A stretch of DNA of 33,886 nucleotides. It comes from Acidobacteriota bacterium (GTDB lineage: Bacteria > Acidobacteriota > Blastocatellia > Pyrinomonadales > Pyrinomonadaceae). The DNA is taken from the NCBI GenBank assembly GCA_003222845.1, contig QHXG01000184.1, forward strand, positions 1-33,886, read 5' to 3'. Each line of letters begins with the position of its first letter. The stretch's first letter is position 1. Shown here one piece after another: positions 1-33,886 of the stretch. The notes below the pieces were generated by a model, which worked only from the letters and a program-made list of their open reading frames with translations, had not been told where the DNA came from and did no database searches. A program made the translations under genes and the position numbers.

Positions 1-38
1 GGAGATATTGCTGGAGTCTCTATAGTAGCTTCAGCCAT
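1..38 (-). CDS. Start of a gene downstream of the efflux adaptor (partial)
   Basis: Reading down the minus strand, an ATG at 38 opens a frame of about 12 codons (MAEATIETPAIS) that leaves the window. It begins 14 nt after the stop of the efflux adaptor gene, so the two are probably co-transcribed. MacA/HlyD adaptors are normally followed by an ABC-transporter ATPase or permease gene, which is the best guess here, but nothing in the visible residues proves it. The upstream Shine-Dalgarno is weak (GGA about 11 nt away). Confidence 0.45.
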   Translation of the reverse strand, partial: MAEATIETPAIS

Positions 39-52
39 TATTACTTATCATC

Positions 53-1561
53 CTACGACGGGCTGGCGCCGGCTTCCGGTTTCTTTGTCTGCCGTTTCAC
101 GCTCGAGCCTTCTTTCAGGGTCTTGAGCACGCGACTCGGACCGGTTACAACTTCAGTCCCGGGTTGCAACCCGCTGACTATTTCGATGTCTGATTCGCCG
201 GTAATGCCGGTAGTAACCTCGACGAACTTCACCTTATTGTTCTTGTCCAGGATGTAAAGGCCCTTCACTTCTTTCGGCTTCTCGCCGACAGGAGTTGGCG
301 CGCTGGTCGCGACCGATCCGCCGGGCGTCGGTGTCGGAGATGCTTTTTCGACAATCGCCTGAAGCGGGACGGCCAGCACATTATTGTGCGTCTTAGTGGT
401 AATAGTCGCCGTGGAATTCATACCCGGACGCAGCTTCTCGCGTATGTCGTCCGTGACGTCCTTGAGTTCCAGAGTGACTTTGAACTCTTTCGCTTCCTGA
501 ACATTGACGCGATTCGACAGGCCGCCCTGCGTGTCCGACTTGGCCACCGCGAGCGGATTCTTCTGGGTCACTTCGGCATTCAGTTCCTTTTCACCCAAAG
601 CGTCGACTTTGATCTTGGCCTGCTGACCCACTTCCACGCTCGCAATTTCTGTTTCGTCGACATTTACTTCGACGTTGATCGTCGACATGTCGGCAATGGT
701 CATCAGTGGAGTCGTGGACAATTGGGAGACCGCGTATTCGCCAACCCGAGTCGGGATGTCGGCGACTACTCCATTAAGCGGCGAGTACTGCGTGGCCTTT
801 TCGCGTTGACTGGTCTGGCCGCGCAATAACGCCTGTTGCTGATTGGCCCGCTGCTCGCTGGTCTTCACGCCGGTCTGAGCGCTTTTCACGGCCTCGCGTT
901 GCTGATCGCGACGGGCGATGGCCTCTTCGACCGCTCTCCTTTCCACTTCCAGGTTTGCCTTGGCGGTGTCGAGCGCTACCTTGGCCTGTTCGAAACGGTC
1001 CCGGGCGGCGTCGTAGTCGAAGCGCGATGATACTCCGGACTCAATCAGATCGGTGACGCGCTTCAACTCGCGCTGCGCGGTGTTGAGATCGATCTGGGCG
1101 CGACTAACGCTGGTTTGCGAGGAGAGTACTTGCTGGCGCGCCTGGGCCACCGCGACTTCCGAAACATTCAGTGCTTGTTGGGACTGAGACACTGCGTTGC
1201 GCGCGCTTTGTACGTCGCTGAGCGAAGCCTGGGTCTGGGCAAACTGAGCTTCCTGGCTGGATTGCAATTGCGTCGGGTCCACGCGCACCAGTTGCTGGCC
1301 TTTCTTTACCTGGTCGCCGGCATTCACATAAATCTCTTGAATACGTCCGGGCACTTCGCTCGTCAGCTTGATGTAACGAACGGGCCGGACTTCTCCCGAG
1401 GCCGTCACTGTCGAGCGCAGTTCGGGACGCACGTCAACCTTTACAGTGGTCACTTCGGGTTCGTCTTTGCGAGTGGCCAACACGCTGATGATGACAACCA
1501 GCGCTAGCACCACGACCGCGGACACAGCAATAATTAGCTTTTTCTTTCTACTGAGGGCCAT
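53..1561 (-). CDS. HlyD/MacA-type periplasmic adaptor subunit of an efflux pump
   Basis: This 502-aa membrane-fusion protein would link an inner-membrane transporter to an outer-membrane channel. The sequence shows a basic N-terminus, one membrane anchor at about residues 9-29, a first lipoyl half-motif at about 71-96 (GRIQEIYVNAGDQVKKGQQL), and a long Gln/Ala-rich coiled-coil hairpin at about 100-255. The second lipoyl half (YSPLNGVVADIPTRVGEYAV) follows, then a beta-barrel and a membrane-proximal domain (VPLQAIVEK, GLQPGTEVV). A Pro/Thr/Ser-rich insert sits in the membrane-proximal domain around residue 410, and the C-terminus is Lys-rich. The ATG at 1561 has purine-rich Shine-Dalgarno candidates (AGGA about 12 nt and GGAA about 6 nt upstream). 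The gene starting at 38 follows closely. The family call is firm, but the substrate cannot be read from sequence. Confidence 0.93.
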   Translation of the reverse strand: MALSRKKKLIIAVSAVVVLALVVIISVLATRKDEPEVTTVKVDVRPELRSTVTASGEVRPVRYIKLTSEVPGRIQEIYVNAGDQVKKGQQLVRVDPTQLQSSQEAQFAQTQASLSDVQSARNAVSQSQQALNVSEVAVAQARQQVLSSQTSVSRAQIDLNTAQRELKRVTDLIESGVSSRFDYDAARDRFEQAKVALDTAKANLEVERRAVEEAIARRDQQREAVKSAQTGVKTSEQRANQQQALLRGQTSQREKATQYSPLNGVVADIPTRVGEYAVSQLSTTPLMTIADMSTINVEVNVDETEIASVEVGQQAKIKVDALGEKELNAEVTQKNPLAVAKSDTQGGLSNRVNVQEAKEFKVTLELKDVTDDIREKLRPGMNSTATITTKTHNNVLAVPLQAIVEKASPTPTPGGSVATSAPTPVGEKPKEVKGLYILDKNNKVKFVEVTTGITGESDIEIVSGLQPGTEVVTGPSRVLKTLKEGSSVKRQTKKPEAGASPS

Positions 1562-1886
1562 TGAATTTCCAATTCCTTAAATTTTAACTTGACTGAGCCG
1601 GGATGGCGTTCTCTTCGGTTACTTAGACGCCGCGCCCGCACAGATAGTTTCAACGCTGAGATGTGTTTACGATGAAAGCTCGCACGCGGTTTCAAAGAAA
1701 ACCCTTCGATCCACGATCTCATTATAAAGGACGACCGTCACCATGCCGAACCGCGAAATCAGTCGCTTCACCTGCGCCAGGGATTTGGCGCAGCGATCCA
1801 CTTGAAGCCGGTGGCGCGCTCAAGAGTTTCGCGTTAAGATAATGCTGCTCGGCTCGTCGTTTTTTCGGAGGCCGCGAGGTTTGCCT
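1562..1886. other. Divergent intergenic region between the efflux adaptor and the FHA gene
   Basis: No credible gene lies in these 325 bases. The short frames on either strand lack family signatures and ribosome sites. The region must hold promoters for both flanking genes. The clearest candidate is a TATAAT on the minus strand at 1726-1721. On the plus strand a GATAAT at 1838-1843 would place transcription onset close before the FHA gene, but no matching -35 box is evident. Confidence 0.5.
1721..1726 (-). promoter_or_regulatory. Candidate -10 box for the efflux adaptor operon
   Basis: The minus strand reads TATAAT here, a perfect sigma-70 -10 hexamer. It would give a leader of about 150 nt before the adaptor ATG at 1561. 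The -35 region is poor (no TTGACA-like hexamer 16-18 nt upstream), so this is only a candidate. Confidence 0.3.
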
Positions 1887-2480
1887 ATGACTACTTGCGA
1901 AAGATGCGGGACACAGAATCTGGGCGGATCCCGATATTGCGACGAATGTGGCGCGGCGCTGTGGCTCACGGGAAACGAGGGCGAGGTCTCTAAGGGTGGC
2001 CCGCAAGGCAATGGCTCACAGCCCAATGGCTCCGGCTCTCTGGAACCAAGAGAACCATCGCTTGCTTTAGCCAATTCGTCCGGCCCACAATCCGCCGTAA
2101 TCTCCGAACCGGAGACTTCGGCGCCGCGGGCCGGCGGCAAGCGTCGGCCGCACGCCACCCTGGTAATCGAGCGCGGCAGTTCCGCCGGCAAAAAATTTCT
2201 ATTGATTGAGAAAGACGCAAATATTGGCCGCTGGGATGCAGACGGCGGCATCTTCCCGGACGTGGATCTTGATTCTGACGATCCCGAAGCAAAGGTGTCT
2301 CGGCGGCACGCGCGCATTTCGCTCAACGACGGTCAATACCTGATAGAGGATTTAGGGTCGACTAACGGCACATTCATAAACCGTGGACGAAGGTTAGCGC
2401 CCGGCAATCGCCATCCGATAAAAGACGGCGATGAGATTATCGTCGGCAAGACGTTCTTGCGCTTCCGCGTTTTGAATTAG
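1887..2480 (+). CDS. Zinc-ribbon and FHA-domain protein
   Basis: This cytoplasmic protein of 197 aa is predicted to bind phosphothreonine. An N-terminal zinc ribbon at residues 4-25 has two CxxC pairs (CERC, CDEC). A low-complexity linker leads to a C-terminal FHA domain from about residue 90, with the hallmark GR, SRRHARI and DLGSTNGTFIN. The ATG at 1887 is preferred over the in-frame ATG at 1842. It has GAGG about 8 nt upstream and starts directly at the zinc ribbon, whereas the 15 extra residues from 1842 look like translated leader. It lies 32 nt before the kinase gene, whose C-terminal FHA domain is similar (both read IFPDVDL/IFPEVDL then SRRHARI). It is therefore a likely partner or substrate reader for that kinase. 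Confidence 0.88.
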   Translation: MTTCERCGTQNLGGSRYCDECGAALWLTGNEGEVSKGGPQGNGSQPNGSGSLEPREPSLALANSSGPQSAVISEPETSAPRAGGKRRPHATLVIERGSSAGKKFLLIEKDANIGRWDADGGIFPDVDLDSDDPEAKVSRRHARISLNDGQYLIEDLGSTNGTFINRGRRLAPGNRHPIKDGDEIIVGKTFLRFRVLN

Positions 2481-2512
2481 GTTATTTTTCGGTTTCCTCA
2501 GTAATTTTCAAG

Positions 2513-4171
2513 ATGGCCCTCTGTTGTAAATGTGGCGCCGGCATGGCGCCAGGCGAAAACTTTTGCGGCAACTGCGGCTCGCGCCAGCAACGCGATGACT
2601 CGCCTGTCGTTAGTGGCGGCATCGATCTGGAAGCTACGGCGGACAATGTGGAAATTCCGGTTGAGAGCCAGGGTTTATTAGTTGCGGAGCCTTCAGACAA
2701 GCTGGTTGTCGAAGCCACCGCGCCAAGCAGCGCTAATCAATCGTCAGGAACCGGCGAAATGGCCGAGAGCGAGGAATTCTCATCTCTGACTTCCCGAGGC
2801 GATGAACCTGCGAGAAAAAGATCGAAGCCCAAATCACTCGTTGCCGGTAAAGTCCTGAACAGCCGCTACGAGATCGTTCGTCGGATTGGTGGCGGCGGCA
2901 TGGGCGCGGTCTATCTCGCAAAGGATCGCAATCTTGGCGACGCTCCTCGCGCCGTCAAAGAAATGATCGAATCGCACCTCGACGACACCCAGCATGAGAA
3001 AGCGATTGCCGACTTTAAGCGCGAATCGTTGTTACTGACCTCGCTCGAGCATCCTTCGATTCCTACGGTCTACGACTATTTCTACGACGACAATTCCGAA
3101 CGCTTTTATCTGGTAATGAAATTTATTCCCGGCAGCGATTTGTCTTCGCGTCTGCGCAAGACGCCCGGAGGCCGCATTGAGGAGCCGACAGTGACCGAGT
3201 GGGCAATCCAGACCGCGGATGTGCTGGAGTATCTGCATACTCGGCGTCAGGCGATAATCTATCGCGATCTGAAACCCGCGAATTTGATGCTTGACAGCAA
3301 CAACAACCGGATCATGCTGATTGATTTCGGCATCGCCCGTTGGGTTAACAAGCAGGAGAAGGGAGTTACGGCCGTCGGCACCATGGGCTATGCGCCACCG
3401 GAGTTGTTCAGCGGGCGGGCGGATCCGCGCGTGGACATTTACAGTTTGGGCGCGACGATGTTTCATCTCCTGACCGGATCGGACCCGCAAGACAATCCGC
3501 TGCTGATTTTCGATTTCGCAAAGAATCCTCGTCCGCGCCAAATCAATCCTGGGCTTTCCAGTGAAATGGAACGCATCCTGATGCGGGCCGTCGAGTACAA
3601 GCCGGAACATCGTTTCCAATCCGGCGCGGAGATGCGCGAAGTGCTTTCATCGCATCTCGAAAAGCTACGTTCGGGCCAGGTCACCTATGGTTTGCCTGCC
3701 AATCAGTTGGGCGGCGAGACCATTAGCGTGCCGATGGTCTACTGTGGATTCTGCGGCGGACGCATCGCGGCGGACGACATTTTTTGTGCGCATTGCGGAA
3801 CGCGTCAGCCGCTGGCGGCCGCACAGTTGGCGGCAGCGCGACCCACCGCCAAGCTGATCGTGACCGGCACAACGGAGCTGGACGCATCCTTTCTGCTGCA
3901 AAAAGACAGCAACCTCCTGGGCCGAACGGACCCGCTGTCGAACATCTTTCCCGAAGTGGACTTGTCGCGCTTCGATCCACAAACCAAGGTTTCGCGTCGT
4001 CACGCCCGCATTTGGCGCGAAGGTGAAACTTTCTTGGTCGAAGACTTGGGCTCAGTAAACGGCACGGTAGTCAATGACGTGATTCGGCTTGAGCCGCGGC
4101 AGCCACGCCCGCTCGACAGCGGCGATCGCATCCGCCTGGGTGAGACTACTGTTCATTTTTTGCTTGGCTAA
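2513..4171 (+). CDS. Ser/Thr protein kinase with two zinc ribbons and a C-terminal FHA domain
   Basis: This 552-aa Hanks-type kinase is predicted to be cytoplasmic, since no membrane helix is visible. In order it has a zinc ribbon (residues 4-22, CCKC/CGNC), an acidic linker, a kinase domain at about 119-378, a second zinc ribbon (about 409-431, CGFC/CAHC), and an FHA domain from about 450 (GRTDP, SRRHARI, DLGSVNGT). The kinase has the glycine loop GGGGMGAVY, the lysine of AVKEM, the catalytic loop YRDLKPAN (Tyr instead of the usual His of HRD), DFG and GYAPPE. All catalytic residues are present, so it should be active. Membrane-bound PknB-like kinases carry PASTA repeats instead, so this one may sense through its zinc ribbons or FHA partners. 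It is flanked by an FHA protein upstream and RDD and FHA/phosphatase genes downstream. Confidence 0.93.
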   Translation: MALCCKCGAGMAPGENFCGNCGSRQQRDDSPVVSGGIDLEATADNVEIPVESQGLLVAEPSDKLVVEATAPSSANQSSGTGEMAESEEFSSLTSRGDEPARKRSKPKSLVAGKVLNSRYEIVRRIGGGGMGAVYLAKDRNLGDAPRAVKEMIESHLDDTQHEKAIADFKRESLLLTSLEHPSIPTVYDYFYDDNSERFYLVMKFIPGSDLSSRLRKTPGGRIEEPTVTEWAIQTADVLEYLHTRRQAIIYRDLKPANLMLDSNNNRIMLIDFGIARWVNKQEKGVTAVGTMGYAPPELFSGRADPRVDIYSLGATMFHLLTGSDPQDNPLLIFDFAKNPRPRQINPGLSSEMERILMRAVEYKPEHRFQSGAEMREVLSSHLEKLRSGQVTYGLPANQLGGETISVPMVYCGFCGGRIAADDIFCAHCGTRQPLAAAQLAAARPTAKLIVTGTTELDASFLLQKDSNLLGRTDPLSNIFPEVDLSRFDPQTKVSRRHARIWREGETFLVEDLGSVNGTVVNDVIRLEPRQPRPLDSGDRIRLGETTVHFLLG

Positions 4172-4222
4172 GACTTCTGAAATTTGAAATCTGAGATTTG
4201 AGATCCCTATCGAGTTCCCCTG

Positions 4223-4762
4223 ATGACTCCAAAGCTTCAACCTCCAAAACCAGCGCGCCGTTCGGCGAGCCATCGATCCGAGTCCCATGTCCGAGTGCGT
4301 TATCGCGCGCCCTTTGCGCTTCGTTGCGGAGCCCTGTTGATTGACTATATCTTGCTGGCGTTGGTTCTTACTCTCAGTATTATGATCGCCCGGCTGATGG
4401 GGGGCGGCACCCGAATGGCCGGTGGCACGGCCGAGAAGATTGGGCTAATTGTCACTTCCGTTGTTGCCGTGCTTGACCTGGGCGTGTTGGCTGGACTTTA
4501 TGGGCAGACAGTTGGCAAGTGGACGACCGGGTTGCGCATCGAACGCACCGACGGCCGGTTGCCGGGAATAACTCGTATTCTGTTGCGGAACTTTGTGGGA
4601 TATCCCCTTTCGTTGCTGCCATTTGGACTTGGCTTTCTGCTCGCTGCAGTAAACCCGAGTGGGCGCGCCCTACATGATTTGATTGCCGGCACCGTCGTCG
4701 TAAGGCGACACGGGTCGCACATGGTTGCGCCCCCGCAAAAACCGAGAACGCAGGAAGCGTAA
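4223..4762 (+). CDS. RDD-family membrane protein
   Basis: This 179-aa integral membrane protein has a basic cytoplasmic N-terminus, then the RDD signature beginning RAPFALRCGALLIDYILLAL, where Arg and Asp sit in the first helix. Further helices lie at about residues 65-90 and 120-145, and GLYGQTVGKWTTGLRI and ALHDLIAGTVVV are typical of the family. RDD proteins are widespread; some have been linked to ion exchange, but most have no known role. The ATG lacks a clear Shine-Dalgarno. The 51 nt after the kinase gene contain an AT-rich repeat-like string. Its place between a kinase and a phosphatase suggests it belongs to the same signalling unit. Confidence 0.88.
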   Translation: MTPKLQPPKPARRSASHRSESHVRVRYRAPFALRCGALLIDYILLALVLTLSIMIARLMGGGTRMAGGTAEKIGLIVTSVVAVLDLGVLAGLYGQTVGKWTTGLRIERTDGRLPGITRILLRNFVGYPLSLLPFGLGFLLAAVNPSGRALHDLIAGTVVVRRHGSHMVAPPQKPRTQEA

Positions 4763-4772
4763 GGGCTTGGGT

Positions 4773-4877
4773 GTCAGAACCGCGAGCGGTCCGGGGTCCC
4801 CAAGCGGGCAGCCTGCTTGGAGTGGTGGATGCGACCGGATCATTTCCATTGGTGATTTGACATTTTTTGTTTGGCAT
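4773..4877 (+). repeat. Composite intergenic repeat with a nested palindrome
   Basis: This stretch starts like the GTTACAGAACCG repeat family seen at 18012, 24931 and 31052 (GTCAGAACCGCGAGCGGT at 4773-4790). It is then interrupted by about 40 bases holding the palindrome CAAGCGGGCAGCCTGCTTG (4801-4819), and resumes with GCGACCGGAT at 4831. A degenerate copy of the CATTTTCCATTTG repeat family follows (about 4840-4877). The same two families lie side by side, uninterrupted, at 31052-31121. Confidence 0.65.
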
Positions 4878-4895
4878 TTCTAAAGAAAACCATCC

Positions 4896-5972
4896 ATGGC
4901 TGAGTTGATTGTCAAATATCCGGATCGCGCGGCCGAGCATTTTCCGATCAACCGCCTGCGCGTCACCATTGGCCGCTCGGCGCGCAACGATCTGTGCATT
5001 CCGGATCCGTTTGCGTCGCGTGTGCATGCCGAGGTGCGCAGCGAAGGAGACGAGTACTTTCTCCAGGATCTGGGATCGGCTAACGGCACGCTTTACAACG
5101 GCACGGTACTCGAAAAGCCGGTAACGTTGACGCGGGGGGGCCGCATCCAGATTGGTGAGACCGAGATCATCTTCAATGACAGTTCATTTCCGCTCAGCAG
5201 CGGCGCGACGATGATCACCGACAATTCGGCGTCGATTCCCGAAGCCACCATCGCGCTCTCATCGGCTGATCGCACGACTTCCGGTCTGTTCGAGGCCATC
5301 GAAGGTGCGCGCACGCAATCTGACGATGCTACGGCCCGGCATCCCGCGAAGCAGAGCGACCTGCTGGCACTGATCAGCAAAGTCGGGGTCACGCTGTTGG
5401 CTTCCACAACTCTACATCAGACTCTGGAGGACATCGTTTCACTGGTGTTCGAAGCGGTCCCAGCCGATCGCTGCATGGTCATGATGCGCGACCAAAAGAA
5501 TACTGAGCTGAAGGTCGCCGTGGCGCGCTTGCGCGATCGCGTCGGCGAAGTCGGGGAGATTCGCATCAGCCGTTCCGTGATCGACGAAGTAGTGGCAAAC
5601 GGCAAATCGGTGTTGACCTCAGACGCGCAGGCCGATCCACGATTTGCTGGCGGCACTGTCATGCTGCAAGGAGTGCGGTCCGTGCTGGCCGTGCCGCTCG
5701 GGGTCGGCGCCAATGTTTTCGGGATCATTTACGCCGATTCGCCTCTGGCGGATAACCGTTTCACCGGAGATCATTTGAAACTGCTGACGACGCTGGCTTC
5801 GGTGGCTGCCATTCGCGTCGAGAACGCCCGCCTGACCGAAGAGCAGATTGAGCGCGAACGACTCGAACGCGAGCAGCAGGTTGCCAGCGAGATTCAACAG
5901 CGGTTCCTCCCCTCGAAAGCGCCGCAAGTGACTGGCTATGAATTGCAGGGCATCAGCTTTCCCTGTTATTAG
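4896..5972 (+). CDS. FHA-GAF half of a SpoIIE-type phosphatase, ended by a premature amber codon
   Basis: This 358-codon frame encodes an FHA domain at about residues 20-95 (GRSARNDLCI, RVHAEV, DLGSANGTLYNG), a GAF domain at about 170-310, and a coiled signalling helix (EEQIERERLEREQQVASEIQ). It then begins a SpoIIE/PP2C phosphatase domain (RFLPSKAPQVTGYELQGISF). TAG at 5970-5972 stops it just before IGGDYYDF, the first metal-binding motif. The same frame continues open to 6620 with the rest of the phosphatase. Family members read P-A-R-E/Q-V-G-G-D here, so a GAG or CAG codon changed to TAG explains the stop in one step. An uninterrupted protein would be 574 aa and would be expected to counteract the kinase encoded at 2513. 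As it stands the product is a regulatory stub. A sequencing error or stop-codon suppression cannot be excluded. Confidence 0.8.
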   Translation: MAELIVKYPDRAAEHFPINRLRVTIGRSARNDLCIPDPFASRVHAEVRSEGDEYFLQDLGSANGTLYNGTVLEKPVTLTRGGRIQIGETEIIFNDSSFPLSSGATMITDNSASIPEATIALSSADRTTSGLFEAIEGARTQSDDATARHPAKQSDLLALISKVGVTLLASTTLHQTLEDIVSLVFEAVPADRCMVMMRDQKNTELKVAVARLRDRVGEVGEIRISRSVIDEVVANGKSVLTSDAQADPRFAGGTVMLQGVRSVLAVPLGVGANVFGIIYADSPLADNRFTGDHLKLLTTLASVAAIRVENARLTEEQIERERLEREQQVASEIQQRFLPSKAPQVTGYELQGISFPCY

Positions 5973-6620
5973 ATCGGCGGCGATTATTATGACTTCATCG
6001 AGCGTGAAAATTGCAACCTGCTCGTCGCGCTGGGAGACGTGTCCGGCAAAGGAACGGCGGCGGCGTTATTGATGTCATCGCTGCACGCTGCGGTACACGC
6101 GCAGGCCGACGCGAATGACTCCATAGTGAAGACCATCGCCGCGGTCAACCGCTATTTGGTTGAGAGCATCCCGCCAAATCGATTCGTCACTCTTTTCTAC
6201 GCCGAACTCGATCCTAAAAATGGCTCGCTCGCTTTTTTGAACGCCGGCCATAATCCACCGCTGATTGTTCACGCCGGTGGCACGATGGAACAACTTGCTT
6301 CCGGAGGTTTGCCGCTGGGCATTCTGGCGGATGCGGATTTTCGAGAAGGACGCACGAAGCTTTATCCCGGCGACGTGCTGGTGATTTATTCGGATGGAGT
6401 TTCGGAAGCAGTCAATCCAAACGGCGAAGAATTTGGCGCCACGCGACTCTACGAAGTAGTCGCGCGCAACCTCGACACTTCGGCGAGTGGCATACGTGAC
6501 CGCATCGAATCTGCGCTCACAAAATTCTGCCAGGGCACGCCCGCCGCCGACGACATCACGCTGGTAATTGTCAAGCGCCTGGCCGAAGCCACGGAAGTGG
6601 CCGCCGCGGCCGCGAGTTAG
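5973..6620 (+). pseudogene. Severed SpoIIE/PP2C phosphatase domain, in frame with the upstream FHA-GAF part
   Basis: Directly after the amber codon, the same frame encodes nearly the whole phosphatase domain. It has IGGDYYDF, GDVSGKG, FVTLFYAELD, NAGHNPPL, YSDGVSEA and the terminal ADDITLVIV. These carry the metal-binding aspartates of SpoIIE/RsbU-type serine phosphatases. No frameshift or further stop is present, which points to a very recent mutation, an error, or real read-through. No good independent start exists: the first candidate, GTG at 6039 within GDVSGKG, would lose the first two metal ligands and has no ribosome site. Confidence 0.75.
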
Positions 6621-6647
6621 GAGCGCTGACATCCGTGTCGGCGGTTC

Positions 6648-6664
6648 GCGGGCATCCTGCCCGC
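6648..6664. terminator. Short GC-rich palindrome between convergent genes
   Basis: GCGGGCA-TCC-TGCCCGC forms a perfect 7-bp stem with a 3-nt loop between the convergent phosphatase and oxidoreductase genes. On the plus strand it is followed shortly by CCTTTT, so it may end transcription from the left. A similar palindrome lies at 16368-16384, so it may equally be a member of a dispersed repeat family. Confidence 0.4.
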
Positions 6665-6670
6665 ATCCTT

Positions 6671-7837
6671 TTAGTAAACACTTCGTCGATGCTCGCCCGC
6701 TTTGCTTACCAGACCAAAGCGTGGTTCGATTCCTTCGCTCTTACCTTCGATTCTGGCAGCAACGTACTCGCCTACAACTGGTCCATGCTTGAAACCATGA
6801 CCAGAACCGCCGCCGACCAGCCAGACATTTTCAAAATCCGGATGAAGATCGATTAGGAAGTCGCCGTTTGAAGTGTTCTCGTATTGACAGACACGCGTTT
6901 CCGTCACCGGCGCATTTTTTAGTTCCGGCAAACGTCGAGCGAGATATTGACGAACTTCAAGCAAACCTTCAGCAGTAACGACCCGGTTTCCACGCTCGGG
7001 ATCGAATCTTGGTCCGTGCCGATCAATCGCGATCTTCACGCCACGTCCTTCAAGATCGGGCAGACCATAAGCTTCGTCTTTGAAGTCAATCCAGGTAGGC
7101 AATGCCGGCACGGTGAAACGACAGTCACCTGCGGGGGCGCCGAAGAAAAAGACCTCCTGGCGCGTGGGAAGAATTCGATCAGCCAGTACACCCGGAAACA
7201 TTTTCGGCAGCCATGGGCCACAAGCGAAGACATAAGTCGCGGCTGAGATGCGCCGTCCGTTTGTAGTTGTAATATTAGTCAGCTTTCCTTTCCCGTTTGG
7301 GGGCTGCACGGCGACTTGCAAGTACTCCACACCATTGTTGATTGCTTCGCGAGCCACCGCTTGGACAGCACGGCGGGCCATGATTATTCCGCTCTCGGGT
7401 TCAAGCAAGGCCCAGGAAATTCGATCCAGTCCAATTTGCGGGAAGCGCTGATGGACGTCCGAGGTTGTCAACTTTTCAAAAGGGATCCCAACTCTCTGAA
7501 GCGTTTCGCCGCACTTGACTGGATATGGATCTTCTTCGTGAGCCAGCCATAAAACACCAGTTTGTCGAAAGTGCGCTTCGTTAATCCGGGCGAAAAATTC
7601 CTGCCAAAGCCGCAAGGCCCGCTGGGCCGAGCGCGCATAGATTTCGTCGGCGCCGTAGCCCATGCGTATAATGCGCGATTCCCCACCGGAGCTGGAACGG
7701 CTGTGTCCGGGACCATGCGCATCGATTAGGATGACGTGCTTGCCCGATCGCCGAAGTTGATAAGCGATCCAGGCGCCAAACACACCGGCGCCAACGACTG
7801 TCACATCGCACGTGTTTTGTCTTGAAGAGACTTGCAT
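6671..7837 (-). CDS. FAD-dependent amine oxidoreductase, sarcosine oxidase-like (DAO family)
   Basis: This 388-aa cytosolic flavoenzyme is predicted to oxidise a secondary amine or N-methyl amino acid to an imine with H2O2 release. It has the FAD-binding GAGVFG near residue 16, followed by the family motif SSSGGESRIIRMGYG seen in monomeric sarcosine and N-methyltryptophan oxidases. The C-terminal TRVCQYENT...LIDLHP and GGGSGHGFKHGP match the region that in monomeric sarcosine oxidase carries the cysteine bound covalently to FAD; that Cys is present. ATG at 7837 is preferred. The in-frame ATG at 7897 would add 20 residues that overlap the upstream gene's end and precede the Rossmann fold. Substrate is unproven, and no glycine or folate genes lie nearby. 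Confidence 0.85.
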   Translation of the reverse strand: MQVSSRQNTCDVTVVGAGVFGAWIAYQLRRSGKHVILIDAHGPGHSRSSSGGESRIIRMGYGADEIYARSAQRALRLWQEFFARINEAHFRQTGVLWLAHEEDPYPVKCGETLQRVGIPFEKLTTSDVHQRFPQIGLDRISWALLEPESGIIMARRAVQAVAREAINNGVEYLQVAVQPPNGKGKLTNITTTNGRRISAATYVFACGPWLPKMFPGVLADRILPTRQEVFFFGAPAGDCRFTVPALPTWIDFKDEAYGLPDLEGRGVKIAIDRHGPRFDPERGNRVVTAEGLLEVRQYLARRLPELKNAPVTETRVCQYENTSNGDFLIDLHPDFENVWLVGGGSGHGFKHGPVVGEYVAARIEGKSEGIEPRFGLVSKAGEHRRSVY

Positions 7838-7850
7838 TGGACGGGAGACA

Positions 7851-8675
7851 TTATCGACCCGACTCGACACCAAAGTCAGTTGCGGGCCGGCCCACATCCA
7901 TGGCCTTCAAGAGTTGATCGACCAGTTCGATCTCTTCATCGCTGGGTTCCAGCTCTTTATATCTGTTGAGAGATTGAGTGGCCGCGGGCACATTATTCAG
8001 GCGATGATAGACCAGGGCGAGATTGTAATAGACGAGCGAGAAGTTGGGCTCGATTTGGGCGGCGGCTTCGTAGTGCAAGCGGGCAAGTGGAAAGTCGCCG
8101 GCGTCGTAATAGAGATTGGCCAGATTGTAGTGCGCTTCGACGTGGCGCGGATCGTGCTTTAGCGACTGCGTGAAATTCTCGAGCGCGCCAATCGTTTTGC
8201 CGCGCTCCAACTCGATGATTCCCAGATTGCAGTATGCTTCAGCGATGTTGTCGCCTTCATTGATCGCTTCGAGATAAAACTCCGCGGCCTTTTCGTCGTC
8301 CTGTTCGTGCAGCAGCAGGGCTTCCTCGAATGGTGTCAGCAGCCGGGCAACCTGACCGCCCACGGGCCGAAATAGACTCATCTGGCCTTGCAGCTCCGCC
8401 TCGATTTGCTTGATGGTTAGACCTTGCGCGCGCATTTCGCGCACGCGTCGAAACAGAGTGAGCGCCTGAAAGTCGTAGGTGAAGTCGGCAGCGCTGTCAC
8501 CGACAGGCGTGCCTTGAATGATTCCGGTTTCAGTCCAGCGACGCACGGTGCGCTCGCTCAAACCAAACATCTGTTTGATTTCGCGCAGCGAATAACTTGA
8601 TTTGACTCGCTGGTAATCCGCCTTCGCAGGAACCGGCGACGGAAACGAGAGGATCTTGCGAATCTTTTCGGTCAT
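7851..8675 (-). CDS. MerR-family HTH regulator with TPR repeats
   Basis: This 274-aa protein has an N-terminal MerR-like winged helix at about residues 28-97 (YSLREIKQMFGLSERTVRRW, then FRRVREMRAQGLTIKQIEAEL). A C-terminal solenoid of about four tetratricopeptide repeats covers about 115-255 (AEAYCNLGIIELERGKTIGA, VEAHYNLANLYYDAGDFPLA, LVYYNLALVYHRLN). The TPR part takes the place of the usual effector domain, so the signal is likely a protein partner. The gene lies just upstream of the oxidoreductase, 13 nt apart when ATG 7837 is used for the latter, and they may share a transcript. No Shine-Dalgarno is visible before ATG 8675; instead a perfect palindrome lies 3 nt upstream, suggesting autoregulation. 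Confidence 0.87.
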   Translation of the reverse strand: MTEKIRKILSFPSPVPAKADYQRVKSSYSLREIKQMFGLSERTVRRWTETGIIQGTPVGDSAADFTYDFQALTLFRRVREMRAQGLTIKQIEAELQGQMSLFRPVGGQVARLLTPFEEALLLHEQDDEKAAEFYLEAINEGDNIAEAYCNLGIIELERGKTIGALENFTQSLKHDPRHVEAHYNLANLYYDAGDFPLARLHYEAAAQIEPNFSLVYYNLALVYHRLNNVPAATQSLNRYKELEPSDEEIELVDQLLKAMDVGRPATDFGVESGR

Positions 8676-8678
8676 GCG

Positions 8679-8694
8679 GTGTACAAGCGTACAC
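8679..8694. promoter_or_regulatory. Perfect palindrome upstream of the MerR/TPR gene, candidate operator
   Basis: GTGTAC-AAGC-GTACAC is a perfect 6-4-6 inverted repeat ending 3 nt before the ATG at 8675. MerR regulators bind dyads of this size, commonly in their own promoters. Its position over the expected ribosome site suggests it controls transcription start or translation of this gene. Confidence 0.55.
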
Positions 8695-8761
8695 GAAAAG
8701 TCGCTGCTTTGGGAATCAAATCCTCAAGAAAGTTTTGGTTAGTTACGAGCCGGTGTTGACT

Positions 8762-8912
8762 GCCAAAGACCAAGACATTGCAAATTGCAAATTGAACAAA
8801 TTGCACAAGTTGCAAATTCAAACATCGCACTACGTGAAAGTTAAAGGGCAACCTTTGATCTGGTCATAGGTCTTCCGAGCCCTAATTTGCAATTTTCATT
8901 TTGCAATTCCCC
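8762..8912. repeat. TTGCAAATTG-type AT-rich repeats
   Basis: Several copies of TTGCAAATT occur at 8776-8820 (the string ATTGCAAATTG is reiterated, then ACAAATTGCACAAGTTGCAA). The inverted form appears at about 8883-8908 (TAATTTGCAATTTTC, then TTTTGCAATTCC). The two halves could pair across a GC-richer centre. This fills most of the gap between the regulator gene and the BON lipoprotein gene; no gene is seen here. Confidence 0.5.
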
Positions 8913-8914
8913 TT

Positions 8915-9427
8915 TTAGTAGCTTGGCTTCCCTTTGCCTGTGTTGGCGTTTTTCGCAGGTTTGTTTGTAGCCACCACCTTAAGCTGGTTATTGACCTTTT
9001 TAACGCCCTCTGTTTCTTTGGCGATACGCTCCGCCTCACTCTTCACCTCAGCGGTTTCGACATTTCCTCGCAAGGTAACAGCACCCTGGACCACGTCGAC
9101 GTTAATATTTCTCTCTGGTGTCTTCGTGTCGCCGATTAGCTTGGCCACAATCTTGGTATGGATCCAGGCGTCGTCGAGCGATTGCCCAATCGTTTCCTTA
9201 TTCGCCTTGGCCTTCTCGCGTTCTTCGCGAGCTTGCTCTTCGCTATATTGTCCGCGGCCTGTAGCCGGCGTCGTGGCTTCAGCTCGTGGAGTGGCCATGT
9301 TCGCGTTTGCAGGTGCTCGAGCGTTGGCGTTGGCGTTAGCGTTCTCGTTCATGTTGGTGTTACAAGCAGCGACGCCTAAGACGACCGTCGCGGCCGCTGC
9401 CAGCAACAGAATTAGTCTGGTTTTCAT
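8915..9427 (-). CDS. BON-domain lipoprotein
   Basis: This 170-aa secreted lipoprotein has a signal peptide with lipobox LGVAAC giving Cys22 as the modified residue. An Asn/Ala repeat linker (ENANANANAR) and a charged helical stretch follow, then one BON domain at about 83-155 (WIHTKIVAKL, NINVDVVQGAVTLRGNVET, AERIAKETEGVKKV). BON domains bind phospholipid or peptidoglycan-associated partners, as in OsmY and DolP, and protect the envelope under osmotic stress. The ATG has a strong AGAGGA about 8 nt upstream. It is the last gene of a three-gene stress group with csbD and a 49-aa membrane protein. Confidence 0.9.
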   Translation of the reverse strand: MKTRLILLLAAAATVVLGVAACNTNMNENANANANARAPANANMATPRAEATTPATGRGQYSEEQAREEREKAKANKETIGQSLDDAWIHTKIVAKLIGDTKTPERNINVDVVQGAVTLRGNVETAEVKSEAERIAKETEGVKKVNNQLKVVATNKPAKNANTGKGKPSY

Positions 9428-9476
9428 CTTCGCTTCCTCTCTCGAAAAGGGAATAAAAGGAGATGAATCGCCAGCA

Positions 9477-9689
9477 TCACCGTTTGCTGGCGATCCGTTC
9501 GCCCAGATCCTCGACGGCCTCGCCTACTTTGCGGCGGGCCCGGCCAACTTTCTCCTGAACGTTTCCTTCAACCCGTTCGTTTATGCCTCGCTGTTGCAGG
9601 TTGGGGTCGCCCGTCAACTTACCAAGTTTCTCTTTCGCGGCGCCCTTCACCTGCTTGCCTTTCCCTTTAAGTTCGTCTTCGTATCGCAC
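9477..9689 (-). CDS. CsbD-family stress protein
   Basis: This 70-aa, highly charged, natively helical protein has the CsbD pattern DELKGKGKQVKGAAKEKLGK...GDPNLQQRG...EGNVQEKVGRARRKVGE. CsbD-like proteins are general stress proteins of unknown mechanism. It starts at GTG 9689, not ATG, with a strong GGGAGGG about 6 nt upstream. It lies 49 nt before the BON lipoprotein gene and after the small membrane gene on the same strand. Confidence 0.9.
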   Translation of the reverse strand: MRYEDELKGKGKQVKGAAKEKLGKLTGDPNLQQRGINERVEGNVQEKVGRARRKVGEAVEDLGERIASKR

Positions 9690-9746
9690 TGCTTCCCTCC
9701 CTCTGTTCGCTCATAAGTCTTTCCGTAACCTCGCGCTCCGTCGCAA

Positions 9747-9896
9747 TTAGATTGCCACTCGCCGACCGGTGATCAACTGAATGACCAGCACAACCAGCGC
9801 CACCAGTAACAAGAGATGAATCAAGTTACCGGCAATTCCGCTCACAAAACCCAACAACCACAGAACCAGCAAGATCAGCAAAATTGTCCAAAGCAT
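9747..9896 (-). CDS. 49-aa two-helix membrane protein, Lmo0937-like
   Basis: Reading the minus strand from ATG 9896 gives 49 residues, beginning MLWTILLILLVLWLLGFVSG and ending ITGRRVAI, with TAA at 9749-9747. It has two hydrophobic helices separated by GIAGN. This matches the widespread tiny 'Lmo0937 family' membrane proteins, which often sit beside CsbD and BON stress genes. An AAGGA lies about 12 nt upstream of the ATG. The upstream 220 nt (9897-10116) contain no other gene that I can support and probably hold the group's promoter. Confidence 0.82.
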   Translation of the reverse strand: MLWTILLILLVLWLLGFVSGIAGNLIHLLLLVALVVLVIQLITGRRVAI

Positions 9897-10116
9897 CTCA
9901 TTGCACCGTCCTTTCTTAGAACACTCTGATCAACTGGAAAAGACGGTTAAGCAAGGCTCATGCCGTCACAGAGGGGGCGGGCTTCCTAACTGTGGAAATG
10001 GGCGCTCGCTTGAAAAGAGAACGAGCGAATGCATTGTTCTCGAACTTAAAGCGGGAACGGAAAATCAAATAAAAAGTGAGATGGGAATTAAGAAGAGCAA
10101 ATGGAAGCCCTTATTC

Positions 10117-10992
10117 TTAGTTTGATGACTTACTTTCTAACTCGCAATTTATCTCGGCGCCAAGAAGGATCGCTGTCCCCGTGAGATAAAACCACAGCAT
10201 TAAAATGATCAGTGCGCCCAGCGACCCATACGTCGCACTATACGAGTTGAAGAAGTGAAGATAGAATCGAAATCCCAGCGACACGAGCAACCATAGAACC
10301 ACGGCCACCATAACGCCGGGCGACAACCAACGACGGCGATAATCGGATGCCGGCAGACGCGCGTCGCGTCTAGGTCCTTTCACATTCGGCGCAAAGCGAT
10401 AGATGAGGTCGAAGGTAATGAAGACAAAAACAAGCGCGATCGGAAATTGCAGAACTCTCCAGACGATCGAGAAGGCGCCTCCTTCATGGGCCAGCGCGGC
10501 GACGAAATGACCAAGCCGTCCGCCATAGAGCACAATCAGCAAGGCAGAAATTATTAGGATCGATAACGCCACCGTCAGCGCTATCGAAATCAGTCGCACC
10601 TTCCACCACGGCCGCGTCTCGCGCACGTCATAGGCCGCGTTGAGCGACTGACTGATAGCATTCATGCCGCTGGAAGAAGCCCATAACGCTAGTAACAAAC
10701 CGGCCGATAGTTTGCCGCCGCCGCGGGCCTGGGTGACTTCATCAATTGTCGCCGTGACTAGATGAAGGGCGGTCGCCGGCATGACCTCACCAAGATAGGC
10801 AATCAGCCGATGGCGAAGATGCGAGCCGGCCCCGTTTAAATAACCAAACAGCGTGATGAGAAAAAGCAGCAGTGGAAAGAGAGCGAGCAGGAAATAGTAG
10901 GACAACTGCGCTGAGCGACCCAAAAGCTCGTCATCATCGGCCCTCGCCCAGACGCGGAGGAGAAACTCTCTTGAGAACAGCTTATTTTCCAT
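10117..10992 (-). CDS. YihY/BrkB-family inner-membrane protein
   Basis: This 291-aa membrane protein has about six helices. Family signatures include the N-terminal DDELLGRSAQLSYYFLLALFP, SSSGMNAISQSLNAAYDV and the C-terminal SYSATYGSLGALIILMLWFY, followed by LLGAEINCELE. The family was once called ribonuclease BN in error; its true function is unknown and it may be a transporter. The ATG (ATGGAAAATAAG) lies inside one arm of a 37-nt inverted repeat, and no Shine-Dalgarno is seen, so the repeat has supplied or overwritten the start region. The conserved part begins within about ten residues, so the coding length is normal. Confidence 0.9.
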   Translation of the reverse strand: MENKLFSREFLLRVWARADDDELLGRSAQLSYYFLLALFPLLLFLITLFGYLNGAGSHLRHRLIAYLGEVMPATALHLVTATIDEVTQARGGGKLSAGLLLALWASSSGMNAISQSLNAAYDVRETRPWWKVRLISIALTVALSILIISALLIVLYGGRLGHFVAALAHEGGAFSIVWRVLQFPIALVFVFITFDLIYRFAPNVKGPRRDARLPASDYRRRWLSPGVMVAVVLWLLVSLGFRFYLHFFNSYSATYGSLGALIILMLWFYLTGTAILLGAEINCELESKSSN

Positions 10993-11145
10993 TTGTCATT
11001 TGACATTTTTCATTTGCCATTTTTGAAAACTTGCTCCGTCTAGAATGGGGGACTTGTCCCTATCTCCTGGCAGAGAAGTCCGCTATCTAAACTGAACGGT
11101 TCTGACAGATGGCAAATGAAAAATGTCAAATGACAAATGGAAAAT
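10984..11145. repeat. 37-nt perfect inverted repeat pair (CATTTGTCATTTGACA family)
   Basis: The left arm (10984-11020) and right arm (11109-11145) are perfect reverse complements over 37 nt, separated by 88 nt. The right arm runs ATGGCAAATGAAAAATG onward. The arms also appear as a pair at 23322-23361/23427-23465 and singly at 31081-31121. This element fills the space between the brkB start and the lepB stop and overlaps the brkB start codon. The transcript could form a long hairpin. Confidence 0.85.
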
Positions 11146-11160
11146 GATATGCCGCGGCCG

Positions 11161-12066
11161 TTATCTCACCATCGTTCCCGTGCGGCGCCAGCGCGTGTTG
11201 GTGAAGAAATCGAACGACAAGGGATTGAATGATTGGGTCTCGTCGTAGGACCAGTAGACGAACATCGCCCGGCCAATAATCAAGTCGCGAGGAACAAAGC
11301 CCCAAGCCCGGCCATCCAGACTGTTGTCGCGATCGTCGCCCATCACAAAGTAGGAATTGGCGGGAACCTTTGCCGGTTTGCCGTTGACGGCGAAGTGAAA
11401 GTCGGGACTGCTGCCCGTTTCCTGGCCCGTGCGCGCCGCGTTCACAGTTCTTTCAAAATAATAAACGTCATACGGCTCGTCGCCTTTGCGTGGCGTGTCC
11501 TCGATGATCTCCAGTGGCGCCTTGTCGTTAATGTTCCGCGCGACGATCACATGCTCGGGCAAAGGTTGACCGTTTATGAAGACGCGTAATCCCTTCACCT
11601 CAACCGTATCGCCGGGCAAGCCGATCACTCGCTTTACGTAATTAACCTTGTAAGGGATGTTGTCTTCCTGCTTGTCGCGCTCAGGATCGAATGGGTTGCC
11701 GGGATATTTGAAAACGATGATGTCTCCGCGCTTGATCTCCCGCTGCGGCAGAAAGGGAAAGCGCGGGCCGGGCGCAAAAACAAATTTATTGACGAGCAGA
11801 TGATCGCCGACCGTGATCGTATTTTGCATCGAGCCGGTGGGAACCTTGACGGCTTGAACGATAAAGGTCATGCCGAACAAAGCCATGATTACCGTGACGA
11901 CCGCAGACTCGAAATATTCGCGGATGACAGTCTTGGGCGGGCCCGTCGGTTCGGTTTCAACTAACGAGTCACGATCACGTCCGTTTGGATTGACAGGTCG
12001 CGCACTAAAAACTCCGGCGCTTTCACTTTTCTCGGTCGTGATCGCTGGTTCATTCATTGACGACAT
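11161..12066 (-). CDS. lepB: Signal peptidase I
   Basis: This 301-aa membrane-bound serine protease removes signal peptides from exported proteins. A cytoplasmic N-terminus of about 50 residues precedes one membrane helix at about 52-73. The catalytic Ser79 lies in VPTGSMQNT and the general base Lys145 in YVKRVIGLPGDTVEV. Box E is GDDRDNSLDGRAWGFVP. A long acidic insert with DPERDKQED sits before the Lys. It lies 52 nt downstream of the rnc stop, matching the common lepB-rnc pairing, though here rnc comes first. The alternative ATG at 12057 would remove only three residues. Confidence 0.95.
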   Translation of the reverse strand: MSSMNEPAITTEKSESAGVFSARPVNPNGRDRDSLVETEPTGPPKTVIREYFESAVVTVIMALFGMTFIVQAVKVPTGSMQNTITVGDHLLVNKFVFAPGPRFPFLPQREIKRGDIIVFKYPGNPFDPERDKQEDNIPYKVNYVKRVIGLPGDTVEVKGLRVFINGQPLPEHVIVARNINDKAPLEIIEDTPRKGDEPYDVYYFERTVNAARTGQETGSSPDFHFAVNGKPAKVPANSYFVMGDDRDNSLDGRAWGFVPRDLIIGRAMFVYWSYDETQSFNPLSFDFFTNTRWRRTGTMVR

Positions 12067-12118
12067 CGTAGATGCTGGGGAGCGCGATGGTCAAGCGATG
12101 TGTGCCAAGGACTCGCAC

Positions 12119-12880
12119 TTAACTCCCTCTCCCTTTGGGAGAGGGAGACGCGCTGTGCTCGCTTTCCATTACTTGCAACGCGGCCCGCGCAGCCGCCGCT
12201 TCCGCTGCTTTGATTGTCGGGCCTTCGCCACGCGTGGAGCCGCCATCCCATTTCAACTCGACGTGAAACATGCGCTTGTGTGGCGGGCCCAGCGTCTCGA
12301 TTACCGTGTATTGCGGGACCGGTTGACGCGTCGCTTGCAGCTTCTCCTGCAACATGGTCTTAGGATCGGCCGCCGCCGCCGCGATCGGATCGGCCCTGCG
12401 AAGATCGTCGCCGAGCGCGCGTTCCACAAACTTTGCTGCTGCTTCTAATCCGCCATCCAGAAAGATTGCGCCGGTCACTGCTTCGAACACGTCCGCCAAA
12501 AGCGCATGCTTGCGCCGGCCGCCGCTCTTCTCTTCTCCGTGGCCGAACCGCACGAACTCGCCGAGACCCAACTCTGTCGATGTCTTCGCCAGCGTCGGCG
12601 CGCTCACCAAACGATGTTTCATGCGCGAGAGTTCCCCTTCGCTGGCTCCAGGATAAGCCTTGAAGAGATAATCAGCGACGATCAATCCCAGAACTGAATC
12701 GCCCAGGAATTCGAGCGCTTCGTTATGAAGATTACGCGCTTCTCGCTGCTGCCGAGGCGACACTTGCTCGTGCGCCCAAGAGCGATGGGTCATCGCCTGA
12801 ACGAGCAGCGCGCGATCGCTGAAGGAGTAACTCAGAACTGCTTCGAGTTGATCCAGCTTTTCAATTTCGGAGCTTCTCAC
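12119..12880 (-). CDS. rnc: Ribonuclease III
   Basis: This endonuclease of about 253 aa processes double-stranded rRNA and mRNA. It has an N-terminal catalytic domain with the signature HNEALEFLGDSVLGLIVADY and the second acidic cluster LLADVFEAVTGAIFLDGG, then a C-terminal dsRNA-binding domain (KTMLQEKLQATRQPVPQYTV, GPTIKAAEAAAARAALQ). GTG 12880 is chosen. A TTG at 12898 would add six residues but would overlap a good extended -10 (TGCTAGAAT). Neither has a clear ribosome site. The last residues (SPSPKGRGS) are encoded by a perfect 11-bp palindrome, so the C-terminus beyond the dsRNA-binding domain appears to be repeat-derived. Confidence 0.93.
   Translation of the reverse strand: MRSSEIEKLDQLEAVLSYSFSDRALLVQAMTHRSWAHEQVSPRQQREARNLHNEALEFLGDSVLGLIVADYLFKAYPGASEGELSRMKHRLVSAPTLAKTSTELGLGEFVRFGHGEEKSGGRRKHALLADVFEAVTGAIFLDGGLEAAAKFVERALGDDLRRADPIAAAAADPKTMLQEKLQATRQPVPQYTVIETLGPPHKRMFHVELKWDGGSTRGEGPTIKAAEAAAARAALQVMESEHSASPSPKGRGS
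12123..12147. repeat. Perfect hairpin within the rnc 3' end
   Basis: CTCCCTCTCCC-TTT-GGGAGAGGGAG is a perfect 11-bp stem with a 3-nt loop. It lies inside the final codons of rnc, ending 2 nt before the stop codon. No T-run follows on the minus strand, so it is more like a dispersed palindromic repeat than a rho-independent terminator. It may still stabilise the 3' end of rnc or separate it from lepB. Confidence 0.7.
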
Positions 12881-12888
12881 GCAAGGCG

Positions 12889-12897
12889 ATTCTAGCA
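12889..12897 (-). promoter_or_regulatory. Candidate extended -10 promoter of rnc
   Basis: The minus strand reads TGCTAGAAT, an extended -10 (TGnTAnnnT) located 9-17 nt before GTG 12880. A weak TTCGAC lies 19 nt upstream. If used, the rnc message would be nearly leaderless from GTG 12880. This rests on motif resemblance only. Confidence 0.3.
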
Positions 12898-12968
12898 AAA
12901 CGCCGAACGCAGCGTCGAAGTGACGTTACATTCGGCGTGTCGGTACCGCGTGCGATAGCGGGCTGTCT

Positions 12969-14162
12969 TTACATTACTACGCGATGATTTGAGCGACGCT
13001 GCTTTGGTCTGGGCGTCGGACTCGGGCTTGGCTTTGCGCTTCCGGTTTGCGTTCCGGTTGCAGGCGTTGAAGTCGTCTTGGTCTGTCCCGTCGTCGAAGT
13101 ATTGCTGCTGCCGGCAGTCTTCGCGCCTCCCGAATTCCCCGCGCCCCCATTCGTTCCGGGCGAACCAACATTAGTCGGAGAACCTGGCGTCGAAGTAGCA
13201 GGCAGCGAAGTGATCGGGGTCGGCACATCCGGCACCGGCTTAGAAAGAACACTTGCGACAAGCTCATTTAAACCCGTTTCCGATTTATTCCGATATTTGT
13301 ACAACGACGTGAGATCGTCCATGACTGCTTTCTTATCGGCTGGGTTCGTGCTAAGAGCAGCCAACCGGGCGTACGCGTCAATCTCACGATCGATGATCTG
13401 GTCTATGTTAGCCGCAGCGAGTTTGCTCTCCGGCGTTTCGGGTTTGCCTTTGTATTTCTCTTCGTATTCTGCCGTTAACTTCTTTTGCCTTTCCGTATAT
13501 GCGGCGATGATATCCGTATAAGGCGCCGGAATCTTCTTAAGTTCACTATTGTAATTGACAGCCTTGATTAGGAACGGAAGCGCATCATCGGGAGCTGTGG
13601 GCAGCTTGGCCCTTCCTAGGGAGTAATTCAGCCATGCCAAGGCTTGATCCTTATTCGTAAACGGTGACCAATTCTCCGGCGCTTTTCCGGCTTCGATCAT
13701 TTCGATGGCCTTCTTAGCGTTTTCAACTGAATCCGCGCCGATAGGCGTGTTGGTTGTAGAAGAGGCCAAATAACCACCATACCCAATCAGCATGTAGATT
13801 CTGGTGTTGGTCGGGTCGTCGGCGAGTATCTGCTTACCAAGATCGGCTGCTTTGGCATAATCCTTCTTCGCAAAGGCTTCTTCGAACTGGATCTTCCGCA
13901 GAGCCTTTTCGTATGCGGCCGTCCACTTTGCAAGGTACGCTCTGATCGTGTCCTCAGGATTGGCAGGACATGAATCCAAGTAATTCTTGGCGGCTTGGTA
14001 AGCTGTCTTCTGCGCTGGGGCTTCTCCCTGGCGGTTCTTAAGAAAGGTATCATACCAGGCAGCTTTGTTCTCGTCAGTGCAGTCCTTCGACTGGGCCAGT
14101 GCCGGCACGGCGAACGCGGCCACGATGGCGGCGAACACGAATAACTTGATCATACGTTTCAT
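12969..14162 (-). CDS. Secreted helical-repeat-like protein with a Ser/Thr/Pro-rich tail
   Basis: I do not recognise this 397-aa protein as a named family. It has a signal peptide (MKRMIKLFVFAAIVAAFAVPALAQ), then a helical region at about 25-310 resembling degenerate tetratricopeptides. Visible pieces are YQAAKNYLDSCPANPEDTIR, ALRKIQFEEAFAKKDYAKAA, LGKQILADDPTNTRIYMLIG and ALPFLIKAVNYNSELKKI. A low-complexity tail rich in Pro, Ser, Thr and Gly ends in a basic segment (PRPKQRRSNHRVVM). The start at 14162 is chosen because it opens the signal peptide and has GGAGG about 14 nt upstream; the ATG at 14213 would bury the signal. It is a probable periplasmic scaffold. Confidence 0.72.
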   Translation of the reverse strand: MKRMIKLFVFAAIVAAFAVPALAQSKDCTDENKAAWYDTFLKNRQGEAPAQKTAYQAAKNYLDSCPANPEDTIRAYLAKWTAAYEKALRKIQFEEAFAKKDYAKAADLGKQILADDPTNTRIYMLIGYGGYLASSTTNTPIGADSVENAKKAIEMIEAGKAPENWSPFTNKDQALAWLNYSLGRAKLPTAPDDALPFLIKAVNYNSELKKIPAPYTDIIAAYTERQKKLTAEYEEKYKGKPETPESKLAAANIDQIIDREIDAYARLAALSTNPADKKAVMDDLTSLYKYRNKSETGLNELVASVLSKPVPDVPTPITSLPATSTPGSPTNVGSPGTNGGAGNSGGAKTAGSSNTSTTGQTKTTSTPATGTQTGSAKPSPSPTPRPKQRRSNHRVVM

Positions 14163-14480
14163 GAGTTTGCTAAAAGCCTCCGATCGATTTCTTCCAACTA
14201 ACCTGTGACGCAACTCGGGAGTTGTTCACCGCCTTTCGACGCCGTCCCTAAGATGCAATTCTCGCGCCGCCCGTTGTCGAACTGTAAGCCGCGCACCACT
14301 TAACCTAGAGACAGAAGCCGGAATGATCAGTCAAGAGCAGCCATAGTGTCAAGCCTGAATCTGATCGTCCAGGAAACTGTTCTGCTATCGCATGGAAAAT
14401 GCCGAACCCTCGCAAGCAAGCCGCGCAAGTTCGGCACTCTTCATCTGTCGCAAAATCAACCGCTCAATTCGAACAGTCGA
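14163..14480. other. Intergenic region between the PBP gene and the secreted helical-repeat protein
   Basis: Both flanking genes run on the minus strand. I see no gene in these 318 bases. A stem-loop with a T-run lies at 14396-14436, just after the PBP stop. TTGACA and TTGACT occur on the minus strand at 14352-14347 and 14334-14329 as possible -35 boxes for the downstream gene, but neither has a convincing -10. Confidence 0.45.
14396..14436 (-). terminator. Candidate rho-independent terminator of the PBP gene
   Basis: On the minus strand TGCCGAAC pairs with GTTCGGCA (8-bp stem, 21-nt loop), followed immediately by TTTTCC. It lies about 45 nt past the PBP stop codon. The loop is long and the T-run short, so the call is tentative. 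Confidence 0.35.
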
Positions 14481-16178
14481 TCACTGCTGGTTTGGTTGGA
14501 TACGGCGAGGACGACCATCGTTCGCATCTTTCGAAACAGCCCTTGGCGGGGCCGAGTTTTTGGTCTCAGTCTTAGATTTGTTTTCAATCGGCATCGAAGT
14601 GGCTTTTACTTTCGATTCCACGTTGGCCTTGGATTCGCCGCCGCCCACTGGCTTCGCATCGGGGCTGATGAGCCCAGACTTGGCTGGGTCGGCTGCATCG
14701 TCGCCATTCTCTTCCGCTTCAGTGGCGGCCTTGGTTTCCTTCGCCTCCTCATTCAAAGCAGCAGCCTTCTTGTCCTTCCCTGGGTTGGGTGTTTCGTCAT
14801 CCGGACCTTCGGCGATCTGGAAATTGATCTGCGTGCCGAAACGCGGACTCAATGCGCGATAGATATTCCCGGCGATCGCTGCGGGCAAATGCGCATGGGC
14901 GTCGGTGCCACGCGTAATCACCACTACAGCCAGCCGCGGGTTAACAACCGGAGCGTACGAAGTGAACAATCCGAGCCATGCTCCCTGGCCAATGCACGTG
15001 CCGGTTTTGCCAGCGACCGTTTGTTCGGGGTTATAGGCTTTCTTCCCCGAACCGTAATTGACCGCGCCTATCATTCCCGGCAGCATCCGTTTCCAGGCTT
15101 CATTCTCGACACTAATCTTACGCCGGACTTCGGTCTTGAAATGCGAGTTCTCTTCGACGGTACGCGGCACATGCGGCATTAACAGCTTGCCGCCGTTCGA
15201 CATCGCCGACACCAAGGCCGCCAACTGAATCGCGGTCACTTCGAAATCGTCCCCATGAGAACTCATATGGTTTACCGCGTATCCCGATTTGAATAGCGGC
15301 ACCCTGCCGGCAGACTCGTTTATATAATTGACGCCGGTCTTTTCGCCGAGGCCCAACTCGCGGGCATAAGTGACCATCTTGTCGAAACCAACCTGGCCGC
15401 CTACGTGTTGGAAGTACGAATTGTTTGAATAGGCAAGCGCGTCCGTCAAATCGATCTTATAATTGCCACCGTCACTCACGGTCTCGATTGGCTGAATGAC
15501 CTTCTCGCATAAGCCGGCGACGCCGGTGACGAGCTTGATAGTCGAACACGGTTTGAAGCCGCGCCGCAGCGCCCAGTCCTGATTGACGACGGTGTACACG
15601 CGACCCGTCTTAGGATCCATGACTACCACCGTGCCGGCATGATGACCAAGAGCCTCAACTGCGACCTTGCGTACTTCAAGATCCTCACCGACACTATTAT
15701 CTTTCGCGATGTTCTCCTGAACTTCGTTACGTAAACCCTCATCGAGAGCGCGCTGCCGCGCAATCGCTGCCTGGCGCGCAGCCTCGGCGCGGCGACGTGC
15801 TTCTTCCAGATCTCGGCGATGCTTTGATCCGAACTTGCGCATCTCTGCGGCACGCTCGCGCTTGCTAAGTTTGTGGCCGGCGCGTTTCTCGATCTTGGCT
15901 ATATAGGCGGCCTCCTCGCGGGCATTTCGTTGCCGCTCAGCGCGCAACTCTCGTTTCGACAGATGGACGCGTTCACGCCCACGACGCCCCGAGCGCGCTG
16001 CCTCTCGACGCTCGCGTTTGGACATCCGACCACCGCGCTCTGCCTTGCGCGCTGCAGCCCGGCCACGCGCTCGTTTGCCGCGGGCGAAGGTCCCAACTGA
16101 AATTGACCCAATTAACGTGAAGAGAAGGAAGAGATTAAAAGCTAAAAGTGCGACCCTGAGGGAACGTTTTTGGTTCAT
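14481..16178 (-). CDS. Penicillin-binding transpeptidase with a basic, repeated N-terminal region
   Basis: This 565-aa protein has one membrane anchor at about residues 6-30. About 130 Arg/Lys-rich residues follow, containing three SKRE repeats (MSKRERREA, LSKRELRAE, LSKRERAAE). The transpeptidase domain starts at about 180. The active-site motifs are all present: CSTIK (Ser212, Lys215), YSNNSYF (SxN) and KTGT at 391-394. No glycosyltransferase or typical class B dimerisation domain is visible, so it is a minimal D,D-transpeptidase that cross-links peptidoglycan. The C-terminal about 90 residues are acidic, Lys/Glu/Ala-rich and disordered. ATG 16178 has GGGAG 7 nt upstream; a TTG at 16184 would add only two residues. 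Confidence 0.88.
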   Translation of the reverse strand: MNQKRSLRVALLAFNLFLLFTLIGSISVGTFARGKRARGRAAARKAERGGRMSKRERREAARSGRRGRERVHLSKRELRAERQRNAREEAAYIAKIEKRAGHKLSKRERAAEMRKFGSKHRRDLEEARRRAEAARQAAIARQRALDEGLRNEVQENIAKDNSVGEDLEVRKVAVEALGHHAGTVVVMDPKTGRVYTVVNQDWALRRGFKPCSTIKLVTGVAGLCEKVIQPIETVSDGGNYKIDLTDALAYSNNSYFQHVGGQVGFDKMVTYARELGLGEKTGVNYINESAGRVPLFKSGYAVNHMSSHGDDFEVTAIQLAALVSAMSNGGKLLMPHVPRTVEENSHFKTEVRRKISVENEAWKRMLPGMIGAVNYGSGKKAYNPEQTVAGKTGTCIGQGAWLGLFTSYAPVVNPRLAVVVITRGTDAHAHLPAAIAGNIYRALSPRFGTQINFQIAEGPDDETPNPGKDKKAAALNEEAKETKAATEAEENGDDAADPAKSGLISPDAKPVGGGESKANVESKVKATSMPIENKSKTETKNSAPPRAVSKDANDGRPRRIQPNQQ

Positions 16179-16517
16179 CGGCAACTCCCGTCGTCAAAAA
16201 AATACAGTGTGCTCGAGGCGGAACCGGGGTAAAACTCTTACTGCTTTGATTTTCGCGCCGAGGGGCGGCGCACCGTTTCGTCCTTGTAAGCCTAAGAAAC
16301 CGTTAAGGGCGCTCGAATTCCGATATCAAAACCTCTTAGTTCTAATCCGCCAACCGCCAGAAGTGAGGCGGGATCGTCTCCCGCGGGCAGCCTCATCGGG
16401 GAGTTTGATTTGAGGCCGCGCCAACTATAACATCGGTTGTAAGGAAACGGCAACCCGATATTTGTCGAAATTGTAACTAACTCAATTGCCGTATGGCGCG
16501 CGTTTTGCCGACGACCG
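16179..16517. other. Divergent intergenic region between the PBP and histidine kinase genes
   Basis: No supported gene lies in these 339 bases. The region should carry the promoters of both flanking genes. It holds a small palindrome at 16368-16384 (GCGGGA-TCGTC-TCCCGC), like the one at 6648-6664. I could not assign convincing -35/-10 pairs. Confidence 0.45.
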
Positions 16518-18044
16518 ATGGCTTTGTCTAGATTGCTCAATAGTTTCCGCGTGCGTTTACTGCTGTTGCTGGCGACGCTGTTTGTGCTGACGCTGGGAGT
16601 CCAGTACTACGTTAATCGCACTTCGGTTCGAATTAATAACCGACTAATTGTCGAGCAACAACAGGCGATTATGGCGGGCGTCGCGCTTGGCGTTAACAGT
16701 ATTTCAAGTGGCTTGTACCTTGATCAGATGCGCGACCAGGCAAAGCAGCCCCTGCTCGGTGAGCAGGCCGAGCGCGTCAAGAATGTTCTTATCGTTGACG
16801 GAGATGGAAATATTAAAGACAGCCTTGATGAGAATCAGACACCGCGGTTCAATCCTGACAAATCGGTTCGTTATGTTAAGGTCAAAGACATCGCTTTACC
16901 ACCATTGCGAAGCGCCGTCGAGCTTCCTTCCGAAACCGCGCCCTTGCCGGAAGGCATGACCATAGGACAACCCACTGGCGGCGATCCCGGCGCCTTTTAC
17001 TTCCCCGTGACGACCACGAGCGGGCGTCAATACGTGATTGTTGTGCTGGGGTCCAGTCTGATGACAATCTTGAGACGTCAAGCGCGTCAGTCCTTGCTAT
17101 ACACACTTGCAGTTTTACTCGTGACTATTTGTTTGACGGCGATCGTCGTCTGGCGCTTTACTCGTCCAATCAAGTCGCTCTCATTTGCCGCGCGGCGCGT
17201 GGCCGATGGCGACTTTTCTTTCCGAGTTCCGACCAGCAAGCGTCGAGACGAGATGGGAGACCTGACCGAGTTATTCAACGACATGACTGTCAAGCTCGGT
17301 CGCACTCGGGAACTCGAAGCGCAACTTTACAACGCCGAGAAAGCGGTAGTAGTCAGTCGATTGGCCTCGGCAATCGCGCATGAGATCAGGAATCCCCTTA
17401 ACTACATCAATCTGACGCTGGATCATCTGCGCGCGACGTTCGCGCCGGATGATCCGAAAAAGCGGGAAACAATCGACAACTTAACGCGGCAACTCAAATT
17501 GGAAGTCGCGCGCATTAACACTCGGATCACGGAGTTTCTAAACTACTCGCGTCCGGTGAAACTTGAGCCGCGCAAACTGGACCTCGTGGAGATCGCACGC
17601 GACGCCTTGAGCATTTTCGAAGCTCAAGCCGCTGACAGCAATGTCGAAGCGCGGGTGGAAACACAAGGCGAGCCTCCCGCTGTGATCGCCGACCCTGAGT
17701 CGTTGCGCTCCGCGTTAACGAACCTCATCATCAATAGCTTTCAGGCAATGGATGGGAGCGGCGGCAAGTTAAGGATTAGTCTCTCAAGCGAAGATGACGG
17801 ACGAAGCGCTCGCATCGAAGTCAGCGACACTGGTCGGGGGATTGCCGCCGAAGATATCTCGAAAGTGTTCGAGCCCTACTTTTCGACTAAAGAGACTGGC
17901 ACCGGTCTCGGCCTTGCCATCGTCAAGAAAGCCGTCGATGATCATCAGGGAACGATCTCGGTAAAATCGAAACTAGGCGAGGGCACGACCTTCGTAATTA
18001 CCCTGCCAGCCGTTACAGAACCGGGAGCGGTAGCGACCGGTTAA
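16518..18044 (+). CDS. Membrane sensor histidine kinase
   Basis: This 508-aa two-helix sensor kinase has TM1 at about 11-31, a periplasmic sensor of about 150 residues, and TM2 at about 192-214. A HAMP domain follows (FTRPIKSLSFAARRVADGDF), then HisKA with the phospho-acceptor His288 in IAHEIRNPLNYINL. The HATPase has an N box (NLIINSFQAM), G1 (DTGRGIA) and G2 (GTGLGLAIV). It is followed 17 nt later by an NtrC-type response regulator, its obvious partner. The last residues (VTEPGAVATG) are not part of the fold; they are translated from a dispersed repeat that also occurs between genes elsewhere in the window. The ligand is unknown. Confidence 0.93.
   Translation: MALSRLLNSFRVRLLLLLATLFVLTLGVQYYVNRTSVRINNRLIVEQQQAIMAGVALGVNSISSGLYLDQMRDQAKQPLLGEQAERVKNVLIVDGDGNIKDSLDENQTPRFNPDKSVRYVKVKDIALPPLRSAVELPSETAPLPEGMTIGQPTGGDPGAFYFPVTTTSGRQYVIVVLGSSLMTILRRQARQSLLYTLAVLLVTICLTAIVVWRFTRPIKSLSFAARRVADGDFSFRVPTSKRRDEMGDLTELFNDMTVKLGRTRELEAQLYNAEKAVVVSRLASAIAHEIRNPLNYINLTLDHLRATFAPDDPKKRETIDNLTRQLKLEVARINTRITEFLNYSRPVKLEPRKLDLVEIARDALSIFEAQAADSNVEARVETQGEPPAVIADPESLRSALTNLIINSFQAMDGSGGKLRISLSSEDDGRSARIEVSDTGRGIAAEDISKVFEPYFSTKETGTGLGLAIVKKAVDDHQGTISVKSKLGEGTTFVITLPAVTEPGAVATG
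18012..18040 (+). repeat. GTTACAGAACCG repeat, copy within the histidine kinase 3' end
   Basis: A 29-nt unit starting GTTACAGAACCG and ending AGCGACCGG. Near-identical copies, in the same orientation, lie at 24931-24959 and 31052-31080, each just after a stop codon. Here it lies inside the reading frame and supplies the last codons before the stop. Confidence 0.8.
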
Positions 18045-18061
18045 GAGAAACCGAACAGACC

Positions 18062-19417
18062 ATGCCAAGAAAATCCATACTTGTAGTCGACGACGAAAAA
18101 CCGCAACGCGATATTTTGCAGGAGATCCTGACCAGCGCGGGATACGATGTCACTTCCGCTGCGTCAGGTGAAGCTGCGCTTAAGTTCGCGAAAGACCGCA
18201 GCTTCGATCTGGCTCTCACTGATTTGAAGATGACCGGCATGGACGGCATCGAGCTTTTGCAACACCTGTTGGCGCTCGATTCTTCGATCATCGTCATACT
18301 GCTGACCGCGCACGGCACGATCGACTCGGCCAAGGAGGCTCTGCGGCGCGGCGCGTTCGATTATTTGCAGAAACCATTCGAGCGTGATGCGTTGCTCCAG
18401 ACCATCAAGCGCGCGCTCGGCACACTCGACAAAATCGACGTCGAAATTATTTCCGCTTCGCCAAAGATGGAAGCGGTCAAGAAGATGATCCTGAAGGTTG
18501 CGCGCTCAAACTCGACCGTCTTGATTCGGGGAGAGTCAGGCACAGGCAAAGAATTGATCGCCCGCGCGATTCATAATCAATCGCCGCGCTCGTCGGAAAT
18601 GTTCCAGGCAGTGAATTGCGCCGCGATTAACGAGAATCTGCTGGAATCCGAACTGTTCGGTCACGAGAAAGGATCGTTCACCGGCGCTCATGCGGAAAAG
18701 AAAGGACTGTTCGAAGTCGCCGACCGCGGCACGCTCTTCCTCGATGAAATCGCCGAGCTGGACGTCAGTATGCAAGCGAAGCTTCTGCGCGCATTGCAGG
18801 AACGAAGAATTCGGCGGGTGGGAGGAACCTATGAAATGCCCATCGATGTGCGCGTCGTGGCCGCCACCAATCGCGATCTGCGGGCGATGGTTTCTGATGG
18901 CCGCTTCCGCGACGATCTTTACTATCGGATTAACGTGCTATCGATCGACGTGCCGCCGCTCCGCGAACGCCGTGAAGACATCCCGGTGCTGCTTGATTAC
19001 TTTCTCAAGAAGCACACACGCAACACGTCGCGTCTGGTGAAAGGGTTAACGCCGGAAACAAGAAGGATGATGCACGACTACGCTTGGCCCGGCAACGTGC
19101 GCCAGCTCGAATCAGCCATCGAGCGCGCGATTCTCTTATGCGAAGGCGACATGATCACACCCGAAGATTTGCCTACCGAAGTACAGCAGGAAACAAAAGG
19201 CATTGGCCCCGGCGCGTTCAAGTTACCGCCCGAAGGAATCAGCTTCGAAGAAGTCGAAAAGAACTTGATCCTCCAGGCAATGGATCAGACTGATTACAAC
19301 ATCACGAAAGCTGCGAAGCTGCTGGGTCTGACGTTTCGCACGTTGCAATATCGGCTGGAGAAGTTTGGGATTAGGAGGCCGGATGGGAAGGCAGCAGAAG
19401 CCGAGAGCGGAGATTGA
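18062..19417 (+). CDS. Sigma-54-dependent NtrC-family response regulator
   Basis: This 451-aa cytoplasmic transcription activator has a receiver domain with phospho-acceptor Asp54 (LTDLKMTGMDG) and the Lys of LQKPF. The AAA+ domain has Walker A GESGTGKE (157-164), the sigma-54 contact loop GSFTGA (204-209, the PilR-like form of GAFTGA) and Walker B GTLFLDEI. The Fis-type HTH reads YNITKAAKLLGLTFRTLQYR. It activates RNA polymerase carrying RpoN when phosphorylated by the adjacent kinase. I searched by eye for TGGCAC-N5-TTGC promoters and found none convincing in this window, so its targets are likely elsewhere. Confidence 0.95.
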   Translation: MPRKSILVVDDEKPQRDILQEILTSAGYDVTSAASGEAALKFAKDRSFDLALTDLKMTGMDGIELLQHLLALDSSIIVILLTAHGTIDSAKEALRRGAFDYLQKPFERDALLQTIKRALGTLDKIDVEIISASPKMEAVKKMILKVARSNSTVLIRGESGTGKELIARAIHNQSPRSSEMFQAVNCAAINENLLESELFGHEKGSFTGAHAEKKGLFEVADRGTLFLDEIAELDVSMQAKLLRALQERRIRRVGGTYEMPIDVRVVAATNRDLRAMVSDGRFRDDLYYRINVLSIDVPPLRERREDIPVLLDYFLKKHTRNTSRLVKGLTPETRRMMHDYAWPGNVRQLESAIERAILLCEGDMITPEDLPTEVQQETKGIGPGAFKLPPEGISFEEVEKNLILQAMDQTDYNITKAAKLLGLTFRTLQYRLEKFGIRRPDGKAAEAESGD

Positions 19418-19426
19418 GTTTACTTC

Positions 19427-19951
19427 ATGAGATTACTCCTGATTCTGGCACTTACACTCGTCGTTCTGGAAGGTTGTAAAGATAACCGACCGCCGACAAC
19501 CAGCAAGGAACCTGTGATGACTTCTTCTCCGACCCCGGCTTCGTCCTCAGCCGCAGTGGTAAAGGTTCGAACCGTACCAGTCACTATTTCTTCGGATGGG
19601 GCGGCTACTGCGACCGTGACACTTTCGATCTCGCCCGGTTTCCACGTCAACGCTAACCCGGCAACTTTCTCGTATTTGATCCCTACCGAAGTAACTGCCG
19701 AGAACTCCGAACAGATTAACGTGGACAAAGCGATCTATCCGGCGGCGCAAACGAAAAAGTTTCAGTTTGCCGAAAAACCCTTGGCCGTTTACGAAGGCGA
19801 GACCCAAATCAAAATACCGCTGCGCGCGAAAGCCGATGGCGCGAAAGGATTTACGTCCTTGCCGATCAAGGTCCGAGTCCAGGCGTGCGACACCGAACAA
19901 TGCTTTCCGCCCGCGACGCTGAACACAACTCTGGCCGTTGACGTAAAATGA
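19427..19951 (+). CDS. Lipoprotein with a DsbD-alpha-like domain
   Basis: This 174-aa predicted lipoprotein has signal peptide MRLLLILALTLVVLEGC with Cys17 in a lipobox-like VLEGC. A Thr/Ser/Pro-rich linker leads to an immunoglobulin-like domain matching the N-terminal domain of DsbD: GFHVNANPATFSYLIPTEV, LAVYEGETQIKIPL and VQACDTEQCFPPATL. The two cysteines of CDTEQC correspond to the redox pair with which DsbD-alpha passes electrons to periplasmic thiol proteins. The membrane and thioredoxin-like parts of DsbD are absent, so it needs a separate electron donor. It starts 9 nt after the response regulator stop, so it is probably co-transcribed. Confidence 0.82.
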   Translation: MRLLLILALTLVVLEGCKDNRPPTTSKEPVMTSSPTPASSSAAVVKVRTVPVTISSDGAATATVTLSISPGFHVNANPATFSYLIPTEVTAENSEQINVDKAIYPAAQTKKFQFAEKPLAVYEGETQIKIPLRAKADGAKGFTSLPIKVRVQACDTEQCFPPATLNTTLAVDVK

Positions 19952-19958
19952 ACTGTGT

Positions 19959-20165
19959 ATGAACGAGCGGATATGGATGATCCTCGCGGCTCTCTTGTTG
20001 ATAGTCGCAGCAGTCTTACTGTGGCGCGGCAATTTGTCGGCCGCTTTTGTGATCGCCACTCTCGGTGCAGTCGCGTGGTTTCTAAATTATCGTTCACAAT
20101 TGCGCGCTAACGTCGCAATCGATAGAGAGGACGACGTAGTCGATGAAGAAAGAGATGAAAACTAA
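19959..20165 (+). CDS. Small two-helix membrane protein
   Basis: This 68-aa protein has two hydrophobic helices at about 5-22 and 27-43 joined by RGN. A basic turn (NYRSQLRAN) follows, and the tail is acidic (DREDDVVDEERDEN). I do not recognise a family. It begins 7 nt after the DsbD-alpha-like gene, and its last 23 nt overlap the start of the next gene in another frame, so translation of the three genes is probably coupled. It is likely real because of position and composition. Confidence 0.65.
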   Translation: MNERIWMILAALLLIVAAVLLWRGNLSAAFVIATLGAVAWFLNYRSQLRANVAIDREDDVVDEERDEN

Positions 20166-20715
20166 GACGGCATTCCCGATTCTGCTTCCCCTGCTTTTCT
20201 TTTTCGTTAGCTCAGGAATCGCCATCGGTCGAAGTATGATTGAGCCCTCGGATCAATCTGATGTCCGCGCTGCGGTTCAATCAATCTTCGATCAATTGAA
20301 AGCCGGGCAGTACGAAGCGCTTTATGATTCGCTGCCGTCTTCCTCGCGCTCTCGCGTCGCGCGCGATCGCTTTGCCGCGGCGCTGCAACGTTCGCGAAAC
20401 TTGTATCAACTCGATCGGATTGAAATCGGCGCGCCGCGCGTCTCAGGAAATCTCGCGGTTGTCGATACAGTGATGTACGCGCACATCGCCCCGCCCTTCG
20501 ATGCCGACGGCAAGTTAGTCGTGCAGCAGTATCTGGTGCGTGAAGAAGGAGGCTGGCGCGTGGCCACGGGAGATCGCGCCACGATCGATCGTTTCTTGAA
20601 AAGCAATCCCGCCTTTGCGCGCCGTTTCCCGATCAAGCCGCCGCGCGTTTACATCAAACAGAATGGCCAATGGAATGAATTTGATCTGCGCGGGCTTCGC
20701 CAGCCGTCAAAGTGA
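20143..20715 (+). CDS. Secreted protein with a possible NTF2-like fold
   Basis: This 190-aa protein has an N-terminal signal or anchor (KTKTAFPILLPLLFFFVSSG). The remainder (SDVRAAVQSIFDQLKAGQYE, ALYDSLPSSSRSRVARDRF, VVDTVMYAHI, EGGWRVATGD) resembles small periplasmic DUF4864/NTF2-like proteins, in which an early helix is followed by a curved sheet. This is a resemblance, not a proven assignment. ATG 20143 overlaps the previous gene by 23 nt. It ends the unit that starts with the histidine kinase. Confidence 0.65.
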   Translation: MKKEMKTKTAFPILLPLLFFFVSSGIAIGRSMIEPSDQSDVRAAVQSIFDQLKAGQYEALYDSLPSSSRSRVARDRFAAALQRSRNLYQLDRIEIGAPRVSGNLAVVDTVMYAHIAPPFDADGKLVVQQYLVREEGGWRVATGDRATIDRFLKSNPAFARRFPIKPPRVYIKQNGQWNEFDLRGLRQPSK

Positions 20716-20734
20716 GGATGAGTTATCTTAGTTA

Positions 20735-20959
20735 CTAAGCTACACGGCGTCGAGTTCTTGTTGCGGCACCGGGTTTTGTCGCAGCGTGTTTGCGAAGCCA
20801 GGCGCGCGCTTCGCGGAGATGCTTCGGACTACGCAGGTGTTTAGGTACCAGCGCCCATCCAGGGCCAAGGCCGACGCGTTTCAACTTGCTAAAATCAAGT
20901 TCTTCAGCAAGCGGATCGTCGTCGTCAAAATCTTCAGAACTCTTTCTCTGATTCTTCAT
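20735..20959 (-). CDS. Small partner of the BrnT-like toxin, candidate antitoxin
   Basis: This 74-aa protein has an acidic N-terminus (SSEDFDDDDPLAEELDFSKL) and a basic C-terminus (ARAWLRKHAATKPGAATRTR). Its start lies inside the 3' end of the BrnT-like gene, a 26-nt overlap that is typical of toxin-antitoxin pairs with tightly coupled translation. It does not show the ribbon-helix-helix DNA-binding pattern of classic BrnA that I would expect, so it may be a different antitoxin type. ATG 20959 has GAAGAAAG upstream. Confidence 0.6.
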   Translation of the reverse strand: MKNQRKSSEDFDDDDPLAEELDFSKLKRVGLGPGWALVPKHLRSPKHLREARAWLRKHAATKPGAATRTRRRVA

Positions 20960-21233
20960 ACTTTCTTCGTTCTCTTGGCGTCACTTTACGTGCGCCGATA
21001 ATTCGCGTTCGTTCCCGCCGTGTGTAAGCAACAACCAGCAAGCGGTTCTCATTCGACTCGCCGATGATAACATATCGACTTTCTTGAGAGGAGTGCTCTT
21101 CATCCTTATAAAGAACAAACAACGGATCGTCGAATAACGTAGTCGCTTCGACAAATGAAACGCCATGGTGACTTAGATTGCGACGAGCTTTCGCTTCATC
21201 CCACTCGAAATCACCATAGATGATGTCGCCCAC
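20934..21233 (-). CDS. brnT: BrnT-family toxin
   Basis: This 99-aa protein matches BrnT ribonuclease toxins. It has the N-terminal FEWDEAKARRNLSHHGVSF, FDDPLFVLYKDEEHSSQES, then VIIGESNENRLLVVAYTRRE and RIIGARKVTPRERRKYEE. BrnT folds like RelE and cuts RNA to slow growth until its antitoxin neutralises it. The start is GTG 21233 with GAGG 7 nt upstream; no ATG alternative exists. It lies 22 nt after an excisionase-like gene and overlaps the small partner gene by 26 nt. Confidence 0.87.
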   Translation of the reverse strand: MGDIIYGDFEWDEAKARRNLSHHGVSFVEATTLFDDPLFVLYKDEEHSSQESRYVIIGESNENRLLVVAYTRRERTRIIGARKVTPRERRKYEESEKEF

Positions 21234-21255
21234 TTTTTTGCCTCAGTGTTCGGCA

Positions 21256-21498
21256 TCAGCTCGAAAGCAAATCCTCAAAGGACAACTGCGCATCGTCGGT
21301 GTGGACCCCTTGCGGTCGCGCCACGCGGGGCACATCCAAAGCTTCGCGCACCGCGTCGAGATGGAATCGAATGATGCGTGGCGTCAGGCGCACTGATGGA
21401 ATGCGACGCCTTTGTGCCAGACGACGGACTGTCGATTCACTCACCTGAAGAATTTCGGCGAGCTGTTTCGCAGTTAGGAACTCTTCCCGATCAGACAT
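21256..21498 (-). CDS. Excisionase/MerR-like small DNA-binding protein
   Basis: This 80-aa protein has a winged helix of the 'excisionase family' type: FLTAKQLAEILQVSESTVRR, LAQRRRIPSVRLTP and FHLDAVREAL. Such proteins direct recombinases or act as small repressors. No integrase or attachment site is visible. Its position directly before brnT suggests it regulates the toxin unit instead. It starts one base after the stop of the preceding gene (TGA-G-ATG), so translation is likely coupled. Confidence 0.8.
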   Translation of the reverse strand: MSDREEFLTAKQLAEILQVSESTVRRLAQRRRIPSVRLTPRIIRFHLDAVREALDVPRVARPQGVHTDDAQLSFEDLLSS

Positions 21499-21499
21499 C

Positions 21500-22123
21500 T
21501 CACTTCGGATTCGACTTCAACGTCAACGAGACGCGATAGACGGCAGCGCTCTCGACTTCGACATCTTTCGTCACCGGCTCGGAGCCTTCAGCCTTAAGGG
21601 TGACGCGATATTTGGCAGGCTCAGGAGGAAGTCGGAAAACAAACGCTCCATCCTCGTCGGTAATTCGCGCATCGAGCTTTTGCGTAGAATTCGCGTCGAC
21701 GATTTTTGCCAGCTCGACGCGCACGCCGCGAACGAGCCGGCCACCCTCGCTAAAGACGCTGCCCTTTATGAAGGCAATTGAACCTTCATCAATCTTGAGG
21801 AAAAGATGATCGCCCAGCGCGCGTGTCTGCCCGGCTCTCACTTCAATTTTTTCAATCGAACCGACGGCCAGCCCGGGCTTGCGAAGCGTCACGCCATAAA
21901 TCCCAGGGTTAACGCGAGACAGCACAAAGTCGCCTTTTTTATCGGTTGTCGTGCGCATAATCTCGCGATCTTCCTGACGCAGAATCACGGCTACGCCTGC
22001 AGCCGAACCTCTCTCGACGCGGACTTTTCCTTTGATCGCGCCGTTATTCTTGTCCTGAGCCAGACCAAGAAAAGCAGCAAGAAGCACCAAGACGGATGCG
22101 CAGATCAATTTCTTCGAGTTCAT
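21500..22123 (-). CDS. Secreted protein with two carboxypeptidase-regulatory-like domains
   Basis: This 207-aa exported protein has a signal peptide (MNSKKLICASVLVLLAAFLG, then LAQ). Two beta-sandwich domains follow, each of the carboxypeptidase-regulatory-like type: GAIKGKVRVERGSAAGVAVI with TTTDKKGDFVLSRVNPGIYG, then AFIKGSVFSEGGRLVRGVRV with ITDEDGAFVFRLPPEPAKYR. Such domains act as binding modules on the cell surface. ATG 22123 has GAGG 7 nt upstream and opens the signal peptide. The frame is open much further upstream, but that part lies over the divergent VWA gene and has no signature. It is the first gene of a unit running into the HTH and toxin genes. Confidence 0.82.
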   Translation of the reverse strand: MNSKKLICASVLVLLAAFLGLAQDKNNGAIKGKVRVERGSAAGVAVILRQEDREIMRTTTDKKGDFVLSRVNPGIYGVTLRKPGLAVGSIEKIEVRAGQTRALGDHLFLKIDEGSIAFIKGSVFSEGGRLVRGVRVELAKIVDANSTQKLDARITDEDGAFVFRLPPEPAKYRVTLKAEGSEPVTKDVEVESAAVYRVSLTLKSNPK

Positions 22124-22257
22124 TTGTTTCCTCAACGAAGTTATTACGTTCAGGAACGCATCGCTATGAACGCATTCCTGCTGATGAAGATTATGAAGGC
22201 TTATACAGCAAGCGCCGTTGCCCGCGCTGCATTTGGCGTGAGCAATTGTTGGCGGCG

Positions 22258-22263
22258 TATAAT
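22258..22263 (+). promoter_or_regulatory. Candidate promoter of the VWA gene giving a near-leaderless transcript
   Basis: A perfect TATAAT lies 11 nt before ATG 22275, with TTGGCG about 19 nt further upstream. Transcription would start only a few bases before the ATG, and no Shine-Dalgarno is present, which suggests leaderless translation. Motif evidence only. Confidence 0.4.
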
Positions 22264-22274
22264 TTGCCCTGATC

Positions 22275-23321
22275 ATGTCACCTGCTTTTATCCGATCTCG
22301 ATGGCCACGGCAAGTTTGGTCGGTCGTACTGACGTTTTTCTTAATCGTGTTGGCCCCTTTTCTCGCGCAGGCCCAGGAAGACGCCACCCAAAAACAACGG
22401 CCCCGTCGCGTTCTCCCAAGTGAGAGTGAACCGCAGGATGTCATCAAGGTTGACACGGATCTGGTCCCGATTGACGTCACAGTAACTGATTCGAAGGGCC
22501 GTCTGGTGCGTAATTTGAAAAAGGAGGACTTCAAATTATTCGAAGACGGTATCGAACGCCCAATTGCGTCCTTTAATGTCGAAAAGATTGAAGGCGCGCC
22601 GCGTCCCGTCGCGATTGTTTTCGCGCTCGATCTCTCCGGCAGTATGACTCCGGAAGAAATCGCGCGGGTCAGCGACGCGATGCGCGAGTTCTCAAAACGT
22701 CTCGCAGAGCATCCGGCAGTCTTTGCGGTCATGATCTTTGGCATGCGCGTAAAGACGATCCAGAGTTTTACCGGCGATCGCGAAAAACTTGAACGGGCCT
22801 TCGAACGTCTGGCGCACGAACCGAATGGAATGTCCACGCATACTTATGACGCCGTTGACGACGCCGTGCGCATGCTCGCGCGTCACGCGCCCCTGACGCG
22901 AGCACATCAATCAGTGAAACGCGCCGTCGTCGTAATTACCGACGGCTTTCCGGTGGGCGACGTCGTTTCACCGGAGACGGTGATCGAACGTGCCAATGCG
23001 GCCGACACCAGCGTGTACGTCGTCACCATGCCTTCATACACGCACATGCTCGCGTCCACAAACATGACACCGCTCCCGACGCCTCTGGACGTTAGCGGTT
23101 TGGTTGAGAAGACCGGCGGCCGCAGTGTCTATGCAAACGAAAGAGATCTGGGGCCGTTGTTTCGGGCTATCGCTGAAGAGGTGGCGACCGCCTATGCGCT
23201 ATCGTTTTACCCGCCGATTGAAAAGAGAAACGACGGCAAGTTCCACACAATTAGAATTGAAGGACCGAATGGACTAACGCTGCGTCAAAGCCGACCGGGA
23301 TATCAGGCAGGAAAGCAGTGA
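22275..23321 (+). CDS. Secreted VWA protein of the acidobacterial type
   Basis: This 348-aa exported protein has a signal peptide ending near AQAQ. A short beta region follows (IKVDTDLVPIDVTVTDSKGR, LKKEDFKLFEDGIERPI), then a von Willebrand A domain with an intact metal-ion-dependent adhesion motif (FALDLSGSM; later ITDGFP). This arrangement is characteristic of the 'VWFA-related Acidobacterial domain' family, found in many copies in Acidobacteriota. The role is probably protein binding at the surface, with unknown partner. ATG 22275 is needed to keep the signal peptide although it lacks a Shine-Dalgarno. Confidence 0.93.
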   Translation: MSPAFIRSRWPRQVWSVVLTFFLIVLAPFLAQAQEDATQKQRPRRVLPSESEPQDVIKVDTDLVPIDVTVTDSKGRLVRNLKKEDFKLFEDGIERPIASFNVEKIEGAPRPVAIVFALDLSGSMTPEEIARVSDAMREFSKRLAEHPAVFAVMIFGMRVKTIQSFTGDREKLERAFERLAHEPNGMSTHTYDAVDDAVRMLARHAPLTRAHQSVKRAVVVITDGFPVGDVVSPETVIERANAADTSVYVVTMPSYTHMLASTNMTPLPTPLDVSGLVEKTGGRSVYANERDLGPLFRAIAEEVATAYALSFYPPIEKRNDGKFHTIRIEGPNGLTLRQSRPGYQAGKQ

Positions 23322-23465
23322 TCATTTTCCATTTGTCATTTGACATTTTTCATTTGGCCATTTGTCAGCAAACGGAACTCGATCGAGTGAAGCGATCGTT
23401 GCAGAAAAGGATTCCCTTGGACAGCAATGGCAAATGAAAAATGTCAAATGACAAATGGAAAATGA
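23322..23465. repeat. Inverted repeat pair between convergent genes (CATTTGTCATTTGACA family)
   Basis: The left arm (23322-23361) and right arm (23427-23465) are reverse complements over about 39 nt apart from one extra base in the left arm, with 65 nt between them. The arms match those at 10984-11145. It begins immediately after the VWA stop and ends 30 nt before the lysW-like stop, so it could form a bidirectional transcript end. Confidence 0.85.
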
Positions 23466-23494
23466 ATTACTTGCGCACCGCATACTGCTCACTC

Positions 23495-23677
23495 TTAAAA
23501 CTCGTCCTCGTCCTCGTCTTCGTCGTAGTCTTCTTCGACAACGTCCAATTCGACGGGATCGAGGCCGACGACTTCCAGTTGAATTCCACACTCTTCACAG
23601 TCAACTATCTCGCCTTTGTCCGCGTCGGTATCGACGTGCACGTCAGCTTCGCATTCGGGACATGTTCCGGTCGGCAC
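23495..23677 (-). CDS. LysW-like amino-group carrier protein (orphan)
   Basis: This 60-aa acidic zinc-ribbon protein has TCPECEADV and VDCEECGIQLEVVGLDPVEL, which match LysW/ArgW, the carrier that holds the amino group of lysine or arginine intermediates on its C-terminal glutamate. Here the tail is DYDEDEDEDEF, so the last residue is Phe, not Glu, and the usual EDWGE ending is missing. No LysX/ArgX ligase or other lysine genes are in the window. Start GTG 23677 has two strong Shine-Dalgarno sites (GGAGG and AGGAG). It may be a carrier with another role or a stand-alone zinc-ribbon protein. Confidence 0.8.
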   Translation of the reverse strand: MPTGTCPECEADVHVDTDADKGEIVDCEECGIQLEVVGLDPVELDVVEEDYDEDEDEDEF

Positions 23678-24003
23678 TTCTCCTACCTCCAGCGAAGATT
23701 TGGTCTACTTGCGGCGTGGCTACTCACGCGCCCTAGTGTGTTGAATACTTACGGGGTCAATCTAACCGCAGCCCCGCCGATTTGCAATAGCTTTCTGCGG
23801 GCAAAGTGAAAAGATTTGGTCTCGCCTTCGAAAATCAAAATTTTGCGCACAACCAACCGCTTGCGGACTTTGTGGACGATCAGTGAGGGAATCCACACTC
23901 AAGCGCGGCGTAGCAAGCCGTGACATAAAAGTGGTTGGCCTGACCAATCCGTGATAGCATCCGCGTGCAAATTGAACTACTTACAGCGTCATAGTAGGCG
24001 GCA
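23678..24003. other. Divergent intergenic region between the lysW-like and DUF1175 genes
   Basis: I see no supported gene or RNA in these 326 bases; the short frames lack ribosome sites and family features. On the minus strand TTGACC occurs at about 23755, a possible -35 for the lysW-like gene, but the -10 is poor. The right half should hold the promoter of the DUF1175/macroglobulin unit; no box pair is convincing. Confidence 0.4.
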
Positions 24004-24924
24004 ATGCTAGTCCCTTTTCAAATGCGTGCCCCTTCGAAGCGCTCGACGACGACGGCGAGCATCCTCATCGTTTCGCTCGCGGCCCTGGGATGGAGCGTGA
24101 ATCGATTGCTGCCGCGCGCGCGGGGCTTCGAAGGGGTGCCCGCCGAAGCAGAAGGCAGGAGGCAGGAGGCAGTAGGCAGTAAGCAGAACAGAAGTCCATC
24201 CGGCTCAGAAACCAACCAATGGTTCCTCTCTGACCGCAAACTGATCGACTCGGATAACGACGGTATCCCCGACGCTGTCGAACTACACACGTTTCAAGAT
24301 CGGGATCACTTCCGGCGGTGGTTCACGGCAATCGCCGAAATGCAGTTCTATCAGTTGAGCGATCAATGGAAGATCGAGCAGCGCGATTGCGCCGGACTCG
24401 CCCGCTTCGCAATTCGTGAAGCGCTGCGGCGTCACGATCGCCTCTGGTTTCAGAAGATGGGGCCGAGCTACGAAACTGTGGCGTCGGATGTTGCCGGTTT
24501 TGATCTCGATCACAATCCGCTCGGAGAAAAAATCTTTCGCACTGATTTCGGATCTTTTAATGAGAGCGATCTGCAAGACGGGAGATTCTCCGAATTCGCC
24601 GATGGCCGAGCGCTCAAGAATTTCAACACAATTTTTGTGAGCCGCGATCGTCGCGAAGCCGAAGCCGGCGATCTGCTTTTCTTCTATCAACCCTGGGTCC
24701 AGAAGTTTCCTTATCACGTGATGATTTTCCTGGGCTCACCGCGCGTGGCGCCAAATGGAGAAAGAGACTGGGTTGTGTATCACACCGGCTCGTCACCGAT
24801 AGACAAGGGGACGGTTAAGAAGGTTGAACTTTCGGTGCTCGAACATCATCCCGATCCGCGCTGGCGGCCGGTAGCCGGCAACAGACATTTTCTTGGGTTT
24901 TATCGACTGAAGATTCTTGAATGA
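24004..24924 (+). CDS. DUF1175 (YfaT-like) secreted protein with an NlpC/P60-like motif set
   Basis: This 306-aa exported protein has a signal anchor at about 19-35. A low-complexity insert follows (about 47-65, encoded by a GGCAGGA repeat), then a calcium-type loop (DSDNDGIPDAVEL from residue 82), then the DUF1175 domain. Within it RDCAGLARFAIREAL (Cys129), AGDLLFF (222-227) and YHVMIFLG (His238) follow the Cys...GDLLFF...His pattern of NlpC/P60 cysteine peptidases. I therefore infer a papain-like hydrolase or amidase fold. In E. coli the related yfaT gene neighbours the macroglobulin gene yfaS. Here too the macroglobulin gene follows, after a 211-nt gap filled with repeats. ATG 24022 is an alternative start. 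Confidence 0.8.
   Translation: MLVPFQMRAPSKRSTTTASILIVSLAALGWSVNRLLPRARGFEGVPAEAEGRRQEAVGSKQNRSPSGSETNQWFLSDRKLIDSDNDGIPDAVELHTFQDRDHFRRWFTAIAEMQFYQLSDQWKIEQRDCAGLARFAIREALRRHDRLWFQKMGPSYETVASDVAGFDLDHNPLGEKIFRTDFGSFNESDLQDGRFSEFADGRALKNFNTIFVSRDRREAEAGDLLFFYQPWVQKFPYHVMIFLGSPRVAPNGERDWVVYHTGSSPIDKGTVKKVELSVLEHHPDPRWRPVAGNRHFLGFYRLKILE
24145..24189 (+). repeat. GGCAGGA tandem repeat inside the DUF1175 gene
   Basis: Direct repeats of a 7-nt unit (GAAGGCAGGAGGCAGGAGGC, then AGTAGGCAGTAAGCAG) are read in frame as AEAEGRRQEAVGSKQ. The segment lies between the membrane anchor and the folded domain. Confidence 0.7.
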
Positions 24925-24930
24925 GCACGC

Positions 24931-24959
24931 GTTACAGAACCGGAAGCGGTAGCGACCGG
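24931..24959 (+). repeat. GTTACAGAACCG repeat, copy after the DUF1175 gene
   Basis: Same 29-nt unit as at 18012-18040 and 31052-31080, with one or two differences. It starts 6 nt after the DUF1175 stop codon. Confidence 0.8.
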
Positions 24960-24998
24960 ATGATATGAAACTCGCTATGAGATTGACGCAAGGTTTTT

Positions 24999-25092
24999 CA
25001 ACCGCAGAGGGCACAGAGGGTCTCGCAGAGGAACGCAGAAATTGGTTTTCCTCTGGCTCCTCTGCGAAAAACTCAGAGTCCTCTGCGGTTAA
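24999..25092. repeat. AACCGCAGAGG...CCTCTGCGGTT inverted-repeat element, copy 1
   Basis: An element of about 94 nt with ends AACCGCAGAGG and CCTCTGCGGTT. Internal GCAGAGG/CCTCTGCG units also pair, so nearly the whole element could fold as a long imperfect hairpin. Related copies lie at 30072-30161 and, inside a reading frame, at 33247-33337. Confidence 0.85.
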
Positions 25093-25135
25093 ATCTTCGT
25101 TTTAGTAACCAGTGTCTCCAAGGAGGCAATCGATC

Positions 25136-28100
25136 GTGTCTGAAACTAATCAACGCCTGCGCAGCTTATTGCTGACCGCGGCGATTTATCTAATCGTCGT
25201 CGCATCCGCTTTTGGCTTCAACGTGATTCGTTCGCGCGCGGCGCGGAACCAACCTGCGCAGCCCGCACCGCCAGAGACGCCCGCGCCGACTGTCGCCAGC
25301 ACTAAGCCCTATTTCTCGCTGACGACGAATCGCACTTATTCGCCAAACGAATCGTCGCGCGTCTGGGCCAGCTATCAAAACATCGATCATCTAGACTTCC
25401 GCGTCTATCGTGTCAAAGACCCGAACAAATTTTTCAAGCAACTCGACGACCCCCATCAGATGGGCGAGAAAGAGAAGGAAGAAATCTCGCAGGGCTATGG
25501 CGTCCGGATTTCTCTGCTCGAACGTACGCACCGATTAAAGTTTTCGCTGTTCACAGCCGTCAGAGATTACGTCCGCACGCATTTGTTGAAACAACACCGC
25601 GAGACTTTCAATCAAAAGTTCCGCAAAGAGACTGAACCGACCCGCACGCCGCTCAACGTAGCCGACTATGCACGCGTGCCTCTGCTCAATCCCGATCAGA
25701 AGGTGAAAGACTGGCGCGAGCCGCTGCCGCCGCTCGAAAACGAATACGACAGCCGCATGGTCACGGTCGGAAAACAGGAACCGGGCGTCTATCTGATCGA
25801 AGCCGTTAATGGCGATCTGCGCGCCTATTCGATCGCCATCGTCAGCAATCTAACGATGATCGAAAAGACGACGAAGGACGGCCAGGTCTTGGTCTATGTT
25901 GTCGATCGTAAGACCGGTGCGCCGCACGAAGGCGTCAGTATCGAAGTCACCAAAAGCAAACAGGTCCTGGCCAGCGGCACGACGGATAAGAGCGGTGTCT
26001 TTAAAACCGAAGTGAAACAGCCAACCGCCAAGGAGGGCGCAGAAGAGAATACCGACGAAGAGGAATCGAATAAGAGCGCATACCTGATCATGGCGCGCGA
26101 GCGCGACAACTTCGTCATTTCCGACGTTGAATCGTTCTATTTCGGCGGTGAGGGCGGCGAAGACGATGCGCTGACGAGCGAGGACGTCACCGGCTACATC
26201 TACACAGATCGTCCAATCTATCGCCCGGCGCAGAAAGTTTATTTCAAAGGCATCCTGCGGCAATGGGGCCGAAACGGCTATCAACTGCTCGACAGCAAAA
26301 CCGTCGATGTAACGATCGAAGATCCGAACAATGGCAAGATTTTTGAGAAGGAATTGCCGCTATCGACGCGCGGCAGTTTCAGCGGCGACATAGACCTCGC
26401 CGACGAAGCGCCGCTCGGCAACTACAACATCACGGCCGCGGTTGGCAACGCGAAATCGAGTGGCTACTTCGAAGTTCAGGAATACAAGAAGCCGGAATTC
26501 AAAGTAACGGTCAAGGGCCCGAAAGACTTTGCCGCCGTCGGCGAGAAAGTGAAGTTCACGGTCAACGCCAATTATTTCTTCGGCGCGCCGGTGACAAATG
26601 CCGACGTTCATTACTACATCTACAAGCAACGTTATTACCACTGGTGGTGGGGCAATGAATCAAACGATGAATTTGACGATGCCGCCGGACCAGAGAACGA
26701 AGGTGGCGACGAAGAAGACTCCGGTTACTACGGCAGCGATCTGGTGACTGAAGGCGATGGCACGCTCACTTCCCGCGGCGAGATGACCGTCGATTTCGAA
26801 GTGCCGAAGCCTGAAGATAAGGACGAGTGGGACTATTCATATCGACTCGAAGCGCAGGTCACTGACGCCTCGCGCCGCGAGATGCACGGCCAGGCATCCT
26901 TCATCGGCACGCGCGGCAAAACAGTCGCCGACGCTTACCCGGAGCGTTATCTCTATTACCAGGGCGACACCGCGAAGATCAGAGTAAAGACTGCTGACTA
27001 TGCGGGCCATCCGGTTTCCGAAAAGGTCACGCTCAAGTTCATCGAACAGAAATACGAGAAGGTCGAGAAGGACGAGGAGTACAACGGCTACAAATACAAG
27101 AACTACGATTACATCCTGCATGAACGCGAACTGGCTTCAGCAGACGTGAACACTGACAGCCAGGGCAATGCAGCTTACGATTTCACGGTGCCATCGCCCG
27201 GCAGCATTTATGTCAAAGCCATCCTCAACGAAAACGGAAAAGAAATCGTGAATCGCGGCGGTTCGTTCTGGGCGCCTGATAAGAAAGGCGAATGGTCCGA
27301 TTTTGAATATCGCGACTATGACGAAAAGTCGATCAAGCTCGTACCCGACAAAAAATCTTATAAGCCCGGCGAAACGGCTCACGTGCTCGCGATGCTGCCG
27401 GCCGATAAGGCTCATCTGTTGGTAACGACCGAACTATCGAATGTCATGACCGTGCGAGAAATTGATTCGGCGGGCCGCAGCGTTGTGATCGACGTGCCAA
27501 TCGAGCAACGCTACGAACCGAACGTCTACCTCGATGTGTCTTTCGTGAAAGACAGCGACATGTATAGCCAGAGCCAACTCATCGTCGTGCCCGCGCGCGA
27601 CAAGATGCTCAAGCTCGACATCGTACCGAACAAGAAGGAATTCAAGCCGCGCGACGTGGCCTCATATACAATCGTGGCGCGGAACGATGATGGCTCGCCC
27701 GCCGCTAACGCGGAAGTTAGTCTCGGCATTGTCGACGAAGCGATCTACAGCATCCAGGCGGAAACTGCCCGTAATATCAAGCGCGAGTTCTATGGCAAGC
27801 GCTACGACGAAGTGCAGACGAGTCTCGCGATTCATTACAAGTTCACGGGCTTTGCCGGCGACAAGCCGGTCGATCTCGCGAAGAACAAATCTGCTTATCA
27901 ACTCGCTGATTTCAAGAACGAAAGTGCTTACGCTGAACCCACCATTCGTCGCGAGTTCAAAGACACAGCCTTTTGGCAGCCGGATGCGGTGACCGGTGGC
28001 GATGGCAAAGCCACGGTAAATTTCAAGCTGCCGGACAACTTAACTACTTGGCGCGCCACCGCGCGTGCGGTCACCGCCGACACCCGCGTCGGCTCAGCCG

Positions 28101-30064
28101 TGCAGAAAACGATCGCGCGCAAAGATGTGATCATGCGTCTGGAGATGCCGCGCTTTCTGACTGAAGGGGACACGGTGACTATCTCAGGCGTCGTGCACAA
28201 CTTCCTCAAGAGTGACAAGTCGACGAAGATCTCGCTCGATCTTAACGGCGCGCAGTTGCTTGACTCGCCGAGCGAAACTGTGACGATTAAACAAAACGGC
28301 GAGCATCGAGTCGATTGGCGCGTGCAGGCCAATCAAGTCGGCAAGTTGACCCTACTGGCCAAGGCGCTTACCGATACTGAGTCCGACGCGGTCGAGATGA
28401 CGATGGAAATCGTGCCGCACGGTTTGAAACAGACGGTCGGCAACACGACCACGTTGACGCAGAACGATGCGGACCAAACCTTCTCGCTCGATCTTTCAGC
28501 GAATCCGGATAGTCAAGCACGGAACCTGCGCATTGAAGCATCACCGTCGCTGGCCGGAACTCTGTTTGGCGCACTCGACTATTTGACGAGTTTTCCATAC
28601 GGCTGCACGGAACAGACGATGTCCAGCTTCCTGCCCAATGTGATCGTCGCGCAGACCTTAAAGGACGTGCCGACCGCGAAGATTCGCGCGTCGAATGATC
28701 TCGATAAGAAAGTTCAGCGCGGATTGGATCGTCTGTATGCTTATCAGCATGACGATGGCGGTTGGGGCTGGTGGAAAGACGACAAGAGCGATCCATTCAT
28801 GACGGCTTATGTGGTTGACGGTCTAACACTCGCGAGCAAAGCCGGCTATCAAATCGATCTCGGGCGGCGCGATCAAGGTCGCGAGAAACTCGCGTCTCTG
28901 CTCAACGCCGGTAAGAACGACAACGGTAATCCGATCGATGATGAAACCAGGAGCTACATGATCTATGCCTACACCGAAAGTGGTGACAGCGATGGTCATT
29001 ATCTCGAAGCGCTTTATGCGAAGCGCGGGAGTCTCGGGCCTTACGGCCGCGCACTGCTGGCGCTCGCTTTGCACCAGCGCAAAGATGGACGCGCGAAAGA
29101 AATTGCCGGCGCCATTGCCGGCTCAGCTCAGACTGACGAATTCGAAGCGCACTGGCAAACCGCACGCGTCAACGATTATGGCCGCAACGTCTATCTTGAC
29201 GCGGAAGCCACGGCGCTTTCATTGAAAGCTCTGTCGCAAATCGATCCGAACAACGCGCTGTTGCCGAAGGTCGCGCGCTGGTTGGTAAAGAATCGGCAGA
29301 ACGGTTATTACTGGCTTTCGACGAAAGAAACTGCCTTCGCGATCTATGGCCTGACTGATTATTTGAAAGTCAGTCACGAACTCTCGCCCGATTATTCGTT
29401 CGAGATTTATTTGAACGGCGCGCAGGTCTCTCAGCAACACGTCGGCGCGGGCGAGGCGACAAGCGCGCAGGACTTTGTGATCACGAAGAAGGCGGGTGAA
29501 GTCAGCAACAACAATCAGATTCGCGTGGTTAAGCATGGCCGCGGCGCGCTATATGTTTCGGCTTCGGTTCAATACTTTACTGCGGAAGACAACGTCGCCG
29601 CTCAGTCGTCGGGGAATTTGAAGATCTCGCGCGAGTACTTGCGTCTGCATGTCACCGAAAACGCAGACGGAAAATCGAGCTGGAAGATCGAACCGATGTC
29701 GGGAGAGTTGCGCTCCGGAGATCTGATCGTCGTGCGTCTGCATCTCACCGGCGCGCGGGCACAGTACCTGATGATCGAAGATCCGATTCCTGCGGGCGCC
29801 GAGCAGGTCGCGCAGGTCAGCGGCATCAACTTGAATTACTCGACCGGACAATGGACCGATTGGTACAGCGCGCGCGAGTTCCGCGATAACCGCACCGCCA
29901 TCTTCGTCGATTACTTTAATGGCGACGCGACGTTCCAATACGCGATGCGCGTTGAGGTGCCGGGTGAGTTTCGCATCGCGCCCGCGCGGGCTGAGTTGAT
30001 GTATCAGCCGACGATACAAGCCAATACCAGCAACGATCGGTTGCGGATTTTGGATAAGAAGTGA
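25136..30064 (+). CDS. Bacterial alpha-2-macroglobulin with thioester motif
   Basis: This predicted periplasmic protease trap of 1642 aa has an N-terminal membrane anchor at about 10-28 with no lipobox. A series of macroglobulin (beta-sandwich) domains follows, including the family signature YIYTDRPIYRPAQKVYFKGI. The bait and alpha-2-macroglobulin regions come next (FKDTAFWQPDAVTGGDGKAT, FKLPDNLTTWRATARAVTAD). The thioester motif GCTEQ (1156-1160; Cys1157 and Gln1160) opens an all-helical thioester domain (HDDGGWGWWKDD), and a C-terminal receptor-like domain ends the protein. An intact thioester implies covalent capture of attacking proteases. GTG 25136 is chosen over the in-frame GTG 25112 because AGGAGG lies 9 nt upstream of it. 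Two acidic Asp/Glu/Gly-rich inserts (about 300-345 and 510-540) are unusual. Confidence 0.93.
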   Translation: MSETNQRLRSLLLTAAIYLIVVASAFGFNVIRSRAARNQPAQPAPPETPAPTVASTKPYFSLTTNRTYSPNESSRVWASYQNIDHLDFRVYRVKDPNKFFKQLDDPHQMGEKEKEEISQGYGVRISLLERTHRLKFSLFTAVRDYVRTHLLKQHRETFNQKFRKETEPTRTPLNVADYARVPLLNPDQKVKDWREPLPPLENEYDSRMVTVGKQEPGVYLIEAVNGDLRAYSIAIVSNLTMIEKTTKDGQVLVYVVDRKTGAPHEGVSIEVTKSKQVLASGTTDKSGVFKTEVKQPTAKEGAEENTDEEESNKSAYLIMARERDNFVISDVESFYFGGEGGEDDALTSEDVTGYIYTDRPIYRPAQKVYFKGILRQWGRNGYQLLDSKTVDVTIEDPNNGKIFEKELPLSTRGSFSGDIDLADEAPLGNYNITAAVGNAKSSGYFEVQEYKKPEFKVTVKGPKDFAAVGEKVKFTVNANYFFGAPVTNADVHYYIYKQRYYHWWWGNESNDEFDDAAGPENEGGDEEDSGYYGSDLVTEGDGTLTSRGEMTVDFEVPKPEDKDEWDYSYRLEAQVTDASRREMHGQASFIGTRGKTVADAYPERYLYYQGDTAKIRVKTADYAGHPVSEKVTLKFIEQKYEKVEKDEEYNGYKYKNYDYILHERELASADVNTDSQGNAAYDFTVPSPGSIYVKAILNENGKEIVNRGGSFWAPDKKGEWSDFEYRDYDEKSIKLVPDKKSYKPGETAHVLAMLPADKAHLLVTTELSNVMTVREIDSAGRSVVIDVPIEQRYEPNVYLDVSFVKDSDMYSQSQLIVVPARDKMLKLDIVPNKKEFKPRDVASYTIVARNDDGSPAANAEVSLGIVDEAIYSIQAETARNIKREFYGKRYDEVQTSLAIHYKFTGFAGDKPVDLAKNKSAYQLADFKNESAYAEPTIRREFKDTAFWQPDAVTGGDGKATVNFKLPDNLTTWRATARAVTADTRVGSAVQKTIARKDVIMRLEMPRFLTEGDTVTISGVVHNFLKSDKSTKISLDLNGAQLLDSPSETVTIKQNGEHRVDWRVQANQVGKLTLLAKALTDTESDAVEMTMEIVPHGLKQTVGNTTTLTQNDADQTFSLDLSANPDSQARNLRIEASPSLAGTLFGALDYLTSFPYGCTEQTMSSFLPNVIVAQTLKDVPTAKIRASNDLDKKVQRGLDRLYAYQHDDGGWGWWKDDKSDPFMTAYVVDGLTLASKAGYQIDLGRRDQGREKLASLLNAGKNDNGNPIDDETRSYMIYAYTESGDSDGHYLEALYAKRGSLGPYGRALLALALHQRKDGRAKEIAGAIAGSAQTDEFEAHWQTARVNDYGRNVYLDAEATALSLKALSQIDPNNALLPKVARWLVKNRQNGYYWLSTKETAFAIYGLTDYLKVSHELSPDYSFEIYLNGAQVSQQHVGAGEATSAQDFVITKKAGEVSNNNQIRVVKHGRGALYVSASVQYFTAEDNVAAQSSGNLKISREYLRLHVTENADGKSSWKIEPMSGELRSGDLIVVRLHLTGARAQYLMIEDPIPAGAEQVAQVSGINLNYSTGQWTDWYSAREFRDNRTAIFVDYFNGDATFQYAMRVEVPGEFRIAPARAELMYQPTIQANTSNDRLRILDKK

Positions 30065-30071
30065 TGGGGAA

Positions 30072-30161
30072 TTAACCGCAGAGGATCGCAGAGGTTTCCG
30101 CAGAGGTCACGGAGGAAAACTTTGCGTCCTCTGCGAAATCCTCCGCGTTCTCTGCGGTTAA
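30072..30161. repeat. AACCGCAGAGG...CCTCTGCGGTT inverted-repeat element, copy 2
   Basis: A 90-nt element starting TTAACCGCAGAGG and ending TCTGCGGTTAA, beginning 7 nt after the macroglobulin stop. It is closely related to copies 1 and 3 and able to fold on itself. Confidence 0.85.
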
Positions 30162-30200
30162 AAACGTTCTTTCGTCTAATCAAGTACTTAAGAGGCAGAT

Positions 30201-31049
30201 ATGATCACAGCAACTTTGCAGACTTGGCTGGACAGCGCGCGGGCAGTACTGAGAGACGCCCGGGCCCTCGCAATCTTCGCCGGCCTGTACGCCCTATTAC
30301 TCGTTACCTTCTATATCTTCATCGCCACGCGCGAAGCGACGGTCTGGCAGGTGCTGATCACTTACGCGTTCCTGGTGCTGATGCCGGCCGAGTTCTTTGT
30401 CTTTCAGTCGGCGATCGTCGAGCATGCGCGCATCGGAAAGTTTTCTTGGCGACAGATCGTTCGCGGGGCCATCAAGCTCTTTATCGCGACGATTCCCATC
30501 GTTGTGATCGCGTTGGTATTTTGGGCTCTGCTCGACAAGTTTCAGCTTCGCTATCCCACTCCAAAAGCTGCGCTGGCCGAATCACTGCGCGGTGCGCCTA
30601 AACCGCAGCCACTTCATTGGCCGACAGTGATTTTTGCGACCATCCGATTTCTAATATTTGCCATCGCGTTGCCGCTGGCTACGATTCATCTTTGGGCCAG
30701 AGTTAGCGCCGGTGACATTCGAACATTGTTCAGCGGCGGCGCGGAAGCGAGCGTGAGACGAATCGGTGGATGGCTCGCGCGCGCCTTCGCCTCCGATTCA
30801 GTTTTGATTTACGCACTTGGCGCGATCCTGTTTGCTTTCATACCTTACGCGGTTATCTTCATCAAGATTTCTCCCAAAGGCACAAAGACCGACTTCGCGG
30901 TGTTCATCGCGCAGCTCTTGATTGCTTTCTGTTTCTCGCTGATCGGTTGGATCGTCACCGTCACGGCCCTCTCAAAGCTGAACACCCAAACATCAATAGC
31001 CGATGTCCCTCAACGCGCGCCGAGCACGCCGGCGGAGGCGCCCGCGTGA
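30201..31049 (+). CDS. Six-helix integral membrane protein of unknown function
   Basis: This 282-aa protein shows six hydrophobic helices, at about 23-45, 52-75, 92-116, 140-165, 196-220 and 230-255. The tail is short, Pro/Ala-rich and cytoplasmic or periplasmic (RAPSTPAEAPA). I do not recognise a family, and no catalytic motif is evident. ATG 30201 has AGAGG 6 nt upstream. It lies between the macroglobulin gene and the transpeptidase/SpoIID gene on the same strand, so it likely serves the same envelope process, for example as an anchor or transporter for one of them. Confidence 0.72.
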   Translation: MITATLQTWLDSARAVLRDARALAIFAGLYALLLVTFYIFIATREATVWQVLITYAFLVLMPAEFFVFQSAIVEHARIGKFSWRQIVRGAIKLFIATIPIVVIALVFWALLDKFQLRYPTPKAALAESLRGAPKPQPLHWPTVIFATIRFLIFAIALPLATIHLWARVSAGDIRTLFSGGAEASVRRIGGWLARAFASDSVLIYALGAILFAFIPYAVIFIKISPKGTKTDFAVFIAQLLIAFCFSLIGWIVTVTALSKLNTQTSIADVPQRAPSTPAEAPA

Positions 31050-31051
31050 CA

Positions 31052-31121
31052 GTTACAGAACCGCGAGCGGTAGCGACCGGATCATTTTCCATTTGTTATT
31101 TGACATTTGGCATTTGGCCAT
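31052..31121 (+). repeat. Two repeat families side by side before the transpeptidase fusion gene
   Basis: A GTTACAGAACCG unit (31052-31080) is followed directly by a single CATTTTCCATTTG-type arm (31081-31121). The same pair in the same order, but interrupted, lies at 4773-4877. The arm's usual inverted partner is missing here. Confidence 0.8.
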
Positions 31122-31140
31122 TTCAATCGGACGCGATCAC

Positions 31141-33886
31141 GTGACTTTCGCAAACTTCCAGATTCGAAACATCGATTACACATCACGCAGGCACTCGCTT
31201 GTTCTGACCTGCGCATGCGTAGCACTTTTGTTTCTCAACTCTCCTCGCCCAAAAGATCGTTGGCGGATATTCGACTGGCCAAATAAATCGCCAGCGCTCC
31301 GTGAAGCAGCGATCGATTCCGCATTGCAGCAGACTGCAAACGACGCGCTCGGCCAACGCGAAGGCGCAATCATCGTGATGGATGCGCAGACTGGCCGCAT
31401 ACGCGCGTTGGTGAATTCGCAACTTGCTTTCGGTCAAGCGTTGATGCCCGGCTCGACGATGAAACCTTTCACCGCATTAGCTGCTCTACGTGCCGGATTG
31501 ATTGATAACAATTCACGCACAGTTTGTCCGGGCCGCTTTACCGGCCGCGACTTTTCACTTCCCTGCGTCCATGAAGATCATTTGCCGCCATTCACACCAT
31601 CGCAAGCCATCGCATATTCGTGCAACTACTACTTCGCCACGCTCGGTCAAAGGCTGGGCCGAGACAAGCTAGTCGAGACCGCGCGGCAGTTTGGATTCGG
31701 CCAAACGGCGGGAATCGAAGAGACTGCTGGAACGCTGCGGCCTTGCGAGACCGGCAACAACACGCGGATTCGCGAGAGCGCTCACGCTTCGGAGCAAAGC
31801 GATTGCGACGCGCGCGAAGCGATTGGTGAAAGCGATCACATTCAAATCACGCCGGTCCAATTGCTGATGGCCTATACCGCGCTGGTGAATGGCGGGCGTT
31901 TATGGCAACCTCGAATTAGCCGCTCCGAACCCATCGAACGATCACGAATCGACATATCTCAACAACATCGCGCGATCATCATCGAAGGCATGCGCGGCGC
32001 CGTGCGCTACGGTACGGCAAGGAACGCGCACCTTGATTCGCTCCCGCTTTACATCCTGGGCAAGACTGGAACCTCGCAGCCCGCGAAAGGCTTTCGTTCC
32101 AATGGTTGGTTCGTCGGCTTTGGTGCGCATGCGCCGGCGAACTCATCTACGGAGCCGGCTCCAAACGAAATCGATCTTGCTGTGCTCGTTATGGTCGCAC
32201 ACTCTCACGGTGCCGAAGCTGCGACGTTGGCGAAACCCATATTTGAAACGTTTGCCGAAAGATTCGAAGACGTTCACCACAGAGACACAGAGGACCACAG
32301 AGACAGCACAGAGACAAATTACGCAATCCGCAATCCGCAATCCGCAATCGTCAGCGTTCATCTGGTCACTGAGAACGTCACGAAGGAAATGTCTTTGGAA
32401 GACTACGTCCTCGGCGTGATGCGCGCGGAAGGAAGCATGGAAACTGAGCCCGAAGCGCTGAAAGCTCTAGCAATCGCGATTCGCACCTACGCTCTCAAGA
32501 ATCACGGACGCCACGCGAAAGATGGATACGACTTTTGTTCGACCACGCACTGCCAGCGATTTGTCAGCGGAGACCCGACCGTAAGGGAGGGTGCAGACGC
32601 GAGGGGAAGCACCCTCCCTGACGGTCGGATTTCCGCCGCCGTTCGCACGACCGAGGGCCAGATCCTCATTGACGAACGCGGTCAACCTGTCGATTCATAC
32701 TTTGGCGCCTCGTGCGGCGGCGAGACGGCGAACATTGGGACGCTCTGGGGCAAGACTCCGCCTGCGTATCTACGCGGTGTGCATGACGAGTTCTGCATCA
32801 GCGGCCCACATGCAAACTGGACCGATGTGATCTCTCGCGCCGATCTATTGCGGGCGCTGCAAAGCGATGCTCGCACCAATGTGGGTTCAAGACTCGATCA
32901 AATCACTCTCAGCAAGCGCGATGAAACCGGACGTGCAGAAGTCATCACGCTCGACGGCGAACATCGAAAGATCGTGCGCGGATGGGATTTCAAGATAATT
33001 GTGGGCCGCGTCCTGGGATGGAACCTGCTGAAGAGTTCCCGATTTGAAGTCTCTCGCCACGGATCGAATTTCATGTTTCGCGGCAGCGGCTTCGGCCACG
33101 GCCTGGGTCTTTGTCAGGAAGGCGCGCACGTGATGGCGCAACGCGGGGCAAACTATCAGCGGATTCTGGAGAAATATTTTCCGGGCACCCACGTGGGCGC
33201 AGAACATCGTGTTGCATCGGTGCAGCGCGGATACGAATCGACTGCTTTAACCGCAGAGGGCGCAGAGGTTGTCGCAGAGAAAAGCAGAGGTTTTCCTCAG
33301 CGTCCTCTGCGAAATCCTCTGAGCCCTCTGCGGTTAAGTAAACCCCTCGTCGATCATGCCAGCCAAAAAGTACTCACGAGCGAACATTTTCGCGTTACCT
33401 ATCCCAAGGGTGTCGACCGTCGCGATGCCGATCAAGTCCTGAGCACTTTGGAATCCGCCCGCGCTGATTATCTCCATCGGGCGAATGCGGCCTCAGTTTC
33501 GATTGCTAACATCCCCACGCTTGAAATCCGCCTCAACGAAAGCACTGGTGATTTCACCGCGCGCACCGGTCAACCCTTGTGGGCCGCCGCGGCGACGAAG
33601 GGAAATCGCATCGAGCTGCAACCACTCGCTCTGCTGAAGCACCGTGGCGTGCTCGTCCCCACGCTGCGCCACGAACTAGCACACGCGGTAATCGATACTG
33701 TCAGTAACAATCGCGCGCCTCGTTGGCTGGAAGAAGGATTCGCGATTTATCTCGCTGGCGAAGGCGCAACGATCTCACACTACAGAATTCCAAGCTCCAT
33801 ATCACCCACCGAACTTGAAAGACGACTCGAACGACCGAGTTCGCAGCAAGACATGCGCGCTTTGTACACCGCTGCCTACTTCAATG
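31141..33886 (+). CDS. Transpeptidase - SpoIID/LytB - gluzincin peptidase fusion (C-terminus outside the window)
   Basis: One frame stays open from GTG 31141 to the window end, at least 915 codons. A membrane anchor (about 21-34) is followed by a penicillin-binding transpeptidase domain at about 50-385 with GSTMK (Ser105, Lys108), YSCN (160-162) and KTGT (308-311). A SpoIID/LytB domain at about 400-705 has MSLEDYVLGVMRAEGS with the expected catalytic Glu430, RTYAL, ASCGGETAN and GSGFGHGLGLCQEGAH. SpoIID enzymes cut glycan strands from which stem peptides have been removed. A third domain from about 740 has HELAH (844-848) and WLEEGFA (Glu865), a gluzincin metallopeptidase of the peptidase-MA type. 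No glycosyltransferase domain is visible. Repeats are translated in the linkers and in one SpoIID loop. GTG 31141 lacks a strong ribosome site. It follows the macroglobulin and membrane-protein genes. Confidence 0.85.
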   Translation, partial: MTFANFQIRNIDYTSRRHSLVLTCACVALLFLNSPRPKDRWRIFDWPNKSPALREAAIDSALQQTANDALGQREGAIIVMDAQTGRIRALVNSQLAFGQALMPGSTMKPFTALAALRAGLIDNNSRTVCPGRFTGRDFSLPCVHEDHLPPFTPSQAIAYSCNYYFATLGQRLGRDKLVETARQFGFGQTAGIEETAGTLRPCETGNNTRIRESAHASEQSDCDAREAIGESDHIQITPVQLLMAYTALVNGGRLWQPRISRSEPIERSRIDISQQHRAIIIEGMRGAVRYGTARNAHLDSLPLYILGKTGTSQPAKGFRSNGWFVGFGAHAPANSSTEPAPNEIDLAVLVMVAHSHGAEAATLAKPIFETFAERFEDVHHRDTEDHRDSTETNYAIRNPQSAIVSVHLVTENVTKEMSLEDYVLGVMRAEGSMETEPEALKALAIAIRTYALKNHGRHAKDGYDFCSTTHCQRFVSGDPTVREGADARGSTLPDGRISAAVRTTEGQILIDERGQPVDSYFGASCGGETANIGTLWGKTPPAYLRGVHDEFCISGPHANWTDVISRADLLRALQSDARTNVGSRLDQITLSKRDETGRAEVITLDGEHRKIVRGWDFKIIVGRVLGWNLLKSSRFEVSRHGSNFMFRGSGFGHGLGLCQEGAHVMAQRGANYQRILEKYFPGTHVGAEHRVASVQRGYESTALTAEGAEVVAEKSRGFPQRPLRNPLSPLRLSKPLVDHASQKVLTSEHFRVTYPKGVDRRDADQVLSTLESARADYLHRANAASVSIANIPTLEIRLNESTGDFTARTGQPLWAAAATKGNRIELQPLALLKHRGVLVPTLRHELAHAVIDTVSNNRAPRWLEEGFAIYLAGEGATISHYRIPSSISPTELERRLERPSSQQDMRALYTAAYFN
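32276..32350 (+). repeat. CACAGAGA and CAATCCG direct repeats, translated
   Basis: The ACCACAGAGACACAGAGG-type string (32276-32315) is followed by tandem CAATCCG units (about 32321-32350). They are read in frame as HHRDTEDHRDSTETN and YAIRNPQSAI, between the transpeptidase and SpoIID domains. Confidence 0.75.
32575..32628. repeat. 20-bp stem palindrome inside the SpoIID domain coding sequence
   Basis: The left arm 32575-32594 (CCGACCGTAAGGGAGGGTGC) and the right arm 32609-32628 pair over 20 bp with one mismatch around a 14-nt loop. The element is 54 nt, exactly 18 codons, read as PTVREGADARGSTLPDGR, which looks like an inserted surface loop. Confidence 0.85.
33247..33337. repeat. AACCGCAGAGG...CCTCTGCGGTT inverted-repeat element, copy 3, translated
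   Basis: This 91-nt copy, with ends TTAACCGCAGAGG and CCTCTGCGGTTAA, lies wholly inside the fusion gene and carries no stop in that frame. It encodes a linker (starting LTAEGAEVVAEKSRG, ending LSPLRLS) between the SpoIID and gluzincin domains. Confidence 0.88.

Follow-up and report, generated by a model that had tools for sequence, protein, structure and literature searches.

The window analysed is one whole contig of 33,886 nucleotides (QHXG01000184.1) from an Acidobacteriota bacterium of the class Blastocatellia, the end of which truncates the last open reading frame (ORF) described here. ORF and domain reading placed on the + strand, in this order, a DUF1175 gene, a thioester macroglobulin gene, a six-helix membrane protein gene and a gene for a transpeptidase-SpoIID-metallopeptidase protein (hereafter the fusion). 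The first-pass annotation had listed these same four genes on one strand, and all of them were recovered there. The features are as follows:

24004..24924, + strand: DUF1175 protein (MagC/YfaT homologue), NlpC/P60-like, with N-terminal hydrophobic anchor (Pfam PF06672, 1.1e-63)
24931..24959, + strand: interspersed repeat (REP-like) between the DUF1175 and macroglobulin genes
24997..25093, no strand given: hairpin repeat, interspersed (TTAACCGCAGAGG type), also between the DUF1175 and macroglobulin genes
25112..30064, + strand: alpha-2-macroglobulin with thioester CTEQ and N-terminal anchor (MG2, bait region, A2M, TED, bMG10)
30072..30161, no strand given: second copy of the hairpin repeat (TTAACCGCAGAGG type), 3' of the macroglobulin gene
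30201..31049, + strand: six-helix membrane protein, 282 aa (six predicted helices; conservation within the phylum, adjoining the macroglobulin)
31003..33885, + strand: transpeptidase-SpoIID-zincin fusion, YfaQ/MagE counterpart (ORF and domain matches; 3' end lost at contig end)
31052..31080, + strand: REP-like repeat at the membrane protein/fusion junction
31363..32121, + strand: PBP2-like transpeptidase domain (Transpeptidase 4e-41; SxxK S151/K154, SCN 206-208, KTG 354-356, ORF numbering)
32374..33195, + strand: SpoIID/LytB domain (SpoIID 5e-20; E476, GFGHGLGLCQ motif)
33247..33337, no strand given: hairpin repeat, in-frame insertion in the SpoIID-metallopeptidase linker of the fusion
33355..33885, + strand: zincin-like metallopeptidase domain (HELAH, 890-894; WLEEG)

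The likely start of the macroglobulin is GTG 25136, preceded by AAGGAGG, and that of the fusion is GTG 31141; judged against relatives, the fusion ORF is about 18 residues short at the contig end. From the N-terminal hydrophobic segments and the six-helix protein, we infer that the products of all four genes are located at the inner membrane and face the periplasm. None of the four proteins was matched by PADLOC. Promoter and terminator scans returned fewer sites than in shuffles and were set aside.

Domains and active-site residues

The DUF1175 protein matched the crystal structure of MagC (7bk8_A) with a profile E of 4.4e-73; both are NlpC/P60-like DUF1175 homologues, and the window protein differs by about 80 additional N-terminal residues. 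In the alignment, C129, H238 and H260 are invariant in relatives, and the NlpC/P60-type Cys-His-His is kept in 34/34 of them, notwithstanding that the family has been termed inactive (PMC10318531). An interaction of MagC with peptidoglycan is attributed to Zouhir 2021 in PMC10318531. A DUF1175 match is also found in Thermotoga maritima.

The thioester of the macroglobulin (CTEQ, nt 28604-28615) belongs to a CxEQ motif present in all macroglobulins read, i.e. 35/35 in the class and 20/20 elsewhere in the phylum. The window protein has no lipobox and no Cys near its N-terminus (LAGC in YfhM), and its profile score, 171 bits with YfhM, rises to 281 bits with YfaS; the macroglobulin tree cannot settle between the two, because the YfaS and YfhM branches are very long. 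CVEQ also occurs in 14 of 80 proteobacterial YfaS-type macroglobulins (mag/yfa operons), and a CxEQ thioester is therefore no mark of YfhM. Some relatives carry a second macroglobulin of about 2000 aa; this was considered as a possible YfhM-PbpC pair, and a PbpC homologue was not found in the fetched stretches.

The six-helix protein matched no family in Pfam, NCBIfam or a 17-member scan, and represents an apparently new, unnamed family within the set. Its gene and that of the fusion are at most 4 nt apart (overlaps counted) in 18 of 33 loci.

The transpeptidase domain of the fusion is PBP2/MrdA-like (158.8 bits with MrdA vs 28.3 with PBP1C), and the domain search gave no glycosyltransferase domain in the fusion. 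The class B PBP motifs SxxK, SxN and KTG are all present in the window, and SCN and KTG are kept in 39/40 fusions. The SpoIID domain, which has both the catalytic Glu and the GxGxGHGxGLxQ region, is a predicted member of the lytic transglycosylase family with its catalytic residues kept. The metallopeptidase domain of the window was judged by motif, with only sub-threshold Pfam matches (SprT-like, 0.026; Peptidase_MA_2, 0.049); the best relative reached 7.6e-5 with Pfam, and HExxH is conserved in nearly all fusion relatives that extend to that region. The domain families are those of known SpoIID lytic transglycosylases (5i1t, 4rwr) and of the class B PBP MrdA, whereas the fusion joins both with a zincin in a single chain beside a macroglobulin. 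Plasmid searches found separate PBPs and SpoIIDs only, and no full-length fusion; relatives in a viral-contig scan were such by the SpoIID domain only.

Conservation and relation to known macroglobulin operons

Among 147 genomes of the class, macroglobulin and fusion were both present in 44, one without the other in 2 and 2, and neither in 99 (Fisher P 1.6e-32, ignoring phylogeny); in all 4 genomes with one of them alone, the locus lies at a contig end. The order and strand of adjacent gene pairs were constant in all relatives (33, 32 and 33 loci). Co-occurrence and gene order in class genomes were the check proposed with the first-pass annotation, which had linked the four genes functionally; the neighbourhood is conserved in relatives, the opposite of the refuting outcome, and the functional link is thereby supported. 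In other classes of the phylum, homologous sets have the fusion convergent, and therefore not in one transcript there, or split, in which case the transpeptidase gene overlaps a SpoIID-zincin gene by 4 nt. A genome-contig scan for wider distribution gave matches in Gammaproteobacteria only.

On sequence grounds, the locus is a variant, with complete predicted catalytic motifs, of the yfaTSQ / magCDE macroglobulin operon. In the mag operon of P. aeruginosa (magABCDEF) and in E. coli yfaATSQP ('type II'), the DUF1175 gene immediately precedes that of the macroglobulin, which is followed, in the same strand and order as here, by the gene for a protein with transpeptidase fold, SpoIID fold and zincin. 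The present locus differs from these operons by its kept CxEQ thioester, its intact transpeptidase motifs and the added six-helix protein. Neither DUF2138 (MagB/YfaA membrane anchor) nor DUF2135 (MagA, MagF/YfaP) was found in any of 48 class genomes (0/48 each), the E. coli control being matched in both cases.

By gene order, MagE is the homologue of YfaQ; MagF was rejected as the counterpart of the fusion, being a DUF2135 protein. YfaQ has a Pfam SpoIID match (7.2e-6) and a profile match to the SpoIID part of the fusion (94.9%). For the transpeptidase and peptidase parts, local profile scores alone are not significant, and their probable homology rests on fold, synteny and motifs. Predicted structures of YfaQ (pLDDT 87.0 and 88.5) have three domains in the order of the fusion: residues 20-246 of the model adopt a class D beta-lactamase/PBP fold (Z 14.8, rmsd 3.2, 201 aligned), the model aligns with SleC/SpoIID (Z 14.0, 13.5 and 12.5; 128-144 aligned), and its C-terminal part is weakly similar to the zincins selecase and Wss1 (Z about 6, 85 aligned), this zincin fold comparison having been made on the YfaQ model. 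The transpeptidase motifs of YfaQ/MagE are altered (SCG, KTW), and all 81 YfaQ/MagE proteins have HEYLH, whether these motifs are changed or not.

The locus had been described in the first-pass annotation as rebuilt, two enterobacterial themes (YfhM with PBP1C, YfaS with YfaT) meeting in it. Such a hybrid is refuted as far as tested and we regard it as very improbable. It would fit the YfhM-like thioester and the transpeptidase adjoining the macroglobulin, as the YfhM (ECAM)-PbpC pair ('type I') also combines a CxEQ thioester with a neighbouring penicillin-binding protein. However, PBP1C is replaced here by an MrdA-like transpeptidase that has no glycosyltransferase domain and is fused to SpoIID and zincin, the macroglobulin is closer to YfaS and has no lipobox, and CVEQ is found in YfaS-type proteins too; a variant operon, with the fusion in the place of YfaQ/MagE, takes the place of the rebuilt locus. 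Chance proximity of four unrelated genes has a negligible probability. The opposite strand of the fusion in other classes would be in its favour, but the conserved neighbourhood refutes it, as shown by the co-occurrence, by the order constant in 33 loci and by corresponding partners in Proteobacteria.

Candidate role in the cell envelope

The four-gene set is probably a mag/yfa relative acting in envelope defence or repair through wall enzymes. Envelope defence or repair appears the best reading by analogy, because MagD protects P. aeruginosa from the wall-targeting T6SS effectors VgrG3 and Tae1 (PMC12663445). The interaction of MagC with peptidoglycan also fits this reading, as does the E. 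coli yfaQ deletion, which gives wide cells and groups with mepS, mepK and nlpI deletions (PMC12282094). Against it stand the inactive status given to DUF1175, the convergent fusion of other classes, and MagE, which was reported as cytoplasmic and outside the stable Mag complex (PMC5764988); in Pseudomonas and E. coli, moreover, MagD protection does not need a standard transpeptidase, given the altered motifs there. Active sites kept here and partly lost in these model bacteria suggest that this immune-like system may work on the cell wall. Upon entry of a foreign protease or wall-cutting toxin, the bait region of the macroglobulin would be cut and the intruding protease bound covalently through the thioester; the DUF1175 protein would dock on peptidoglycan, SpoIID would trim damaged glycan, the transpeptidase would re-crosslink it, and the zincin could process or activate a partner. 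The six-helix protein may fill the anchoring place of MagB (DUF2138) in Pseudomonas. A bolder and distinctly tentative proposal is that the macroglobulin, rather than being just a protease sponge, acts as the sensor of a complex that repairs damaged peptidoglycan, bait cleavage leading both to covalent capture and to the switching-on of a single-chain cut-and-paste enzyme (SpoIID and transpeptidase); this would be the ancestral state, of which Mag/Yfa in Pseudomonas and E. coli would be a partly decayed pseudo-enzyme form.

A housekeeping envelope machine, remodelling peptidoglycan in growth or in the assembly of an envelope structure with the macroglobulin as scaffold or protease-sensitive regulator, is a possible but rather unlikely alternative. 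It is favoured by the ratio of three wall-acting folds to one trap, by the chromosomal location of the set in several classes of the phylum, and by the changed cell width of the E. coli yfaQ deletion without any attack (PMC12282094). However, retention of the thioester in all macroglobulins read argues for covalent capture, MagD protection against T6SS wall toxins points to defence, and the set, missing in roughly two of every three genomes of the class, is therefore not essential. We consider improbable a proteolytic relay, in which maturation of the macroglobulin would involve its cleavage by the zincin or by the cysteine hydrolase DUF1175, with the wall domains serving only as an anchor for the complex. 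Loss of the 100-kDa MagD form in magC (DUF1175) and magB deletions and additional high-mass MagD forms in the magE deletion (PMC5764988) agree with such a relay, as does the invariance of HEYLH despite transpeptidase motif changes; the relay leaves unexplained the retention here of catalytic residues in both the transpeptidase and SpoIID.

For the family, the split of macroglobulins into type I and type II by thioester does not track operon type. The envelope defence or repair reading would give the recent mag protection result a direct and testable mechanism, protease trapping coupled to wall repair or remodelling, and would shift attention in the mag operon to magE, beyond magD alone. What is obscured in the proteins of E. 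coli and Pseudomonas is plain in the present locus, where the macroglobulin has as its partner a predicted transpeptidase-SpoIID-metallopeptidase with intact motifs.

Gene content and repeats of the cassette

The final 10 kb of the window, which is one entire contig, are occupied by four genes on the + strand, as the first-pass annotation had observed (24004-33885). These genes and the repeats associated with them are:

24004-24924, +: DUF1175 gene
25112-30064, +: macroglobulin of 1650 residues (MG2, bait, A2M, TED and bMG10; thioester CTEQ)
30201-31049, +: membrane protein of 282 residues with six hydrophobic helices
31003-33885, +: fusion ORF, open at the contig end (Transpeptidase and SpoIID domains, C-terminal HELAH motif)
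18012-18040, 24931-24959 and 31052-31080: REP-like repeat, GTTACAGAACCGxxAGCGGTAGCGACCGG
24997-25093, 30072-30161 and 33247-33337: second hairpin repeat, TTAACCGCAGAGG...CCTCTGCGGTTAA

The GTG at 25136, with AAGGAGG ahead of it, is the likelier start of the macroglobulin, and the fusion ORF is short by ~18 residues, judged against relatives. No further MG2 match was found when the genome was searched, and comparison of the membrane protein with known families gave zero matches.

Gaps between the genes are longer in the window than in relatives because repeat elements fill them. The 18-base core of the REP-like repeat is present in 175 copies genome-wide, which often form REPIN-like inverted pairs with a spacing of 40-75 nt; Y1 transposase (PF01797) has 15 matches in the genome. 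The first copy listed codes for the end of a sensor kinase. The hairpin repeat (46 exact 13-mer matches across the genome) lies on either side of the macroglobulin gene, and its third copy is an in-frame insertion within the linker between two fusion domains. Outside the set, 14481-16184 (-) encodes a separate second transpeptidase-like protein of the penicillin-binding kind, whose long ends are of low complexity. The region 5' of the set (20143-23321) encodes a 190-aa secreted protein, an opposite-strand carboxypeptidase-regulatory-like protein and a VWA protein, genes which recur only within the same family, where several members have them (loci L053, L055, L057, L067, L071 and partly L070).

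Conservation in Blastocatellia and in the phylum

The class is called Blastocatellia after the first-pass annotation. Genomes were grouped by table reading, counting both full-length matches and contig-end fragments. Among 147 genomes of the class, 44 had both the fusion and a cassette-type macroglobulin, 2 and 2 had one alone and 99 had neither (Fisher P 1.6e-32, kinship between genomes being ignored); the four single-gene exceptions (G026, G118, G132, G146) all lie at contig ends. Order and strand of adjacent pairs were constant wherever measurable (33, 32 and 33 fetched loci), and membrane protein and fusion were at most 4 nt apart or overlapping in 18 of 33 loci. The neighbourhood is thus conserved in relatives, which supports the functional link proposed by the first-pass annotation.

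DUF1175 exceeded the cut-off in 54 of 396 phylum genomes. Other classes retain the DUF1175-macroglobulin-membrane protein trio, with the fusion convergent to it, and their membrane proteins are homologous between classes (profile comparison, 89-94% probability over ~200 columns), likewise with zero matches to known families. In one family the fusion is split into transpeptidase and SpoIID-zincin genes overlapping by 4 nt, and in another a same-strand SpoIID/zincin-like protein without recognisable transpeptidase follows the trio. In L105-L107, loci of one family, the zincin-like and SpoIID-like regions of the post-macroglobulin protein have changed places, and this protein has no recognisable transpeptidase and no Pfam domain called. 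No fusion-type or SpoIID/zincin protein was found within the stretch read in L094, L098 and L103.

Relation to the mag and yfa operons

Homology links the set to the magCDE/yfaTSQ core, and its description as a rebuilt hybrid of YfhM/PBP1C and YfaS/YfaT is rejected. The order is yfaA-yfaT-yfaS-yfaQ-yfaP in E. coli and YfaP-like, YfaA-like, DUF1175, macroglobulin, YfaQ-like, YfaP-like in Pseudomonas; it follows that MagE is homologous to YfaQ, that MagA and MagF belong to DUF2135, and that MagC is the DUF1175 member, an identity which structure 7bk8 confirms. The described operon is defined by a macroglobulin lacking the thioester and by the presence of DUF2138 and of DUF2135; since the set departs on all three, we class it as a variant outside that operon.

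In the AlphaFold model of YfaQ, built from 35 homologues, the N-terminal part has a penicilloyl-serine-transferase fold (best match OXA-1, Z 14.8, rmsd 3.2, 201 residues). Parts folded separately were predicted as a SleC/SpoIID fold (Z 12.5-14.0; Pfam SpoIID, 7.2e-6) and, for the last 100 residues, a small zincin fold (Z ~6, selecase and Wss1). The window fusion and YfaQ/MagE therefore have domain order and operon position in common. By sequence profile alone only the SpoIID part is significant (94.9%); alignments at SxxK-SxN and HExxH are collinear, each insignificant by itself, and the shared cysteine pattern C...C...SC around SCN/SCG supports kinship. That one part of YfaQ resembles a transpeptidase and another SpoIID was already recognised in 2025 (PMC12282094); its metallopeptidase part and the connection to an intact version are new here.

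The fusion proteins retain the serine and lysine of SxxK, the SpoIID Glu and HExxH; SCN and KTG are present in 39/40. YfaQ/MagE proteins retain Ser-x-Trp-Lys (82/82), the SpoIID Glu and HEYLH; their transpeptidase part is probably inactive or altered, because SCG replaces SxN (81/82) and KTW replaces KTG (82/82). The DUF1175 Cys, His and His are present in every sequence compared; a review terms the family inactive (PMC10318531).

CxEQ is present in 35/35 class-set macroglobulins and 20 others of the phylum. The window macroglobulin scores closer to the YfaS profile (281 bits) than to YfhM (171 bits); the tree left this placement undecided. Most proteobacterial YfaS-type proteins have Gly for the thioester Cys, and CVEQ persists in 14/80, so 'type II' is not equivalent to 'without thioester'. 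The CVEQ-keeping proteins, contrary to the type II definition, are those of L117, L125, L128 and 11 more Pseudomonas loci. A second macroglobulin (~2000 residues, CTEQ) in L190, L191, L193 and L194 is tree sister of the set's; DUF1175, membrane protein and PbpC homologue were not found near it.

Possible function

At the inner membrane MagD is in complex with MagA, MagB and MagF; deletion of magB or of magC abolishes the 100-kDa form of MagD, and magE deletion gives additional high-mass forms (PMC5764988). MagC, an NlpC/P60-like protein, interacts with peptidoglycan according to Zouhir 2021, as cited in PMC10318531. Periplasmic trap-and-repair by a macroglobulin and neighbouring penicillin-binding protein was proposed earlier for YfhM-PBP1C, as cited in PMC5764988. 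Two rival readings of the set may also apply: wall remodelling as a housekeeping task, or a proteolytic relay. Cells without yfaQ are wide, and the deletion clusters with mutants affected in wall and envelope (PMC12282094); the mag operon, via MagD, guards against VgrG3 and Tae1, T6SS effectors that target the wall (PMC12663445). Taking these data together, we favour a complex at the inner membrane that would couple covalent trapping of proteases to local wall cutting and re-joining; that coupling, the sequence of its steps and what the zincin does are what we infer.

Follow-up and report, generated by a model that had tools for sequence, protein, structure and literature searches.

A fused transpeptidase–SpoIID–gluzincin-type protein in the MagE/YfaQ position of an Acidobacteriota macroglobulin operon

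Introduction

Bacterial alpha-2-macroglobulins (A2Ms) are known from two settings, beside a penicillin-binding protein (PBP) or within a Mag operon. The first setting is represented by YfhM–PbpC, in which a Type I A2M with a thioester accompanies PBP1c. Type II A2Ms lack the CXEQ thioester motif. The mag operon (magABCDEF) of Pseudomonas aeruginosa encodes a periplasmic A2M complex (PMC5764988). Deletion of magE prevents processing of the macroglobulin MagD, and MagE was suggested, as a guess, to be a chaperone (PMC5764988). MagC is classified as inactive and peptidoglycan-binding (PMC10318531). According to a 2025 study, the operon protects P. aeruginosa from peptidoglycan-targeting T6SS effectors, by a mechanism given as unknown (PMC12663445). 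Neither PMC5764988 nor PMC12663445 mentions SpoIID, a transpeptidase or a metalloprotease. In Escherichia coli, yfaQ-yfaS-yfaT encodes a DUF2300 protein, an A2M and a DUF1175 protein.

SpoIID is a lytic transglycosylase, with structures from Clostridioides difficile (5i1t) and Bacillus anthracis (4rwr). The C. difficile enzyme binds zinc, and the substitutions E101A, C140A and H145A each abolish its activity in vitro (PMC6221140). One chlamydial SpoIID is active on intact sacculi as well (PMC6635528).

Here we analyze a locus of an Acidobacteriota bacterium in which a PBP-type transpeptidase, a SpoIID domain and a metallopeptidase-like domain share one reading frame. The window, meaning the whole stretch of DNA analyzed (33,886 nucleotides), makes up contig C441 in full; the draft genome to which it belongs measures 6.05 Mb. 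The named relatives of this genome are Pyrinomonadaceae and other Acidobacteriota.

Results

One open reading frame carries three domains

A preliminary description of this DNA reported a frame running open from 31141 to the window edge and encoding three intact domains in a single exported protein. Both statements hold. The frame is stop-free through the final base, which is also the end of the contig, and the three domains are borne out by family scores, motifs and predicted fold. The parts of the fused gene are as follows.

31141..33886, + strand: fused transpeptidase–SpoIID–gluzincin ORF, 915 codons up to the contig end
31363..32121, + strand: PBP transpeptidase domain (PF00905), residues 75-327, 141.7 bits
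32257..32350, + strand: linker 1, dispersed genomic repeats with 51 further matches in the same genome
32380..33195, + strand: SpoIID/LytB domain, residues 414-685, PF08486 72 bits, TIGR02669 165 bits
33247..33337, + strand: linker 2, an in-frame dispersed palindrome with 33-nt arms that are 91% complementary
33361..33886, + strand: gluzincin-type metallopeptidase domain with HELAH and WLEEG motifs, its last ~20 amino acids off the contig

An in-frame ATG lies upstream at 31003. A hydrophobic segment at the N-terminus (residues ~16-32) is likely a signal peptide or anchor. The C-terminus runs off the contig, and aligned relatives put the missing part at an estimated ~20 residues. Elsewhere in the window, an FHA/GAF gene with a PP2C-like (RsbU-type) phosphatase (4896-6620, + strand) is apparently split by a stop or frameshift into ORFs 4896-5972 and 6039-6620.

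The transpeptidase score far exceeds the Pfam cut-off of 22.1 bits. All three motifs are present: GSTMK at residues 104-108 (SxxK, S105/K108), SCN at 160-162 (S160/N162) and KTGT at 308-311 (K308). In a full-length AlphaFold2 (AF2) model, the first domain matches class B PBPs with an E value of 2e-16 (Foldseek). It shares fold and motifs with the transpeptidases of PBP2 and SpoVD, but it lacks their dimerization/pedestal domain and carries extra invariant cysteines. Matches to class D beta-lactamase and BlaR models are weak. A second PF00905 protein of the window (14481-16184, − strand, 136 bits) stands alone.

The SpoIID domain also scores well above its cut-offs (23 bits for PF08486 in Pfam, 83 bits for TIGR02669 in NCBIfam). 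It contains a glutamate, E430, a GHGLGLCQ block (652-659) and a candidate zinc site (H458/C466/H470/C471). On alignment with C. difficile SpoIID, E430 corresponds to the catalytic E101, and C466, H470 and C471 correspond to C140, H145 and C146. The fused protein thus aligns with the characterized lytic transglycosylases at the catalytic Glu and at C. difficile-type Cys/His zinc residues. Unlike SpoIID of C. difficile and B. anthracis, it is a fusion and lies outside any sporulation locus; no SpoIIP was found beside the gene. The SpoIID region is poorly modeled in the full-length AF2 prediction. The other SpoIID proteins of the genome (contigs C242 and C556) have neither a transpeptidase nor a gluzincin domain. 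The one on C556 (L180, 445-4257; 1271 aa) joins SpoIID to TolB-like repeats.

The third domain was harder to place by sequence. HELAH occupies residues 844-848 (33670-33684) and WLEEG residues 862-866 (33724-33738). Of the three family searches that the preliminary description proposed, PF00905 and PF08486 returned clear matches, whereas PF13485 (Peptidase_MA_2) gave 14.0 bits against a Pfam cut-off of 32.4. Pfam and PDB sequence searches returned no significant assignment for this domain. Sequence models by themselves therefore do not prove a gluzincin; the predicted fold does. AF2 was run on a complete orthologue (L036), with an alignment limited to the window and related-locus sequences. 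The gluzincin domain was predicted with a pLDDT of 93.6, and this model matches M9 collagenase peptidase domains and M1 aminopeptidases (Foldseek, best E 3e-4, TM about 0.6). With HExxH, a downstream glutamate as third ligand and a predicted zincin fold, the domain belongs to the gluzincin class on this model. It differs from the M9 and M1 enzymes in its minimal size of ~175 residues and in sequence, at about 12% identity.

The fusion is conserved among relatives

The fused protein is present in 28 of 60 related genomes (its own included), at 41-69% identity. The transpeptidase and SpoIID domains are joined in every one of these, which upholds the earlier claim of a peptidoglycan cutter joined to a peptidoglycan cross-linker. 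The survey of relatives suggested in the preliminary description bore out a conserved fusion: looking for stops, frameshifts or separate genes, we found all three domains in a single frame in 24/28, including all six genomes of the same genus. In three of the four exceptions a neighboring ORF of its own encodes the gluzincin, and in the fourth the gene is cut by a contig end.

The key residues hardly vary. All 28 proteins share SxxK, SCN, KTGT, the SpoIID Glu, the residues of GHGxGxCQ and three cysteines without exception. The gluzincin HE and downstream Glu are kept in 24/24 relatives, and the second His in 23. One same-genus relative (L018) has HELAL in place of HELAH, and that copy may be inactive.

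Both inter-domain linkers and one SpoIID loop (32567-32636) consist of dispersed repeats. These have tens of genomic copies, among them intergenic ones at 24997-25093 and 30072-30162. All three stretches are in frame and two are palindromic, resembling the Rickettsia palindromic elements found inside genes.

Elsewhere in the phylum, other classes of Acidobacteriota have these domains next to A2M–DUF1175 as fused, split or permuted genes. The single-gene form is seen in L043 and L121. A transpeptidase gene with a SpoIID–gluzincin gene occurs in L116-L118 and L044, and a transpeptidase gene with a permuted gluzincin–SpoIID gene in L125-L129. In L125, L126, L127 and L129 the change is a circular rearrangement that places gluzincin ahead of SpoIID, with the separate transpeptidase gene just upstream.

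The fused gene belongs to a Mag/Yfa-type operon

The genes directly upstream had been left unused in the preliminary description, apart from a DUF1175 neighbor. They are a DUF1175 gene, a thioester A2M gene and a gene for a membrane protein.

24004..24924, + strand: DUF1175 protein (MagC/YfaT family, NlpC/P60-like), 215 bits, with conserved C129, H238 and H260
25112..30064, + strand: A2M with a bait-region domain, 1650 aa, intact thioester motif PYGCTEQ (C1165)
30201..31049, + strand: six-helix integral membrane protein of no known family, between A2M and fusion, conserved in the class

The order DUF1175–A2M–membrane protein–fusion, on one strand, is kept in each of the 21 relatives whose flanking sequence is long enough, and also in L178 from another family. 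Genes downstream of the fusion differ between relatives. Among genomes listed in both surveys, DUF1175 and the fusion occur together in 5 and are both missing in 11. This four-gene unit is a Mag/Yfa-type A2M operon. Its order of DUF1175, A2M and a MagE-type gene matches the Mag complex, but its A2M keeps the thioester, unlike a Type II A2M, and it adds the six-helix membrane protein. MagA (DUF2138), MagB and MagF (DUF2135) were not found among the scanned upstream neighbors; the next gene after the fusion is off the contig. The window also resembles YfhM–PbpC in placing a thioester A2M beside a penicillin-binding transpeptidase. By HMM score, however, its A2M is closer to MagD/YfaS, and the transpeptidase is a lone one with no glycosyltransferase.

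The NlpC-like nature of the DUF1175 neighbor was correctly recognized in the preliminary description. Where the alignment reaches these positions, the Cys and both His are kept in Acidobacteriota, E. coli YfaT and the Pseudomonas-type homologues alike. The proposed role of DUF1175 as partner amidase of SpoIID is uncertain, because the homologue MagC is classified as inactive and peptidoglycan-binding (PMC10318531). DUF1175 could be a source of stem-free glycan for SpoIID, or could play no such part. Since the chlamydial enzyme cuts intact sacculi, a partner amidase is not strictly required.

The fused protein is related to MagE and YfaQ

On sequence comparison, the fused protein is homologous to MagE/YfaQ (DUF2300; P. 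aeruginosa PA4488, E. coli b2226) and occupies their slot, with all three predicted active sites intact. This conclusion rests on an HMM match, on intermediate sequences, on profile scores against shuffles and on kept gene order. A YfaQ HMM matches the fused L178 protein across the transpeptidase and SpoIID regions (E 3.7e-8), and YfaQ itself scores 27 bits for SpoIID, above the 23-bit threshold. In profile comparisons with MagE, the SpoIID domain scores 72 against a column-shuffle maximum of 20.8, and the gluzincin domain 28.7 against 19.4 (0/150). The direct comparison of MagE with the Blastocatellia transpeptidase profile is weak (23.0, with 1/150 shuffles as high). Through the permuted clade as an intermediate, it reaches 32.2 against a shuffle maximum of 27.6 (0/120), and the permuted-clade transpeptidase matches that of Blastocatellia with 84% probability. 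The Pfam DUF2300 model (PF10062) gave no match on the window protein. A DUF2300 survey with even class sampling returned few matches, and no phage homologues of YfaQ were found.

MagE/YfaQ and the fused protein share the slot after DUF1175 and A2M, the domain order, SxxK, the SpoIID Glu and HExxH. YfaQ and its homologues in likely Pseudomonas genomes, where the order MagC-MagD-MagE is kept, retain LGSxWK, SCG, RVKTW, REEYVARV-DREA and HEYLH...DE. MagE (~545 aa) thus has SCG and KTW in place of SxN and KTG, and it has no recognizable SpoIID GHGxGxxQ block. The preliminary description called the joined architecture unusual; it is also found, in degenerate form, in YfaQ of E. coli and MagE of Pseudomonas.

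A shortened MagE, consisting of the HExxH segment and lying directly after A2M, occurs in some Mag-type operons of gammaproteobacteria. DUF2300 proteins of ~165 aa with HExxH are seen in L158 (13696-14184), L176 and L160; the one in L158 lies beside a thioester A2M.

Discussion

The identity of the fused protein is well supported, and from it we infer a mechanism. We consider it somewhat probable that the protein is an intact MagE-type subunit of a Mag-like A2M operon, acting in the periplasm alongside A2M and DUF1175 during attacks on the envelope. The effect of the magE deletion on MagD (PMC5764988) and the protection that the mag operon gives against peptidoglycan-targeting T6SS effectors (PMC12663445) speak for this reading. 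Under this proposal, DUF1175 would bind or trim peptidoglycan stems and SpoIID would cut damaged or stem-free glycan. The transpeptidase would then re-crosslink the wall. A2M would use its bait region and its thioester to trap proteases. The gluzincin would cleave a protein substrate, for which A2M is our favored candidate, in maturation or in clearance. A protein, perhaps A2M, is a more likely target of this domain than the wall, because MagE reduced to its HExxH part still lies beside A2M. What the comparisons show are the domains, the residue conservation, the linkage and the homology to MagE/YfaQ; the activities, their division among the domains and A2M as substrate are inferred, and the substrates of the module are carried over from a distant organism. 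SxN and KTG are gone in MagE/YfaQ, and wall cross-linking is therefore not needed everywhere by the module.

Three other explanations were weighed. The fused protein could be a general wall-remodeling enzyme for growth, division or peptidoglycan turnover and a mere passenger in the A2M operon, its gluzincin processing wall proteins. All motifs are intact, as this would have it, and in bacteria that do not sporulate, septal remodeling can involve SpoIID proteins (PMC6635528). We nevertheless find it unlikely, given how tightly the gene is linked to A2M and DUF1175, how it co-occurs with them, and its absence from 32/60 relatives, which makes it no housekeeping gene. The protein might instead be a sensor or scaffold that places the A2M complex on damaged wall: the transpeptidase would bind stems or beta-lactams without turnover, SpoIID would bind glycan and the protease would be the sole catalyst. 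The missing class B PBP pedestal and the weak class D beta-lactamase and BlaR matches fit such a role. So do the degenerate transpeptidase motifs of MagE, in which HExxH stays, and the binding of peptidoglycan by MagC (PMC10318531). SxN, KTG and the SpoIID catalytic residues are, however, invariant over 28 diverged relatives, unlike in MagE, and to this account too we give little credence.

That unrelated activities were joined through read-through or assembly error is very improbable. The linkers are built of dispersed repeats, which are known to cause misassembly, and the gene is split in three relatives; yet the same one-frame fusion recurs in 24/28 independent genomes, some of them on large contigs. 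Chance or misassembly as the source of the architecture was rejected on this recurrence. Local assembly errors could hide in the linker repeats, though the relatives support the architecture.

For the family as a whole, we offer a more tentative proposal, possible but short of probable. MagE and YfaQ may be eroded descendants or cousins of a transpeptidase–SpoIID–gluzincin enzyme, their HExxH domain processing the partner macroglobulin. The A2M operon would then be at root a protease trap combined with peptidoglycan repair, a scheme that would join Type I (A2M–PBP1c) and Type II (Mag). The fused protein connects the two known bacterial settings of A2M, and the Acidobacteriota form suggests concrete chemistry, namely a cross-link, a glycan cut and a protein cut, for the DUF2300 proteins of E. 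coli and Pseudomonas.
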